In this document: in pieces, positions 1 to 64,000 of the stretch
Layout of the letters: each line of letters starts with the position of its first letter
Position numbering within the stretch: position 1 is the stretch's first letter
Assembly: GCF_005503535.1 (NCBI RefSeq)
Contig: NZ_SCNN01000001.1
Coordinates: forward strand, 806,001 to 870,000
From: Mesorhizobium comanense
GTDB lineage: Bacteria > Pseudomonadota > Alphaproteobacteria > Rhizobiales > Rhizobiaceae
DNA: 64,000 nt
Direction of reading: 5' to 3'
Made by a program: the position numbers and the translations under genes
The notes under the pieces: generated by a model
Told to the model about the DNA's origin: nothing
The model's database searches: none
What the model saw: the letters and a program-made list of their open reading frames with translations, nothing else

Positions 1-1329
1 AATGTCAATTCGGTGCTCGGCGGTACGTTGCCGGAAGAAATCAATTCCAACACAATGAGCGATCTGCGCGCGCAATATGCCACGCTCAAGCAGGAGGCTG
101 ATCGCGCGGCGGTTCGGCTGGGTCCGCGTCATCCCGAACTCCAGGCGCTCAACGCGCAGCTTGCCGGGGCGCGAGATCGCATCGCCACCGAACTCAGCCG
201 CATTGCCTCGTCACTGCAGGTTGACCTGAAGCGCTCGATCCAGGTCCAGCAGGACCTTGCGTCCCAACTGGCGCAGATGAAGGTCCGTAGCGGTGACGTC
301 AACAGCGACCTCGTCTCGATGCGCGAACTGGAGCGTGACGCCGCAGCCAAGCGTTCCGTCTATGAACAATATCTGTTGCGCGCCAAGGAGATTGGCGAGC
401 AGAAGGGTATCAACACCGCCAATATGACCGTCATCTCGCCGCCCTCCGTTCCGCTCGAGCCGAACGGTCCGTCGCGGGTCGTGATGGCGCTTGCCGGCCT
501 GCTCCTGGGCTTTGCCTCCGGTGTCGGCCTCGGCGCCATGCGCGGCGCCTATGAGAGCCTGCGTGAGACCGCGACATCGCGGTCGCGCCGCGACCGCAAG
601 GCGCCTTTCGAGGGCCAGGCCTTCAGGGCGCCGCCGCCCGCGCCACCGATGCCGGCAACGCCAGTGCCGCCGGCGCCGCCCCCCGCGCCTCCGCCTCCCG
701 CGCCGCCGCCTATGGAGGCCGAAGCGATCCCGGTCGAGCGCCCCGGAAGAGTAGCCGGACTGATGGCCCGAATGTACGAGGCGCTCTGGCGCAGGCCGTC
801 GATCGAGGCGGACGACGACGTTTCCAGCGCGTTCCCCGAATTCGCCGCAAGCACGCATCCGGCGGATGCAGGCACTGCGGGCGCTTCTCCGCAGGGATCC
901 GGTTTCACGCCTCGGCCAGAGATGCCGGAATATCCCCGTCCGCCTTTCCCGCCCGCCTTCGATGCCCATTATCAGGGAGCGATGGGCCTGCCCTCACGGT
1001 CGCCCCTGATGCCGCAGCCGATCTATCCGGCTCCGCCGCCCTATCCCCCGCAACAGGCTGGCTATCCCCAGGTACAGCCTTGGCAGGCGCCGTCGCCGGC
1101 CGCTTACCCCTACGCACAGCCATCCTATGACGGGCATGTGCCATACCCATCGCAGCCTGTTGCGCCGCAGCAGCAGGCGTACCCTGACCGGCCGATGGCG
1201 CAGCCCGTTCCTCCCATCGAAGAGAACGTCGAACAGGCGCCGATCGAGGAAATCCGCGCCAGCCTGCGCGAGTTTCGCGAGGCGGTCCGCGAACTCACCG
1301 AGAGCCGTGCGCGCCGCCGCTACTTCTGA
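1..1329 (+). CDS. Polysaccharide chain-length/export protein, GumC/Wzz family, C-terminal part
   Basis: The frame is open from base 1, so the gene starts upstream of the window and only the C-terminal part is seen. It begins with a long coiled-coil-like helical region (to about base 420), followed by the proline-spaced stretch PSVPLEPNGPSR that typically precedes the second membrane helix of Wzz/GumC/ExoP proteins. A hydrophobic Gly/Ala-rich segment lies at about 484-540. Instead of a tyrosine-kinase domain there is a long cytoplasmic tail rich in Pro, Ala, Tyr and Gln (about 600-1220), ending in a charged helix. Such proteins span the inner membrane and set chain length or gate export of exopolysaccharide. 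The tail has no recognisable Walker motifs, so any kinase partner must be separate. The substrate polysaccharide is unknown. Confidence 0.75.
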   Translation, partial: NVNSVLGGTLPEEINSNTMSDLRAQYATLKQEADRAAVRLGPRHPELQALNAQLAGARDRIATELSRIASSLQVDLKRSIQVQQDLASQLAQMKVRSGDVNSDLVSMRELERDAAAKRSVYEQYLLRAKEIGEQKGINTANMTVISPPSVPLEPNGPSRVVMALAGLLLGFASGVGLGAMRGAYESLRETATSRSRRDRKAPFEGQAFRAPPPAPPMPATPVPPAPPPAPPPPAPPPMEAEAIPVERPGRVAGLMARMYEALWRRPSIEADDDVSSAFPEFAASTHPADAGTAGASPQGSGFTPRPEMPEYPRPPFPPAFDAHYQGAMGLPSRSPLMPQPIYPAPPPYPPQQAGYPQVQPWQAPSPAAYPYAQPSYDGHVPYPSQPVAPQQQAYPDRPMAQPVPPIEENVEQAPIEEIRASLREFREAVRELTESRARRRYF

Positions 1330-1357
1330 GCCATCAAATACGTCGTCGAGGCCGAAC

Positions 1358-1374
1358 AAAACCATTATGGTTTT
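1358..1374. repeat. 17-base palindrome between the GumC-like gene and folD
   Basis: AAAACCAT-T-ATGGTTTT is a perfect inverted repeat with one central base. It lies 29 bases after the stop of the polysaccharide gene and about 140 bases before folD. It could be a regulator-binding site, or a weak hairpin in the 3' end of the upstream transcript. The loop is too small for a classical terminator and no long T run follows. Confidence 0.35.
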
Positions 1375-1514
1375 CGCGTAAACGGCATGGAACGGCGTTC
1401 TGACGGGATTGCGTGCTGGAATTTTCGTGACAATGCCGCGCTGCATGCTGCCGGGGTGGCTGCTTTGTCTTTGCAGACAACGGCATAGGCAAAAAACGGT
1501 GTTGAGGATGGTCC

Positions 1515-2414
1515 ATGGCCGAAGTGATTGACGGAAAAAGCGTTGCTGAAGACGTGGTGCGGACGGTCAAGGCACTGACCGCCGAACTGGTTGCCAAGGG
1601 CAAAGCCAAGCCCGGCCTGGCCGTTGTCATCGTCGGCGAGGATCCGGCGAGCCAGGTCTATGTCGCCTCCAAATCCCGGACCGCAAAGGAATGCGGCTTT
1701 CATTCGGTCCAGCACACGCTGCCGGCGGAAACTTCCGAGCAGGCCTTGCTGAAGATCATCGCCGACCTCAACGCCGATCCTGCCATCAACGGCATCCTGG
1801 TGCAGCTGCCGCTGCCCGGCCATATCGATGCCGGCAAGATCATCCAGGCCATCGCGCCGGAAAAGGATGTCGACGGCTTCCACTTCATCAATGTCGGCAA
1901 GCTCGGCACCGGCGAACTCGACACCGCCTTCGTGCCTTGCACGCCGGCCGGCTCGATGCTCCTGATCGAGCGCGCGCGCGGCAAGGACCTGTCCGGACTT
2001 GCGGTGGTCGTTGTCGGACGCTCCAATATCGTCGGCAAGCCGATAGCCAACCTTTTGCTAGCTGCCAACTGCACCGTCACCATCGCCCACAGCCGTACGA
2101 AGGACCTGCCGGCGCTGGCCCGCACGGCCGACATTCTTGTCGCCGCCGTCGGCCGGCCGGAAATGATCAAGGGCGATTGGGTCAAGCCCGGCGCCACCGT
2201 CATCGATGTCGGGATCAATCGCATTCCGGCGCCCGAGAAGGGTGAGGGCAAGTTCCGCCTCGTTGGCGATGTCGCCTATGCCGAGGCGGCCAAGGTCGCG
2301 GGCGCCATCACGCCGGTGCCTGGCGGTGTCGGGCCCATGACCATTGCCATGCTGATGGCCAATACGTTAGCTTCGGCCTACCTTGCGGCCGGATTGAAAC
2401 GGCCCTCTTTCTGA
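1515..2414 (+). CDS. folD: Bifunctional methylenetetrahydrofolate dehydrogenase/cyclohydrolase FolD
   Basis: Cytosolic enzyme of one-carbon metabolism that interconverts 5,10-methylene-THF, methenyl-THF and 10-formyl-THF with NADP. The 299 residues match the usual family length. The catalytic Tyr/Lys pair sits in YVASKSR (Y49, K53). The folate-pocket motif QLPLPGH, the NADP-binding segment [11 protein letters not shown] and the C-terminal signature PGGVGPMT are all present. The start is ATG, preceded by GAGGATGGTCC. A GlxA-type regulator follows after 11 bases and may be co-transcribed, but it has no obvious functional link. Confidence 0.96.
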
Positions 2415-2425
2415 GAGCGCCAGCT

Positions 2426-3424
2426 TTGCCGAACACCTCTGTTTCCCAGGAACGGCCGGTCACCAATGATCCCGTTCAGGGCGGGCGGCAGTTCGCCTTC
2501 CTGCTGGTCGACAAGTTTTCCATGTTCTCGCTGGCCGCCGCGATCGACACGTTCCGGTCCGCGAACCGCCTGCTGGGCCGCGATTTCTACGGCTGGACCA
2601 CGGTATCGGCCGACGGCGACCCGGTGATGGCGTCCAACGGCCTGCCGTTGAAGATCGACTACAGTGTCGCAGACCTGCCGCCGGTCGACATTCTTTTCGT
2701 GTCGGTTGGCCTTACCACGGAATTTCCCGGCAAGAGCAAGGTTCTGGCGGCGCTGCGCAGCTGGGGGCGGCGCGGCAACGCGCTCGGTGCCCTGTCTGTC
2801 GGGTCATACCTTTTGGCCGAGGCCGGACAGCTCGACGGCTATCGCTGCACCATCCACTGGGAAAACCGCGCCGGTTTCATGGAGCGTTTCCCCGATATCA
2901 ACTGCACCGGCAATGTCTTCGAGATCGATCGCAAGCGCTACACCTGCGCCGGCGGCACCACATCGATCGACCTGATGCTGGAGATCGTGCGTGGCGACTT
3001 CGGCTCGAACCTCGCCAATGGCGTCGCCAACCAGTTCCAGCACGAGCGCATCCGCTCGGCCGGCGATCGCCAGCGCGTCGGGCCCGAGCGCGACCTGACC
3101 GGCAAGTCGGAAAAGCTCAGGCGCATCGTCGAACTGATGGCCGACCATCTCGACGAGCCGCTCTCGGCGGTGCAGCTTGCCAAGTCGGCCGGTCTCTCGG
3201 TCCGCCAGGTGGAGCGCCTGTTCCTGCGCCACCTCAACGTCACGCCGGGCCGCTACTACATGCGGCTGCGGCTAGAGCGGGCGCGCGAACTGCTGCGGCA
3301 GACCAACATGCCGATCCTCGACGTGGCGATCGCGACCGGCTTCACCTCGCATTCCTATTTTGCCCAGAGCTACCGGCTGCAGTTCGGCCGCCCGCCTTCC
3401 GAAGAACGCCGCACCACCTACTGA
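2426..3424 (+). CDS. GlxA-family transcriptional regulator (DJ-1/GATase-like domain + AraC HTH)
   Basis: Residues about 20-190 form a DJ-1/PfpI-type class I amidotransferase-like domain. Residues about 220-325 form an AraC/XylS double helix-turn-helix (AVQLAKSAGLSVRQVERLF and ATGFTSHSYFAQSYR). The nucleophile-elbow segment reads GALSVGSYLLAEAG, with no Cys, so the domain probably senses a ligand rather than catalysing. Relatives in proteobacteria control catabolism of amino acids, choline derivatives or purines, but the target here cannot be read. The start is TTG, because no in-frame ATG precedes the conserved domain. It lies 11 bases after folD. Confidence 0.85.
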   Translation: MPNTSVSQERPVTNDPVQGGRQFAFLLVDKFSMFSLAAAIDTFRSANRLLGRDFYGWTTVSADGDPVMASNGLPLKIDYSVADLPPVDILFVSVGLTTEFPGKSKVLAALRSWGRRGNALGALSVGSYLLAEAGQLDGYRCTIHWENRAGFMERFPDINCTGNVFEIDRKRYTCAGGTTSIDLMLEIVRGDFGSNLANGVANQFQHERIRSAGDRQRVGPERDLTGKSEKLRRIVELMADHLDEPLSAVQLAKSAGLSVRQVERLFLRHLNVTPGRYYMRLRLERARELLRQTNMPILDVAIATGFTSHSYFAQSYRLQFGRPPSEERRTTY

Positions 3425-3452
3425 CCAACTTCGAGGGCAGTCCGCCTTTGCC

Positions 3453-3479
3453 GGCCCGTTTTTCCGCGGGCCCCTTTTT
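3453..3479 (+). terminator. Possible rho-independent terminator after the GlxA-type regulator
   Basis: GGCCCG (3453-3458) can pair with CGGGCC (3467-3472) around an 8-base loop, followed by CC and five T. The stem is only six pairs, and the wider region is a low-complexity G/C/T mixture, so the call is tentative. Confidence 0.4.
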
Positions 3480-3663
3480 CGCCGGCCCCCCCCTTTTTCG
3501 CTGGGTTGAAAACCCCGGCAGGCCAAGCGATGCTTCCCGCCGGCATTGGCCGTCGGTGGCATCGGAGCTCTGTTGTCGATGGCGATGCTAGCGCGGCCTG
3601 GTGTTGGAGGGCACCAGGCGAATACGGGCAGATACGGGCGTTAGGGGACAAGTGGGACAGGCC

Positions 3664-5049
3664 TTGGCAAGCAAACGCGACCGCCGTCTTCGCGACTGGA
3701 AGGAAATCGCCGCGTTCTTCGGGCGCGACGAACGCACGGTGCGCCGTTGGGAACAACAGCGGGGGCTGCCGGTGCATCGGATTTCCGGCGGCGCCAGGAG
3801 CCTGGTCTTCGCCTATACCGACGAGCTCGAGGCGTGGCTGCGCGGCGGAGAGCCGGCGCAACAGGACGAGGCCGCCCCGCCGCCGGCCGAACTCGTTGCA
3901 GCGCCACCGGCCATGCCCGAAACGGTCGCTATGGCCGCGGCCCCGAAGTCGGTGGGATCGCGGCGGGTGCTGGTCTTCGGGGCGATTGCCATGCTGCTGG
4001 CGGCGCTGGCTGGCGCCCTCGTCACGCGTGATGTGGTCGCGCCGCCGCAGCGCATGATCTACCGGCCTGAGTCCCGGGTCCAGGACCTCTATCTGGATGC
4101 CGTCTATCATCTGGGCACAAGGCAGGCAGACGGCTTCACCCACGCGATCCAACTGCTGACCGAGGCCACGACCCTCGACCCGCACTATGCCGATGCCTAC
4201 GTCAAGCTGGCCGAAGCCTACAACACCATCAGCCAGTTCACGCTGATGCCGGCGAACGAGGCCTATCCGCGCGCAGTCGCTGCCGCCGAACGGGCGATCA
4301 CGCTCGATCCCGACAATGCCGGGGCCTATGCAGCCCTTGCCTTCACCACCTTCTACTGGACGAAGGACTTTCCCAGATCGCGGGAGCTGTTCGAGCGGGC
4401 CATCCGTCTCGACCCGAACGCGGCGCAGACACACCACTGGTATGCTTTGACATTGATGGTGTCGGGCGAGGTCGGTACGCCATTGGCCGAGATCAGCAGG
4501 GCGCAGGAGCTCAATCCGGAATCACGCGCTATCGTCGCCAACAAGGCGTTGATCCTGTTCTATGCCGGGCGCGTCGACGACGCCGTGATGATCCTCCAGC
4601 AACTGGCCAAGGCCGAGCCGAATTTGCGGTCTCCACCGGAGTATCTGGCTACCATCTATCTCGATCAGGGCCGCTTCACCGATTTCCTGCGCGAGTACCG
4701 GCGTGCCGCCGAGATCGCCAACAATGCTGCCCGCCTGGCCATTGCCGACGCCGCCGAGAAAGGTCTGCGCGAGGCCGGAGGCGAGGGCTTGCTGTCGGCC
4801 ATGTATGCCGAGCAGATCCGCCAGTTCGAAAGGAACCTGGAGCCGGCCTACAAGGTGGCCGGCACGGCGGCCATGCTGGGGCGCAAGGACGAGGCCATCG
4901 GCTACATCCAGGAAGCGGTGCGGCGCAAGGAGGAGGACATGCTCGGTATCCGCATCGAGCCTCCGTTCAGGGCGTTGTGGTCCGACGCCCGCTATCGCGC
5001 CATCGTCGAACAGCAAGGTTTCAGGCCTGTCCAGGTGCCTGGCGCCTGA
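3664..5049 (+). CDS. HTH - transmembrane - tetratricopeptide-repeat protein
   Basis: The N-terminus is a MerR/excisionase-like DNA-binding helix-turn-helix (core RDWKEIAAFFGRDERTVRRW). A short Ala/Pro linker follows, then a single hydrophobic helix encoded at about 3967-4020 (VLVFGAIAMLLAALAGALV), and then a long extracytoplasmic region of TPR repeats (for example AVAAAERAITLDPDNAGAY and LFERAIRLDPNAAQTHHWY). The topology suggests a membrane-anchored DNA-binding protein whose periplasmic TPRs sense protein partners. The chosen TTG start at 3664 (about 461 aa) follows GTGGGACAGG; the frame stays open to a GTG at 3601. A secreted VWA protein follows 88 bases downstream and could be a partner. 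No function is known to me. Confidence 0.7.
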   Translation: MASKRDRRLRDWKEIAAFFGRDERTVRRWEQQRGLPVHRISGGARSLVFAYTDELEAWLRGGEPAQQDEAAPPPAELVAAPPAMPETVAMAAAPKSVGSRRVLVFGAIAMLLAALAGALVTRDVVAPPQRMIYRPESRVQDLYLDAVYHLGTRQADGFTHAIQLLTEATTLDPHYADAYVKLAEAYNTISQFTLMPANEAYPRAVAAAERAITLDPDNAGAYAALAFTTFYWTKDFPRSRELFERAIRLDPNAAQTHHWYALTLMVSGEVGTPLAEISRAQELNPESRAIVANKALILFYAGRVDDAVMILQQLAKAEPNLRSPPEYLATIYLDQGRFTDFLREYRRAAEIANNAARLAIADAAEKGLREAGGEGLLSAMYAEQIRQFERNLEPAYKVAGTAAMLGRKDEAIGYIQEAVRRKEEDMLGIRIEPPFRALWSDARYRAIVEQQGFRPVQVPGA

Positions 5050-5137
5050 ACGAGATCGCTACACGCTGGGCTTGTATCCCGGCGCGACGTCAAATAGCTT
5101 CCCGCTGCGGATGAGGGGGCTAACTCAGGAGATTTCG

Positions 5138-6805
<1,668 letters not shown>

Positions 6806-6823
6806 ATCCAGGTCCAGCAACGC

Positions 6824-6852
6824 AAAAAGGGCGCCCGATGGCGCCCTTTTTT
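6824..6852 (+). terminator. Rho-independent terminator after the VWA gene (probably bidirectional)
   Basis: AAAAAGGGCGCC (6824-6835), loop CGAT, GGCGCCCTTTTT, then one more T: a 12-pair stem with A and T runs on both sides. It lies between the convergent VWA gene and edd, and can serve both strands. Confidence 0.9.
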
Positions 6853-6873
6853 GTTGGAAGATATCATCAGAGG

Positions 6874-8697
6874 TCAGGCGGTTCCGAATGCGCTGGCGCC
6901 GTGATCGGCACGGCCCACCAGCTGGCGCAGCCCGGCGAACAACTCGCGGCCGAAGCCGAACTCGTTACCGATGAGGTCGGCGTCGGCGGTGCGGCGCAAC
7001 GCGAATTCCGCCGCAGGCACCAGCACTTCCAGCGTGCCGGCATCGGCGTCCAGCCGGATGACGTCGCCATCGTGGATCCTGGCGATCGGTCCTTCCTCGA
7101 CCGCTTCCGGCGTCACATGGATCGCCGCCGGCACCTTGCCGGAGGCGCCCGACATGCGCCCGTCGGTAACCAGCGCCACGCGCTGGCCGCGGTCCTGCAG
7201 GATGCCGAGCACGGTGGTCAGCTTGTGCAGTTCCGGCATGCCGTTGGCCTTGGGACCCTGGAAGCGGATGACGGCGATGAAGTCGCCGGTCAGCGTTCCC
7301 GCCTTGAAGGCGTCGTTCAGGCCCTGCTGGCTGTCGAAGACCCTGGCGGGTGCTTCGATGATGCGCCGTTCCGGCTTGACGGCCGAGGTCTTGATGACGG
7401 CATGGCCAAGATTGCCTGCCAGGACCTTCAGGCCTCCGGTTGGCTGGAACGCCTTTTTGAATGGCGCCAGCACCTTCTCGTCGCCGCTCGCGCGCGGCGA
7501 GGCCTCGCGCATCACGTTGCCATCTTCGCCGAGCCTGGCCTCGACCGCATAGGAACGCAGGCCTTCGCCCCACACCGTCTGGACGTCGTCATGCAGGACA
7601 CCCTCGTCGAGCAGTTCGCGGATGAGGAAACCGAGCCCGCCGGCGGCATGGAAATGGTTCACGTCGGCAAGGCCGTTCGGATAGACGCGTGCCAGCAACG
7701 GCACGGCTTCCGAAAGATCTGAAATATCCTGCCAGGTAAGGGTTATGCCGGCCGCCGCCGCCATGGCGATCAGATGGATGGTGTGGTTGGTCGAGCCGCC
7801 GGTGGCATGCAGGCCAACAACGCCGTTGACGAAGGAGCGCTCGTCGATCATCCGCCCGACCGGCGTATAGGCGTTGCCGAGCGCGGTGATGGCCAGTGCC
7901 CGCTTCGTCGCCTCGCGAGTCAAGGCGTCGCGCAACGGCGTGCCGGGATTGACGAAGGATGCGCCAGGCGTGTGCAGGCCCATGATCTCCATCAGCATCT
8001 GGTTGGAGTTCGCGGTGCCGTAGAAGGTGCAGGTGCCCGGCCCGTGATAGGATCTGGACTCCGCCTCCAGGAGCTCGGCGCGGCCCACCTTGCCCTCCGC
8101 ATAGAGCTGGCGGACTTTGGCCTTCTCGTCGTTGGCGAGGCCCGTGGTCATCGGACCGGCCGGAATGAACACCGCCGGCAGATGGCCGAACGTCAGCGCT
8201 GCGATGACCAGGCCGGGCACGATCTTGTCGCAGACGCCGAGATAGACGGCGGCGTCGAACATGTTGTGCGACAGGCCGATGGCCGCCGCCATGGCGATCA
8301 CATCGCGCGAAAACAGCGAAAGCTCCATGCCGGGCTGGCCTTGCGTGACGCCATCGCACATGGCGGGTACGCCCCCGGCCACCTGGGCGATGCCGCCGGC
8401 CTCGCGCGCGGCTTCCTTGATCAGGGCGGGATAGGTCTCGAACGGCTGATGCGCCGACAGCATGTCGTTATAGGAGGTGATGATGCCGAGATTGGCGACC
8501 TTGTCGGCGCCGAGCGCCAGCTTCTCGGACGGGCTGCAGACGGCAAAGCCATGGGCGAGGTTGCCGCAGCCCAGCACCGACCGGTTGGCAACCTGGCTCG
8601 ATGCGCCGGCGATACGGCCGAGATAGGCTTCGCGGCCTGCCTTCGAGCGTTGGCGGATGCGCTGCGTTATGGCTTCGATATCGCGTCTTGCGGTCAT
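6874..8697 (-). CDS. edd: Phosphogluconate dehydratase (Entner-Doudoroff)
   Basis: Converts 6-phosphogluconate to 2-keto-3-deoxy-6-phosphogluconate. The 607-residue product has the IlvD/Edd Fe-S-associated signatures: [44 protein letters not shown] and [12 protein letters not shown]. The ATG at 8697 was chosen over an upstream in-frame codon at 8733 because AAAGGACC stands about 8 bases before it and the protein then has the usual Edd length. It is the last gene of the zwf-pgl-edd operon, 72 bases after pgl. The partner aldolase Eda is not in the window. Confidence 0.96.
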
Positions 8698-8769
8698 GGC
8701 ATCAGGTCCTTTCAGGCGAGGTCCCGGAAACATCCTCCCGCCGTTGCCGGGACCACGGTAAAGTTGAGA

Positions 8770-9489
8770 TCAGGGCGCCCAGAAAACCTCTACGGCTCGG
8801 GGAGCGGCGTCGAGCACGGCGCGGATCGGCTTTTGCGGCCCGGGCGCGACCGCGCCGTCAAAGGCGGTTCGCTTGTCCTCGCCTTCTATGTGCAGCGCGA
8901 TGAAGCCGGCATGGATGATGCGCGCCAGCGATAGGGTCAGCCGCGGCTCGCCGGCGCTTGCCGCATGAACCGGCAGGATGATCCTGTCCGAGGCCGGATC
9001 GAGCAGTCGCGGCAGGTCGTCGGCATCGGGAAAGAAGGAGGCGGTGTGGCCGTCCGGGCCCATGCCGAGCACCACGACGTCGAGCGGCCAGGGCAGCGAC
9101 CGCAGCGCCGCATCGTCGGATGTCGCCGCATCCTCGATGCCGCCAGCGGTCTCATGGTACAGTGGCACGAAGCGCGCCGCCTTGGCCGCGTTCTGCAACA
9201 GATTGGCAGCCACAAGCCCGGCATTGGAGCGGGGCGAGGAAGCCGGCACGAAACGTTCGTCGACCAGTGTCACGATCACCTTGTTCCAGGCGATGGGGAG
9301 CGCGGAGAGTGCGGCGAAGAACTTGGCCGGCGTGGTGCCGCCGGAGACGGCCAGCAACGCCGTGCCGCGCTCAGCGATCGCCTTGGTCAGGCGCTCGGCG
9401 ACGCGGCCTGCCAGGGCCGCCGCCAGCGCCGGCCGGTCGGGGAAGGCGTTCCAGTCGTAGCTGGCGCTGCTCAATTGCTCTCGTGCCAT
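8770..9489 (-). CDS. pgl: 6-phosphogluconolactonase
   Basis: Hydrolyses 6-phosphogluconolactone made by Zwf. The 239-residue product has the SugarP-isomerase-like fold signatures AVSGGTTPAKFF near the N-terminus, VTLVDERFVP and LGMGPDGHTASFFP. The ATG at 9489 lies inside the last codons of zwf (19-base overlap), which implies translational coupling. Longer in-frame extension into zwf was rejected because it carries no family sequence. Confidence 0.94.
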   Translation of the reverse strand: MAREQLSSASYDWNAFPDRPALAAALAGRVAERLTKAIAERGTALLAVSGGTTPAKFFAALSALPIAWNKVIVTLVDERFVPASSPRSNAGLVAANLLQNAAKAARFVPLYHETAGGIEDAATSDDAALRSLPWPLDVVVLGMGPDGHTASFFPDADDLPRLLDPASDRIILPVHAASAGEPRLTLSLARIIHAGFIALHIEGEDKRTAFDGAVAPGPQKPIRAVLDAAPRAVEVFWAP

Positions 9490-10940
9490 GTCCGTCCGTC
9501 GCGTTCGATCAGCGCTATCGAGGCCGAAGGCCCCCAGGTGCCCGCCGTGTAGCCTTGCGCTTCCTGCTTGGCGGCTTCCCAGGCGTTCTGGATCGGGTCG
9601 ATCCACTTCCAGGCGGCCTCGACCTCGTCGCGGCGCATGAACAGCGTCTGGTTGCCGCGGATGACGTCCATGATCAGCCGCTCATAAGCGTCCGGCGCGC
9701 GGCCATCGAAGGACTGCGCGAAGCTCATGTCGAGCGAGATCTGGCGCAGCCGCATGCCGCCGGGGCCGGGATCCTTGATCATGATGAACTGCTTGACGCC
9801 TTCGTCGGGCTGCAGCCGGATAACGAGCTGGTTGGCGAAGATCGGTCCGGCGCTGTCACCGAAGATCGAGTGCGGGATCGGCTTGAACTCGATGACGATT
9901 TCCGAAACCCGGGTCGCGAGCCGCTTGCCGGTCCTGAGATAGAACGGAACGCCGGCCCAGCGCCAGGTGCCGATCTCGGCCTTGATGGCGATGAAGGTCT
10001 CGGTGTTGCTGTCCTTGCCGAGTTCCTCGACATAGCCCTTCACCGGGCCGCCGGCCGACGCACCGGCACGATATTGACCGCGCACGGTGTGTTTGGGGGC
10101 TTCGTTGCCGTTGATGCGCTTCAGCGCCCGCAGCACCTTCAGCTTCTCGTCGCGTACGGCGTCGGCGTCCATCGACGAGGGCGCCTCCATGGCAACCAGG
10201 CACAGGAGCTGCAGCATGTGGTTCTGCACCATGTCGCGCAGCGCGCCGGCCTTGTCGTAATAGGTGACGCGGTCTTCCAGGCCGACCGTCTCGGCGACGG
10301 TGATCTGCACGTGGTCGATATGGGCGGAGTTCCAAAGCGGCTCATAAAGCGCGTTGGCGAAGCGCAGCGCCATCAGGTTCTGCACCGTCTCCTTGCCCAG
10401 ATAGTGGTCGATACGGAAGATCTGGCTTTCATGGAAGTCGTCGCCGACCAGGTCGTTGAGCGACTGCGCGGAGGCAAGGTCGCGGCCGATCGGCTTTTCC
10501 AGCACGATCCGCGAATTCGGCGTGATCAGATCGTGTTCCTTGAGCTTGTGCGAGATGTCGCCGAAAAGCGCCGGCGCCACGGCGAGATAGAAGGCGCGGA
10601 TGCGGTCGCTCTCGCCGATCGCCTTCTTCAGCTTGTCGAAACCGGCGCCGCTGGTCGCATCGGCCGAGACATAGGAGAGCCGGGCGAGGAACGTCTTCAG
10701 CTCCTTGGCGTCAATATCGGCCGGCTTGACGTGGTCCGAAATCGCCTGCTTGGCGAAGGCCTGGAATTCCTCGTCGCTCATCTTCGAGCGCGACGTGCCG
10801 ATGATGCGCGTCGGCTCGGAGAATTGATGGTCGCGCTGGCGGTAGTAGAGCGACGGGAGGAGCTTGCGTTCCGAAAGGTCGCCGGTGCCGCCGAAAATGA
10901 TGAAGTCGAAAGGATCGACGGGGATGATCTGGCTGGTCAT
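9471..10940 (-). CDS. zwf: Glucose-6-phosphate 1-dehydrogenase
   Basis: Oxidises glucose-6-phosphate to 6-phosphogluconolactone. The 489 residues match the usual length. The nucleotide-binding motif GGTGDLSERKLLPSLY lies near the N-terminus, the active-site motif RIDHYLGKE about one third in, and the substrate-proximal segment FYLRTGKRL further on. First gene of the minus-strand zwf-pgl-edd operon, divergent from an SDR gene. The 255-base upstream region has an AT-rich stretch around 10978-11005 that probably holds the promoter, but I see no clear -35/-10 pair. Confidence 0.97.
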   Translation of the reverse strand: MTSQIIPVDPFDFIIFGGTGDLSERKLLPSLYYRQRDHQFSEPTRIIGTSRSKMSDEEFQAFAKQAISDHVKPADIDAKELKTFLARLSYVSADATSGAGFDKLKKAIGESDRIRAFYLAVAPALFGDISHKLKEHDLITPNSRIVLEKPIGRDLASAQSLNDLVGDDFHESQIFRIDHYLGKETVQNLMALRFANALYEPLWNSAHIDHVQITVAETVGLEDRVTYYDKAGALRDMVQNHMLQLLCLVAMEAPSSMDADAVRDEKLKVLRALKRINGNEAPKHTVRGQYRAGASAGGPVKGYVEELGKDSNTETFIAIKAEIGTWRWAGVPFYLRTGKRLATRVSEIVIEFKPIPHSIFGDSAGPIFANQLVIRLQPDEGVKQFIMIKDPGPGGMRLRQISLDMSFAQSFDGRAPDAYERLIMDVIRGNQTLFMRRDEVEAAWKWIDPIQNAWEAAKQEAQGYTAGTWGPSASIALIERDGRTWHESN

Positions 10941-11195
10941 GGTCTGTCCGCTCTGACGCCGGTCACGAGTACGCGGCTGATATATTCTAATCGATTTAAA
11001 TTTTCCAGTGCCATGGTGTCACATCGAGGACCAATCTCTGGCTGAAGCCTGGGTCCACGCGCGCGCTTGACACTGTCGCCGGCCGGAGGCTTGTCGGTGA
11101 CGAGAGACTCCGGAAGCTTTCGCAGCCGCAGCATAGAACGCGAATGTGACGAAAGCTAAGGGAGAAATCGGCACGCCATTCGAGGAGCGGGAATC

Positions 11196-11942
11196 ATGCG
11201 TCTGGAAAACAAGGTAGCCGTCATCACCGGCGCGGCATCGGGCTTTGGCGAAGGCATGGCCAGACGCTTCGCCGAGGAGGGCGCGCGGGTGGTCGTGGCC
11301 GATCTCAACGCCAAGGGCGCGGAGCGCGTTGCCGATGAAATAGGCAAGGCCGCGATCTGGACGCAGACCGATGTTTCCCTGCGCTCCGAATTCGACGAGA
11401 TGATCTATGCCGCCAAAAGCGCCTTCGGCCGCATCGACATCATGGTCAACAATGCCGGATTCACCCACCGCAACGGCGACATGCTCAAGGTTGACGAGGA
11501 AACCTTCGACCTCATCACAGCCGTCAACATGAAGGCGATCTATCACGCCGCCCTCGCGGTCGTGCCGATCATGGACCGGCAGGGCGGTGGCGTCATCCTG
11601 ACCACGGCATCGACCGCCGGTCTCCGGCCTCGGCCCGGTCTCACCTGGTACAACGCCTCCAAGGGTTGGGCGATCACCGCCACCAAGTCGATGGCGGTGG
11701 AACTCGCGCCGAAGAACATACGCGTCAACTGCCTTTGCCCGGTCGCGGGCGAGACCGGCATGCTGGAGAAATTCATGGGTGCCGACACGCCTGAAATCCG
11801 GGACCAATTCCGCGCTTCCATCCCACTCGGCCGGCTGTCGACACCGCTCGATATCGCCAATGCGGCGCTCTGGCTGGCCTCGGATGAAGCCGCCTTCATC
11901 ACCGGCGTGGCGTTGGAGGTCGATGGCGGGCGTTGCATCTGA
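11196..11942 (+). CDS. SDR-family oxidoreductase
   Basis: Classical short-chain dehydrogenase of 248 residues. The cofactor motif is TGAASGFGEGM, followed by NNAG (MVNNAGFTH) and the catalytic YNASK. The acidic residue after beta-2 (VVADLNAKG) suggests preference for NAD. The C-terminal GVALEVDGGRCI is typical of the 3-oxoacyl-ACP reductase/glucose dehydrogenase-like branch. The substrate is unknown. The gene is divergent from zwf, so a sugar or polyol substrate is possible but not shown. Confidence 0.88.
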   Translation: MRLENKVAVITGAASGFGEGMARRFAEEGARVVVADLNAKGAERVADEIGKAAIWTQTDVSLRSEFDEMIYAAKSAFGRIDIMVNNAGFTHRNGDMLKVDEETFDLITAVNMKAIYHAALAVVPIMDRQGGGVILTTASTAGLRPRPGLTWYNASKGWAITATKSMAVELAPKNIRVNCLCPVAGETGMLEKFMGADTPEIRDQFRASIPLGRLSTPLDIANAALWLASDEAAFITGVALEVDGGRCI

Positions 11943-12000
11943 GCCGTGCCTGAGACAATGCTGATGTGACCGAGAGGCGCAAGTCGACAGGGTATTTGCA

Positions 12001-13314
12001 ATGGCAGGCGTGGGAGCGAAGCTGCGGAAGATTCGCCAAACCGCGAGGCGCCGGTTATGGATCTCCCGCGCCAGGCAAGCGCGCGCGCAAAGTAAGGCGA
12101 CTTTCATTGGCGTGACCGGGAGCTCCGGCAAATCGACTTGCGTCACTCTTCTGGCGCATTTGCTGGCAGCGCAAGCATCCGTCCACACCCAGGTGTTCAC
12201 CAATTCCATCGACGCGCTTGTCTTCTCGCTGCGCAAACGTATCAAAGGCGGCAAGTTCGACTATGTCGTCTCCGAGGTCGGGGCGCGTGGCGAGGGCTCG
12301 ATAGAGCCGATGGCCAAGCTGCTGCGACCCCATGTTGCCGTGGTCACCATGGTTCGGCTGGAGCATTTCAGCAGTTTCAGGACACTCGAGAACGTGGCGC
12401 AGGAAAAGCGCGCCCTCGTCTACGCGTTGCCCGCCAACGGGCTCGCCATTCTCAATGCGGACGACCCACATGTGAAGACCATGGCGGTGGGAGCCAGGTG
12501 CCGCGTCGTGACGTTCGGCATGTCTGATGACGCCGACTATCGCATCAGCGATGTGCGCGCCGGCTACCCCGATGCCCTGACATTCAAGATGCACTGGAAA
12601 CGGAACAGCCTTCAGTTGAAGGCCCCGTTTCCCGCCGGCTATTTCTGGTTGCCGCTGGCCGCGGCAGCGGCCACGGCGCTCGAACTCGGCGTCCCGCCCG
12701 AGATCGTGGCTTCGCGGCTGGCCACATTCCTGCCTCGTCAAAACAGATGCGAACTTTTCGTCACCGGTGCCGGCCCGGAATTCATCATCGATACGGTAAA
12801 GGCGCCCTGGCACTCGATCGACCTGGCGATCGACATGATGTCGAAAGCTGTTGCCCCGCGAAAGCGCATCGTCCTCGGACAGATTTCGGACTATGCGGGT
12901 TCAAACCGCAAATACGCTAGAGCCTATAAATCGGCGCGGGAGGCTGCCGACCAGGTTATCTATGTTGGCGACAATGCCCATCGTTCCAGAGCCGGCGAGG
13001 ACGATCGCAAGAGTGGCCGCTTCCAGGAGATCAGAAGCGTGCAGGACGTCTCCGATTTCATCAAGCGGACGGCCTTGCCGGGCGAACTCATACTGCTCAA
13101 GAGTTCGGCCAACCTTCACCTGGAGAGGGTTGCCTTGTCCTGGGCCCATGATGTCCGTTGCTGGGAAAGCGCGTGTGGCAAGGAACAGGGATGCCGTGCT
13201 TGCGGATTGTACGAGGTGCCCTTCGAGCAGCACAACGACTACATCCTCAGGCGAAGGCGCGCCAGGGTCTGGCGGTTTCTCCATCGGCTCGTGGGCGGCC
13301 GTCCATCGTCCTGA
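12001..13314 (+). CDS. Mur-ligase-family protein with a C-terminal Cys cluster
   Basis: 437 residues with a Mur-ligase ATP-binding motif GVTGSSGKST (37-46), the central NADDPHVKTM motif and a C-terminal domain like that of MurF. Before the P-loop is a basic segment (KLRKIRQTARRRLWISRARQ). Near the C-terminus is a cysteine cluster C387-X4-C392-X5-C398-X2-C401 (CWESACGKEQGCRACGLY), which could bind zinc and is not part of canonical MurC-F. It lies far from any dcw cluster, so a role in peptidoglycan synthesis is unlikely; ligation of an amino acid to another carrier or polymer (as in CapB-like or cyanophycin-like ligases) is more plausible. It lies 58 bases after the SDR gene. Confidence 0.75.
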   Translation: MAGVGAKLRKIRQTARRRLWISRARQARAQSKATFIGVTGSSGKSTCVTLLAHLLAAQASVHTQVFTNSIDALVFSLRKRIKGGKFDYVVSEVGARGEGSIEPMAKLLRPHVAVVTMVRLEHFSSFRTLENVAQEKRALVYALPANGLAILNADDPHVKTMAVGARCRVVTFGMSDDADYRISDVRAGYPDALTFKMHWKRNSLQLKAPFPAGYFWLPLAAAAATALELGVPPEIVASRLATFLPRQNRCELFVTGAGPEFIIDTVKAPWHSIDLAIDMMSKAVAPRKRIVLGQISDYAGSNRKYARAYKSAREAADQVIYVGDNAHRSRAGEDDRKSGRFQEIRSVQDVSDFIKRTALPGELILLKSSANLHLERVALSWAHDVRCWESACGKEQGCRACGLYEVPFEQHNDYILRRRRARVWRFLHRLVGGRPSS

Positions 13315-13362
13315 TCCTGCAAGGCAGGAATCCGGTCCAATCCTGCATTCGGATGAAATGCG

Positions 13363-14235
13363 TCAGGCGCCGGGCTTGATGTAGCTCTTGTAGATCCAGC
13401 CGGTCTTGCCGTTGTAGACGATCTGGCACCATTGCTTGCAGCTCATCACCTGCACCGAGGTTCTGGCGGGCACGGTGCCGATCGCCGCCGCCCCCTTCTT
13501 CGGTCCGCTGCGCATCGTCACGGCTCTGAGGATACGTCCTGTGCCGACCGCTGCCACCTTGTGGGATTTGGCCTTCGGCTTGCCGCCATCATCCTCGGCG
13601 GCGGGCTGCTGGTCGGGTGTCTGCGGCTGTACCTCGGGGATGGCGGCGGTTGGTGCGCCATCGGGGTTGCCGCCCGCCGCCGGAGCCGCGACCTTGGCAA
13701 GTTCGTCCGTCGCATCGGTGTCGGCCGCTGGTTGCGTGAAAGCCGCCGCTTCCGCCGGTTTGTCCTGTGGCTGCTCGGCCTGGGCGACCCCTTGGACTGA
13801 TGAAGCCGAAGCAGCAGTCGGCTTGGCCTGTGATCCGGTCCAGCGAGGATCATTGGCGGCCAGCGCCGGAATGGCGGCTTTGGCGACCGCCATGGTCGGC
13901 GTGACCTTGCTGGACTTGCGCTCGACCTGAGGTGCGGCTGCGGCGGCCGCTGTCGTCCCCGAGGAAGAAATCTTCGTCGTCTTCACCGGAATGGTTGGAA
14001 TGCTCTGTTCCGTGCTGGCTGCGGCCTGCCGCTCATTGGTCGGCAACGCCAGCCATAGCGCCACTCCGGCCACGCCGAGCAACGCGGCTGTGCCGACCGC
14101 GGCGATCACCAGGTGCGAGTTCGACCGCACTTCCTGCCAGAAAGACGGGCGCATGTCATAGCCGAACTGCATGGCAAAGCGCCGACGTTCCGGAGCACCG
14201 AAACTGAAGGGCTCTATCACTCTAGCCACCTCCAT
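13363..14235 (-). CDS. Membrane-anchored SH3-domain protein
   Basis: The chosen ATG gives about 290 residues. A single transmembrane helix follows a short N-terminal cytoplasmic part (LVIAAVGTAALLGVAGVALW). A long Ala/Pro/Gln-rich low-complexity periplasmic linker comes next, and a bacterial SH3 (SH3b) domain is at the C-terminus (RAVTMRSGPKKGAAAIGTVP ... CQIVYNGKTGWIYKSYI). SH3b domains bind peptidoglycan or peptides, so an envelope role is likely. The frame extends upstream to 14337, but that part lacks conserved character. The preceding Mur-ligase-like gene is convergent, 48 bases away. Confidence 0.75.
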   Translation of the reverse strand: MEVARVIEPFSFGAPERRRFAMQFGYDMRPSFWQEVRSNSHLVIAAVGTAALLGVAGVALWLALPTNERQAAASTEQSIPTIPVKTTKISSSGTTAAAAAAPQVERKSSKVTPTMAVAKAAIPALAANDPRWTGSQAKPTAASASSVQGVAQAEQPQDKPAEAAAFTQPAADTDATDELAKVAAPAAGGNPDGAPTAAIPEVQPQTPDQQPAAEDDGGKPKAKSHKVAAVGTGRILRAVTMRSGPKKGAAAIGTVPARTSVQVMSCKQWCQIVYNGKTGWIYKSYIKPGA

Positions 14236-14606
14236 AAGCGGGCCGATGTTCTTTCGATCGTGCCGGTCTTGCGGCATGTGATCGGCATCGGTCCCGAAAA
14301 TCAACGCGGGTGGGCCCGCAAACAAATCCCCGACCAATCGCCCAGATGCGGACCTTTCGCCCGCGATTGTGGCATCACTACGCCATTATAAGGGATTCTG
14401 CGCCTTTACAGGCATTTTCGCAACGGATCGGCTGGGCAATAAATGTTACACGAATATTACAATATTACATTTATCCGTGATCGCATGAGAGCGCTGATAC
14501 CGGTCAAAGCGCGCCCTGTCGGGACGAATTCATGCCCAGCGTTCCTGCCCTTTGTCGTCCCCAACCGAGATCGAGTTCAGCCGACAAGATCTAAGTCCCC
14601 GATGAC
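14236..14606. other. Intergenic region with an AT-rich dyad (no gene seen)
   Basis: This 371-base stretch lies upstream of the SH3 gene and downstream of puuB. Its core is an AT-rich island at 14439-14474, bounded by the inverted repeat ATAAATGT (14439-14446) / ACATTTAT (14467-14474). Inside it are two adjacent copies of AATATTAC (14453-14460, 14461-14468). The island is unlike the surrounding GC-rich DNA and is a good candidate for the promoter/operator of the SH3 gene. I see no convincing coding frame. Confidence 0.45.
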
Positions 14607-15893
14607 TTATATCCTGTCGCGAAGCGCGAACCAGTTGAGGGCCAGGAACAGCAGCGGCGTGCGGAATCGCCGGCCGCCGGGGAACGGCGGGATTTTCAGC
14701 GCCTCGATCAGTTTCAGCCGGTCACGGTTTCCCGCGACGGTCTCGGCATAGAGCTTGCCGAAGTAGTTCGAAAGCATGACGCCATGGCCGGAATAGCCGC
14801 CGGCCGAGATCACATTCGGCATGACTTCGCGCACGAACGGCTTTCTCGGCACCGTGATGCCGACATAACCGCCCCAGCCATGGGTGATCTCGACATCCCT
14901 GAGGTCGGGATAGAGCTCCACGATCTGGCGGCGGATGTGAATGTGGATGTCCTTGGGGTCGTTGACGCCATAGACTTCGCGTCCGCCGAACAGCAGCCGG
15001 CCGTCTATGGACTTGCGGAAGTAGCGCACGACGAAGCGGGAATCGTCGACCGCCTCACCGCCCGGCAGCACTTTCGAAGCCGCTCCCAGCGGCACCGTCG
15101 CGCCGATGAAGGAGCCGATCGGCATGATGTGCGCCGCGCTTACCGGCTCGAGCCTTCCACCATAGGCATTGACGGCGATCAGGCACTTCTGCGCCGTCAC
15201 CGTGCCCCTGGGCGTGGAAACCTTCACCTTGCCGCCATGGGAGACGATGCCGGTCGATGGTGTCCCTTCGAAAAGCTGAGCACCGGCCTGCGCCGCCACC
15301 CGCGCCGTGCCGATCACCAGCTTCATGGGATGGATGTGCCCGGTGCCGGTGTCCCGCGTGCCGCCGAAATAGGCTGTCGAGCCCAGCCGTTCCGCGGTCT
15401 CCTTCGCATCCATGAAGGAGATGTGCGGATAGGAGAAGCGGTTGGCCATGATCTCGGCATGGGCTTTGTAGTCGTCGACATAGCGCTGCTTGTGCGCGAC
15501 CGAAAGCTGGCCCGGGGCGTAGTCGATGTCGATCTGATTGGCGGCGGCGAAATCAAGCAGGTGGGCTTTGGCTTCCTCCGCCATGTCAAAAAGCGCCCTG
15601 GCACGCGACAGGCCGTATTCGGTTTCAAGATCCTCCGCCCAGGCACGCTGCCCCGTGCCAAGCTGTCCCCCGTTGCGGCCCGAAGCGCCATCGCCGAAGC
15701 GGTAGGATTCGAGCAGCACGACATTGGTCCCTGCCTTGGCGAGATGCGTTGCCGCCGACAGGCCAGTGAAGCCGCCGCCTATGATGACGACGTCGCACGT
15801 GCGGTCGCCGTCCAGCGCCGGATATTCAGGGCGGGAGCCGGCGCTGTCCTCGTACCAGGATCGGCCGGGGGAGATTGGGGATTGGTAGGGCAT
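14607..15893 (-). CDS. puuB: Gamma-glutamylputrescine oxidase-like FAD oxidoreductase
   Basis: 428-residue DAO-family flavoenzyme with an N-terminal FAD-binding motif DVVIIGGGFTGLSAA and the PuuB-typical opening YQSPISPGRSWYEDSAG. PuuB oxidises gamma-glutamylputrescine to the aldehyde with release of ammonia and H2O2. The assignment rests on sequence type and on the adjacent glutamine-synthetase-like puuA, with which it forms a minus-strand pair (114-base gap holding a hairpin). PuuC and PuuD are not in the window, so the rest of the route to GABA is encoded elsewhere or replaced. Confidence 0.85.
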   Translation of the reverse strand: MPYQSPISPGRSWYEDSAGSRPEYPALDGDRTCDVVIIGGGFTGLSAATHLAKAGTNVVLLESYRFGDGASGRNGGQLGTGQRAWAEDLETEYGLSRARALFDMAEEAKAHLLDFAAANQIDIDYAPGQLSVAHKQRYVDDYKAHAEIMANRFSYPHISFMDAKETAERLGSTAYFGGTRDTGTGHIHPMKLVIGTARVAAQAGAQLFEGTPSTGIVSHGGKVKVSTPRGTVTAQKCLIAVNAYGGRLEPVSAAHIMPIGSFIGATVPLGAASKVLPGGEAVDDSRFVVRYFRKSIDGRLLFGGREVYGVNDPKDIHIHIRRQIVELYPDLRDVEITHGWGGYVGITVPRKPFVREVMPNVISAGGYSGHGVMLSNYFGKLYAETVAGNRDRLKLIEALKIPPFPGGRRFRTPLLFLALNWFALRDRI

Positions 15894-15938
15894 GGTATGG
15901 TGGAGGCTCGATGTTCGAAGTGCGGTGCGGCCAATAGC

Positions 15939-15991
15939 GAGTAGGAAGTAGTGAGCAGGCGAGTGGCGAATCTGCTCACTACTGCCTACTC
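15939..15991. repeat. Long hairpin between puuA and puuB
   Basis: GAGTAGGAAGTAGTGAGCA (15939-15957) pairs with TGCTCACTACTGCCTACTC (15973-15991), a 19-pair stem with one mismatch and a 15-base loop. Further CACTACTCACTC copies follow, so the element looks like a mobile palindromic repeat built of GAGTAG/CTACTC units. In the puuA-puuB mRNA it would form a stable hairpin that could lower puuB expression or protect the upstream message. Confidence 0.75.
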
Positions 15992-16007
15992 ACTACTCAC
16001 TCAATTA

Positions 16008-17444
16008 TCAGACGTTGAGCAGCAGATACTCCCGCTCCCACGGGCTGATCACTTCCATGAAGGTCTCGAATTCCGCCCTTTTGATCGCCGCATAGGTCGC
16101 GGCGAAGGATTTGCCCAGGAGCGCGCCGAGTTCCTCGTCGCCCTCGAAGAGATCGACGGCCTCGAGCAGGCTGCGCGGCAAATCGATCTCGTCGGCATTC
16201 GCGGTCGTCAGCACCGGCGGCTCGGCCTTGATCTTGTTGGTGATGCCGATCAGCCCGCAGGCGAGCGACGCCGCAAGCGCCAGGTAAGGATTGGCATCCG
16301 AGGAAGGAATGCGGTTTTCGACGCGCCGCGCCGCCGGGTCGGAGCGTGGAACACGGAACGCCGTGGTGCGGTTGTCATAGCCCCATTTGTTGTTGACGGG
16401 CGCCGAGGCGGCCTGCGTCAACCGGCGATATGAGTTCACATAGGGCGCGAACATAACCAGCGCGTTCGGCACATGCTTCTGCATGCCGCCGATGAAATGG
16501 AAGAAGTCCTCGGTCTCCGAACCGTCCTCGGCCGAGAAGATGTTCTTGCCCGTCTTCTTGTCGATGATCGACTGATGGATATGCATGGCGGACCCAGGCT
16601 GACCCTGGATCGGCTTGGCCATGAAGGTCGCGTAGATCTCGTGTTTCAGCGCCGCCTCTCGAATGGTGCGCTTGAACATGAATACCTGGTCGGCAAGCTC
16701 GATCGGATTGCCGTGGCGCAGGTTGATCTCGAGCTGGCCCGCGCCTTCCTCGTGGATCAGCGTGTCGATCTCCAGGCCCTGACGTTCAGAGAAATGATAG
16801 ATGTCGTCGATCAGCTCATCGAATTCGTTGACGCCGGCGATCGAATAGCCGGCTCCGCCGCCGATGGCACGGCCCGACCGGCCGACGGGTGGCGTCAGCG
16901 GATAGTCCGGATCCGGGTTCTTGCGCACGAGGTAGAACTCGATCTCGGGCGCCACGACAGGCTTCAGCCCGCGCTTGTCGTAGGCGGCAAGCACGCGCTT
17001 CAGCACGTTGCGCGGTGTGAACTCGACCGAGCGGCCATCCTGATGCACGAGATCGCAGATCACGGCGGCCGTCGGGTCTTCTTCCCAAGGCACCACGGTC
17101 AGCGTCGAAAGATCCGGCATCAGCTTGAGGTCGCCGTCGTCCTCGGGATAGTGGAAACCGTTGCCGTCCTCGGGATAGCCGCCTGATATCGTCGTCATGA
17201 AGACGGCCGAAGGCAGCGCCAGCGAGGTGTTGGAGGTGAATTTCTTCGACGGCATCATCTTGCCGCGCGCCACGCCTGCCTGGTCGGGCGTGATGCATTC
17301 GATGTCCTCGATGCCGCGCCATTCCAGCCAGGCGCTGACTTCCTTCCAATCTTTGACACCACGTTGGTTTTTGACGAAGGCAGGCGTGCGGACGCGTCCT
17401 CCGCGGCTCGACGGACGGACTTCCTTTTTTGCAGGCGGCATCAT
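16008..17444 (-). CDS. puuA: Glutamine-synthetase-family gamma-glutamylputrescine synthetase
   Basis: 478-residue GS-fold ligase that would join glutamate to putrescine with ATP. Glutamine-synthetase catalytic segments are present: the metal/substrate region VAPEIEFYLV, EGAGQLEINLRHGN, the ATP-loop segment AMHIHQSI and the arginine segment NRTTAFRVPRSDPAARRVEN. It begins with a basic N-terminal extension, and the start codon could lie slightly downstream. It is first in the puuA-puuB pair, and potFGHI polyamine uptake genes lie 6 kb away, so putrescine is the likely substrate, although related GS-like enzymes use ethanolamine or other amines. Confidence 0.87.
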   Translation of the reverse strand: MMPPAKKEVRPSSRGGRVRTPAFVKNQRGVKDWKEVSAWLEWRGIEDIECITPDQAGVARGKMMPSKKFTSNTSLALPSAVFMTTISGGYPEDGNGFHYPEDDGDLKLMPDLSTLTVVPWEEDPTAAVICDLVHQDGRSVEFTPRNVLKRVLAAYDKRGLKPVVAPEIEFYLVRKNPDPDYPLTPPVGRSGRAIGGGAGYSIAGVNEFDELIDDIYHFSERQGLEIDTLIHEEGAGQLEINLRHGNPIELADQVFMFKRTIREAALKHEIYATFMAKPIQGQPGSAMHIHQSIIDKKTGKNIFSAEDGSETEDFFHFIGGMQKHVPNALVMFAPYVNSYRRLTQAASAPVNNKWGYDNRTTAFRVPRSDPAARRVENRIPSSDANPYLALAASLACGLIGITNKIKAEPPVLTTANADEIDLPRSLLEAVDLFEGDEELGALLGKSFAATYAAIKRAEFETFMEVISPWEREYLLLNV

Positions 17445-17588
17445 TCACCAGATGGAGTTTCAGATTTCCCAGTATAGCCGTGCCCCGCGATGGAAGGGAA
17501 GGGGAGCCGACCACGGCATTTGCCGCGAGGTTGAAAATCGCGCCCCGCTCAGCTTAGGTTCGGCTTGTCCTTTTTCGGGAAGCCGGCG

Positions 17589-18305
17589 ATGCGAACCAGC
17601 AGTGAACTGACCACGATCGGCTTCGACGCCGACGACACACTTTGGCAGAACGAACAGTTCTTCCGCATGACGGAGAAGCGCTTCGCGGCAATGCTTGCCG
17701 ACCATGGCGAGGAGAAACAGATTTCGGCGCGATTGCTCGAGGCTGAGCGGCGCAACCTTGCCGTCTATGGTTTCGGCATCAAGGGGTTCACGCTCTCGAT
17801 GATCGAGACGGCGATAGAAGTCACCGACGGGCGCGTGCCCGCGTCGGTGATATCGCGGATTCTCGATGCCGGCCGCGAGATGCTGAGCCATCCGGTCGAA
17901 CCCTTGCCGCACGCGCGTGAGACGGTGGAGAAACTCGCCGGCCTCTTCCGCCTCGTGCTGATCACCAAGGGCGACCTCTTCGATCAGGAGCGTAAATTGG
18001 CGGCATCCGGCCTCGGCGAGCTGTTCGACGCGGTCGAGATCGTGAGCGACAAGAATGCCGCGACCTATGCGCGTCTTTTCAGCCGCCACGGCGACGGTCC
18101 GGCAAAAAGCATGATGGTCGGCAATTCGTTGAAGTCCGACGTGGTGCCGGCAATCGAAGCCGGTGGCTGGGGCGTCCATGTGCCGCACGAACTGACCTGG
18201 GTGCTCGAGCATGTCGAGGCGCCGGTCACCGAGCCCAGGTTTCGCCAGATCTCCGATCTCGGGCAATTGCCCGAGCTGGTGCTAGGCATCGCGAGCGGGG
18301 GTTGA
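17589..18305 (+). CDS. HAD-family hydrolase
   Basis: About 238 residues with HAD motif I as FDADDTLW (Asp nucleophile and the second Asp both present), motif II VLITKGD and a C-terminal motif of the type MVGNSLKSDV. The helical cap insertion between motifs I and II fits the YjjG/haloacid dehalogenase type. It is likely a phosphatase, with the substrate unknown. The ATG at 17589 is preceded by CGGGAAG; a TTG 24 bases upstream is the alternative. Divergent from puuA. Confidence 0.85.
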   Translation: MRTSSELTTIGFDADDTLWQNEQFFRMTEKRFAAMLADHGEEKQISARLLEAERRNLAVYGFGIKGFTLSMIETAIEVTDGRVPASVISRILDAGREMLSHPVEPLPHARETVEKLAGLFRLVLITKGDLFDQERKLAASGLGELFDAVEIVSDKNAATYARLFSRHGDGPAKSMMVGNSLKSDVVPAIEAGGWGVHVPHELTWVLEHVEAPVTEPRFRQISDLGQLPELVLGIASGG

Positions 18306-18376
18306 CCGCGACCTCCGCTTATCCGCTTTCTCCCGATTTCGACTGGAAGCCCTGTTTCCTGAAATTGCGCCAGAGC

Positions 18377-18416
18377 CGGGTGATTTCGGGTCAGATCGAA
18401 ATCTGAATCATGCCCT
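18377..18416. repeat. Palindromic intergenic repeat between convergent genes
   Basis: The core hairpin is TCAGAT (18391-18396), loop CGAA, ATCTGA (18401-18406). The flanks GGGTGATT and AATCATGCCC are near-complementary. It overlaps the stop codon of the receiver gene and lies between convergent genes. I recognise the general form (TGATT ... AATCATGC) from rhizobial intergenic repeats. It may work as a bidirectional terminator. Confidence 0.55.
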
Positions 18417-18858
18417 AGCGGCGGACCAGGCGGTCGATCACCGGCTGCAGGCGCTCGGGCGTAATCGGCTTGGCCACCACCACGTCGACGACGCTCGACA
18501 GGCCAAGGCTCTCCGGCGTGCCAGTCTTGGTTGAAAGCAGGATCACGGGCGGCAGCGATTTTCCTGAAGTCCGGCGCAGTGTTTCGATGCCGGGCATGAG
18601 ATTGTCGCAGTCCCTGTTGTCGGGGCCGCCGTCCAGCACGATTGCCCCGGGGACCAGCGACCGCAAGGTTCTCGCCGCCATGTCGGGAGATTCCGAGATT
18701 GGCCTTAGTCCTGAACGCTCTACGATCTTCGATACCACCACGCGGTTGATCGGCGATTTCCCCACGACAAGCACGTGCGAGGGATCATGGATCGTCTCGG
18801 TGCTTGAACTCCGGATCCCCAGATTCAGATGGTTCGCGGTCTCGCCTTCACGGCTCAC
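18415..18858 (-). CDS. Degenerate response-regulator receiver protein, stand-alone
   Basis: 147 residues forming a single REC-like fold with no output domain. The phospho-acceptor position is kept (VLDGG, D76) and so is the conserved Lys (VAKPI, K130). The acidic pair that binds Mg2+ after beta-1, normally DD, is replaced by Gly-Lys (LVVGKSPINR, G33-K34). Phosphorylation is therefore doubtful and the protein may act as a pseudo-receiver. The helix following the pocket (SPINRVVVSKIVERSG) still resembles DivK-like receivers. No kinase is adjacent. Confidence 0.75.
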   Translation of the reverse strand: MSREGETANHLNLGIRSSSTETIHDPSHVLVVGKSPINRVVVSKIVERSGLRPISESPDMAARTLRSLVPGAIVLDGGPDNRDCDNLMPGIETLRRTSGKSLPPVILLSTKTGTPESLGLSSVVDVVVAKPITPERLQPVIDRLVRR

Positions 18859-19040
18859 AGGGCACCCAAGTCGGACAAGAAAGTTCGCCCCTATTTCAAT
18901 GCAGAGTTGAATCTGGCGCCAATTGGCGTGAGATCGCAGCCCATGTCAAGTTGAAATAAAAAATCCTCCGATATACCTGCCGCGACAGTGGATGCAAGCA
19001 ACAGTACTGTACTGCTCTGTCCACGGTTCGGTTGCATGAA

Positions 19041-19077
19041 AATAAAATTCACCTGCGCAGATGTCTGCGCAGGTGAA
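19041..19077 (-). terminator. Rho-independent terminator of the aceA operon
   Basis: Perfect 14-base arms TTCACCTGCGCAGA (19048-19061) and TCTGCGCAGGTGAA (19064-19077) around TG. Read on the minus strand, the stem is followed by TTTTATT (19047-19041). It lies 25 bases past the small gene that follows aceA. Confidence 0.9.
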
Positions 19078-19101
19078 GGGTACGGCTGCGACGATTTCGG
19101 G

Positions 19102-19344
19102 TCAGCCGTGGCTCTGCTGGGTGACGATCACCGGGATCAGAAGGTCGCCCCAGTTGCCGTCGCCGCCATGGTGTCTGGCCGAACGCACCAGCTCGACCGA
19201 GACGCCCGCCTCGACCGCCTTCATCACCGACTGGTTGAGCCGGTGCAGGTCGTTGGCCAGCATGCGGATCGTCGCCTGCTGGTCGACGCTCATCGCGCTC
19301 GACTGTTCTTCTGCCCGTTCCTTGACGCGGCTTATCGATGCCAT
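19102..19344 (-). CDS. Small hypothetical protein downstream of aceA
   Basis: 80 residues, charged, with an amphipathic central helix (QQATIRMLANDLHRLNQSVM) and a C-terminal GNWGDLLIPVIVTQQ. There is no signal peptide. A good ribosome site (AGGAGA, 6 bases before the ATG) and a strong terminator 25 bases after its stop argue that it is real and co-transcribed with aceA, whose stop lies 57 bases upstream. I do not recognise a characterised family. Co-expression suggests a link to glyoxylate-shunt or acetyl-CoA growth. Confidence 0.7.
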   Translation of the reverse strand: MASISRVKERAEEQSSAMSVDQQATIRMLANDLHRLNQSVMKAVEAGVSVELVRSARHHGGDGNWGDLLIPVIVTQQSHG

Positions 19345-19401
19345 TGGTCTTCTCCTGTGTCTGCGGCCCTGTTGGGCGTTTCCTCGGTGTTTCCCGCTCC
19401 G

Positions 19402-20691
19402 CTATTCGGCGGCGGGTTTGAACTGCGCGTGCTCGGTCGATTCATGCATGGCGGTCGTGGACGACTGGCCGCCGGTGATTGCCATCGACACGGCGTCGAA
19501 ATAGCCGGTGCCGACCTCGCGCTGGTGCTTGGTGGCGGTGTAGCCGTTGGCCTCGGCGGCGAACTCGGCCTCCTGCAATTCGGAATAGGCCGCCATCTGT
19601 CGTGCCTTGTAGCCGCGGGCGAGCTCGAACATGCCGTAGTTGAGTTGGTGGAAGCCGGCGAGCGTGATGAACTGGAACTTGTAGCCCATAGCGCCGAGCT
19701 CCTTCTGGAACCGGGCGATCGTGGCGTCGTCGAGATTCTTCTTCCAGTTGAACGACGGCGAGCAATTATAGGCCAGCAGCTTGTCCGGGTGATGCCTGCG
19801 CACCCCCTCCGCGAACCTCCTGGCCTGCGCCAGGTCGGGCTTCGAGGTCTCGCACCAGATCAGGTCGGCGTGCGGCGCATAGGCGATCGCGCGGGCGATG
19901 CAGGGCTCGATGCCGTTCCTGACATGATAGAAGCCTTCGACGGTGCGGCCGGCGTCGTAGTCGACGAAGGGCTGGTCGCGCTCGTCGATGTCGGACGTCA
20001 GGAGTTTGGCGGCTTCCGCGTCGGTGCGCGCCACCACCAGGGTCGGCGTGCCCATCACGTCGGCGGCCAGCCGCGCGGCGTTGAGGTTGCGGATATGCGC
20101 CGCGGTCGGGATCAGCACCTTGCCGCCGAGATGGCCGCACTTCTTCTCCGACGCCAGTTGGTCCTCGTAATGGACGCCGGCCGCGCCCGCCTCGATGAAC
20201 GCCTTCATGATCTCGAAGGCGTTGAGCGGGCCGCCGAAGCCGGCTTCGGCGTCGGCGACGATCGGCGCGAACCAGGTCTCGACCGAAAGCCCCTTGCCTT
20301 CGGAGGTTTCGATCTGGTCGGCGCGCTGCAGCGTGCGGTTGATCCGCTTGACGAGTTCCGGCGCGGCGTTGGCCGGGTAAAGCGACTGGTCCGGATACAT
20401 TGCGGACGCCGTGTTGGCATCGGCCGCGACCTGCCAGCCCGACAGGTATATCGCCTTCAGCCCGGCGCGCACCTGCTGCATCGCCTGGTTGCCGGACATG
20501 GCGCCGAGCGCGTTGACGAAGTCCTCCTCATGGATGAGCTTCCACAACCGGTTGGCACCCATCTCGGCCAGACTCTGGCGGATCTGCACCGAACCGCGCA
20601 GCCGCTTCACATCGTCGGGCGAGTAGGGGCGTTCGATGCCGTCGAAGCGACCTTCAGGCGCCGAGGGAACAAGATTGTAAAAGTCGGTCAT
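19402..20691 (-). CDS. aceA: Isocitrate lyase
   Basis: 429-residue glyoxylate-shunt enzyme that splits isocitrate into glyoxylate and succinate. The catalytic signature KKCGH is present ([11 protein letters not shown]), with the active-site segments [19 protein letters not shown] and [12 protein letters not shown]. Malate synthase is not in the window. It is divergent from the ScfR-type regulator, which is probably its controller, and followed by a small conserved-looking ORF and a terminator. Confidence 0.97.
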
Positions 20692-20833
20692 GGGTCACTC
20701 CGGGAGATTTCAGTTCGATTTCCAGGCGGCACATTTCTCTCCGCTGGAATGTGACTGAATTTACATTGCGGCGCGAAAGAGGACAGGGAAATCAACGCAA
20801 ACGGCCAGAGATAAGGGAAAACTTGTATTGCGC

Positions 20834-20872
20834 TTGACAGGCTGGTACCGTAAATTTGTAATTATTGTAAAA
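20834..20872 (+). promoter_or_regulatory. Promoter and AT-rich operator between aceA and the ScfR-type regulator
   Basis: TTGACA (20834-20839), 17 bases, TGTAAT (20857-20862) is a near-consensus sigma-70 promoter for the regulator gene. The -10 box is embedded in an AT-rich motif with two similar half-sites, TTTGTAAT and TATTGTAAA (20855-20871). ScfR/PccR-type regulators are known to bind paired TTTGC/TTTGTAA-like half-sites, so this is a plausible autoregulatory operator that could also act on aceA. Related words (ATGTAAAT) occur at 20758-20766 (minus) and 20903-20910. Confidence 0.6.
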
Positions 20873-20929
20873 GCCGGATCTGCAGGAGCGCAGCGGCGGC
20901 TGATGTAAATCTTGTCAAGGATCGCCGGG

Positions 20930-22372
20930 ATGGCCGACCAGAAGATTTTCGCCGGACCGCGTATCCGCCGCATCCGCAATGCCAAGGGCCTGACGCAGAC
21001 CGCCATGGCCGAAGGGCTGGGCATCTCGCCCTCTTATCTCAACCTGATCGAGCGCAACCAGCGGCCGCTCACGGTGCAATTGATTCTCAAGCTGGCGTCC
21101 GCCTACAAGGTCGATCCGCATGAACTGCAAGGCGAGGCAAGGGGGTCGGTCGCGGCCTTGAAGGAAGTGTTCGCCGATCCGCTGCTCGTCGGCGAATTGC
21201 CGGGCGACCAGGAACTGATCGAGCTGGCGGAGGCGGCGCCCAATGCGTCCGCCGCTGTGATAAAATTGTTCAGGGCCTATCGCGAGCAGGCCGAGCGGCT
21301 ATCCGATCTCAGCGAGCTTCTGGCGCGGGAAGGCCGGGCGACCGCGCTGTCCGGCGCCCGCCTGCCGGTCGACGAGGTGCACGAGACTTTCGAGCGGCGG
21401 CCGAACCATTTCCCGGCCCTTGAGGGGGAGGCCGAGGCCTTCACCGCCGTGCTCGACCCTGGCGACGATCTGCTCGGCGCGCTGAAGGCGTGGCTGAGGC
21501 GCGAATACGGCATCGTGGTCAAGGTGCTGCCGGTCGCCACCATGCCGAACTGGCGCCGCCGCTACGATCGCCATTCGCAGCGCCTGTTCCTGTCTGAACG
21601 CCTGTCGCCGTTCGACCAGTTGCGCGAAGTCGCGATGGAGGCATGCCTGATCCGCATGACGGTCGCGGTCGCCGGCGAGATACAAGCCCTCAGACTGGGC
21701 ACCGACGAAGCGCGCCGCCTTGCCCGCTTCGAACTCGGCCGCTACGCCGCGCACGCGCTGATGATGCCCTATCAGGCTTTTCACGCGGCGGCCCTGCGTT
21801 CGCGCTACGACATCGACGTGCTGCGCTCGCGCTTCGGCGTTTCCTTCGAACAAGCGGCAAACCGGTTGACGATGCTGCAAAGGCCGGGCGCTGCGGGCGT
21901 GCCCTTCTTCATGTTGGAGGTCGACAATGCCGGCAACCGCTTCCGCAGGGCCGGCAGCCAGGGTTTTCCGCACAGCCGCTTTGGCGGAAGCTGCCCAAAA
22001 CTTCCCGTGCATGTCGCTTTCACCCAGCCCGGCCAGATCTTCGTCGAGGCTGTCGAAATGCCCGACGGGGCCGAATTCCTGTGCATTGCCCGCACGCTGG
22101 AGGGGCCGCAGGGCGCATTCGCGGAGCGGCCGCGCCGCACCGCGCTGCTGCTCGGCTGCGACATCGGCTTCCGCGACGATATCGTCTACGGCGCGGCTTT
22201 GCCCGCGACCGCCACTGCCGGAAAGCCGGCCGCGGTCGCGGCGACGCCCGTCGGGCCCGCATGCCGGCTTTGCGAGCGCGCCGGCTGCCTGGCGCGCGCC
22301 GAGCCGCCCGTGACGCGCCCGCTTGGCCTGGACGAGATGGTGACAGGCCTCAGCGCCTTCGATTTCCAGTAG
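20930..22372 (+). CDS. ScfR/RamB-type XRE regulator of short-chain acyl-CoA metabolism
   Basis: About 480 residues. The N-terminal XRE helix-turn-helix reads RRIRNAKGLTQTAMAEGLGI, followed by SPSYLNLIERNQRP. An IrrE-like central domain and a C-terminal domain with a Cys pair motif (CRLCERAGCLARAEPP) are typical of short-chain fatty-acyl-CoA regulators (RamB, PccR, MccR). Members sense acyl-CoA and control glyoxylate-shunt or propionyl-CoA genes. Its position divergent from aceA strongly suggests that aceA is a target. The ATG at 20930 was chosen for AAGGA 8 bases upstream; a TTG at 20912 is less likely. Confidence 0.88.
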   Translation: MADQKIFAGPRIRRIRNAKGLTQTAMAEGLGISPSYLNLIERNQRPLTVQLILKLASAYKVDPHELQGEARGSVAALKEVFADPLLVGELPGDQELIELAEAAPNASAAVIKLFRAYREQAERLSDLSELLAREGRATALSGARLPVDEVHETFERRPNHFPALEGEAEAFTAVLDPGDDLLGALKAWLRREYGIVVKVLPVATMPNWRRRYDRHSQRLFLSERLSPFDQLREVAMEACLIRMTVAVAGEIQALRLGTDEARRLARFELGRYAAHALMMPYQAFHAAALRSRYDIDVLRSRFGVSFEQAANRLTMLQRPGAAGVPFFMLEVDNAGNRFRRAGSQGFPHSRFGGSCPKLPVHVAFTQPGQIFVEAVEMPDGAEFLCIARTLEGPQGAFAERPRRTALLLGCDIGFRDDIVYGAALPATATAGKPAAVAATPVGPACRLCERAGCLARAEPPVTRPLGLDEMVTGLSAFDFQ

Positions 22373-22524
22373 CGCGGTGAAGTTCGCCGGATAGCGGCAG
22401 GTTGCCACAATTGTCGGCGGCCTCTGGATCACGCCCGGCCGACGGGTTTGCGTTTCGCGAACAGAGCAGTTTTTTGTCGCCCCTTGCGCATCGTCCCGTC
22501 CACAAAAGCTCGACAGTCGCGCTC

Positions 22525-23478
22525 ATGACAGACGCAGCATCATCGCCGGGCCTTGTTGCATCCACCGCTCCGCAACGCGACGAGCGCCTCGGCATGCTCC
22601 TGGTGTTCCTGTCGGGGCTGATGTGGAGTTTCGGCGGCACCATTGCCCGCTTCATCACCGTCGGCGACAGTTGGACGGTTATCTTCTGGCGCTCGGCCTG
22701 GGCGGCCGCCTTCCTGATTTCCTTCATGGTCTGGCGCGACGGCTGGCGGGGCATGGTGAGAATGTTCCGTGACATGGGCCTGCCCGGCCTTGCCGTCGGC
22801 TTCTGCTTTGCCATCGCATCGACGGCCTTCGTCGTTGCGCTTGCCTACACCACTGTCGCCAACATCCTGTTGATGCAGGCTGGCGTGCCGCTTCTGGCGG
22901 CGCTGTTTTCCTGGCTGCTGTTTCGCGAGAAGGTCAGCATCGTGACCTGGGTGGCGATCGCCGCCGTCATTGCCGGTGTCGCCATCATGGTGTCGGAATC
23001 GCTCGATGGCGCGGTCTCGCCAATCGGCGACGGTCTGGCGCTGCTGATCGCGTTCATGTTCTCGATCGCCACCGTCATCACACGGCGCTTCGCCAATGTG
23101 CGCATGACGCCCGCGACCTGTCTCGGCACGATCCTGGCGGCGGGCTTCGCCGCATCGCAGGCATCGACCTTCACAGTGTCGGCTTCTGACATGGGCTTTC
23201 TTTTCGCCTTCGGCGTGGTCAATCTCGGCGTTGGACTTGCCTTCTTCGCCACCGGCGCGCGCCTGATCCCGGCGGCGATCGCGGCACTGCTCGGCACATT
23301 CGAGCCGATTCTGGGGCCGATATGGGTCTGGCTCATCCACTCGGAAGTCCCGTCCGGGCGCACCATCATTGGTGGTGCCGTCGTGGTAACGGCGCTGCTC
23401 GTTCATATCGGGCTCGAATTCAAGCGCCAGGCGCGGCCGCAACGCGCGGGAGTAACCGGGGTGCCGTCGCCTAATTGA
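22525..23478 (+). CDS. DMT-superfamily (EamA) transporter
   Basis: 317 residues with about ten hydrophobic helices in two EamA repeats, the first starting LGMLLVFLSGLMWSFGGTIA and the second at about GDGLALLIAFMFSIATVITRR. Such proteins export amino acids or metabolites, or act as permeases. The ATG at 22525 precedes the first helix; the frame is open upstream without membrane character. It may be co-transcribed with the regulator 152 bases upstream, but no functional link is evident. Confidence 0.85.
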   Translation: MTDAASSPGLVASTAPQRDERLGMLLVFLSGLMWSFGGTIARFITVGDSWTVIFWRSAWAAAFLISFMVWRDGWRGMVRMFRDMGLPGLAVGFCFAIASTAFVVALAYTTVANILLMQAGVPLLAALFSWLLFREKVSIVTWVAIAAVIAGVAIMVSESLDGAVSPIGDGLALLIAFMFSIATVITRRFANVRMTPATCLGTILAAGFAASQASTFTVSASDMGFLFAFGVVNLGVGLAFFATGARLIPAAIAALLGTFEPILGPIWVWLIHSEVPSGRTIIGGAVVVTALLVHIGLEFKRQARPQRAGVTGVPSPN

Positions 23479-23802
23479 TGCGGCGCAGAAGCTTTGCCAT
23501 TGACAACATCGCTGCCGCCCGGGCAGGCTGGGAACACGGCAACAACAAGACAGGCGTATCTTGCCAAGTCTCCCCGGCGGCCCGATCGAGACCGGACCAT
23601 ATTTCTGTACTTCTGTCCGCGCGGCGGCGAAAGCTTCTGACGGCGCCGTGATTCCTTCCAGCCCGGGACAGCCACGCGGCCGCAAAGGGGTTGCTGGCAA
23701 GCGGTTGTTGTCCCCTGGAAGGCTCAATAGTCTGAAGCAAACGCACGGCCGCGCGCAGCGCGCGACGAGCCGGCGATGGAACACTCACCAAAGGAGAATA
23801 GC
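23479..23802. other. Intergenic region before the pot operon, no gene seen
   Basis: 324 bases between the DMT transporter and potF. I see no convincing coding frame, tRNA or terminator-type hairpin. TTGACA at 23500-23505 has no acceptable -10 at normal spacing. The region should hold the potFGHI promoter. A strong ribosome site, AAAGGAGA, lies just before potF. Confidence 0.4.
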
Positions 23803-24900
23803 ATGATCCGCAAAGCGCTCTGGCTTTCGGCGACCTCGGTATTCCTGACGCTCTTCACGCCCGCCGGGCATGCCGAGGACCGCGTCGTCAACGTCTTCAA
23901 CTGGTCGGATTACATCGACAGCTCGATCATCGACGATTTCACCAAGAAGACCGGCATCAAGGTCGTCTACGACACGTTCGATTCCAACGAGATCCTGGAG
24001 ACCAAGCTGCTCGCCGGCGGCAGCGGCTATGACGTCGTCGTGCCGAGCGGCAACTTCCTGGCTCGCCAGATCCAGGCGGGGGTGTTCCAGAAACTCGACA
24101 AGTCGAAGCTGCCGAACCTCTCCAACATGTGGGACACGGTCTCTGAGCGAACCGCGAAATACGATCCGGGTAACGAATACTCGGTCAACTACATGTGGGG
24201 CACTGTCGGCATCGGCTACAACACCAAGAAAGTGCAAGCCGCCCTCGGCACCGACAAGATCGACAGCTGGGATGTGTTCTTCAATCCGGACAGCCTGGCC
24301 AAGTTGAAGGATTGCGGTGTCTATGTGTTGGACTCGCCGGCAGATATCATACCGGCCGCCCTGAAATATCTCGGCCTCGATCCCAACAGCACCTCGCCCG
24401 ACGACATCTCCAAGGCCGAGGAAGCTCTCCTCAAGGTTCGCCCCTACATCCGGAAGTTCCACTCGTCCGAATACATCAACGCGCTTGCCAATGGCGACAT
24501 CTGCCTGGCGGTCGGCTGGTCGGGCGACGTGTTCCAGGCCCGCAACCGCGCGGTCGAAGCCAAGCAAGGCGTCGAAATCGGCTATTCCGTGCCGAAGGAA
24601 GGTGCCCAGATGTGGTTCGATCAGATGGCGATCCCCGCCGATGCGCCGCATGTCCCCGAGGCACTTGAATTCATCAACTACATGATGACGCCGGAAGTGA
24701 TCGCCAAATCGTCGAACTATGTCCTTTATGCCAACGGCAACAAGGCATCGCAGCAGTTCGTAGACAAGGCTCTTCTGGACGACCCGTCGGTTTATCCTGA
24801 CGCGGCGACGCTGCAGAAGCTCTACACCGTCCAGCCATACGATCCCAAGACCCAGCGCATCATCACGCGCAGCTGGACCAAGATCGTCACCGGCCAATAA
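23803..24900 (+). CDS. potF: Putrescine/spermidine ABC transporter substrate-binding protein
   Basis: 365 residues with a signal peptide (cleavage near GHAED), followed by the PotD/PotF-typical VVNVFNWSDYIDSSIIDDF. The aromatic and acidic residues that line polyamine pockets are present around NVFNWSDYI, SVNYMWGTVGIGYN and VGWSGDVFQA. The start is the ATG after AAAGGAGAATAGC. First gene of potFGHI. With puuA-puuB nearby it indicates putrescine uptake and catabolism. A hairpin follows the stop codon. Confidence 0.93.
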   Translation: MIRKALWLSATSVFLTLFTPAGHAEDRVVNVFNWSDYIDSSIIDDFTKKTGIKVVYDTFDSNEILETKLLAGGSGYDVVVPSGNFLARQIQAGVFQKLDKSKLPNLSNMWDTVSERTAKYDPGNEYSVNYMWGTVGIGYNTKKVQAALGTDKIDSWDVFFNPDSLAKLKDCGVYVLDSPADIIPAALKYLGLDPNSTSPDDISKAEEALLKVRPYIRKFHSSEYINALANGDICLAVGWSGDVFQARNRAVEAKQGVEIGYSVPKEGAQMWFDQMAIPADAPHVPEALEFINYMMTPEVIAKSSNYVLYANGNKASQQFVDKALLDDPSVYPDAATLQKLYTVQPYDPKTQRIITRSWTKIVTGQ

Positions 24901-24911
24901 GCGGTTCGGCG

Positions 24912-24950
24912 CGACCCCGGCAGCCAACTGCCGGGGTCGATTTTTATTTT
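24912..24950 (+). terminator. Intercistronic hairpin after potF (attenuator or stabiliser)
   Basis: CGACCCCGGCAG (24912-24923), loop CCAA, CTGCCGGGGTCG (24928-24939), then ATTTTTATTTT. The 12-pair perfect stem with a T-rich tail has the form of an intrinsic terminator inside the operon. It probably reduces read-through into potG and stabilises the abundant potF message. Confidence 0.85.
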
Positions 24951-24979
24951 GGGGAATTCATTAAGCACGGAGTGGGGAT

Positions 24980-26119
24980 ATGAAATCGCTTGGCAGCATC
25001 CGCAGAGATTTTGCGCCATGGAACGACCCGAACGCCAAGCCATACATCCAGTTCGACAACGTCACCAAGAAGTTCGGTGACTTCACGGCCGTCAACAACC
25101 TGTCGCTGACCATATTCGAGCGTGAATTCTTCGCGCTGCTGGGAGCGTCCGGTTGCGGAAAGTCGACGCTGCTCAGGATGCTTGCCGGCTTCGAGGAGCC
25201 GACATCGGGCCGTATCCTGCTCGACGGCCAGGACCTGCGTGGCATCCCGCCCCATCGCCGGCCGGTCAACATGATGTTCCAGTCCTATGCGCTGTTCCCG
25301 CACATGACGGTGGAGAACAACATCGCCTTCGGCCTCAAGCAGGAAGGCATGCCCAAGCCCGATATCGAAAAGCGCGTCGCCGAGATGCTCAAGCTGGTCA
25401 AGCTCGAGCAGTTCGCCAAGCGCAAGCCGCACCAGCTCTCGGGCGGCCAGCGCCAGCGCGTGGCGCTCGCCCGCTCGGTCGCCAAGCGCCCGAAGGTGCT
25501 GTTGCTCGACGAGCCGCTGGGCGCCCTCGACAAGAAACTGCGCGAAGAGACCCAGTTCGAACTGATGGATCTGCAGCAGGAGCTTGGCCTCACCTTCGTC
25601 GTCGTCACGCACGATCAGGAGGAAGCCATGACCATGGCCGACCGCATCGCCATCATGGACAAGGGCGAAGTCATGCAGGTCGCGACGCCCGCCGAAGTCT
25701 ACGAGGCTCCGACGTCGCGTTTCGTGGCCCATTTTGTCGGCAATGTGAACATGTTCGAGGGCAAGGTCGCCGAGCGGACGGCGAACACGACGCGCATCAA
25801 AGGCGCGACCGGGGCGGAGATCGTCGTCGACAATGCCGCCGAAAGCAGCAAGGGCGCCGACATCGTCTTCGCCATCCGGCCCGAGAAGATCAAAGTATCG
25901 TCCAAGAGGCCGGCCGACACGGTCAACGCCCTCGAAGGCGAGGTCTATGACGTGGCCTATCTCGGAGACATGACTGTCTATCACATCAAGCTCGACGATG
26001 GTCAGATCGTGCGGGCGAGCGCGCTGAACGCCTCGCGCATCACCGAGGACCCGCTGACCTGGAACGACCGTGCTTGGGTCTCCTTCCGGCCCGATGCCGG
26101 CGTCGTGCTGACAAGGTAG
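24980..26119 (+). CDS. potG: Polyamine ABC transporter ATP-binding protein
   Basis: 379-residue ATPase with Walker A GASGCGKST, signature LSGGQRQRVALARS, Walker B LLLDEPLGALD and the H-loop VVTHDQEEAMT. A C-terminal TOBE domain (from about residue 280) is typical of PotA/PotG. It energises PotHI. It lies downstream of potF after the hairpin and 9 bases before potH. Confidence 0.95.
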   Translation: MKSLGSIRRDFAPWNDPNAKPYIQFDNVTKKFGDFTAVNNLSLTIFEREFFALLGASGCGKSTLLRMLAGFEEPTSGRILLDGQDLRGIPPHRRPVNMMFQSYALFPHMTVENNIAFGLKQEGMPKPDIEKRVAEMLKLVKLEQFAKRKPHQLSGGQRQRVALARSVAKRPKVLLLDEPLGALDKKLREETQFELMDLQQELGLTFVVVTHDQEEAMTMADRIAIMDKGEVMQVATPAEVYEAPTSRFVAHFVGNVNMFEGKVAERTANTTRIKGATGAEIVVDNAAESSKGADIVFAIRPEKIKVSSKRPADTVNALEGEVYDVAYLGDMTVYHIKLDDGQIVRASALNASRITEDPLTWNDRAWVSFRPDAGVVLTR

Positions 26120-26128
26120 GAGGGGGAT

Positions 26129-27097
26129 ATGTCCAACATCGCCATCTCCGCCGCCGCCGCGCCGTCGGCCGCCTCCAAGCCGTTCCTGACGCGGCTTGGG
26201 ACCGGCTTCGTCAACCGGCTCGTCATCATCGTGCCCTATGTCTGGCTGCTGTTTTTCTTCCTCGTCCCCTTTATCATCGTCTTCAAGATATCGCTGTCGC
26301 AGACGGCGATCGCCATGCCGCCCTACACGCCGGTGCTCGATTTCAGTGACGGCATTTCCGGCTTCTTCGCCGGGTTCCGCGAGCTCAACTTCGACAATTA
26401 CGTCTGGCTGACCCAGGACGCGCTCTACTTCAAGGCCTATGTGACCAGCGTGGTCATCGCCGCCATTTCGACCGTGCTGACGCTGATCGTCGGCTATCCC
26501 ATCGCCTATGGCATGGCGCGCGCGCCGGCCACCGTGCGCCCGACATTGCTGATGCTCGTCATCCTGCCGTTCTGGACGTCGTTTCTGATCCGCGTCTATG
26601 CCTGGATCGGCATCCTCAAGCCCGAGGGACTGCTCAACCAACTGCTTTTGTCGCTGCACATCATCAACCAGCCCCTGGTCATCCTCAACACCTACACGGC
26701 GATCTTCATCGGCATTGTCTATTCCTACCTGCCCTTCATGGTGCTGCCGCTCTATTCATCGCTGGAGAAGATGGACTATTCGCTGATCGAGGCGGCCAAG
26801 GATCTTGGCTGTCCGCCGACCGCAGCCTTCTGGAAAATCACCTTCCCGTTGTCGCTGCCGGGCGTCATCGCCGGCTGCCTGCTGGTGTTCATCCCGGCCG
26901 TTGGCGAGTTCGTCATCCCCGACCTTCTCGGCGGGTCGCAGACGCTGATGATCGGCAAGACCTTGTGGAACGAATTCTTCGCCAACCGCGACTGGCCGGT
27001 GTCGTCGGCGGTCGCCGTCATTCTGCTCTTGCTGCTGACCGTGCCCATCATGCTCTTCCAGCAGGCACAGGCGAAGGCACAGGAGCAGGGCAAATGA
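26129..27097 (+). CDS. potH: Polyamine ABC transporter permease
   Basis: 322 residues with about six membrane helices and the EAA loop (LIEAAKDLGCPPTAAFWKIT) that docks on the ATPase. The long periplasmic loop after the first helix is typical of PotB/PotH. Its TGA overlaps the potI ATG in ATGA, which implies coupled translation. Confidence 0.94.
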   Translation: MSNIAISAAAAPSAASKPFLTRLGTGFVNRLVIIVPYVWLLFFFLVPFIIVFKISLSQTAIAMPPYTPVLDFSDGISGFFAGFRELNFDNYVWLTQDALYFKAYVTSVVIAAISTVLTLIVGYPIAYGMARAPATVRPTLLMLVILPFWTSFLIRVYAWIGILKPEGLLNQLLLSLHIINQPLVILNTYTAIFIGIVYSYLPFMVLPLYSSLEKMDYSLIEAAKDLGCPPTAAFWKITFPLSLPGVIAGCLLVFIPAVGEFVIPDLLGGSQTLMIGKTLWNEFFANRDWPVSSAVAVILLLLLTVPIMLFQQAQAKAQEQGK

Positions 27098-27912
27098 ACA
27101 CCACCTGGAGCCGTTTCAACGTCACCTCGATCGTGCTTGGCTTTGCCTTCCTCTATCTGCCGATCGTGCTGCTCATCGTCTTCTCCTTCAACGAATCCAA
27201 GCTCGTCACCGTCTGGGGCGGCTTCTCGACCAAATGGTACGTGTCGCTGTTTCACAATCAGGGCCTGATGGACGCCACCTGGGTAACCGCGCGCGTCGGC
27301 GTCATTTCGGCGACCGTGGCGACCGTGCTCGGCACGCTGGCTGCCCTTACCCTGACCCGCTACACGCGGTTCAGGGGCAGGGTGCTCTTTTCCGGTATGG
27401 TCTTCGCGCCGCTGGTCATGCCGGAAGTCATCACCGGCCTGTCGTTGCTCCTGCTCTTCGTTGCCGTGGGCCTCGACCGTGGGTTCTTCACCGTGACGCT
27501 GGCCCACATCACGCTGACCATGTGCTTCGTGGCTGTCGTCGTGCAGTCGCGCCTGGTGTCCTTCGACCGTTCCCTGGAGGAAGCGGCGATGGATCTCGGC
27601 GCAACGCCGGCAAAGACCTTCTTCCAGATTACGCTCCCGGTCATCATGCCGGCGATCGTGTCTGGCTGGATGCTGGCCTTCACCCTGTCGCTCGACGATC
27701 TGGTCATCGCCAGCTTCACCTCGGGGCCGGGCGCCACCACGCTGCCGATGAAGATCTACAGCCAGGTCCGCCTTGGCGTGACGCCGGAGATCAACGCCGC
27801 TTGCACCATCCTGATCGCGGTCGTTGCGGTCGGCGTCATCATCGCTTCGATCGCCAACAAGCGCCGCGAGGTGCAGCGCCAACTCGACGAGCAGGCGGCA
27901 CAGCGCGGCTGA
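27094..27912 (+). CDS. potI: Polyamine ABC transporter permease
   Basis: 272 residues, six predicted helices, EAA loop LEEAAMDLGATPAKTFFQIT and the PotC/PotI-typical segment LDDLVIASFTSGPGATTLP. The ATG at 27094 overlaps the potH stop. Last gene of potFGHI; the convergent AsmA gene follows. Confidence 0.94.
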   Translation: MNTTWSRFNVTSIVLGFAFLYLPIVLLIVFSFNESKLVTVWGGFSTKWYVSLFHNQGLMDATWVTARVGVISATVATVLGTLAALTLTRYTRFRGRVLFSGMVFAPLVMPEVITGLSLLLLFVAVGLDRGFFTVTLAHITLTMCFVAVVVQSRLVSFDRSLEEAAMDLGATPAKTFFQITLPVIMPAIVSGWMLAFTLSLDDLVIASFTSGPGATTLPMKIYSQVRLGVTPEINAACTILIAVVAVGVIIASIANKRREVQRQLDEQAAQRG

Positions 27913-27984
27913 AAAGGAGCCGAGCCCGGGATCAAGGCGTTCCATCGTCTCATCAGACGGTGGAACGCAATTCCTGGTATGGCG

Positions 27985-29835
27985 CTATTCCCCCGACACG
28001 CCCCGGCTGATCGGTGAAATGAACGGCGTGCTCCACGTCCCGCCGACAAAGAAGGACGACTGGTTGGGGCCTTGCTGGCCGGCCTTTTGCGCGGCGGCCT
28101 GGTCCGGCTGGATCACACCGCCCGACAGCGCCAGCCCGCGTCCGGCATAGGAGGCGATGCCCGAAAGCCAGATCTTGTACTTGGCCGAATTGGCTTCGGC
28201 CTTGTCCAGCCTTGCCACGCCCCTGGAGATGGTTGCCTTCACTTCGGCGCCATCGATCGGCAGCGTTCCATCCGAAACGTCGTCGAGCGCGAAGAAGCCG
28301 CCCTGTTCGGTGTGCTTGAGGAACGCCGGCAGATTGAATTTGCTGAGCGCGCCGGGGCCGAAGGTCGCCGAGACCGAGCCGTCGGCGTTCTCGAAGATCG
28401 AATCCCAGGTTCTGCCGGGTCCCTTGAGGATCACCGAGACGGTCCCCGTGCCGACGGGCACCAGCCGGGTCATGCCGGCCGCCGTGCCGAACGCGCCGCC
28501 ATCGACATCGGAAGCCAGGAGCCGGATTTCGACCTGCGTGCCTTCCGGCTTGCGGTCGAAGCGAAGGCTGGTCTGGAGATTGCCGCCGAAGGCCGAGGCG
28601 TCGGAGATATCGAAGACGGAAAGGCCGTCCTTGACCTGCGCGGTCGCGGCGACATCGGCGAGCTGGATCGGACCTGCCGTGGCGTGCGCCGCCGACAGCC
28701 TGAGATCGAGGTTGATCCGGTCGGCGAAACTCGTGTCGACCTCAGGTCCTGAACCGCTGGCCGGCCCCAGCGGGGTAAAGGCGGACAGAAACGACCTGAG
28801 GTCGAGCGTATCGAAAGCGAGCGTGCCCGAGATCACCGGCTGCGCGTCGCCCAGCGAGACGTCCAGCGCGCCCATGCCCGGATTGTTGTCCAGCGCCAAG
28901 GCCGTGTTCTCGAACTTGACGCGTCCGGCAGACGCCGTGACCTTGCTCGAAATGCTGACCGAACCGATCGCGGCGCTCGGTGCGATGCCGGCTTGCGACC
29001 ATTCCAGGACCCGGCGCAGCGAGGGTGCGGCGAACTTCACCTGGCCGTCGAAGTAACCATTGTTGGACATGCTGGCCGTGCCATCGAACGAGAAGGTGGC
29101 TGGTGCCGCCTTGAACGACAGAGTGAGCGGTGCCATGCCGCCGGCAAACAGCACCAGCGGCTTGGCCGAAGTGGCGTCCACGGTCACGCTTTCGCCGCGC
29201 CATATTCCGGTCGCCGACAGCGTTGCGTCGCTGTTCATCGCCGCCCAGGTCGCCTTGCCGTTGAGGCTGCTCAGGATTTCCACGTCTTTGCCGTTGACGG
29301 AAGCGACCATTCGGCCGTCCCTGAACTCCACCGTGCCGAAGGCATCGGCCGGCAGCTTGGCGAGATCCGGCTTGGCGGGGTCGGCATTGACCACGCCGCG
29401 GGCCGTGTCGATGGAGCGCGCGATGCGGCCGCCCGTCGGGGCCGTGGGCAGGAACAGGCCGTCCGTGGTGCGCTGAACGCGGATCGTCGGCCGCACCAGC
29501 CGCGCTGTCGAAAACACCACATCGCCTTGCAGCGCCGCCATTGCCGAGAGGTCGACTTCGACCCGTTCGGCCTCGACCACCGGCGGCGCGTCGCCGTCCG
29601 TCCACTTCGACAGCGTCACATCGGTCAGGATGGCGCGGAACTTGGGCCAGACCTCGATGCGCGGCGAACCGTCGATGGCGACCCGAAAACCGCTCCAGGC
29701 GCTCATCTCCCAGGCGATCCGGTCACGCACGATCCGCGTCGAAGCGATCAGCGGCAGGGCGGCGACCACCAGGGCAATAACGATCACGGCAGCGCCGATC
29801 GCCCATATTCCACGGCGGATCAAGGATGATGGCAT
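27985..29835 (-). CDS. AsmA-family envelope protein
   Basis: 616 residues. The N-terminal transmembrane helix (IGAAVIVIALVVAALPLIAS) is followed by a large periplasmic beta-rich domain with the AsmA N-terminal segment (SGFRVAIDGSPRIEVWPKF) and a C-terminal AsmA_2 region (GTLPIDGAEVKATISRGVAR). AsmA/TamB-like proteins are thought to bridge inner and outer membranes for lipid transport. The ATG at 29835 was chosen because it immediately precedes the membrane helix; upstream in-frame sequence is unlikely coding. Confidence 0.88.
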   Translation of the reverse strand: MPSSLIRRGIWAIGAAVIVIALVVAALPLIASTRIVRDRIAWEMSAWSGFRVAIDGSPRIEVWPKFRAILTDVTLSKWTDGDAPPVVEAERVEVDLSAMAALQGDVVFSTARLVRPTIRVQRTTDGLFLPTAPTGGRIARSIDTARGVVNADPAKPDLAKLPADAFGTVEFRDGRMVASVNGKDVEILSSLNGKATWAAMNSDATLSATGIWRGESVTVDATSAKPLVLFAGGMAPLTLSFKAAPATFSFDGTASMSNNGYFDGQVKFAAPSLRRVLEWSQAGIAPSAAIGSVSISSKVTASAGRVKFENTALALDNNPGMGALDVSLGDAQPVISGTLAFDTLDLRSFLSAFTPLGPASGSGPEVDTSFADRINLDLRLSAAHATAGPIQLADVAATAQVKDGLSVFDISDASAFGGNLQTSLRFDRKPEGTQVEIRLLASDVDGGAFGTAAGMTRLVPVGTGTVSVILKGPGRTWDSIFENADGSVSATFGPGALSKFNLPAFLKHTEQGGFFALDDVSDGTLPIDGAEVKATISRGVARLDKAEANSAKYKIWLSGIASYAGRGLALSGGVIQPDQAAAQKAGQQGPNQSSFFVGGTWSTPFISPISRGVSGE

Positions 29836-30037
29836 ATCGCCCCGTATGCTTCCATTCCGGCAAAAATCGTCCGGCGAGTGTAATCCCCCGGTCGTCACTA
29901 CGACCTTGGGCCGAGGCATTTCAAGTCTTTATGGCCCGGCGATGGCATTTGCGCACATCTCACCACATCGGCTGAACAAAATCTTGCTCTGCTGCGCTGC
30001 AATATGCATAAGCGGTGACGACCTGGGAGGATCGATC

Positions 30038-31996
<1,959 letters not shown>

Positions 31997-32104
31997 CGCC
32001 GCAGGCATGGTTAATGAAATCTGTCGCGCGAATTTACCTAGATTTCACGAGTGGTACACATTCGTAAATTTTCCGGCGGCCCGGTAAGGAGTTGTTAAGG
32101 CCCG

Positions 32105-32235
32105 ACGCCGATAGTCGCACATAACTTGAGGGAGAAATCCCGTTCCTCAGCCCCCGGAGGATCTGAATTCGCTCAAGCCCCCGTTGTGACAGCAATCCCA
32201 TCTCTTAAGGCGTCCGTTTGGACGCCTTTTCTTTG
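32105..32235 (+). ncRNA. Candidate small RNA or structured 3' UTR between aacS and the PdhS-like kinase
   Basis: A non-coding stretch of about 130 bases ends in a very strong terminator. It contains a perfect GGGA-GAAA-TCCC tetraloop hairpin (32130-32141), and CTTGAG (32125-32130) that can instead pair with CTCAAG (32172-32177). The terminator sits about 210 bases after the aacS stop, farther than usual for a gene's own terminator. No open frame is present. I could not identify a clean promoter, so a long 3' UTR or a processed sRNA is equally possible. Confidence 0.4.
32207..32235 (+). terminator. Rho-independent terminator
   Basis: AAGGCGTCC (32207-32215), loop GTTT, GGACGCCTT (32220-32228), then TTCTTTG. 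Perfect 9-pair stem. Plus-strand orientation; it ends aacS and/or the candidate sRNA, 36 bases before the end of the convergent kinase gene. Confidence 0.93.
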
Positions 32236-32263
32236 TCTGGGCGGCTGCTTTTGAAGCTGCGGC

Positions 32264-35200
32264 CTACTCCGCCAGCACCCGGGTGGATGGGAAGGCAACC
32301 TCCACCAACGTGCCTTCGCCGGGCGTCGAACTGATGGTGAAACGGGCGCGGTTCGCCTCCACCATCGCCTTGGTCAGCGGCAGGCCGAGGCCGGTGCCGT
32401 CGCCGCGTCCGCGCTTCAGCGCGTTGATCTGCTTGAACGGCTTCAGCGCCTGCTCGATCTCGGCGTGGCTCATGCCGATCCCGGTGTCGCGCACCCGCAT
32501 GACGACGTCGCCCGAGCTCTCATAGGCGGTCGAGACGATCACCTGGCCGCCGGCCTGGGTGTAGCGGATGGCGTTCGACAGGATGTTGAGCGCGATCTGG
32601 CGCACGCTGCGCAGATCCGCCACCACTTCGGGCAGCCGCGAGGCGAAGCTGGAGCGGATGATGACACGTTCGCGGTTGGCCTGCGGCTGCATCATCGCAA
32701 CGGTCTCGGCCAGCGTGTCGTTGAGCGACACCGCTTCATAGGCCATTTCCTGCTGCCCGGCCTCGATCTTGGAGATGTCGAGCAGGTCGTTGACCAGGTC
32801 GAGCACATGGTTGCCCGAGCGGTTGATGTCTCTGAGATAGTCGCGGTAGCGGTCATTGGCCACCGGACCGAACTTCTCGTCGACCATCAGTTCGGAAAAG
32901 CCGATGATGGCGTTGAGCGGCGTGCGAATCTCGTGGCTGATGCGGGCGAGGAAATCGGTCTTCTGCGAGGACGCGCGCTCGGCCACCGCGCGCGCCTGGG
33001 TCAGATCCTCCTCGGCCCGCTTCCATTGCGTGATGTCGCGCACCACGGCGCAGAAGCCGCTGTCGTTCGGCAGCCGGCCGATGGTCATGAACAGCGGGAT
33101 GAAACGCCCTTGCGCTTCGCGGCCGATGACCTCGCGGCCGTCATTCAGCACGCTTGCCACGCCGGGTTCCGAGAGGCCGCTGAGATAGTCGCGCGCCGCG
33201 CGCTGGCTTTCGATGGCAAACAGCGAGGCGAACGGCTTGCCGGTCACCTCGTCGCTGTCGAAACCAAACAGCGCTTCGGCCGGACGGCTGATCGAGCGGA
33301 TGGCGCCGTCACTGCCGATCAGCACGACGCCATCGGTGGCGGTGTCGATGATGGTGCGCATCTCGGCGATGCGTGCCTTAAGGTCTGAGATATCGGGCTG
33401 CGTCTGCTCCTCGCCCACGGCGTGCAAGGCGACAGGCGCTTCGTCCTCGCCGGAACGGCGCACCACCAGCATCAGCGCCTTGCCGTCGCGCCAGGGCACG
33501 GACCGCAGGATGGCGTCGATCGGGAATTCCTGTCCGTCGTGTGTCCTCAGCCGCAATGCCCGGTCGCTGCCATCGGATGCGCTGTCATCGGCATAGGGAT
33601 CGGCAAACAAGGCGCCAAGGCCGCCGGCATCCTCCAGATCCTCGAGCGTGTCGTAACCGGTCAGGTCGAGGAATTCCTCATTGGCATAGTGCAACTGGTC
33701 GCCCGAATGGATGAGCAGCGGCACCGGCAGCTTGCCGAGCAGCGAGGTATCGGGAGCCTTGTTCTCGTCGCCGACGGAAAAAGCCGACGGCACGAAGCCT
33801 TCGGTCCTGAGCGGCGGCACTTGCAGGCGCGGGCGTTGTATCGCGGCCGCGTCGCTCGTCGTTACAGTCTCCGTGGCAGCGACGGCCGACGGCGCAGCCT
33901 GGCTGTGTGTCTCAGCCCCACTGGGCGTCGCTTCGGTGCCTTCGGCCCAATCCTCGCTGTCCTCGGCATCGCGGAAGTCGGCCGAGGTCATGCTGTCATC
34001 GTCATTGGCGGCCGCATGGCCATCTTCCGAGGATGCCGGTTCGCCGTCCATCGCGGCCGGTTCGGTACTGGCGGCCTCCGTGCCTGTCGGTTCGGAGGCC
34101 GTCGGCGTGCCCGCGCTCGAATTGGGTTCGTCGTGGCGATCGGCGTAGCTGAGCAGTGAGCCACTGGCCGCGGACGGTATCTCCGTCTGCTCCCCATGGG
34201 CCACGTCATCGGGATGGGCGCCGTCGAGCCGTGCAAGATCCGCTTCGTCCTGGGCATCGGCATCGGATGCCTCGGGCGGCATCGCGTCGTCCTCGGGCCG
34301 CGACGGGGAGCTCTCGTTGTCCTGTGCTCGCGGGCTGGCCTCGGGCGTCGCCGCAACCACGCCGACGGGTTCGACCGGCGCTTCCGCCTTCGTTGCCGGC
34401 GCCTCTGCCACGGTTTCGGCCATCGGCTCGGCTGTTGCATGAACCACCGATTCCGGGGCGCCTTCGACGGCCGGCGCCTCAGCCTTCGGCGGCTCGGCCG
34501 GAGGATTGTCCTTCTTCAGCCGCTCGCCGATCTCCCGGAAGGCGCTGCGCTCCAGCGTCGACAATCCCTTGTCGTTGGCCGGTTGCCGGTGCTCTGCCAG
34601 CCGGATCACCTTGTCGGCAAAGCGGCGCTCCGGTTTCGGAACGATGGTCAGCGCCGGCACCTCGCCTTTGAACGGATCGTCCGCCTTCGGCTCCAAGGTC
34701 TTGGGCGGCTCTTCCCCGGCCGGTTCAAGCTTGGGTTCGTCGGCCTTCGGCTGCTCGGCTGCCGGTCCGGCGTCCTGCGTCGCCGCCACCTCGCCATTGG
34801 GCACCAGCGCCATGCCGATCGCTTCCGGATCCACCACGGCATCGCCGCTGCGGGCAACGCCAAAACCACGGAATCCCTCGAAGGCGCGGCTGCGGCCATA
34901 GACGGGCAGGGCGGCCAGGTCGACCGGTATCTTCATGTCGGTGCCGACGACCGGCCACAGCACGGAACGGCCCGACCAGGTGTCGCGCCGTTCCAGAAGG
35001 CCGGCGATCTCGCCCGACGCATCGAGGCCGAAAGCGGCCGCGACATCCCTGAAACGCCGGCCGATCACATCGGCGGCCGGTTTGCCGACGATGTCGGCAA
35101 ATTCCGGCGACAGGGCGCTGAATTTACCCTCGGCGTCGGTGCGCCAGACAAAGCGCAATGGCGCCGCATTGCGGTCTATCGTCCTGGCCGTCGGTGTTGC

Positions 35201-36343
35201 GGCTGGCGCAGGCACGGCGGGTTCATCCTGTTTCGCGCTTTCGGTCGGAGTGTGGGAACCGGTCGCTTCGGCCACGCTTTCCGTGTCTGGGGCGACTGGC
35301 TCGGGACGCGCATCGTCTTCGCCGGAATTGAAGTACCAATGATCGTGCTGCGCCGGCGTGACATCCGTAATCCGCTGGTCATCCACGGCGGCGACCTGCG
35401 CCGGCTCGGGCTGCTCCTCGATCTTGTGCGCTGCTGTCTCCGGCGCGTCCTCGGCCGCCGGCTCGGAGGGGGCGGGTGCTTGCTCGGCCTCGGCGACAGG
35501 AGGCGACTGCTCCATCGGCTCCGCCCGTGGCGCCTCCGCTGCCGGCTGGTTGTCTTGCCGGGGGCCGGGGTCCGCGAGGGCCTCTTCGGTCGCCGCTGCC
35601 GCGTCATCGATCCTGTCGGCGGGGCCTGCCGCGACGGTCAAAGGGCCATTCTCCGGCGGCATTGGCGCCGTGGCATTGTCTTCGAGCTGATCTTCATCGA
35701 TCACGACCAGCAGATGCCGCTCCGGCGTCAGCTGCGCCAGTCCAGCCGGGTATGATGTCTTGCCACCCGGAACCAGGCGCTTGACGATCCGCTCGCCTTC
35801 GGCGGCCACGTCGGCCACCAGCGCGGCCAGCGTCGCCGGCTGGATGCCGAGTGCCGGAAATCCGTCGGAGGCCGCCTCGACATTGCCCCTGGCGTCGACA
35901 AAGGCGATGAAGTGGCCGTCCTCGGTAAAGCCGCTGATCGCCTTGGCGGCGATTTCGGCCGCGCTTCGCGAGCCGGTCTGCGCCGCGGGCACGGCCAGCA
36001 TGATCGCCTTCTCGCCATCGGGCAGGGTCACGGCACTTGCCAGGAAGCCGACGGCGCGGCTGGTCATGCCGGTCGCAAGCCGGACGGTGATGGCGCGGTC
36101 GCTGCCGATCTCGGGAAAACCGCTGGTCGCCGTGATCTGGCGGCGGGCGATCAAAGGCAGCCGCGCCGAGGCGCCGATGATCGCTTCGATATCGGGGTAG
36201 CCGAACACGGCGGCTCCCGGCCCGTTGGCCCAGATCACCTGCTCGAGGTCCACCGACAGAATCGCGATCGCGTCGCCAGCGGCAAAGCGCTGGCGGACCG
36301 CGTCAAGCACGGCGACGTCAAGGAAGGAGTATTCGGACGGCAT
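32264..36343 (-). CDS. Large PAS-domain sensor histidine kinase, PdhS/PleC/DivJ-like
   Basis: 1359 residues. The N-terminus (about 1-220) is a PAS-like sensory region. Two long acidic, Pro/Ala/Glu-rich disordered stretches (about 230-380 and 540-870) flank a central PAS domain (about 395-510). Two more PAS domains lie at about 900-1110. The C-terminus has the H-box SHEIRTPLNAIIGFSE (His 1137), the N-box ILSNAIRYTQ, and G-boxes DTGIGM and GDGTGLGLPLTKAM. No membrane helix is visible, so it is probably cytoplasmic. The kinase core resembles the PdhS family that phosphorylates DivK and controls asymmetric division in Rhizobiales. No receiver domain is fused. It stands alone, divergent from phaP. 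Confidence 0.8.
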   Translation of the reverse strand: MPSEYSFLDVAVLDAVRQRFAAGDAIAILSVDLEQVIWANGPGAAVFGYPDIEAIIGASARLPLIARRQITATSGFPEIGSDRAITVRLATGMTSRAVGFLASAVTLPDGEKAIMLAVPAAQTGSRSAAEIAAKAISGFTEDGHFIAFVDARGNVEAASDGFPALGIQPATLAALVADVAAEGERIVKRLVPGGKTSYPAGLAQLTPERHLLVVIDEDQLEDNATAPMPPENGPLTVAAGPADRIDDAAAATEEALADPGPRQDNQPAAEAPRAEPMEQSPPVAEAEQAPAPSEPAAEDAPETAAHKIEEQPEPAQVAAVDDQRITDVTPAQHDHWYFNSGEDDARPEPVAPDTESVAEATGSHTPTESAKQDEPAVPAPAATPTARTIDRNAAPLRFVWRTDAEGKFSALSPEFADIVGKPAADVIGRRFRDVAAAFGLDASGEIAGLLERRDTWSGRSVLWPVVGTDMKIPVDLAALPVYGRSRAFEGFRGFGVARSGDAVVDPEAIGMALVPNGEVAATQDAGPAAEQPKADEPKLEPAGEEPPKTLEPKADDPFKGEVPALTIVPKPERRFADKVIRLAEHRQPANDKGLSTLERSAFREIGERLKKDNPPAEPPKAEAPAVEGAPESVVHATAEPMAETVAEAPATKAEAPVEPVGVVAATPEASPRAQDNESSPSRPEDDAMPPEASDADAQDEADLARLDGAHPDDVAHGEQTEIPSAASGSLLSYADRHDEPNSSAGTPTASEPTGTEAASTEPAAMDGEPASSEDGHAAANDDDSMTSADFRDAEDSEDWAEGTEATPSGAETHSQAAPSAVAATETVTTSDAAAIQRPRLQVPPLRTEGFVPSAFSVGDENKAPDTSLLGKLPVPLLIHSGDQLHYANEEFLDLTGYDTLEDLEDAGGLGALFADPYADDSASDGSDRALRLRTHDGQEFPIDAILRSVPWRDGKALMLVVRRSGEDEAPVALHAVGEEQTQPDISDLKARIAEMRTIIDTATDGVVLIGSDGAIRSISRPAEALFGFDSDEVTGKPFASLFAIESQRAARDYLSGLSEPGVASVLNDGREVIGREAQGRFIPLFMTIGRLPNDSGFCAVVRDITQWKRAEEDLTQARAVAERASSQKTDFLARISHEIRTPLNAIIGFSELMVDEKFGPVANDRYRDYLRDINRSGNHVLDLVNDLLDISKIEAGQQEMAYEAVSLNDTLAETVAMMQPQANRERVIIRSSFASRLPEVVADLRSVRQIALNILSNAIRYTQAGGQVIVSTAYESSGDVVMRVRDTGIGMSHAEIEQALKPFKQINALKRGRGDGTGLGLPLTKAMVEANRARFTISSTPGEGTLVEVAFPSTRVLAE

Positions 36344-36479
36344 GCGCTTGGCGAATCCTCACGGGCAGCGAATTTGCAGTTAACGCTTTGTTAATAAAAG
36401 CCTCGGCCGCGAAGGTCCACAAGCCAGAACGTGCAAAGCCTGGAATTTGGGCTTTTGGTTAACGCTGGGAAAGATTCTT

Positions 36480-36515
36480 TTTGTGCACTGCAACAAAGAT
36501 ATTGCAATGCACAAA
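36480..36515. promoter_or_regulatory. Dyad operator upstream of phaP (probable PhaR/AniA site)
   Basis: TTTGTGCA-C-TGCAA (36480-36493) is mirrored by TTGCA-A-TGCACAAA (36502-36515), a two-tier inverted repeat with 13 matching positions per arm. TGCA-rich motifs before phasin genes are typical binding sites of the polyhydroxybutyrate-responsive repressor PhaR/AniA. That regulator is the inferred ligand; its gene is not in the window. Confidence 0.7.
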
Positions 36516-36530
36516 ATTTGCCTTTATATT
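36502..36530 (+). promoter_or_regulatory. Candidate phaP promoter
   Basis: TTGCAA (36502-36507), 17 bases, TATATT (36525-36530). The -35 box is the inner arm of the dyad operator, so a bound repressor would block RNA polymerase. Confidence 0.6.
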
Positions 36531-36591
36531 GCCACCATACATGAACGAGACGGCTTTCTGTCAAAGCCGCTGCCGCTGAAAAGGATGGAAA

Positions 36592-37050
36592 ATGTCCAGG
36601 ACCAAGACTGCCGAGACGATCGAAAACGTTGAATTCCCGAGCTTCGACGCTTCCAAGGCCACCGACCAGATCCGCGCTTTCGCCGAAAAGGGCGTTGAGC
36701 AGTCGAAAGAGGCCTACGCCAAGCTCAAGACCGGCGCCGAGGAGACCCAGAAGGCTCTGGAGTCGACCTACGAGACCGCCAAGACTGTTTCCAGCGACCT
36801 GTCGCTCAAGACCATTGCCGCGCTGCGCGCCAATGCCGAAGCCGGCTTCTCGCATCTCGAAGCCCTGATCGGCGCCAAGTCGCTATCGGAAGTCGTCGAG
36901 CTGCAGACCGCCTTCCTGCGCAAGCGCGTCGAGATGGGCGTCGAGCAAGCCAAGGACTTCCAGGCTGTTGCCTCCAAGGCGGCCGAAGAGGTCTCCAAGC
37001 CGATCAAGACCGCCTTCGAGAAGGCGATCAAGGAAGTTAAGGCTGCCTGA
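36592..37050 (+). CDS. phaP: Phasin (polyhydroxybutyrate granule protein)
   Basis: 152 residues, almost wholly helical and amphipathic, with the phasin_2-type pattern (FAEKGVEQSKEAYAKLKTGA, LQTAFLRKRVEMGVEQAKDF) and a Lys/Ala-rich C-terminus (KAIKEVKAA). It coats PHB granules and sets their size and number. A good ribosome site AAGGATGGAAA precedes the ATG. It is monocistronic, behind a dyad operator, and directly followed by a cuckoo-like sRNA. Confidence 0.9.
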   Translation: MSRTKTAETIENVEFPSFDASKATDQIRAFAEKGVEQSKEAYAKLKTGAEETQKALESTYETAKTVSSDLSLKTIAALRANAEAGFSHLEALIGAKSLSEVVELQTAFLRKRVEMGVEQAKDFQAVASKAAEEVSKPIKTAFEKAIKEVKAA

Positions 37051-37126
37051 TATCTGCGCATCGTCTGCGGATGCAACAAAACGTCGCATTTTGTCAGACA
37101 AATAGATGTGAGATATTGACGGTCAA

Positions 37127-37245
37127 ATGAATACCCGGCGGGCCGAACCTCCTCCCTCTGCCTCCGGGGTGACCAGCCAGCACCTCCTCCCGCTGGCTCG
37201 TAACAGGAAAAGGCCGGCACCTCCTCCCGCCGGCCTTTTTCTTTG
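37127..37245 (+). ncRNA. Small RNA with three anti-Shine-Dalgarno loops (cuckoo/ar14-like)
   Basis: Three successive hairpins each present CCTCCTCCC in the loop: stem 1 ACCCGG/CCGGGGT with the motif at 37148-37156; stem 2 AGCCAGC (37175-37181)/GCTGGCT (37192-37198) with loop ACCTCCTCCC; stem 3 AAAAGGCCGGC (37208-37218)/GCCGGCCTTTTT (37229-37240), also with loop ACCTCCTCCC, which doubles as the terminator. CCUCCUCCC loops are the hallmark of the alpha-proteobacterial cuckoo/ar14 sRNAs, which can pair with ribosome-binding sites. A plausible promoter is TTGTCA (37091-37096), 17 bases, TATTGA (37114-37119), which puts the 5' end near 37127. The exact ends are inferred. Confidence 0.87.
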
Positions 37246-37398
37246 CCCTGCGTTTCTCTCCGGGTGGCCGAACCGGATGTGGGCAAGTGCGCTTTGCTTT
37301 CCAAAGGCCTTGAATTAAAATCCATAAGCCCGTAAGGACGCATCGCCGAACGACAGAGCGCGGAACGAGTTCTCCTTGATCCCCGCTCAGGCAAGTGT

Positions 37399-37475
37399 GC
37401 CGTTGTAGCTCAGCTGGTTAGAGCGCCGGATTGTGGATCCGGAGGTCGCTGGTTCGATCCCAGCCAACGGTACCA
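37399..37475 (+). tRNA. tRNA-His (anticodon GTG), CCA encoded
   Basis: Complete cloverleaf: acceptor GCCGTTG/CAACGGT, D-stem GCTC/GAGC, anticodon stem CCGGA/TCCGG with loop TTGTGGA (anticodon GTG) and T-stem GCTGG/CCAGC with loop TTCGATC. The discriminator is A, followed by an encoded CCA. The base before the acceptor stem is T, so the usual G at -1 is not encoded and C73 is replaced by A73, the known alpha-proteobacterial form of tRNA-His. Confidence 0.96.
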
Positions 37476-37764
37476 TCGGCTTCTCCGATAAATCATTGAA
37501 ATTAATGAGGAATTCTACGCGTCGAGCCGCCTTTTGTGCCGTAGTGGCTTTTTGTGATACAAACGGTCTCTTTAAGGCATAGGACGCGTGGTCTACCGTC
37601 CGATCCGTGCTCCGGGCGCTGAGTTGCCTTTGAACGCGGTGACATCGAACCCGATTGATACCCAAGCTTTAAGAAGTTTTCTGAGGATCGCGTCCCTCAC
37701 CCACACCCTTCACCGCGAGGATAGGGGTAGACCGGGTTGGCCGGCGGATGCTTCCTGGCGCAGT

Positions 37765-38232
37765 CTAAAGCGGCAACCGGTTCGACCGCTTGATCTGCGC
37801 CAGGGCAAAGCTCGATTCGATAGACGCAACGCCATCCAACCGGGTCAACTTTTCCTTCAGGAAGCGCTCATAGGCGTGCAGGTCGCGCACGACGACGCGA
37901 AGCAGGTAATCGCGCTGACCTGTCATCAGGTAGCAGTCGACGACCTCCGGCCAGCGCGTGATCGCCGCGTTGAAGCGTTCGAGCTCGTCTTCGCGCTGAC
38001 GCTCCAGCTTGATTGATGCGAATACCGAAATCGGCAGGTCAACAAGATCCTGGTCGATGACGGCGGTGTAGCTGGTGATGACGCCCATGTCCTCCATCAA
38101 CCGCACCCGCCGCGCGCAGGGCGATGCCGACAGGCCGACCTTTTCGGCAAGCTGTTGCGCCGTCATGCGCCCGTCGATTTGCAGCGCATCGATGATCTTG
38201 CGGTCGATATCATCGAGCCTAGTTTTTGGCAT
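37765..38232 (-). CDS. Lrp/AsnC-family transcriptional regulator (MdeR-like context)
   Basis: 155 residues with an N-terminal AsnC HTH (LDDIDRKIIDALQIDGRMTA, then AEKVGLSASPCARRVRLM) and a C-terminal RAM ligand-binding domain. Such regulators sense amino acids. It is divergent from a homodimeric E1-type dehydrogenase gene, the arrangement seen for mdeR and mdeB in Pseudomonas putida, where methionine-derived 2-oxobutyrate is oxidised. It probably controls that gene through the shared intergenic region. Confidence 0.9.
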   Translation of the reverse strand: MPKTRLDDIDRKIIDALQIDGRMTAQQLAEKVGLSASPCARRVRLMEDMGVITSYTAVIDQDLVDLPISVFASIKLERQREDELERFNAAITRWPEVVDCYLMTGQRDYLLRVVVRDLHAYERFLKEKLTRLDGVASIESSFALAQIKRSNRLPL

Positions 38233-38240
38233 GAAACACC

Positions 38241-38267
38241 ATTCTTGATGTCAGAATTGACGAGAAT
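38241..38267. promoter_or_regulatory. Candidate Lrp-type operator
   Basis: ATTCT (38241-38245) and AGAAT (38263-38267) are inverted arms around GTCAGAATTGAC, itself an inverted GTCA/TGAC. It lies in the divergent promoter region, only 9 bases from the regulator's start codon. The size and AT-rich centre fit Lrp/AsnC sites; binding is inferred. Confidence 0.4.
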
Positions 38268-38360
38268 ACCTAAACTGGCCTCGTTGGAGGTGCAAGTTTG
38301 GCGAAAACCGCCTGTAGGCCTGACATATGCTGTGCAGGTTCAGAAGCGGGAGGAAGGTGC

Positions 38361-40751
38361 TTGGACAAAGGGAAATTGCAGGCGCTTTCAGCGCTGGAGA
38401 AAAAAGTGCTCTGGCTGGCGGCGTGGATGATCCACAACGCCAACCATCTGCGTGAAAACACCGACGGCCTGAAGGTTGGCGGCCACCAGGCGTCCTCGGC
38501 TTCGATGGCGACGATCATGACCGCGCTCTACTTCTCCGCGCTCAGGCCTGAAGATCGCGTCGCGGTGAAGCCGCACGCATCCCCAATATTCCATGCCATC
38601 CAGTATCTGCTGGGCAACCAGACACGCGCGAAGTTGGAGCAGTTCCGTGCCTTCGGCGGCGCGCAGAGCTATCCTTCGCGAACCAAGGACATCGACGACG
38701 TCGATTTCTCCACCGGCTCCGTGGGGCTCGGCGTTGCCCAGACGCTGTTTGCCTCGCTGGTGCAGGACTATCTGCGCGCCCGCGACGAGAATTTTGCCGA
38801 GGGCCGCATGGTGGCGCTGATCGGCGACGCCGAGATGGATGAGGGCAACATCTTCGAGGCGCTGCTGGAAGGCTGGAAGCATGGCCTGCGCAACTGCTGG
38901 TGGATTGTCGATTATAACCGCCAGAGCCTCGACGCCGTGGTGCGCGAGGGCCTGTGGGAGCGCTTCGAGAGCATCTTCCGCAATTTCGGCTGGGATGTCG
39001 TCATCCTGAAATATGGCTCGCTGCAGCAGGCAGCCTTCGCCGAGCCGGGCGGCGAGACATTACGTGCCTGGATCGATGCATGTCCCAACCAGCTCTATTC
39101 GGCGCTGACCTTCCAGGGCGGTGCCGCCTGGCGCAAGCGCCTGCTTGCCGACATTGGCGAGGAGCCAGGCATCGCGGCCCTGCTTGAACGTCGCCCCGAC
39201 GCCGATCTGGCTGCAATGATGACCAATCTCGGCGGGCATGATCTGCCCTCCCTGCTCAAGGCGTTCGAGACGGCGCGCGGCAACGACCGGCCGACCTGCT
39301 TCATCGCTTACACCATCAAGGGCTTCGGCCTGCCGCTCGCCGGCCACAAGGACAATCATTCCGGCCTGATGACCAAGGACCAGATGGCGACATTTCGCAC
39401 GTCGATGTCGGTCAGCGAGGGGCGAGAGTGGGATCACTTCGAGGGGCTGGACATCAAGGAATTGGAACTGCGACGGTTCCTCGATGCGGTGCCGTTCGCG
39501 GCCAAGGGCCAACGTCGGCGTCACGCACAACGCATCATCGTGCCCGACCGTCTTGTCTCGGAGGCCAAGGGCAGCGTTTCCACGCAGGTCGGGTTTGGCC
39601 GGATCCTGGACGAGATAGGCCGCGCCGGCGGGCCGCTCGCCGATGCCATCGTCACCACGTCGCCGGATGTGACGGTTTCGACCAATCTCGGCCCTTGGGT
39701 GAACCGGCGCGGGCTCTTCGCCCGTGAATCGCTGGCGGACACGTTCCGCAACGAGCGCATCGCCTCGGCGCAGAAATGGGAGTTCGGCACGTCCGGCCAG
39801 CATATCGAGCTTGGCATCGCCGAGAACAACCTGTTCATCCTGCTGTCGGCGCTCGGCCTGTCGCATTCGATCTTCGGCAAGCGGCTGCTTCCAATCGGCA
39901 CGCTCTACGATCCGTTCATCCAGCGCGGCCTCGATGCGCTCAACTATGCCTGCTACCAGGATGCCCGCTTCCTGCTCGTCGCCACGCCGTCGGGCGTGAC
40001 GCTGGCGCCCGAAGGCGGCGCGCACCAGTCGATCGCCACCCAGTTGATCGGCATGGCGCAGGACGGGCTTGCCGCCTATGAACCGGCCTTCGTCGACGAG
40101 TTGAGCGTCATCATGCGCTTTGCGCTGGATTACATGCAGCGCGACGGCGACGCCGTGCAGTCGGAGCGTACATGGCTGCGCGACGAGACCGGCGGTTCCG
40201 TCTATCTGCGCCTGTCGACGCGGCCGGTCGAGCAGATTGCCCGTGCCATGACGCCGGACCTCGAACAGGACATTGTCGACGGCGCCTACTGGCTGCGACG
40301 TCCGGGCCCGAATGCCGAACTGGTCGTCGGCTATACCGGTGCGGTCGCGCCCGAAGCCATCGATGCGGTCGGCATGATGGCGGAGGATCGCCGCGATGTG
40401 GGTCTGCTGGCGGTGACCTCGGCTGATCGGCTGAACGCCGGCTGGACGGCGGCAAGCCGTGCCCGCGAACGCGGGCTCGTCCATGCCAGAAGCCATGCCG
40501 AAAGGTTGCTTGCCGACCTGCCGTCTCATTGCGCCATCGTCACGGTGACCGACGGTCATCCGGCATCGCTCGGCTGGCTGGGTTCGGTCCACGGCCATCG
40601 CACGCGCAGCCTCGGCGTCGAGCATTTCGGCCAGTCGGGGACGATCGACGATCTCTACCGCCATTTTGGGATCGACGCGAACTCGATCGTCGCCGCAGGC
40701 AGCGGCATGACGGCCGGGCGGCCGATGCGCTATCTGCGCGCATTGGATTGA
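38361..40751 (+). CDS. Homodimeric E1-type 2-oxoacid dehydrogenase / transketolase-like protein (MdeB-like)
   Basis: About 796 residues, with transketolase-fold domains in the order TPP-binding, pyrimidine-binding and C-terminal. The TPP motif is GDAEMDEGNIFEALLEGW, ending near VDYNRQSLD, as in AceE-type pyruvate dehydrogenase E1. The length and motif fit MdeB, the 2-oxobutyrate dehydrogenase E1-like protein, more than ordinary transketolase. The TTG at 38361 was chosen because GGGAGGAAGG precedes it; the frame is open to a TTG at 38298. No E2, E3 or methionine gamma-lyase gene is adjacent. The substrate is inferred to be a small 2-oxoacid. Confidence 0.8.
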   Translation: MDKGKLQALSALEKKVLWLAAWMIHNANHLRENTDGLKVGGHQASSASMATIMTALYFSALRPEDRVAVKPHASPIFHAIQYLLGNQTRAKLEQFRAFGGAQSYPSRTKDIDDVDFSTGSVGLGVAQTLFASLVQDYLRARDENFAEGRMVALIGDAEMDEGNIFEALLEGWKHGLRNCWWIVDYNRQSLDAVVREGLWERFESIFRNFGWDVVILKYGSLQQAAFAEPGGETLRAWIDACPNQLYSALTFQGGAAWRKRLLADIGEEPGIAALLERRPDADLAAMMTNLGGHDLPSLLKAFETARGNDRPTCFIAYTIKGFGLPLAGHKDNHSGLMTKDQMATFRTSMSVSEGREWDHFEGLDIKELELRRFLDAVPFAAKGQRRRHAQRIIVPDRLVSEAKGSVSTQVGFGRILDEIGRAGGPLADAIVTTSPDVTVSTNLGPWVNRRGLFARESLADTFRNERIASAQKWEFGTSGQHIELGIAENNLFILLSALGLSHSIFGKRLLPIGTLYDPFIQRGLDALNYACYQDARFLLVATPSGVTLAPEGGAHQSIATQLIGMAQDGLAAYEPAFVDELSVIMRFALDYMQRDGDAVQSERTWLRDETGGSVYLRLSTRPVEQIARAMTPDLEQDIVDGAYWLRRPGPNAELVVGYTGAVAPEAIDAVGMMAEDRRDVGLLAVTSADRLNAGWTAASRARERGLVHARSHAERLLADLPSHCAIVTVTDGHPASLGWLGSVHGHRTRSLGVEHFGQSGTIDDLYRHFGIDANSIVAAGSGMTAGRPMRYLRALD

Positions 40752-40785
40752 TACTACCGGCGAGCATCGGCTCTCGGCACGGTCT

Positions 40786-42000
40786 TCACGTCCGTGCCGG
40801 GCCTGCAACGATGCTGCGATCATGCAGCCGTCCGATCTCGCCGTCGCTCAATCCCATCCCAGCCAGGATTTCATCGGTGTGCTCGCCTGGTAAAGGCGCC
40901 CGCGTTGCGCCGAGGCGGTTCGCTGAGGAGAAGTAGAGCGGCGACGCCGGCGTCAGCAGGGAGCCGATGCCGGGGTGATCGACCCTGGAGAAGAGCGGAT
41001 TGTCCGTTGAGCAGCGTGGGTCTTCCGCCAGCAATTGCTGAAAGGTCTGGTAAGGCCCCCACGAAACGCCTGCGTCGGTGAGTATCCGCCGCACCTCGGC
41101 AAAGCTTCGTGCCGAAAACCACGGCGCCAATGCCGCGCCGATTGCACCGCGTACCGCAAAGCGTCCGCCTTCCGTGGCAAGGTCAACTCCGGTTTCCGCC
41201 GTGAGGCCGGCCACGTCGAGACCTGTCGCCCGCTGTAGCGCGACCCACTGCCGGTCGGTCAAGGCCATCACCATCACGCGTCGGCCATCCGCGGTGGCGA
41301 AGTCGCGTCCGAAGGCGCCGTAAAGGAAGTTTCCATCCTTCTCCGCGTTCTCACCGAGTTCGGATTGCGCAAGTCGTCCAAGGTTGGCGACCATTGCCAG
41401 CGCTACATCCGATAGCGCCAGCTTCACCAGCGACCCCGTGCCGGTGCGGCGGCGGTGCCGGTCCGCCGCCAGTACCCCCACCGCGGCCATCTCGCCCATG
41501 GCAATGTCCCACGCCGGCAGCACGCTGTTGGTTGGCTCGTCCGCGCCACGCGGTCCCGTAATCTCGGGAAAACCGGTCGCGACATTGACTGTGTAATCCA
41601 CCTCGCTGGTCCCATCGGGATTGCCGCTCAGCGCGACCATGATGATATCGCCACGACGCGCCTTCAAGGCTTCGTAGGCGAGAGCGCCGCGGGCCGGCAG
41701 GTTGGTCAGGAAGATGCCGTGATCAGGCCCCGGGCGGGTGATCAACGCTGAAACGATATCCTGCCCTTCCGGCGAGCGCAGGTCGACCTGTATGGAGCGC
41801 TTACCCTTGTTCATACCGGCCCAGAACAGGCTCTGGCCGCTATCCGTCACCGGCCAGCGGCGATGGTCGAGCCCGCCGCCGATCTGGTCGAAGCGGATGA
41901 CATCGGCACCCAGTTGCGCCAGCGTCATGCCGCCGAGTGGCGCCGCCACGAAGGCCGATCCTTCGACGACGCTGAGGCCGGCCAGGATGCCACCGCTCAT
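40786..42000 (-). CDS. mct: Family III CoA-transferase, 2-methylfumaryl-CoA isomerase-like
   Basis: 404 residues of the CaiB/BaiF fold. The N-terminal segments VVEGSAFVAAPLGGMTLAQL and DQIGGGLDHRRWPVT, and the catalytic-Asp motif LPAWDIAMGEM, match my recollection of mesaconyl-CoA C1-C4 CoA transferase (Mct) of the 3-hydroxypropionate bicycle, which moves CoA between the two carboxyls of mesaconate. Its GTG/ATG region overlaps the end of the upstream MaoC gene by 4 bases. A hydratase next to Mct suggests a route from mesaconyl-C4-CoA to citramalyl-CoA, but no lyase is encoded here. Substrate range may differ in this cluster. Confidence 0.72.
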   Translation of the reverse strand: MSGGILAGLSVVEGSAFVAAPLGGMTLAQLGADVIRFDQIGGGLDHRRWPVTDSGQSLFWAGMNKGKRSIQVDLRSPEGQDIVSALITRPGPDHGIFLTNLPARGALAYEALKARRGDIIMVALSGNPDGTSEVDYTVNVATGFPEITGPRGADEPTNSVLPAWDIAMGEMAAVGVLAADRHRRRTGTGSLVKLALSDVALAMVANLGRLAQSELGENAEKDGNFLYGAFGRDFATADGRRVMVMALTDRQWVALQRATGLDVAGLTAETGVDLATEGGRFAVRGAIGAALAPWFSARSFAEVRRILTDAGVSWGPYQTFQQLLAEDPRCSTDNPLFSRVDHPGIGSLLTPASPLYFSSANRLGATRAPLPGEHTDEILAGMGLSDGEIGRLHDRSIVAGPART

Positions 42001-43007
42001 GCGAACAGTCCGATCAGCCGCCAGTGGAGTACGTCGGAAACCTTGCCCGCGAGATCGGTCGCCTTTGCGAATGACCGCAGATGGACAAGCCCTCCACCGG
42101 ACGGCAGTGCCTCACAGCGCTCTATCGTGACCTCGGAATGGATCGTATCGCCTTCATGCACCGGGCCGAGATGGTCGCAATCATGCCAGCCGAGAATGGT
42201 GACCATCGATGGGAAGACACGGGTCAGCTGCGCCGCGGCCAGCCCGATCGTGTGGCCGCCATATACAAGGCGTCGCCCGGACTGGGTACTGTCATGATGG
42301 ATGGCGGCCAGGTTCATCGTCAGCCGTGCCAGCTCCGGCGCGCTGCTGACCACGTCGCCGCCAGCCAGGCGATGCACCATCCCGGCATGCAGGTCGTTGA
42401 AATGCGGGCCCTGGACCGCCTTGCGATAGGCTTCGAGATTCCAACTCCCGACGGCTGCTGATGTCTGCATGGCAGTCAGTTCGGATCGCGGCAAATCGGT
42501 CTCACCTCGTGCATCCCTGTCATCGGCTTGCCGGGCCGGCAGCATGGCGCAACGACAGAAGTCGAGCACCGGCTGATCGTCCTGATCACTGGTCGCGATC
42601 CGCATGGTGACGAGGCCGCGCGGTGGCCGGCCGGCCTTGGCGCTGGCCGGCCGCAATCCGATGATCGTGGTGATGGTCTTGAGCGTATCTCCGATAGACG
42701 GCGCCCGGCGGAAGAACAGGCCGCGATAGAAGAGGTTGGCGATCGCCCGCTGGGTCACCAGCGTCGATTGGCCGATCGCGATGTCCCAGACCAGGGCCGG
42801 CGCGGCGAATGGCTGCTGCCTGCCGGTTACCGACGCAGACACATCGGCGTCGAAGGCCAGCCTGAGCCGGCCGCCGACAATGGCATGATGAACAGCGGCA
42901 AGACCGTCCGTCAGTCGCATCGCCGGTGCTGTATCGAACCGATCGCCGATCTTCAGATCGTCATAGAACGGTCCGTCGATGCCGATCGCGGAAGATTCGC
43001 TTGTCAT
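41997..43007 (-). CDS. MaoC-family double-hotdog enoyl-CoA hydratase
   Basis: 336 residues with two hotdog repeats: one opening FYDDLKIGDRFDTAPAMRLT and carrying WDIAIGQSTLVTQRA, the other with VYGGHTIGLAAAQLTRVFP followed by GPVHEGDTIHSEVTI. Length and duplicated layout fit the mesaconyl-CoA hydratase group of MaoC proteins. It probably hydrates the CoA ester handled by the neighbouring CoA-transferase. It lies third in the minus-strand operon, 18 bases after E1-alpha, with a 4-base overlap with the CoA-transferase. Confidence 0.75.
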   Translation of the reverse strand: MTSESSAIGIDGPFYDDLKIGDRFDTAPAMRLTDGLAAVHHAIVGGRLRLAFDADVSASVTGRQQPFAAPALVWDIAIGQSTLVTQRAIANLFYRGLFFRRAPSIGDTLKTITTIIGLRPASAKAGRPPRGLVTMRIATSDQDDQPVLDFCRCAMLPARQADDRDARGETDLPRSELTAMQTSAAVGSWNLEAYRKAVQGPHFNDLHAGMVHRLAGGDVVSSAPELARLTMNLAAIHHDSTQSGRRLVYGGHTIGLAAAQLTRVFPSMVTILGWHDCDHLGPVHEGDTIHSEVTIERCEALPSGGGLVHLRSFAKATDLAGKVSDVLHWRLIGLFA

Positions 43008-43025
43008 CCTTCGTAAGCCTGGATG

Positions 43026-44060
43026 CTATCGGGACCAGAAATGCCACCTCTGATCCCCTCCGGCCGAAGAGGCGCCGACATGCGACAGGATTTCTCCGAG
43101 ATCAGGTGCCGCCGAGTCCAGCACTTCGGCGGTTGCCCGTTCCACCGCGTCGCGCGTCTCGGCCTTCAACTGGTCGAGACCACCCGGCGCCAGAATGCTC
43201 TCGCTGACCAGCCTGTCGGCAAGAATGTCGATGGGGTCGCGCTTCAACCAGGCGTCCAGTTCGCCGGCCGGCCGGTAGGTTGCCGGGTCGGACCGCGAAT
43301 GGCCCGAATAGCGATAGGTCTTCATTTCGATCAAGGTCGGACCTTCGCCACGGCGCGCCCGCGCGACCGCGACGGCCATCGCCTCAGCGACCTTGTCGAC
43401 GTCCTGCCCGTCGACGATGACGCCGGGCATATTGTAGCTGGCGGCGCGCACCGCGATGTCCTCGACCGGTGTCGACAGTTCGATGCGCGTGTACTCGCCA
43501 TAGAGATTGTTCTCGCACACGAACACCACCGGCAGTCTGCGGATGGCCGCGAAATTCAGTGATTCATGGAAGGCGCCGATATTGGCCGAACCGTCGCCGA
43601 AGATCGAGACGGCGACGCGATCCTTGCCGCGCGCCCGTGCGGCCATCGCCGCTCCGCAGGCGATGGGCAACCCTGCGCCGATGATGGCGGCGGTCGGCAG
43701 CAGGCCAACCTCCGGCTCGACCAGATGCATGGAACCGCCAAGGCCGCCGGCACAGCCGATGACGCGGCCGCAGATCTCGCCGATCACGCCTTCCGGCGTC
43801 ACGCCAAGCGCGAGCGCGTGACCATGCCCGCGATAGGTGCAGGTGACGACATCGTCGGGATCGATCGAGCGGGCTATGCCGACCGAAACCGCTTCCTGAC
43901 CGCTGGCCAGATGCGTGCTGCCGCGGATATGGCCTTCGGCAAACAGCTTCTGGATGCGGTCCTCGACGAAGCGGATCTCGATCATCCGCGTGAGCTGCTC
44001 CAGCCTGTCCTGCAGGGCTTCGCGGCGGGCGATGGGCGAATTGGAATTGGAAATCGTCAT
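43026..44060 (-). CDS. 2-oxoacid (acetoin/pyruvate-type) dehydrogenase E1 alpha subunit
   Basis: 344 residues with the TPP motif GDGSANIGAFHESLNFAAI and NNLYGEYTR, typical of AcoA/PdhA. The ATG at 44060 was chosen because it overlaps the stop of E1-beta in ATGA and has GGAGGAA 7 bases upstream. The heterotetrameric E1 decarboxylates a 2-oxoacid and transfers the acyl unit to a lipoyl domain. It is unusual that beta precedes alpha and that no E2 acyltransferase or E3 follows; the only lipoyl protein nearby is the 78-residue one divergent from this operon. Confidence 0.9.
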   Translation of the reverse strand: MTISNSNSPIARREALQDRLEQLTRMIEIRFVEDRIQKLFAEGHIRGSTHLASGQEAVSVGIARSIDPDDVVTCTYRGHGHALALGVTPEGVIGEICGRVIGCAGGLGGSMHLVEPEVGLLPTAAIIGAGLPIACGAAMAARARGKDRVAVSIFGDGSANIGAFHESLNFAAIRRLPVVFVCENNLYGEYTRIELSTPVEDIAVRAASYNMPGVIVDGQDVDKVAEAMAVAVARARRGEGPTLIEMKTYRYSGHSRSDPATYRPAGELDAWLKRDPIDILADRLVSESILAPGGLDQLKAETRDAVERATAEVLDSAAPDLGEILSHVGASSAGGDQRWHFWSR

Positions 44061-45064
44061 GCTGCATTCCTCCACCAGGGCAAGGGCGGTTTGTTGGTCG
44101 AGACCAGTGCGGCCACCTGGTCCGCCACATAGGCCGGGCTTGGCAGGAAGCGGGCTTCAAGGGCGCCGCTGTAGGGCACGGGCGCGTCAGGAAGGGTGAT
44201 GCGATGCGGTGCGGCCTTCAGCTTGCCGAACGCCTCGACTGCGATCGACGAGACGACGTCGCCGCCCCAGCCGCTGCCGGCCGGCGCCTCTTCCAGCGTG
44301 ACCAGACGGCCGGTGCGGGCAACCGAGTCCATCACGGTCTTGCGGTCCCAGGGCCACAATGTCAGGAGATCGATGACCTCTATGTTGGCGCTGCTTGCCT
44401 CCGCCGCCGCCAGCGCGACACGTCGCATGGCGCCGCAGGTGACGAGCGTTACGTCGGTTCCCGGTCGCGCGATCTCGGCGTGGCCGAGCGGAATGCGGTA
44501 GTCGCGGTCGAATTCATATTCTTCGCGCTCGGCGTAGAGCACGCGCGGCTCGAGGATCACCACGGGATCCGGATCCTCGATCGCGGAACGCAGCAGGCCG
44601 TAGGTCGTGCGGGCGTTGCTGGTCACGGCGACCTTGAGGCCCGGCGTGCCCCGGAACCAATGGTCGAGCATCTGCGAATGCTGGCAGCCGAAGCCCTGGC
44701 CGGCGCCGGCCGATGCGCGCACGACGAGCGGCGTCGTCAGCCGGCCGCGCGACAGATAACGCATCGTCGCCGCCTGCGTCGTCAGCTGGTCGAGCGCGAC
44801 GCCGATGAACTCTATGAACATCATCTCGACCACCGGCTTCAGGCCGCAGACCGCGGCACCCACCGCCGCACCCATGAAGGCCATTTCGGAAATCGGCGTG
44901 TCGATCACCCGTTCCGGTCCGTGCGAGGCAAGCAGGCCTTCGGTCACCTTGAACGGGCCGCCGGCCACGGCGACATCCTCACCCATGACGATGACGCTCG
45001 GATCATCCGTCATCGCATCGTCAAGGGCCCTCAGGACCGCCTGCCGTATCCAGATTTTAGCCAA
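44057..45064 (-). CDS. 2-oxoacid (acetoin/pyruvate-type) dehydrogenase E1 beta subunit
   Basis: 335 residues of the AcoB/PdhB type: VIVMGEDVAVAGG near the N-terminus, DTPISEMAFMGAAVGAA, GGDVVSSIAVEAF and the C-terminal helical domain. First gene of the operon E1-beta, E1-alpha, MaoC, CoA-transferase. Its promoter region (45065-45308) is shared with the lipoyl-domain gene and holds a GAAACGTTTT site. Confidence 0.9.
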   Translation of the reverse strand: MAKIWIRQAVLRALDDAMTDDPSVIVMGEDVAVAGGPFKVTEGLLASHGPERVIDTPISEMAFMGAAVGAAVCGLKPVVEMMFIEFIGVALDQLTTQAATMRYLSRGRLTTPLVVRASAGAGQGFGCQHSQMLDHWFRGTPGLKVAVTSNARTTYGLLRSAIEDPDPVVILEPRVLYAEREEYEFDRDYRIPLGHAEIARPGTDVTLVTCGAMRRVALAAAEASSANIEVIDLLTLWPWDRKTVMDSVARTGRLVTLEEAPAGSGWGGDVVSSIAVEAFGKLKAAPHRITLPDAPVPYSGALEARFLPSPAYVADQVAALVSTNKPPLPWWRNAA

Positions 45065-45135
45065 GGTTCAAACCTCCCAATACGCTGTTCAGCCGTGTGT
45101 GCAGGGCATGAAGCTAGCCCAGTCGAAAAAATTTG

Positions 45136-45145
45136 GAAACGTTTT
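45136..45145. promoter_or_regulatory. LacI-type operator-like site before E1-beta and the lipoyl gene
   Basis: GAAACGTTTT matches the palindrome GAAACGTTTC found before the LacI-linked dehydratase gene in 9 of 10 positions. It lies in the intergenic region of the divergent E1 operon and lipoyl gene. Confidence 0.55.
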
Positions 45146-45147
45146 TA

Positions 45148-45176
45148 TTGATGCCGGACATCACTCTGTTTATAGC
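45148..45176 (+). promoter_or_regulatory. Candidate promoter of the lipoyl-domain gene
   Basis: TTGATG (45148-45153), 17 bases, TATAGC (45171-45176). It is a weak match placed 2 bases after the operator-like site, so repressor binding would interfere with it. Confidence 0.35.
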
Positions 45177-45308
45177 TGTGGAAGAGCCGCGTGCTTTCGA
45201 TGGATTGATGCGGTCACAGCCCTCTGGCGAATTCGCGCGTCCACCGTACGACCTTCCGGCGACCGGTGGATTCCCCTCAGTACTGGCGTTGCACACGGAG
45301 AATAGACG

Positions 45309-45545
45309 ATGCGTTCCACCCTTAAGATGCCCAAGGTCGGCGACGCCGTCGACGAAGTCGTGATTAACGATATCCAGGCCCAGATTGGCGCCAGGGTCGT
45401 TGAGGGGCAGACGCTGTTCGTTGTCGAAACCGACAAGAGCCAGATCGAGATTCCCGCGCCTTTTGGCGGCACTGTGGTGGAGATCCTGATTGCTGTCGGC
45501 GATGACGTCAAAACCGGCGCCCCGACACTCGTGCTCGAGGTCTGA
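45309..45545 (+). CDS. Stand-alone lipoyl-domain (biotin/lipoyl attachment) protein
   Basis: 78 residues forming one complete lipoyl/biotinyl domain and nothing else. It starts LKMPKVGDAVDEVVINDI; the modification hairpin is ETDKSQIEIPAP with the acceptor Lys at position 43, and the DK (not MK) motif indicates lipoate rather than biotin. There is no linker, no subunit-binding domain and no acyltransferase domain, so it is not an E2. It probably serves the E1 pair encoded divergently, as a free acyl or electron carrier. A ribosome site CGGAGAA precedes the ATG. Confidence 0.88.
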   Translation: MRSTLKMPKVGDAVDEVVINDIQAQIGARVVEGQTLFVVETDKSQIEIPAPFGGTVVEILIAVGDDVKTGAPTLVLEV

Positions 45546-45589
45546 CAGGCGGGCAGGCCATTGGGCTTGACCGAAAACTGCAGCGGCGA

Positions 45590-47116
45590 TCATGACGAGA
45601 TCGCCGACATGTTCAAATCGCGGCGCAACAGTTTGCCATTGGCGCTGCGCGGCAGGCTGGGAACGAAGAACACCTGCCTCGGGCATTTGTAGGCGGCTAG
45701 GCGTTTGCCGGCCATGGCGACGATGTCTTCTGCGCTGACATCGACGCCTTCCTTGCGCACCACATAGGCGGCGATCACCGAAACGTCACCGCGCACACGG
45801 TGTTCGGCGACCGCGATTTCGGCGATGCCGGGGCAGGGCGCCAGCGCTGCCTCGACCTCCAGCGGCGAGACCCGGAAGCCGCCGGCATTCATCATGTCGT
45901 CGGCGCGGCCGTGATACCAGAGATAGCCGTCTTCATCGAAAGCGGCGAGATCGCCGCCGGCAAACCAGTCGCCGCGAAAAACCTGGCTTTCTTCATCAGC
46001 GCGCCGCCAATAGCCACGCATCAGGCCGGCATCGCCGCGATGGATGGCAAGCAGCCCGATGTTCCCGGTGGGCAGCGGCTCGTTCGAACCCGAAAGCGGC
46101 AGAATGGCGATGCGTCGTCCGCCCTGCGGCTTGCCCGGACTGCCCGGACGGATCGGCATGCCCGCGTGGTTGGAGATGAAGGTCGAGCATTCGCTCATGC
46201 CGAACGCCTCGTAGATCTCCCGCCCCGTGGCGGTCCGCCAGCCGTCGAGGACGGCAGGGCTGAGCGCCTCGCCTGCGGCAAGACCGTGCCGCAGCGTTGG
46301 CAGGCTGCTCGGTGTCAACGAACAGTATTTCTGCATCTGGCGATACAGCGAAGGCACGGCGGCGAACAGCGTGGCGCCGACGGCGTCGATCAGCTTGGGC
46401 CACACCTCGATATCCTTCGGCCCGTTGTAGAGCACGGCGGTGGCGCCGCAGGCCCAGGGGTCGAGCAGCCCGACGCCCAGCGTATAGCTCCAGTTGAACG
46501 CGCCGGCATGCAGCATGACGTCATCGGCGGTCAGCCCCTGCCAGTCGCGGTGCATCGGTGTGCGACCAAGCGCGGTACGATGCGCGTGGACGACTCCCTT
46601 GGGGCGGCTGGTCGTGCCGGATGTGTAGATCATGTAGGCCGGCGCTTCTGCCTCCGTGTCCGCATGGGTCGGAAGCGGTGGCGACGCCTTGAGACGGCCG
46701 ATCACTTCTTCGTCGATGATCTTGCAGTCCGACGGGATCGAAGCGATTGCCAGCGGCCCGGTCTGTGTGATGGCCGAGGCGGCGGAATCGTCGAGCAGAA
46801 AAGCGGCTTCGCCTTCCGTGAGTTGCGAGGAGACGGGGATTGGCACGAGGCCGGCCGAGATGGCGCCGAAGAACAGCAGGGCATAGTCGCTGGTGTTGGG
46901 CAGGCGCAGCAGGATCCGGTCACCACCAGTGAGACCTTCGGCAAGCAGCCCCGCGGCGACACTGCGCACGGCAAGGTCGAGGGCCGCATAGGTCCAGCGC
47001 TCGGCTTGTTCGGGTTTGCCGGCATCGCCGACCACGATCAGCGCCGCCTTGTCAGGCGTCGCGCGCGCGGCGCGACCGACGCAATGATCCGCGAGATTGA
47101 AGGATTTCGCGATCAA
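45590..47116 (-). CDS. AMP-dependent acyl-CoA synthetase
   Basis: 508 residues of the ANL superfamily: P-loop MIYTSGTTSRPKGVVHAH, motif YEAFGMSECSTFISNH, YHGRADDMMNAGGFRVSP and a C-terminal catalytic Lys in LPRSANGKLLRRDL. It activates a carboxylic acid (possibly aromatic or short-chain) to its CoA ester. Last gene of the seven-gene minus-strand operon that begins at 51446. Its ATG overlaps the stop of the SDR before it. It may feed a CoA ester to the MaoC/CoA-transferase operon. Confidence 0.87.
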   Translation of the reverse strand: MIAKSFNLADHCVGRAARATPDKAALIVVGDAGKPEQAERWTYAALDLAVRSVAAGLLAEGLTGGDRILLRLPNTSDYALLFFGAISAGLVPIPVSSQLTEGEAAFLLDDSAASAITQTGPLAIASIPSDCKIIDEEVIGRLKASPPLPTHADTEAEAPAYMIYTSGTTSRPKGVVHAHRTALGRTPMHRDWQGLTADDVMLHAGAFNWSYTLGVGLLDPWACGATAVLYNGPKDIEVWPKLIDAVGATLFAAVPSLYRQMQKYCSLTPSSLPTLRHGLAAGEALSPAVLDGWRTATGREIYEAFGMSECSTFISNHAGMPIRPGSPGKPQGGRRIAILPLSGSNEPLPTGNIGLLAIHRGDAGLMRGYWRRADEESQVFRGDWFAGGDLAAFDEDGYLWYHGRADDMMNAGGFRVSPLEVEAALAPCPGIAEIAVAEHRVRGDVSVIAAYVVRKEGVDVSAEDIVAMAGKRLAAYKCPRQVFFVPSLPRSANGKLLRRDLNMSAISS

Positions 47117-47883
47117 GAGACCCGCAGCCAGTCTGCAATGTGCACCATGCCCTGCACGGTCCAGCCGCCGTCAACGACCAGGGTCTGGCCCGTGATGTAA
47201 CTGGCCCGGTCACTGGCGAGATAGACGACCGGATCGGCGATCTCGACAGGCTCCGCGAGCCGCCCCATCGGAATGCGTTCGACCTGCCATTCGCCACGGA
47301 TGGAGCCATCCTTCAGCCCTTGCTCGATGAGCTTGGTGCGCGTGGAGCCGGGGGCCACCGCATTCACGCGGATGTTGGCGGAAGCGACCTCCGTGGCGTA
47401 GACGCGCGTCAGGCTTTCGATGCCTGCCTTCGCGGCGCTGTAGGGTCCACGGCCGGGGATGCCGACAATGCCCGCCGCCGACGCGATGCTGACGATGGCG
47501 CCGCCGCTGCCTCGCTCCCGCATGCGCCGGATCGCCTGTGCGCTGCACAGATGCATTCCGGTCAGGTGGGTGTTGAGAACCAGATGCCAGTCCTCGATCG
47601 GCATGTTCTCTGCCAGGGCGACCCGTTGCACGCCGGCATTGTTGACCAGCACGTCGACACATCCAGCCGTCCGGTCGATCTGGCTGAATGCCTTCGCGAC
47701 GCTCTCGGTATTTGCAACATCGGCGGTCAGATAGGTCACGCCTTCGCGCTTTTCGTCGGGCTCGCTGAGATCAAGGGAGAAGACCCTCGCGCCTTCCTCG
47801 AGGAAGCGAGCCGCGATGGCATCGCCGATGCCGCGTGCCGCCCCGGTTATGGCGGCGACCTTTCCCAACAGAGCTTGCGTCAT
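47113..47883 (-). CDS. SDR-family oxidoreductase
   Basis: 256 residues: cofactor motif TGAARGIGDAIA, Asp after beta-2 (FSLDLSEPD, suggesting NAD), VLVNNAGVQR and catalytic YSAAKAG. C-terminal ITGQTLVVDGGW is typical of the FabG-like branch. Overlaps the acyl-CoA synthetase start by 4 bases. In the presumed pathway it would oxidise a sugar or a 2-keto-3-deoxy acid; which of the three island SDRs does what cannot be told. Confidence 0.88.
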   Translation of the reverse strand: MTQALLGKVAAITGAARGIGDAIAARFLEEGARVFSLDLSEPDEKREGVTYLTADVANTESVAKAFSQIDRTAGCVDVLVNNAGVQRVALAENMPIEDWHLVLNTHLTGMHLCSAQAIRRMRERGSGGAIVSIASAAGIVGIPGRGPYSAAKAGIESLTRVYATEVASANIRVNAVAPGSTRTKLIEQGLKDGSIRGEWQVERIPMGRLAEPVEIADPVVYLASDRASYITGQTLVVDGGWTVQGMVHIADWLRVS

Positions 47884-47903
47884 GGCTTGCTCCTCCTTGC
47901 CCG

Positions 47904-48671
47904 CTAGTACATCAGCCAGCCGCCGCTGACATTGATGGTGGCGCCGGTGATGTAGCTGGCGTGGTTGGATGCCAGGAACAGCACGGAGCCGGCGAGTTCA
48001 GAGGGTGCGGCCATGTAGCCGAGCGGTATCTGCGCGACGGTAGCGGCCAATGCCGCATCGTCCATGCCCGAACGCATCATCGCGGTGTCGGCCGCGCCCG
48101 GCGATACCGCATTGACGGTGATCTTGTCCTTGGCCAGCGAGCGCGCCAGGCCTCGCGTCATCGAGACGATGCCGCCCTTGGTCGCCGCATAGGCCACGGA
48201 GCCGCCGAAGCCGCCGCTCATCCAGCCCTGCGAGGTGAAGTTGATGATCCTGCCGCCCGTGCCTTGCTCTTTCATGGTGCGGGCAACAGCCTGGCACAGG
48301 AAGAACGAGGCCTTGAGGTTGACGTCGTGCTGAATGTCCCAGTCGGCTTCGCTGACATCGAAGACGCTTGCCCTGCGGATCAGCACAGCCGCCGTCTGCA
48401 CCAGCACGTCAAGTCTGCCGAATGCTCCTACCACCTGTGCGATCAGTTCGGCATGACCACTGACTGGCCGCAGGTCGTGGCCGATCGCCAGATGCGGTCC
48501 GCCTTCCATTTCCCCCACCTGCGCGTCGACACGGCCCTGGTCGATGTCGACCACAGCAACGCGCGATCCGGCCGCAGCAAAGGCCAGGCAGACCTCGCGG
48601 CCGATGCCGCCCGAACCGCCGGTGACCAATACGGCTTTTCCTTCGAGGCCGGAGCCGATGTCGAACGCCAT
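47904..48671 (-). CDS. SDR-family oxidoreductase
   Basis: 255 residues: TGGSGGIGREVC, Asp after beta-2 (VAVVDIDQG), catalytic YAATKGG and a C-terminal ITGATINVSGGW. The NNAG motif is altered to VQTAAV, which is unusual for classical SDRs and may reflect a changed active-site wall. A strong ribosome site AGGAGGAA precedes the ATG. Confidence 0.87.
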   Translation of the reverse strand: MAFDIGSGLEGKAVLVTGGSGGIGREVCLAFAAAGSRVAVVDIDQGRVDAQVGEMEGGPHLAIGHDLRPVSGHAELIAQVVGAFGRLDVLVQTAAVLIRRASVFDVSEADWDIQHDVNLKASFFLCQAVARTMKEQGTGGRIINFTSQGWMSGGFGGSVAYAATKGGIVSMTRGLARSLAKDKITVNAVSPGAADTAMMRSGMDDAALAATVAQIPLGYMAAPSELAGSVLFLASNHASYITGATINVSGGWLMY

Positions 48672-48683
48672 GGGTTCCTCCTG

Positions 48684-49016
48684 TCAGCTTTCCGACGGTG
48701 GCGCGATCACCGTCTGTTCGGTGACGAAACACGATTGCGCCTCGCGCATGAATTTCTTGCGGTCTTCCACCAGCATCGAGTGGAACGGCTCGGTGGCGAA
48801 GGCCTTGTGCGCGTCCTCGATGCTGTCGAACCAGACCTCGCCGACGCCGTCCCACGCGGCGTCTTCCGGAGACCAGCTCTGCACGCGCCCGAAGCGCAAG
48901 CCACGGACACCAGGCATCTGGCGGACAATATCGGCATGCGGGCCGGTCCAGTGGGCGAAGAACTCTTCCTTGCTGAGCCCCTCCTTGCGACGCAGGAAAC
49001 TGACGCGCTTGATCAT
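48684..49016 (-). CDS. EthD-domain (dimeric alpha/beta barrel) protein
   Basis: 110 residues of ferredoxin-like fold: FLRRKEGLSKEEFFAHWTGP is the EthD/ABM opening and the C-terminal half carries VWFDSIEDAHKAFATEPF. Such small proteins act as dehydratases, isomerases, mutarotases or lactone-handling enzymes in catabolic operons. It overlaps the VOC gene by 4 bases. Confidence 0.83.
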   Translation of the reverse strand: MIKRVSFLRRKEGLSKEEFFAHWTGPHADIVRQMPGVRGLRFGRVQSWSPEDAAWDGVGEVWFDSIEDAHKAFATEPFHSMLVEDRKKFMREAQSCFVTEQTVIAPPSES

Positions 49017-49492
49017 GATGTGGCTGCCTTTGGCGGAATCTGGAACAGCTCCAGCGTAATGCCGTCATGGATGCGCAGATAGGCCGCTTGCGCGCCGATG
49101 TTGGGGCCACCGTCTATGGCGACCGGACCGTCTGGAGAGATCGGCCGGGCGCCGCAGCTGACGGCCCGCTGCCAGACCGCGCGGGCATCGGAAACCTTGA
49201 GGCAGAGATGCACATTGCCGGGGTTGGCCGTCACTTCGTCATTGGAGCTGCGCTCTACGGCCTGATAGTCGAGCAACTCGATCACGCCACCGCCGGGCAA
49301 GTCGACAAATGCCGCCTTGATGGTGATCCCGGGATAGCCGACGACCCGGCTGAGATAGGGCCGGTCGAGCACCGTGCTCCAGCGTGCCGGCCTGCCGAGA
49401 AAGCCCTCCCAAAAGTCGAGCGCGGCCTGCAGGCTGGCGACGCTCATCCCGATGTGATGGACACCTTCGATCGCTTCGATAGCGTCAGGCAT
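49013..49492 (-). CDS. VOC-family (glyoxalase/dioxygenase-like) protein
   Basis: 159 residues with two beta-alpha-beta-beta-beta modules. Metal-ligand-like residues are the His in VHHIGMSVASL, the Glu in GGGVIELLDY, the His in NVHLCLKVSD and the Glu in DGITLELFQIP, the 2-His-2-Glu pattern of the glyoxalase/epimerase group rather than ring-cleaving dioxygenases. It may act as an isomerase, epimerase or lyase. It is 9 bases after the amidohydrolase. Confidence 0.82.
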   Translation of the reverse strand: MPDAIEAIEGVHHIGMSVASLQAALDFWEGFLGRPARWSTVLDRPYLSRVVGYPGITIKAAFVDLPGGGVIELLDYQAVERSSNDEVTANPGNVHLCLKVSDARAVWQRAVSCGARPISPDGPVAIDGGPNIGAQAAYLRIHDGITLELFQIPPKAATS

Positions 49493-49501
49493 GTTGCCGC
49501 C

Positions 49502-50371
49502 TCATATCCTGAACAGGCGCTCGGCATTGCCCGAGAACATCGCTGTTTGTTCCGCCGTGGAAAATCCGGAAATGATCTCGGCATACGCATTGATCACATC
49601 CGGATAGGAACTGAACATGCGGTCCACCGGCCAGTTGGTGCCGAAGACGACACGGCCGGTTCCGAACGCCTCGATGCTGCCGAGCACATAGGGACGGATC
49701 GAATCCACCGTCCAAAGCGGATCACCCATGCCGAGCCCGGATATTTTCATGGTAACATTCGGGGACTTGGCCATCACATCCATTGCCGCCCTCCAGCGCT
49801 GGAAGCTCGCGGCATTGCGGCCCAACGGGATCGCGCAATGGTCGATGCAGATTTGTATTTCTGGGAAGCTGCGCGCTAGGTCGAGGATGTCGTCGGCCAG
49901 TTCGGCGCGGGTGTCTATGCACGAAACAAGGTTGCGCGGTCCGAGTTCGGCAAAGCCGCGGCGCCATGCCTTGTCGATCAGATAGCGCCCGTCGCCGAAA
50001 TTGCGGATGCCGCGCACATTGGCGAACTTCAGGTGCCGGTCCAGCACCTGCGCCGCGTCGGGCCGGGCCAGATGGCATTCCGCGACAACGCCTTGCGGAT
50101 AGCCGGTCTTGTCGGCGAAGCTCTGCAGCCATTCGGTCTCGACCACCGGGTCGGGCGTGTTGACCGCCGCCTGCACATGCACGGCCTTGGGGACGTTGGC
50201 GAAGCGGATTTCGGCGATGTAATCCTTGATGAAATAGTGCTGGGATTTCAGCGGGTCGGTGTCGGGCAGGAAACCGTGCACCGCATCGGGCTCCAGCCAG
50301 CCGTAGCGCAATTGCGCATGCTTCATGTCGTGCAGATGGAAATGCGTGTCGACGAAAGGAATATCAGCCAT
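49502..50371 (-). CDS. Amidohydrolase-2 family protein, probable lactonase
   Basis: 289 residues of the COG3618-type TIM barrel. The metal-binding HxH is at the N-terminus (FVDTHFHLHD), a central His is in IQICIDHCAIPLG, and the C-terminal catalytic segment is VVFGTNWPVDR. COG3618 members include L-fuconolactonase, so hydrolysis of a sugar lactone is likely. The ATG at 50371 directly precedes the conserved start and overlaps the TtuC-like gene's end by 8 bases. Confidence 0.84.
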   Translation of the reverse strand: MADIPFVDTHFHLHDMKHAQLRYGWLEPDAVHGFLPDTDPLKSQHYFIKDYIAEIRFANVPKAVHVQAAVNTPDPVVETEWLQSFADKTGYPQGVVAECHLARPDAAQVLDRHLKFANVRGIRNFGDGRYLIDKAWRRGFAELGPRNLVSCIDTRAELADDILDLARSFPEIQICIDHCAIPLGRNAASFQRWRAAMDVMAKSPNVTMKISGLGMGDPLWTVDSIRPYVLGSIEAFGTGRVVFGTNWPVDRMFSSYPDVINAYAEIISGFSTAEQTAMFSGNAERLFRI

Positions 50372-51446
50372 GGCGGCGTGCCTCGACCGGGTGAATGGAC
50401 ACCGCATCGGCAATGGCTTGGCCGAGCGAGGTTGTCGACGCATTGCCACCCATGTCAGGCGTCAGGTTTTCGACGGAAGCCAGCACGCGCTCGATGGCCA
50501 CGACAATCGCGTCGGCGGCATCCTTGGCACCGAGATGTTCCAGCATCATGGCGCCCGACCAGATCTGGCCGATCGGGTTGGCGATGTTCTTGCCAGCAAT
50601 GTCGGGTGCGGAGCCGTGCACCGGCTCGAACATGGACGGGAACCTTCGCTCCGGGTTGAGATTGGCTGAAGGCGCGATGCCAATCGTTCCGGTTACAGCC
50701 GGACCAAGGTCGGACAGGATATCGCCGAACAGGTTGCTGGCCACCACGACATCGAAGCTTGAGGGGCGGCGCACGAAATGCGCGGTCAGGATGTCGATGT
50801 GGTATTGCTCGGTGGCAATATCGGGAAAATCGCCTGCGACAGCGCGAAACCGCTCGTCCCAGAATGGCATCGTGTGGATGATGCCGTTGGATTTCGTCGC
50901 GGAAGTCAACCTGCGCTTGCGCTTGCGCGCCAGTTCGAAGGCGAACTTCATCACCCGGTCGCAGCCGAAGCGCGTCAGCACCGTGTCCTGGATGACCATT
51001 TCCTGGTCGGTGTCGGGGAACATGCGGCCGCCGACCTCGGAATACTCACCCTCGTTATTTTCGCGCACGATGTAGAAATCGATCGCGCCTGGCCGTGCCA
51101 GCGGTGAGGGCACGCCCTCGAAGAGCCGCACCGGCCGCAGATTCACATATTGCTGGAAATTGCGTCGGATCGGCATCAGCAGCGTCCACAGCGATTCCAC
51201 ATCGGAGACGGTCGGCCAGCCGATGGCGCCGAGAAAGATCGCATCATGTCCGGCAATGCGGTCGAGCCCGTTCTCCGGCATCATCCTGCCAAGTCTGGCA
51301 TGATGATCGCAGCCCCAGTCGAGATGATCCCATGCCAGATCGATGCCGAAGACACGCGCGGCCGCCTCGACGACTTTCACGCCCTCCGGAACGACTTCCT
51401 TTCCGATTCCGTCTCCTTCGATGACCGCGATCTTCGCTGAAGGCAT
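50364..51446 (-). CDS. Tartrate/D-malate-type decarboxylating dehydrogenase (isopropylmalate dehydrogenase family)
   Basis: 360 residues of the beta-decarboxylating dehydrogenase fold. Motifs are IAVIEGDGIGKEVVPEG, RPVRLFEGVPSPLARPG, VRENNEGEYSEVGGRMF, SNLFGDILSDLGPA and FEPVHGSAPDIAGKN. The WGCDHHARLGRMMPENG segment is characteristic of tartrate dehydrogenase/D-malate dehydrogenase (TtuC, DmlA) rather than LeuB. It would oxidise a 2-hydroxy acid next to a carboxylate, with or without decarboxylation, using NAD. First gene of the minus-strand operon. Confidence 0.87.
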   Translation of the reverse strand: MPSAKIAVIEGDGIGKEVVPEGVKVVEAAARVFGIDLAWDHLDWGCDHHARLGRMMPENGLDRIAGHDAIFLGAIGWPTVSDVESLWTLLMPIRRNFQQYVNLRPVRLFEGVPSPLARPGAIDFYIVRENNEGEYSEVGGRMFPDTDQEMVIQDTVLTRFGCDRVMKFAFELARKRKRRLTSATKSNGIIHTMPFWDERFRAVAGDFPDIATEQYHIDILTAHFVRRPSSFDVVVASNLFGDILSDLGPAVTGTIGIAPSANLNPERRFPSMFEPVHGSAPDIAGKNIANPIGQIWSGAMMLEHLGAKDAADAIVVAIERVLASVENLTPDMGGNASTTSLGQAIADAVSIHPVEARRHG

Positions 51447-51486
51447 GGTTCTCTCTTCTCTGGTGCGGTCTGGGGGTTCAGGAAAA

Positions 51487-51527
51487 ATATCGTTTCAATT
51501 AATAGCCAGCCTGCAGGAGCATTGCAA
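51487..51527 (-). promoter_or_regulatory. Promoter and operator-like site of the TtuC-led operon
   Basis: On the minus strand: TTGCAA (51527-51522), 17 bases, TATTAA (51504-51499). The expected start point lies near 51492, inside GAAACGATAT (51496-51487), a 7-of-10 match to the island's GAAACGTTTC palindrome. A repressor there would cover the transcription start. Confidence 0.5.
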
Positions 51528-51757
51528 GTGCGTCTTGTGCGGGCCGCGTGGCCTCGCCGCCATTCGTCGATTGTCGGCGAGAAAGGCATGGTTTCGATTC
51601 TATGGGGCTCAAAATGGGCAAGAGCGGCAATTGAATTTCGCATATATGCCTTGAATCTCCTGTCTTCGACGGGAAATTCAGCGCCGCCCTGGCGTGGCAC
51701 CATGCGCTTATCGGCGGACTCCGCGGCGGTGGCCGGCGCGGTCGCTCCAAAAATCGC
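51528..51757. other. Centre of the divergent intergenic region, no gene seen
   Basis: The whole gap between the TtuC-like gene and the SDR is 459 bases. This central part has no convincing coding frame and no terminator. Its GC content is lower than that of the genes. The two flanking promoters point outward. Confidence 0.4.
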
Positions 51758-51787
51758 TTGCATCAAACAATAACGTTTCAATATAGT
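51758..51787 (+). promoter_or_regulatory. Promoter and operator-like site of the SDR-lactonase-dehydratase-ABC operon
   Basis: TTGCAT (51758-51763), 18 bases, TATAGT (51782-51787). The spacer contains ATAACGTTTC (51770-51779), an 8-of-10 match to GAAACGTTTC, and is followed by AATA as at the divergent site. Placement between -35 and -10 is typical of repressor operators. Confidence 0.45.
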
Positions 51788-51905
51788 CAGTCGGGAGTGG
51801 GAGCTTGGCTCCCGGAGGAGCATGCAGACATCGGGTCTCGATCTCGTCGCAACGCGGTGAGGTGATAGCCACGCGTTGTTGGCATGTCGAAAGACAGGGA
51901 GCACC

Positions 51906-52655
51906 ATGGGTTCGCCAATGCGCAGCCGCCGCGCCATTGTAACCGGAGCCGGCAGCGGCATCGGCAAGGCAGTTGCTTTGCGCCTCCTGCGTGAGGGCGT
52001 CGATGTGCTGGCGGTCGACATCGATGCGGCCAGGCTGGACGATCTGGCGAGCGCCGATTGCCGGATCAAGAGCGTGGATCTCACCGACCCGGCCGGGCGC
52101 GCAAAGCTGGCGGAGGCCGCCGACGGCGCCGACTACCTGGTCAATTCCCACGGCATCATCATGGTCAAGTCGATCTTCGACATCACCCTGGAGGACTGGC
52201 GCCAGGTACAGGCTGTGAATGCCGAGTCGGTGTTTTTCCTGTGCCAGGCCATCGGGCCGAAGCTGAAGCCGGGCGGCGCCATCGTCAATCTGTCGTCCAG
52301 CTCTTCCAAGCTCGCCTCCACGGTCGAAGTCGCGGCCTATGCCGCGTCCAAGACGACGATCCTGTCGATCACCCGATCCTTCGCCTATGCGCTCGCCTCC
52401 CGGCCGGTCCGGGTCAATGCCATCTGCCCTGGGATCATCGATACGCCGATGCAGGACAATGTGCTCGCCAGTGTCTCCAGGCTGCGCCGGACGGAGATCG
52501 CCACACTCGAGGAGGCGCGCACGCGCACCGTGCCGCTGGGGCGCGCCGCCAGTGCCGATGAATGCGCCGGCGCCATCTGGTTCCTGCTGTCGGACGAGGC
52601 AGCCTACATGACCGGGCAAGCGGTGAACTTCACCGGCGGCCTGGTGACCTGGTGA
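51906..52655 (+). CDS. SDR-family oxidoreductase (sugar or deoxy-keto-acid dehydrogenase)
   Basis: 249 residues: TGAGSGIGKAVA, Asp after beta-2 (VLAVDIDAAR, NAD type), LVNSHG in place of NNAG, catalytic YAASKTT and MTGQAVNFTGG at the end. The SHG variant of the NNAG motif is seen in SDRs of the 2-keto-3-deoxy-L-fuconate dehydrogenase type, so that role is possible. The ATG at 51906 follows AGGGAGCACC. First gene of the operon with a lactonase, an aldonate dehydratase and a transporter. Confidence 0.87.
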   Translation: MGSPMRSRRAIVTGAGSGIGKAVALRLLREGVDVLAVDIDAARLDDLASADCRIKSVDLTDPAGRAKLAEAADGADYLVNSHGIIMVKSIFDITLEDWRQVQAVNAESVFFLCQAIGPKLKPGGAIVNLSSSSSKLASTVEVAAYAASKTTILSITRSFAYALASRPVRVNAICPGIIDTPMQDNVLASVSRLRRTEIATLEEARTRTVPLGRAASADECAGAIWFLLSDEAAYMTGQAVNFTGGLVTW

Positions 52656-52668
52656 ACGGAGGATAAGC

Positions 52669-53547
52669 ATGAAGAAGCCGATGATCACACGGGCCAGGGG
52701 GCTTGGACATCCGGAAGGTCCCTACGAACTCGACGATGGGCGCGTGATCTATGCCAACACCTATGCCAGCGAGATTGGCGTCTGGGATCCGAAGACCAAC
52801 AACCAGGCTACTTATGCCTTTGTCGGCGGTGGTCCGAACGCATGCATGCTTGGCAGCGATGGCGCCGTCTATTCGACGCAGACGCCGAATGTTGGCACCT
52901 GGGTCGCCCCGGTCCACCGGCCGCCATCGATCCAGAAGACATCGGCTGGCGGCAAGGTCGAGATATTGGTGAGCGAGGCCGATGGCGTGAAATTCGACGG
53001 CCCCAACGATCTGACTTTCGGTCCGGACGGGCGGCTCTATTTCACCGATTCAGGTGACTGGAACCAGGCCGAAAAGCCGCATCCGGGACGCATCATCGTC
53101 ATCGAAAAGAACGGCGTGGCCAGAATTCTGGAAGAGCTCGACCATGTCTATCCCAACGGCATCGTCGCCGAGCCGGACGGATCGATCGTGTGGGTGGAAT
53201 CTTACACGTTGAGCGTTGTCAGGCGGAAGCCTGACGGCACCAAGACGGTCATCCACACGCTGGCCGAAGGGCATATTCCCGACGGCCTGAAGATCGATGT
53301 CGACGGCAATCTGTGGATCACGACGGTCGCCTCGGGCGGCGTCGACGTGCTCTCCCGGGAAGGCAAACACCTGCACTTCCTCGACGTCGGCGGCACCTTG
53401 CTCAATTGCTGTTTCGGCAAGGGCGGCAAGCTGTTCGTCTGCGACATGGGGCCGTTCGACACCTCCGGCGCCGCCATGACCGGCCAACTGGTCGAAGTCG
53501 ATGTCGGGGTAGAAGGCATGCCGTTGTTTCGCGGCGCGATTGGTTAG
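52669..53547 (+). CDS. SMP-30/gluconolactonase-family lactonase
   Basis: 292-residue six-bladed beta-propeller. The metal site is formed by the Glu in GHPEGPYELDD, the Asn in NDLTFGPDGRLYFTD, the Asn in YPNGIVAEPDG and the Asp in PDGLKIDVDGNLW, all conserved. It hydrolyses aldonolactones to aldonates in non-phosphorylated sugar pathways. It lies 13 bases after the SDR and 11 before the dehydratase. Confidence 0.9.
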   Translation: MKKPMITRARGLGHPEGPYELDDGRVIYANTYASEIGVWDPKTNNQATYAFVGGGPNACMLGSDGAVYSTQTPNVGTWVAPVHRPPSIQKTSAGGKVEILVSEADGVKFDGPNDLTFGPDGRLYFTDSGDWNQAEKPHPGRIIVIEKNGVARILEELDHVYPNGIVAEPDGSIVWVESYTLSVVRRKPDGTKTVIHTLAEGHIPDGLKIDVDGNLWITTVASGGVDVLSREGKHLHFLDVGGTLLNCCFGKGGKLFVCDMGPFDTSGAAMTGQLVEVDVGVEGMPLFRGAIG

Positions 53548-53558
53548 GAAAGTCCATC

Positions 53559-54698
53559 ATGAAGATTGCCAAGGTCGAAGCGATTCCGGTCAGCTATCCA
53601 GAACCGAACGACTTCAACGCGCTGCGTCATCTGTGCCTGGCCAAGATCACCGCCGATGATGGCCAGGTCGGCTGGGGTGAATCCATTACCCAGTTTCCGG
53701 AGGCGAATTTCGCCGCCAAGGCGATTATCGAGGGCATGGCGCCCAATCTGATCGGCAAGGACCCGGTGCAGACCGAGGCGCTGTGGCGGCAGAACAAGCA
53801 GCAGGCTTGGTGGTATGGCTATCATGGCGGCATTGCCTCCTATGCCACCGCAGCGATCGACATCGCGCTCTGGGACCTGAAGGGCAAGGCGCTCGGCCGC
53901 AGCGTGCTCGATCTGCTAGGTGGCTGCGTGCATGAGCGGCTGCCGGCAATCGCATCGTGCCATGCCCATTACGAATCCATCGAGGAGATGGCGCAGGAAA
54001 CGGCGGAGTGGGTCTCCACCGGACTTCAAGGGCTGAAGACCGGTTTCGGCAAGCGCGGCAACGCCAATCTCGGCTACGACCACAAGCGCGACGTCGCCTA
54101 TGTCAAGGCGATGCGCGAAGTGCTCGGCGACAAGATGCTGATGATCGACAATGGTATCAACATCAAATGGGACGTCACGGATGCCGTGCGTCGCGCCAAG
54201 GCGATGGAGGAGTACAACCTCGCCTGGATCGAGGAACCGCTGGGCGCCTGGGACCCGGAAGGTTACGCCAACCTGCGCTCCAAGACCACCACGCGTATCG
54301 CCTATGGCGAGCGGGAGTGGACCCTGGAGCAGTTCGAGCGCGTGCTGGCCACCGGCACGGTCGATGTCATCGGCGTCGATCCCGGCCGCGCCGAGGGTAT
54401 CACCGGCTTCAAGAAGGTGACCGAACGCTGCGAGTTCTATCGCAGGCAGGCCAACGCGCATGCCTGGTCGTCGGCCATCGTCACCGCCGCCAGTCTCGCC
54501 ATCTCGTTCAATTCGCCGGCGTGCAAGCTTTTCGAGTTCAAGCCGCTGCGCAATCCGATGCAGCACGACCTCGTCACCAAGCCTTTCGAGCATGTCGACG
54601 GCTGGGTCTACCCGCCGACCGGGCCTGGCCTCGGCATCGAGGTCATCGAAGAGGTGGTCGAGGGATATCGAAGCGAAAAGGTGCTCGGCAGACTTTAG
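53559..54698 (+). CDS. Enolase-superfamily (mandelate racemase/muconate lactonizing type) sugar-acid dehydratase
   Basis: 379 residues with an N-terminal capping domain and a TIM barrel. Metal ligands are D197 (MIDNG), E225 (WIEEPLG) and E251 (YGERE). H301 (ANAHAWSS) and K160/K165 (LKTGFGKRG) are the likely acid/base residues. The layout fits an aldonate dehydratase that makes a 2-keto-3-deoxy acid. Co-operonic with a lactonase and a sugar transporter. The exact sugar acid is not deducible. Confidence 0.87.
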   Translation: MKIAKVEAIPVSYPEPNDFNALRHLCLAKITADDGQVGWGESITQFPEANFAAKAIIEGMAPNLIGKDPVQTEALWRQNKQQAWWYGYHGGIASYATAAIDIALWDLKGKALGRSVLDLLGGCVHERLPAIASCHAHYESIEEMAQETAEWVSTGLQGLKTGFGKRGNANLGYDHKRDVAYVKAMREVLGDKMLMIDNGINIKWDVTDAVRRAKAMEEYNLAWIEEPLGAWDPEGYANLRSKTTTRIAYGEREWTLEQFERVLATGTVDVIGVDPGRAEGITGFKKVTERCEFYRRQANAHAWSSAIVTAASLAISFNSPACKLFEFKPLRNPMQHDLVTKPFEHVDGWVYPPTGPGLGIEVIEEVVEGYRSEKVLGRL

Positions 54699-54736
54699 AC
54701 CGGAAGCAGAAGCTCAATTCAAAATGGGAGGAAATC

Positions 54737-55846
54737 GTGAGGAAAATCGTACAATACGGAATGGCCGCGGCACTTGGTTGCACCATGCTCTCCGCCGGTC
54801 ATGCATCGGCGCAGAATGTCGACACGCAGATCCCTTTGACCGGCGAGAAGGTCGAGGGCGCGCCCTTCACGGTCAAGCGTGACTGGGGAACCTTCAAGCT
54901 GGCGGATCGCATCGCCGCCAAGGTCAAGGCCGGCGAAAAGATCAACTATGTGTTTTCCTATCAGGCATCGGGCATTCCGCTGTTCTCGCCGCAATTCGCC
55001 GCGGGCTTCGACATGGGCTGCAAGATGGCGCAGCCGATCTATCCGATGAACTGCGCCTCCATCGCGCCGGTTCAGAACGATCCGAACCAGCAGGTGTCGC
55101 AGATCGAGGCCAAGCTCGCCGCGGGCGAGATCGATTGCATCGGCATCGAGCCCGTTAGCGGCGACTCCATGACCGCCATCACCAACAAGCTGATGGACAT
55201 GGGCATCCCTGTCTTCACGTCGGGCGTGCCTTCCAACGGGCATGAGTTCACCCGTTTCACGCAGATACCTCTCCAGGAAGGCAAGTATGCCGCCGAGACG
55301 GTGCTCAAGTGGATCAAGGACAACAACAAGACCGATATCAAGGTCTTTGCCGTTTCGGGTGGCGATCCCACGGTTGAATGGGCTCAGGGCCGCATGAAAA
55401 GCTTCGTCGATACAATCAAGGCCGCCATCCCCGACGCCACCTTCGTTACGACCGAGGCCAACGGTCTCAACACCAGCTACGAACCCGGCCAGACCTACGA
55501 CACTTACCGCTCGTTCCTGACCGCCAATCCTAACGTCCAGTTCATTGAAAACGTCGACATCGGCGCCGAGCATGCCGACCGTGCCATTGAGAGCCTTGGC
55601 CTTGTCGGCAAGGTGTTCACGATCGGATGGAACTCATCGCTCGGCCAGCTCGACGGTATCGAGAAGGGTATCCAGGTGGCGCAACTCGATCAGCGCTGGC
55701 CCGATCAGGCTGGCTTCGGTTCGGTGGCCTGTGCCGCCTTCCTGAAGAACGGTGAAATCCTGCCCAATACGCAGACGCTGAAGGCCGTGCTGAAGGACGG
55801 CGTCGCAAAGGCCCGCGAAGAACTGAACCGCACGATGGGCCAGTAA
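54737..55846 (+). CDS. Sugar ABC transporter substrate-binding protein (ribose type)
   Basis: 369 residues, type-1 periplasmic binding protein. The signal peptide has a Cys within its hydrophobic part (GMAAALGCTMLSAGHASAQN), with cleavage near ASAQ. The start is GTG at 54737, chosen because GGGAGGAAATC lies just before it; the frame is open much further upstream, but that stretch is the dehydratase gene. It delivers the island's sugar substrate to the following permease and ATPase. A strong hairpin follows the stop. Confidence 0.88.
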   Translation: MRKIVQYGMAAALGCTMLSAGHASAQNVDTQIPLTGEKVEGAPFTVKRDWGTFKLADRIAAKVKAGEKINYVFSYQASGIPLFSPQFAAGFDMGCKMAQPIYPMNCASIAPVQNDPNQQVSQIEAKLAAGEIDCIGIEPVSGDSMTAITNKLMDMGIPVFTSGVPSNGHEFTRFTQIPLQEGKYAAETVLKWIKDNNKTDIKVFAVSGGDPTVEWAQGRMKSFVDTIKAAIPDATFVTTEANGLNTSYEPGQTYDTYRSFLTANPNVQFIENVDIGAEHADRAIESLGLVGKVFTIGWNSSLGQLDGIEKGIQVAQLDQRWPDQAGFGSVACAAFLKNGEILPNTQTLKAVLKDGVAKAREELNRTMGQ

Positions 55847-55858
55847 GGTCTATAGGAT

Positions 55859-55889
55859 AAGGCGAGCCGCGCGACCCGCGGCTCGCCTT
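55859..55889 (+). terminator. Intercistronic hairpin after the binding-protein gene
   Basis: AAGGCGAGCCGCG (55859-55871), loop CGACC, CGCGGCTCGCCTT (55877-55889), then CTGCTTTTTCTG. The 13-pair stem inside the operon probably attenuates read-through and stabilises the upstream binding-protein message. Confidence 0.85.
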
Positions 55890-55914
55890 CTGCTTTTTCT
55901 GCCATGAGGATGCG

Positions 55915-56964
55915 ATGACCAACACCGAAACCACGCAGTCCGCGCCGCGCCCGTCAATGTCCATGGCCGGCAAGGCAACGATCGACGTCGCCTTGCGGCT
56001 CGGGGGGCTGTTTGCCGCCATTGTTGTCGTCGCGCTCATCTTCATCGCCATCAATCCGAACGTCGCCAATCTCAACATGGGCGGCTCTGTTCTGCGCTCG
56101 ATGAGCTCGGTCGCCATCATGGCGCTTGGTTTGACGCTGGTGATCGTCGTTGGCGAGATCGACCTGTCGTTTGGCGCGATTTACGGGCTTGCCATCAACT
56201 CCCTGGCCGTGATGTGGATCGTCCACGGCATACCCGTCTATTTCGCGATGCCGCTGGCCATTCTCGTTGGCGCCCTTGTCGGTCTCTTCAACGGCATGCT
56301 GGTGACGCAGCTCAAGATCCCATCCTTCATCGTCACGCTAGGCAGTTACAACCTCCTGTACGGTGTCACCTTGTGGGTCTCGAATACAGGGACCTTCAAC
56401 CCCGCCTATCCTCCGGCCGGGAAGACCGTGCCCAAGGGGGAGCTCGACTTCTTCGTCGGCCTCACGCAAAGCATCGGTTCTTTCCAGCTCTCTATCGAAG
56501 TGATCTGGATGATCGCCATCGCTATAGTCGTCGGACTGCTTCTCCATCGATCGCTGTTCGGCTTCCGGCTGATGGCCATCGGTGGCAATCCGGTCGCGGC
56601 GTCGCTAGCCCGCTTGCCGGTGCGCAGCTACAAGGTAATGGCTTTCGTGCTTTGCGGCGTGCTGGCCGCGGTCGCGGGCGTGCTCGATTTCTCCTTCATC
56701 CAGACCAGCCAGCCCAACACCGGATTGTCCGCCACGTTTCCCGTCTTTGCGGCGGTTATCATCGGTGGCGCCAGCCTTTCCGGCGGCAAGGGCACCGTGA
56801 TTGGAACGCTGGGCGGCGCTTTGCTTCTGGCGGAACTGCAGCTCGGCCTCTCGATCCTGTCGCCCGGCGCCTATGTCCAGCAGATTTTCCTCGGCGCGGT
56901 AACAATCGGCGCGGTGGCGCTGGACCTGTTCCTGACCAAGCTGCGCAAGAGCCGCTCGTCATGA
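55915..56964 (+). CDS. Sugar ABC transporter permease (RbsC type)
   Basis: 349 residues with about nine membrane helices and BPD_transp_2 signatures: ALGLTLVIVVGEIDLSFGAI, GNPVAASLARLPVRSYKVMA and GGASLSGGKGTVIGTLGGAL. Stop and next start overlap in ATGA. Confidence 0.93.
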   Translation: MTNTETTQSAPRPSMSMAGKATIDVALRLGGLFAAIVVVALIFIAINPNVANLNMGGSVLRSMSSVAIMALGLTLVIVVGEIDLSFGAIYGLAINSLAVMWIVHGIPVYFAMPLAILVGALVGLFNGMLVTQLKIPSFIVTLGSYNLLYGVTLWVSNTGTFNPAYPPAGKTVPKGELDFFVGLTQSIGSFQLSIEVIWMIAIAIVVGLLLHRSLFGFRLMAIGGNPVAASLARLPVRSYKVMAFVLCGVLAAVAGVLDFSFIQTSQPNTGLSATFPVFAAVIIGGASLSGGKGTVIGTLGGALLLAELQLGLSILSPGAYVQQIFLGAVTIGAVALDLFLTKLRKSRSS

Positions 56965-58466
56965 CCCCTGTCCTGGAGCGCGGCATTTCACTTCGTGGCG
57001 TGGCCAAGGCCTATGGCGCGACATTGGCATTGGCGGGCGTCGATCTGGATCTCAGGCCCGGAGAAGTCCTCGGTGTCGCCGGACCCAACGGCGCCGGCAA
57101 ATCAACGCTGGTGCGCATGATCGCGGGCGAGGAGCGGCCGACCCTCGGCAAGCTCACCTTCGACGGCCGCTCCTGGTCGCCGGCCGATGAATGGCAGGCC
57201 GTTGCCGTCGTACACCAGGAGCCGCAGCTCTTCCCAAACCTAACCGTGGCCGAGAACGTCATGGTTGGCCGCGAGGGTAGTGGCAACAGCCATCCTGTCC
57301 TCAGCGCAGCCGACGCCGCGGTGATGGACGCGCTTGGCATCGGGCACCTCAAGGACAAGGCGCTGGAGGATTGTTCACTGGCGACGCAACAGCGTACCGA
57401 AATCGCCCGCGCCGTGGCCCGGGATTCCAGGGTGTTCTTGTTCGATGAGCCGAATTCGGCGTTGACCGCCGAAGAATCCGATGAGCTTTTCCGAGAAATC
57501 CACAAGCTGGCGGCATCGGGGCGCATCGTCGTCCTGGTTACGCATCGCCTCGCCGACTTCGTGGCTCATTGCGACCGTGTCGCGGTGGTGCGTGATGGCA
57601 AGGTGCGCGTCATTCTGGAAGGCGATGCGCTGACCGAGGATGCCATAGCGAGGCAACTGGTCACGGAAAGCGCCGCCAGCTTGACTCTGGCAGTGCGCGA
57701 TCGCGGCCATGACTTTGCCGGCCACCCGCCGCTTTTTCAGACGCTCGACTGGACGCATCGGACGGCATTTTCAGATATCGCCTTCGAAGGTCTTCCGGGC
57801 GAGATCATCGCCTTGATCGGCGTCGAAGGTTCGGGCGCGCGCGAGTTGCTGCGCTCGTTGGCCGGGCTTGAGAAGTGCACGGGATCGATCCAGATCGGCA
57901 CCATGTCGGGATCGGTGGCACTAGACATGCTGACGGCCTATGTGCCGGCGACGCGTCAACTCAGCCTTTACAGCAACTTTTCCGTTGGTGAAAATCTGTT
58001 GGTGCGCCTGGGTTATCCGCAGATTGCAGGCGCGGGCTACATGTTGAAGATGCGGCAAATGAAATCGCTGGCCAAGGCGGCGGTGTCGCGCTTCCTCGTC
58101 AAGACAGGAACCACGACTCAACCAATCCGCTCGCTGTCAGGCGGCAACCAGCAGAAGGTCGCCATCGCGCAGGCGCTTCACTGCGCCCCGAAACTGCTGC
58201 TGCTCGAAGAGCCGACACGCGGCGTCGACATCCACAGCAAGGCCGAGATCTATCGCCTGCTGCGCGACTATGCCGACCAGGGCAACACGGTGGTGATTTT
58301 CTGCACCGAAGTGCTGGAAGTCTACGAAGCCGCCGACCGGGTGCATGTCGTGGCGGACGGTGCCATGGCGCATTCGTTGCGGATCGCCGATTATGCACAG
58401 GTCGAGCAACTGGCGACCGATATCACACGCCTTGAGCAGGAAAGTCGCAAGGACGAGGCCGCCTAG
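56961..58466 (+). CDS. Sugar ABC transporter ATP-binding protein (RbsA type, two domains)
   Basis: 501 residues with two nucleotide-binding domains. The first has an intact Walker A GPNGAGKST and Walker B VFLFDEPNSALT, but its signature reads CSLATQQRTEIARAV instead of LSGGQ. The second has a degenerate Walker A (GVEGSGARELLRS), an intact signature LSGGNQQKVAIAQAL and LLLLEEPTRGVD, the usual RbsA asymmetry. Its stop overlaps the start of a RIME-like repeat. Confidence 0.93.
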   Translation: MTPVLERGISLRGVAKAYGATLALAGVDLDLRPGEVLGVAGPNGAGKSTLVRMIAGEERPTLGKLTFDGRSWSPADEWQAVAVVHQEPQLFPNLTVAENVMVGREGSGNSHPVLSAADAAVMDALGIGHLKDKALEDCSLATQQRTEIARAVARDSRVFLFDEPNSALTAEESDELFREIHKLAASGRIVVLVTHRLADFVAHCDRVAVVRDGKVRVILEGDALTEDAIARQLVTESAASLTLAVRDRGHDFAGHPPLFQTLDWTHRTAFSDIAFEGLPGEIIALIGVEGSGARELLRSLAGLEKCTGSIQIGTMSGSVALDMLTAYVPATRQLSLYSNFSVGENLLVRLGYPQIAGAGYMLKMRQMKSLAKAAVSRFLVKTGTTTQPIRSLSGGNQQKVAIAQALHCAPKLLLLEEPTRGVDIHSKAEIYRLLRDYADQGNTVVIFCTEVLEVYEAADRVHVVADGAMAHSLRIADYAQVEQLATDITRLEQESRKDEAA

Positions 58467-58569
58467 AGCAATTCCGGGAAAAGTGTGAAACGGTTTTCCC
58501 CTTGGGAACTGCGTCAAAAAAAGAGATAGAATGGTTCGGCGTTTCCGTGAAATGATGAACCGCTCTAGG
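58462..58569. repeat. 108-base RIME-like palindromic repeat
   Basis: Terminal inverted CCTAGAGC (58462-58469) and GCTCTAGG (58562-58569) bound a 108-base element. Inside, AATTCCGGGAAAAGTGTGAA runs into CGGTTTTCCC. The length and form match the rhizobial intergenic mosaic elements (RIME1 is 108 bp) as I recall them. It overlaps the stop of the transporter ATPase, so the last codons of that gene come from the repeat edge. Confidence 0.7.
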
Positions 58570-58573
58570 GAAA

Positions 58574-58630
58574 TTCGGGAACAGGGGGTCCCGAAAAGGC
58601 CATTCAACCATCGCCGCGGCCCGCGGCGAT
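58574..58630. other. Two hairpins between convergent genes
   Basis: TTCGGGA (58574-58580)/TCCCGAA (58589-58595), and ATCGCCGCGG (58610-58619)/CCGCGGCGAT (58621-58630), follow the RIME-like repeat. Neither has a T tract, so neither is a classical terminator, but together they probably stop or shield convergent transcripts. Confidence 0.5.
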
Positions 58631-58653
58631 CCTCCTTGGTCGCAAAGCACCGC

Positions 58654-59772
58654 CTACACGCGATATTTGCTGATCGTGCTCTGATCGAGGACGAGTCCGA
58701 AGCCGGCCCCTTGCGGCACGTCGTAGCTGCCATTGTCGAATTTCGACCGGTTGGCGACGAGGGCGTAGAACATTGGATCGCGGTCCGGGTGAAACGTTTC
58801 CAAATATGTGCCGTTCGGAATCGAGGCCAGCAGGTGGGCGGATATCTGCGGTTCCTCGTGGTGGCCCATCTCGACGGTGAAGCAGGAGGCAAGTGCTGCG
58901 ACGCGGCGCCACTCCGTCGGCCCGCCGCCCCAACTGGCGTCGAAATTGCAGACGTCGATGGCGCCCGACATCATCAGGTCGCGGCAGCCGGCGCGGCTGA
59001 TCTCGCTCTGCCCGGCGGCGATCGGAATGCCCGTCTGGTTGCGGGCCGCCGCCATGTCGAGCCGGTCATTGTACCAGCGCACCGGTTCCTCGAACCAGCG
59101 GATGTTGAGGTCCGCGGCAAGGCGCGAAAACGCCACGGCTTCCGCCAGGCTCCAGCCCTGGTTGGCATCGACCAGCAGTGTGAAGTCGTCGCCCACCGCA
59201 CTGCGCGCGGCCCGCACGCGCTCGGCATCCTCCTTCGGCGTGCGGCCGCCAACCTTGAACTTGCAGCCGGAATAGCCACTGGCGCGGATCTGCTCCATCT
59301 CGCGGCCGAAATCGGCTAACGTCTTGTTTTCCTCATAATATCCGGCGATACAAATGACCGGGAGCTTGTCCTTGTAGCCGCCCCAGAGCTTGTGCAGAGG
59401 CATGTCCAGCGCCTTGCCGATCGTGTCCCAAAGCGCGCTGTCGACACAGGCCTGCGCGCACATGGCAAGCTTGCGGTCCCGCAATATGTTGTAGCTCGGC
59501 TTGCGCATCGCTTCCCAGCAGCCTTCGATGTTGAAGGCGTCCTTGCCGATCAGCAGCGGCTGGATTTCATCGAGGATGATCCTGACCACCTCGGCCTGGG
59601 TTTCGAATTCGTCCCCATTGTAGACCTCGCCGACAATTCCCTGCGCGGTGTAGATGCGGGTGATGATCGTGCAGCGGTGGGTCATGAAATAATTGCTGCC
59701 CCGGAACGTGCGGGGCAGGGGCATGCAAAGCGGCACGCATTCTATGCGTTCGATCTTCAGCTGTGCGACCAT
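58654..59772 (-). CDS. Second enolase-superfamily sugar-acid dehydratase (mandelate racemase type)
   Basis: 372 residues. Catalytic KxK is K171-K173 (CKFKVGG); metal ligands are D202 (VDANQGW), E228 (FEEPVRW) and E257 (AGQSE); the acid/base His is H304 or H305 (EMGHHEE). It is clearly different from the first dehydratase of the island and belongs closer to the KxK mandelate racemase subgroup, so it may act on the other epimer or another sugar acid. Divergent from the LacI gene. The start codon is ATG at 59772; upstream in-frame sequence is not conserved-looking. Confidence 0.87.
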   Translation of the reverse strand: MVAQLKIERIECVPLCMPLPRTFRGSNYFMTHRCTIITRIYTAQGIVGEVYNGDEFETQAEVVRIILDEIQPLLIGKDAFNIEGCWEAMRKPSYNILRDRKLAMCAQACVDSALWDTIGKALDMPLHKLWGGYKDKLPVICIAGYYEENKTLADFGREMEQIRASGYSGCKFKVGGRTPKEDAERVRAARSAVGDDFTLLVDANQGWSLAEAVAFSRLAADLNIRWFEEPVRWYNDRLDMAAARNQTGIPIAAGQSEISRAGCRDLMMSGAIDVCNFDASWGGGPTEWRRVAALASCFTVEMGHHEEPQISAHLLASIPNGTYLETFHPDRDPMFYALVANRSKFDNGSYDVPQGAGFGLVLDQSTISKYRV

Positions 59773-59800
59773 GATGAGCTCTGATGTTGAAACAGAAATA

Positions 59801-59841
59801 GAAACGTTTCCAGAATAGTCCGGCCACTCTCCGGAGGTCAA
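59801..59841 (-). promoter_or_regulatory. Promoter and perfect LacI-type operator of the second dehydratase gene
   Basis: On the minus strand: TTGACC (59841-59836), 18 bases, TATTCT (59817-59812), then GAAACGTTTC (59810-59801), a perfect 10-base palindrome that covers the expected start point. It is the best operator candidate in the island, and only 163 bases from the LacI gene. Confidence 0.65.
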
Positions 59842-59972
59842 GTGCCGGCGCGTTGCTAATCTCCTTGCCCGAATGGCCTTGGACACGTTAGACTCAAGTT
59901 TTATATGAGTTTCGGCGGCTTGATGCGACGTCTGACCCGAGGGGTCGACAAGGGGGCTGCGTGAGGAAGGGC

Positions 59973-60992
59973 ATGGACAAGCCGGCGACAATACGGGATG
60001 TGGCGCGCGTTTCCGGCGTCTCTGTCGGAACCGTTTCACGGAGTTTGAACGCACCTGAGACCGTCAGGCCGGGAACGCTTGGCAAGGTGCGCGCAGCGAT
60101 CCAGCAGCTCGGTTTCCAGCCCGATTCGCGTGCGCAGAACATGCGTCGTCGAAATACCATGACTGTCGGCTTCGTCATCGACGATATTGCCAACCCCTGG
60201 CATGCCAGCTGCTTCAAGGCGGTTGACGCGGAAATGCGCCAGCGCGGCTACTCGCTCTATCTGATGAGCACCAACGGCCGCGCCGCCGAAGAGGCGGCCG
60301 CCATCGACATGCTGCAGCATGGTCGCGCCGATGGCATGATCATGACCATCAACAACGAACAGGATGCCCGCACCATCAAGCGCCTGAAGGAATTGCGCGT
60401 TCCCTCGGTACTGCTCGACCGCGACATCCCGCTCGATATCGACGCCGTGCTGACCGAGCATGCCACCGGACTGCGGCAGGCGACGAGCTACCTGATCGAA
60501 CTCGGACATCGCCGCATCGCCATTATCACCGCCGGCAGCGACATCCGGCCGGGACGTGAGCGGGTACGCGGCTTCATCGAGGCGTTCCAGCGCAGCGGGT
60601 TGCCGGTGCCGGAAGATCTGATCCGTTCGCAAAGCCTGTCGGTGGATTTCGGTTTCCGCGAGGCGACAGCCCTCCTGCAGATGCCGGAACGCCCGACAGC
60701 CATCATCGCTGCCGGCAACCGCATCCTTGTCGGCGTGCTGCGAGCCATCCAGCAGCAGGGCGTGTCCGTGCCCCAGGACATTTCGCTGATCGGCTGCGAC
60801 CGCTCGGATGTCGCGTTGCTTTATCCGGGACCGATCACGCTCATCGACCGGCCCGTGGAGGAAATCGGCCGCACCGCAGCGCAGCTTCTGCTCGAGCGGC
60901 TCGGCGGCCACAGCGATCGTCCGGCACAACGCATAGCGTTCCCGACGCAACTGATCATGGGTGGATCCTGCCTGCCTGTTCCGAAGCGATAG
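59973..60992 (+). CDS. LacI-family transcriptional repressor
   Basis: 339 residues: LacI HTH with hinge (TIRDVARVSGVSVGTVSRSL) and a type-1 periplasmic-binding-like effector domain (FVIDDIANPWHASCFKAVDA ... LIGCDRSDVALLYPGPITLI). The ATG at 59973 follows GAGGAAGGGC; a GTG 12 bases upstream is possible. It sits between the second dehydratase and the second transporter and probably represses the whole island through GAAACGTTTC-like sites, released by a sugar or sugar-acid. Confidence 0.92.
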   Translation: MDKPATIRDVARVSGVSVGTVSRSLNAPETVRPGTLGKVRAAIQQLGFQPDSRAQNMRRRNTMTVGFVIDDIANPWHASCFKAVDAEMRQRGYSLYLMSTNGRAAEEAAAIDMLQHGRADGMIMTINNEQDARTIKRLKELRVPSVLLDRDIPLDIDAVLTEHATGLRQATSYLIELGHRRIAIITAGSDIRPGRERVRGFIEAFQRSGLPVPEDLIRSQSLSVDFGFREATALLQMPERPTAIIAAGNRILVGVLRAIQQQGVSVPQDISLIGCDRSDVALLYPGPITLIDRPVEEIGRTAAQLLLERLGGHSDRPAQRIAFPTQLIMGGSCLPVPKR

Positions 60993-61061
60993 AGCATGAT
61001 CCCGAAAGGTGGCGTTCGGCTTTCTCGGACAAACGGTCCCGTTTGTCGAGAGATCACGCTC
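60992..61061. repeat. Palindromic intergenic repeat with strong inner hairpin
   Basis: Outer arms GAGCATGATC (60992-61001) and GATCACGCTC (61052-61061), one mismatch. Inner hairpin GACAAAC (61028-61034), loop GGTCCC, GTTTGTC (61041-61047), extended by CTCG/CGAG. It begins at the LacI stop codon and lies between convergent genes, so it may act as a bidirectional terminator. The GAGCATGATCCCGAAA edge is a common form of rhizobial repeats. Confidence 0.65.
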
Positions 61062-61084
61062 AAGCAAAAAAGATTGAGCCTGCC

Positions 61085-62115
61085 TCAGGCGTGGAAATTT
61101 TCCTTACCGAGCTCGATGCGCCTTGTGCGCTGGAACTTGATCAGCCGGTCCAGCGACACCGCCATCACCGTCACCGCTCCGGTGACGAAGGTGCTCCATG
61201 TCGCATCGATGCCGAAGAAGATCAGCCCGCTTGAGATCACCTGGATGATCATCATGCCGATCACCGCGCCGATGATCGTGCCGTGACCACCCGACAGCGG
61301 CGTGCCGCCGATGATCACGGCGGCGATCACCACCAGTACGAAATCGCTCCCTTCGTTGGGATCGATGGCGCCGCGGAAGCCGACATACATCACGCCCGAA
61401 AGCCCGCAGATGGCACCCATCAGCACCAGCGTCTGCAGGCGCACCCAGGCGGTTGGAATGCCGGCATGGGCGGCGGCTTCGGGGTTGCTGCCGACGGCTT
61501 GCACGCGGTAGCCGAAGCGGGTGCGGTGAAGTACGACATGCATGGCGAGCGCCAGTGCGATGAAAACCAGTGCCGCCACCGGCACGATGCCAAACAGCTT
61601 GTCGGAGATCATCGAGAAGAAGCTGCTGCTCTGGTCCGCGGGCACGATTGCGCGTCCCTTGTTGACCACCAGCGACAGGCCTTGGAACATCGAATAGGTG
61701 CCCAGCGTCACGATGATGGCGGGCAGTCGCAACGTGACGGCGATCAGGCCGTTGATCAGGCCGAGGCCGGCGCCGAACAGCACCCCGGCAAAGGCGGAAA
61801 GCCAGGGGTCGATGCCCGCGACCATCAGCAGCGCCGCGAAGACCGCGGAGAAGTTGAACATCCAGCCCACCGAAAGGTCGATCTCGCGGATGGCAAGCAG
61901 GAACACCATGCCGATGGCCAGCATGCCAAGGAACGTCGTGTTGCCCAGAAGCGAAAACAGGTTGATCGGATTGAGGAAGCGGGGCCGGGCAAAGCCGATG
62001 ATCGCCATCATTCCGACCAACGCGATGATGACGCCGATTTCCTCGGGAATGCGAAAACCACGCCGGGCAGCGCGGGTGGCCGATCCGGCGAGCGGCGGAA
62101 TGAGATCGGTCTTGC

Positions 62116-62119
<4 letters not shown>
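61085..62119 (-). CDS. Second sugar ABC transporter permease (RbsC type)
   Basis: 344 residues, about nine helices, with GMVFLLAIREIDLSVGWMFN, GSNPEAAAHAGIPTAWVRLQ and GGTPLSGGHGTIIGAVIGMM. Its ATG overlaps the stop of the ATPase gene by 4 bases. Last gene of the second transporter operon (binding protein, ATPase, permease). Confidence 0.92.
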
Positions 62120-63660
<1,541 letters not shown>

Positions 63661-63678
63661 GATCTTCCCACGAGATAA

Positions 63679-63700
63679 GGGGCGGTCCTGAGACCGCCCC
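63679..63700 (-). terminator. Intercistronic hairpin after the second binding-protein gene
   Basis: GGGGCGGTC (63679-63687), loop, GACCGCCCC (63692-63700): a perfect 9-pair stem between the binding-protein stop and the ATPase start. No T tract on the minus strand (ATAAGG side reads CCTTAT), so stabilisation of the upstream message is more likely than termination. Confidence 0.75.
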
Positions 63701-63727
63701 CGATCTTGAAATGGATTGCCGAAGCCG

Positions 63728-64000
63728 TCACTCGGATTCCGCGGAGATCGGCTTTGGCGTTGCGGAGAGCATGTCGGCGGTAAGCGTCGTGGTCCATGCC
63801 TTGTAATAGGCTGCCGTCGCGGCCGGATCGGCCGCCAGCTTTTGCGCCTCATCGAACGAGACGGATGGCAAGCCGTTACCCATATCGACCTTGTCGGCGG
63901 TGACGATCTGCGAGCCGGCATTGTAGAAGCCAGCGCTGAGCTTCTTGCCGCCCTTGATCGCATTGACCAGCAGGGCAACGGGCAGGTAACCCTGTACGAA
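63728..64000 (-). CDS. Second sugar ABC transporter substrate-binding protein, C-terminal part
   Basis: 91 codons are visible; the gene continues past the window end. The translated end contains GYLPVALLVNAIKGGKKLSA and DMGNGLPSVSFDEAQKLAAD, and finishes PISAESE. The pattern fits type-1 sugar-binding proteins (RbsB-like C-terminal lobe). First of three genes in the second transporter operon. Confidence 0.8.
   Translation of the reverse strand, partial: FVQGYLPVALLVNAIKGGKKLSAGFYNAGSQIVTADKVDMGNGLPSVSFDEAQKLAADPAATAAYYKAWTTTLTADMLSATPKPISAESE

Follow-up and report, generated by a model that had tools for sequence, protein, structure and literature searches.

In the usual description of a 2-oxoacid dehydrogenase complex, the E2 core carries the lipoyl arm as a tethered domain. 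A locus in the soil bacterium Mesorhizobium comanense raises the question of how an E1 might work when its lipoyl domain is a small protein of its own. Within the window (the whole stretch of 64,000 nucleotides of DNA that we analysed), a five-gene module at 40786-45545 encodes E1-beta, E1-alpha, a MaoC-type protein, an Mct-like CoA-transferase and, divergently, a lipoyl protein (Table 1). The open reading frames and Pfam matches agree with this gene set as a first-pass annotation, made from the sequence alone, had described it. E1-beta and E1-alpha overlap by 19 bases and the MaoC and Mct genes by 4 bases, with a gap of 18 bases between E1-alpha and MaoC.

Table 1. Features of the module and of the genes around it, with positions in the window.
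Feature	Position	Strand	Evidence
AceE-like gene	38298-40751		Score far under the aceE cut-off
Mct-like family III CoA-transferase, 404 aa	40786-42000	-	CoA_transf_3 3.2e-57; TIGR04253; PDB 7xkg 1.8e-161, 8apq 1.7e-152
MaoC-type hydratase/dehydratase, double hotdog, 336 aa	41997-43007	-	PDB 2bi0 4.8e-97, 8hgn 2.5e-23
E1-alpha, 349 aa	43026-44075	-	E1_dh 1.1e-79; GDG...NN motif
E1-beta, 335 aa, TTG start	44057-45064	-	Transket_pyr 3.1e-39 and Transketolase_C 6.1e-31; DTPISE motif
Stand-alone protein with one lipoyl domain, 78 aa, predicted acceptor K43	45309-45545	+	Biotin_lipoyl 1e-16
AMP-forming acyl-CoA ligase, probable cluster member	45590-47116	-	AMP-binding 1e-65
SDR, SDR, EthD and VOC genes	47113-49492	-	Adjoining cluster
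Amidohydrolase	49502-50449	-	L-fuconolactonase model 67.6 bits, cut-off 400
Tartrate dehydrogenase family	50364-51446	-	TIGR02089 521.5 bits, cut-off 470.4 exceeded
SDR, SMP-30-type (named by reading, no NCBIfam match) and enolase-superfamily genes	51876-54698	+	Adjoining cluster

The E1_dh match and the two sequence motifs, which we take to be E1 signatures, identify the pair as a TPP-binding E1. As had been claimed, no E2 core (six queries, E<=1e-3) and no E3 (two queries, E<=1e-2) was detected in the window and 20 kb on either side; five PF00198 E2 acyltransferases are encoded elsewhere in the same genome. The absence extends to most relatives: no linked E2 core was detected in six of the seven genomes with the module, that is, the window genome and five of the six other Mesorhizobium compared. 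The exception is G459 (Mesorhizobium sp. 65-26), in which an E1a-E1b-E2 set lies about 19 kb off in the same sugar cluster. The E1s of this set are the closest outside relatives of the module E1s, with the E1-beta join flagged as a possible long-branch effect; two module genomes (G439 and G448) were omitted from one set of E1 trees.

We regard the 78-aa lipoyl frame as a real gene because dN/dS is 0.03-0.14 in 21 of 21 pairs among seven genomes, a sign of purifying selection. It is present in all seven Mesorhizobium genomes with the module, and K43 is invariant in the six stand-alone lipoyl proteins aligned (four from Mesorhizobium, two from plasmids), which supports the proposal of a separate carrier protein with K43 as its putative acceptor. 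Pfam gave no GCV_H match at 1e-3. The domain clusters with AceF-type lipoyl domains (support 96/93, with long branches flagged and only two AceF proteins sampled) and stays apart from its counterpart in the E2 of the sister set in G459; therefore it does not appear to have been simply cut from that E2. The same grouping, from the same two AceF proteins, leaves an origin as a fragment of that E2 unsupported, and likewise an origin as a fragment of the alpha-proteobacterial PdhB lipoyl-E1b fusion.

E1-beta matches occur in 7 of 146 Mesorhizobium genomes, each time with E1-alpha, lipoyl and Mct matches alongside, and one Devosia genome has the set as well, seen up to a contig end. Mct lies downstream of E1 on the same strand in all seven and in this Devosia. 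The order in G496 is ligase-lipoyl-E1b-E1a-Mct on a single strand, with no MaoC match within the fetched stretch. A class-wide E1-beta search returned the window's own genome only (1 of 385); it scored few candidates per genome (five in this one), and relatives can be missed.

The set could be a decaying operon, an ordinary E1-E1-E2 arrangement that lost its E2 and left behind E1, lipoyl and Mct genes as relics or as mere accessories of a housekeeping complex. The E2 retained by the sister set in G459 fits this, as does the wear seen in single relatives: G496 is without MaoC and has an altered Mct pocket (P43, K75, Y104), Mct is frameshifted in G518, R75 of Mct is replaced in G448, and the ligase is a fragment in G448 and in two pieces in G459, with about 50 residues unmatched. 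This erosion, the nearby set in G459 and the AceF-type grouping of the lipoyl domain also count against the mechanism that we propose below. However, E1-beta, lipoyl and E1-alpha are free of internal stops in all seven genomes, the lipoyl gene is under purifying selection, and its domain type differs from that of the sister E2, so we consider decay unlikely. Still less probable, to our mind, is that the lipoyl protein serves the AceE-like protein encoded nearby rather than E1-alpha/beta. The AceF-type grouping would suit such a partner, and the gene is found in all seven module genomes (in G448 restricted to residues 341-817), compared with 57 of 146 overall, a seven-in-seven coincidence with a chance of about 0.001. 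Yet 57 genomes have the AceE-like gene and only 7 the module; it adjoins an Lrp-type gene (named by reading) in the window and in L127, L128 and L057; it lies far from the module in G448 and G495; its score is far under the aceE cut-off; and E1-beta and the lipoyl gene of G496 point the same way. On the genome counts and the Lrp-type neighbour where examined, we rejected the AceE-like gene as a core part of the module.

The tree and the catalytic residues place the CoA-transferase inside the Mct family, in line with the resemblance first noted, though its TIGR04253 score (530.6 bits) is below the cut-off of 725. In a tree with three outgroup rows it falls within a group of 25 Mct-like rows (support 100/99), and it shares with PDB 7xkg and 8apq a fork of 15 rows, the support for which is modest (81/89). 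The catalytic and substrate residues D165, R47 and Y136 are present. Of the cork residues (L/I43, R75, F101, R104) the window protein keeps L43, R75 and R104 and has L at position 101; other changes relative to known Mct are I74 to L and R314 to G. Clade and catalytic residues were compared using passages of PMC9813914 and PMC9196870. The frameshifted G518 gene was omitted from the tree and the residue comparison, seven (G159, G157, G226, G075, G029, G015, G307) of the 12 other genomes of the order with an Mct match were left out, and 7 of 31 plasmid records from one search were opened and used.

The MaoC-type protein matched no Pfam model at 1e-3. Its best guides are PDB 2bi0 (Rv0216), presumably a double hotdog, and the beta-methylmalyl-CoA dehydratase 8hgn; it is nearer to these than to RipB/Ich (NF038241, 46.5 bits, below the cut-off of 340). 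A RipC/CitE-type, citramalyl-CoA-lyase-like gene lies inside the Devosia operon, and in 7 of 14 MaoC loci a lyase of this type stands no more than 150 bases away from MaoC. Next to the module itself, none of the seven Mesorhizobium genomes showed a lyase, an observation that weighs against our proposed mechanism; all seven have lyase homologues at 34-42% elsewhere in the genome. As to the suggestion that the pathway ends in acetyl-CoA and pyruvate, the Devosia gene fits acetyl-CoA plus a 2-oxoacid. Relatives of Mct, MaoC and the lyase are also found without E1 nearby. Mct and MaoC could be a separate C5-dicarboxylate unit that merely adjoins E1, whose product would be an unrelated acyl-CoA, and Mct relatives elsewhere do adjoin acyl-CoA dehydrogenase, MaoC or lyase genes without E1. 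We think this improbable, given that E1 and Mct are co-directional, with Mct second, in 7 of 7 Mesorhizobium genomes and in the Devosia, and that MaoC and Mct overlap in the window.

The first-pass annotation did not mention the ligase or the sugar-acid-type genes around the module. The ligase directly neighbours the lipoyl gene in four genomes (the window's own, G439, G518 and G496), and in G495 and G459 MaoC2 and CaiB2 genes lie between the two. A sugar-acid-type gene cluster extends to the window's right end, and its genes at 47113-54698 are matched in order in six of the seven genomes. The amidohydrolase is presumably COG3618; PDB matches of this protein and of two enolase-superfamily proteins named no substrate. 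6-Deoxy sugars, branched sugars and aldarates were weighed on chemistry, and none was chosen.

The likeliest reading, to which we give roughly even odds, is that E1 and the lipoyl protein form the front end of a split 2-oxoacid dehydrogenase, in which the carrier is mobile and the acyltransferase is supplied in trans, and that this front end feeds an Mct/MaoC/lyase end of a sugar-acid pathway. The 2-oxoacid would probably come from a sugar acid via the neighbouring SDR, lactonase-like and dehydratase-like enzymes. E1-alpha/beta would decarboxylate it and reductively acylate the presumably lipoylated 78-aa protein, its putative partner, which would be an arm free to diffuse, in the manner of the H-protein of glycine cleavage. 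One of the five PF00198 E2s or an AcoC-type protein, encoded away from the module, could act as acyltransferase and hand the acyl group on to CoA, and reoxidation of the arm could fall to a general E3. The product may be a branched C5 dicarboxylyl-CoA or a precursor of one, in which the Mct-like enzyme would shift CoA between carboxyls before MaoC hydrates it. Cleavage by a lyase of citramalyl-CoA type, encoded within the Devosia operon and elsewhere in the genome in Mesorhizobium, would then yield acetyl-CoA and a 2-oxoacid.

The detached lipoyl arm is not confined to this module. Among the matches listed, E1-alpha/beta and a stand-alone lipoyl gene occur together on plasmids of Azospirillum, Sphingobium, Streptomyces and Rubrobacter; in Paraburkholderia and Diaphorobacter they are followed directly by a gene for an E2 core without a lipoyl domain. 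The plasmid lipoyl searches covered the best 60 of 230 and 40 of 141 records, with 10 records examined: the order E1a-E1b-lipoyl-E2 core is seen in L144 and L145, and E1a-E1b-lipoyl with no core in the fetched stretch in L141, L142, L147 and L148. G846, G717 and G887 have the same three genes with no core within about 1.5 kb, the lipoyl frame of G846 being 146 aa. Because the lipoyl domains of E2s are picked up as well, a class-wide lipoyl search gave matches in 364 of 385 genomes; E1 with a lipoyl domain and no E2 core was found at 6 of 30 loci examined (the window's own, L154, L155, L157, L161 and L174), with frames of 412 and 441 aa in L155 and L174 that are not stand-alone. E1 with a free lipoyl protein is not peculiar to the pathway proposed here: it also occurs elsewhere, twice with a detached E2 core adjoining, and these loci are precedents for a split E2. 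It is tempting to speculate, though we hold it doubtful, that there is a repeatedly evolved class of catabolic 2-oxoacid dehydrogenases with a free dedicated lipoyl carrier and a detached or shared acyltransferase, which in Mesorhizobium drives a new sugar-acid route via mesaconyl-/citramalyl-type CoA esters by intramolecular CoA transfer.

A plasmid search with E1-beta gave 24 records, all below 60% identity (44-47%), and an E2-annotated gene adjoins E1 in all six relatives examined. In three of these six it is annotated as acetoin dehydrogenase E2, and VOC-type genes, possibly isomerases, lie by or near several E1 sets. The E1 might accordingly be of acetoin type, cleaving an alpha-hydroxyketone or diketone instead of decarboxylating a 2-oxoacid oxidatively; the module E1s, however, fall outside the acetoin clade in both trees, and we take this option to be unlikely.

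Among the open-access papers listed, none has a title or the beginning of an abstract that describes such an arrangement; subscription journals lie mostly outside that coverage. If the split front end is real, a free carrier working with E1 in several bacterial groups would imply that a tether is optional, would make its advantage directly measurable, and would offer pathway designers a small modular component. Sugar-acid breakdown would also become a setting for the Mct reaction, which is known from the 3-hydroxypropionate bi-cycle.

Several known systems resemble parts of the module. Complexes with a heterotetrameric E1 (PDH, BCKDH, acetoin dehydrogenase) have E1-alpha and E1-beta with TPP motifs and a lipoyl domain of the same Pfam family, but in the module the lipoyl domain is separate and no linked E2 core or E3 was detected. 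The glycine cleavage H-protein is likewise a free lipoyl carrier between enzymes, whereas the module protein is a Biotin_lipoyl domain lacking a GCV_H match and has other putative partners. With Mct of Chloroflexus and Roseiflexus the window protein shares the larger clade, the catalytic residues and L43, R75 and R104; it differs in the three substitutions and the sub-cut-off score given above, and its gene sits in a sugar-type cluster rather than in the 3-hydroxypropionate bi-cycle. Sister loci hold relatives of the itaconate/methylsuccinate ict-ich-ccl system (PMC12290011), namely a CaiB-type transferase, an Ich-like MaoC2 and a Ccl-like lyase, none of which reaches its NCBIfam cut-off; the passages available from that source name no E1 or lipoyl gene. 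Lipoyl-domain-only proteins are a class in archaea, and stand-alone lipoyl proteins as such are in print (passages of PMC3904984). A lipoyl arm acting in trans is known from actinobacterial OdhA, which takes its lipoyl-lysine from AceF, so that carrier and acyltransferase are on separate polypeptides, as proposed for the module; according to PMC10415282, OdhA uses the lipoyl domain of another complex's E2, whereas the module's is a free protein.

All five reading frames of the module named in the first-pass annotation were recovered, with the family matches it had assigned; in the table and below, G numbers denote compared genomes, L numbers opened DNA stretches, and E1a and E1b are E1-alpha and E1-beta. 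The E1b and E1a genes overlap by 19 bases and MaoC and the CoA-transferase gene by 4, E1a is separated from MaoC by 18 bases, and the lipoyl gene stands on the opposite strand from E1b, with 244 bases between them. The annotation's claim that neither an E2 nor an E3 is encoded nearby held for the window and 20 kb on each side (tblastn with six E2-type queries for E2). The M. comanense genome (7.36 Mb, same genus as Mesorhizobium sp. 65-26) encodes five E2s with a PF00198 core (open frames of 441-506 aa), all on contigs other than the module's, and also an AcoC-type protein that combines lipoyl, E3-binding and alpha/beta hydrolase domains.

Positions and contents of the module and of other features
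Feature	Position	Remarks
Mct-like CoA-transferase	window 40786-42000 (-)	
MaoC	window 41997-43007 (-)	
E1a	window 43026-44075 (-)	
E1b	window 44057-45064 (-)	
Lipoyl protein	window 45309-45545 (+)	
AceE-like unit, left of module	window 37765-40751	817-aa AceE-like protein of the transketolase family; Lrp/AsnC-type gene divergent from it (named by reading)
tRNA-His	window 37399-37475	adjoins left end of AceE-like unit
Sugar-acid-type cluster, right of module		AMP-forming ligase, two SDRs, EthD, VOC, amidohydrolase, tartrate-dehydrogenase-type enzyme, SDR; further on, SMP-30-type gene, two enolase-superfamily proteins, LacI-type regulator, sugar ABC transporters (SMP-30, LacI and ABC named by reading)
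Second E1a-E1b-E2 set, Mesorhizobium sp. 65-26	L134:6696-9933	between enolase-superfamily gene and ABC transporter
Fused E1a-E1b-lipoyl protein, 811 aa	L150:7087-11279	M. comanense, contig C66; followed by 2-hydroxyacid-dehydrogenase-like gene (by reading), then 239-aa protein with E3-binding domain, no PF00198 match
E1a-E1b-free lipoyl-E2 core without lipoyl domain	L144:5991-9001; L145:5992-8985	plasmid clusters with DUF1302/DUF1329/MMPL genes
Mct-like gene, G518	L050:2459-3669	split across two frames
AMP-ligase gene, G459	L006:26-1361	match in two pieces, ~50 residues between without match
VOC-family genes near or adjoining three different E1a/E1b sets	L006:7089-7550; L132:14406-14855; L161:1697-2251	L161 gene named by reading

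With one genome sampled per species, E1b matched at E<=1e-95 in 7 of 146 genus genomes, M. comanense included; among 385 class genomes, with few candidates scored per genome, only M. comanense did. E1b, E1a, lipoyl and Mct matches occur together in all seven genomes and a MaoC match lies beside them in six (none was found in the G496 module). Behind the lipoyl gene, G448, G459 (Mesorhizobium sp. 65-26) and G495 carry a single-domain MaoC and a second CaiB-type CoA-transferase; against RipB/Ich (cut-off 340) the G459 copy of this MaoC scores 136.6 bits. Judged by its conservation, the small lipoyl gene is real: it is kept in all seven genomes at 82-99% identity, its dN/dS is 0.03-0.14 (21 pairs), and the acceptor lysine is invariant across six aligned stand-alone lipoyl proteins. 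In G496 it lies just upstream of E1b and co-directional with it. A co-occurring lyase was found in a Devosia MAG contig (L018), which starts inside E1a and then runs through a lyase gene (RipC_Ccl 168.4 bits, cut-off 375; HpcH_HpaI 1.1e-34), MaoC and Mct; E1b, and a lipoyl gene if there is one, would fall outside this contig.

An E2 linked to the operon in relatives, which the annotation had held would count against a free carrier, was found in G459 only and not in the other six genomes. There, an E1a-E1b-E2 set lies ~19 kb from the module within the same sugar cluster, and of the outside sets sampled it has the E1s most closely related to those of the module (E1a join 100/97 in one tree and 99/99 in another; E1b join 81/83 and 85/94, flagged by the program as a possible long-branch artefact). 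The module lipoyl protein did not group with the lipoyl domain of this E2 but with AceF-type domains (96/93), in a short alignment with flagged long branches and with AceF sampled only from E. coli and G439. Just three PF00198 proteins are encoded in G448, and their scores and the places of neighbouring E1s suggest that they belong to PDH, BCKDH and ODH; the role would there fall to a housekeeping E2. Less probably, the operon has lost its E2, leaving relics or accessories; signs of erosion in single relatives (G496, where Mct-like residues 43, 75 and 104 are changed; G448, changed at residue 75; G518; and the G459 ligase) are compatible with this reading.

The CoA-transferase does not fall outside the Mct clade: a 25-row Mct-like group separates from three other family III enzymes at 100/99, and the closest PDB entries are two solved Mct enzymes. 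The seven module enzymes used form a single clade (100/100) and share a fork (81/89) with both solved Mct, sequences from three order genomes and three of the five relatives linked to acyl-CoA dehydrogenase. Among residues named in PMC9813914 and PMC9196870, the window protein aligns L43, R47, R75, R104, Y136 and D165, with I74 replaced by L, F101 by L and R314 by G. Across 14 loci with MaoC relatives, an Mct relative at >=45% occurs in six and a CitE-type lyase in eight (in seven of these <=150 bases from MaoC), which ties MaoC to Mct/lyase chemistry, with or without E1. Rv0216-type MaoC relatives lie <=150 bases from a CitE-type lyase gene at six actinobacterial loci (L007, L013, L015, L016, L017, L019). 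Of the 146 genus genomes, 57 have a match to the AceE-like gene, and its pair with the Lrp/AsnC-type gene recurs at L127, L128 and L057, so this unit looks independent of the module; the tRNA-His is a possible island boundary.

The arrangement also occurs elsewhere. Ten plasmid stretches were opened from searches with the lipoyl protein (best 60 of 230 records) and its Azospirillum counterpart (best 40 of 141). Because PLSDB gene tables are incomplete, the absence of an E2 was judged here by tblastn on the fetched stretches. By this measure E1a-E1b-lipoyl sets stand with no E2 core within the stretch in Sphingobium B90A (L141), Azospirillum B510 (L142), Streptomyces NBC_00564 (L147) and Rubrobacter (L148); an acyl-CoA ligase gene is near the first three and absent near the last. 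Sphingobium TKS (L140) retains only E1b and lipoyl behind IS6100, Sphingobium RAC03 (L146) has ~4 kb between lipoyl and E1, TomTYG46 (L149) has the lipoyl gene and no annotated E1, and L143 has an ordinary E2. A 250-aa E2 core lacking a lipoyl domain is encoded directly after the set in Paraburkholderia PGU19 (L144; PF00198 7.6e-70) and Diaphorobacter HDW4B (L145). A class-wide search (30 loci) added E1a-E1b with short lipoyl frames in G846 (146 aa), G717 (87 aa) and G887 (93 aa), with no E2 core within ~1.5 kb. L150 gives one more E1 that has lipoyl but shows no evident E2 core. Since the module E1s separate in the trees from the Azospirillum-type group, the B90A E1s and the Rubrobacter E1s, with modest deep support, a lipoyl domain probably became detached on more than one occasion.

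All activities of the module proteins we infer. E1 would decarboxylate a 2-oxoacid and load the acyl group onto the free lipoyl protein, with either an E2 core or an AcoC-type protein acting in trans; E3 would be shared, and Mct, MaoC and a lyase would catalyze the final steps. Since the substrate expected for Mct is a branched C5 dicarboxylyl-CoA, it is tempting to speculate that E1 acts on a C6 2-oxo-dicarboxylate or similar, an assignment we consider doubtful. The VOC-family genes beside or near E1 sets perhaps encode an isomerase for the E1 substrate. In the ict-ich-ccl clusters described in PMC12290011, one of them from a Mesorhizobium, itaconyl-CoA hydratase doubles as mesaconyl-C4-CoA hydratase, and OdhA, as presented in PMC10415282, offers a precedent for a lipoyl arm supplied in trans.
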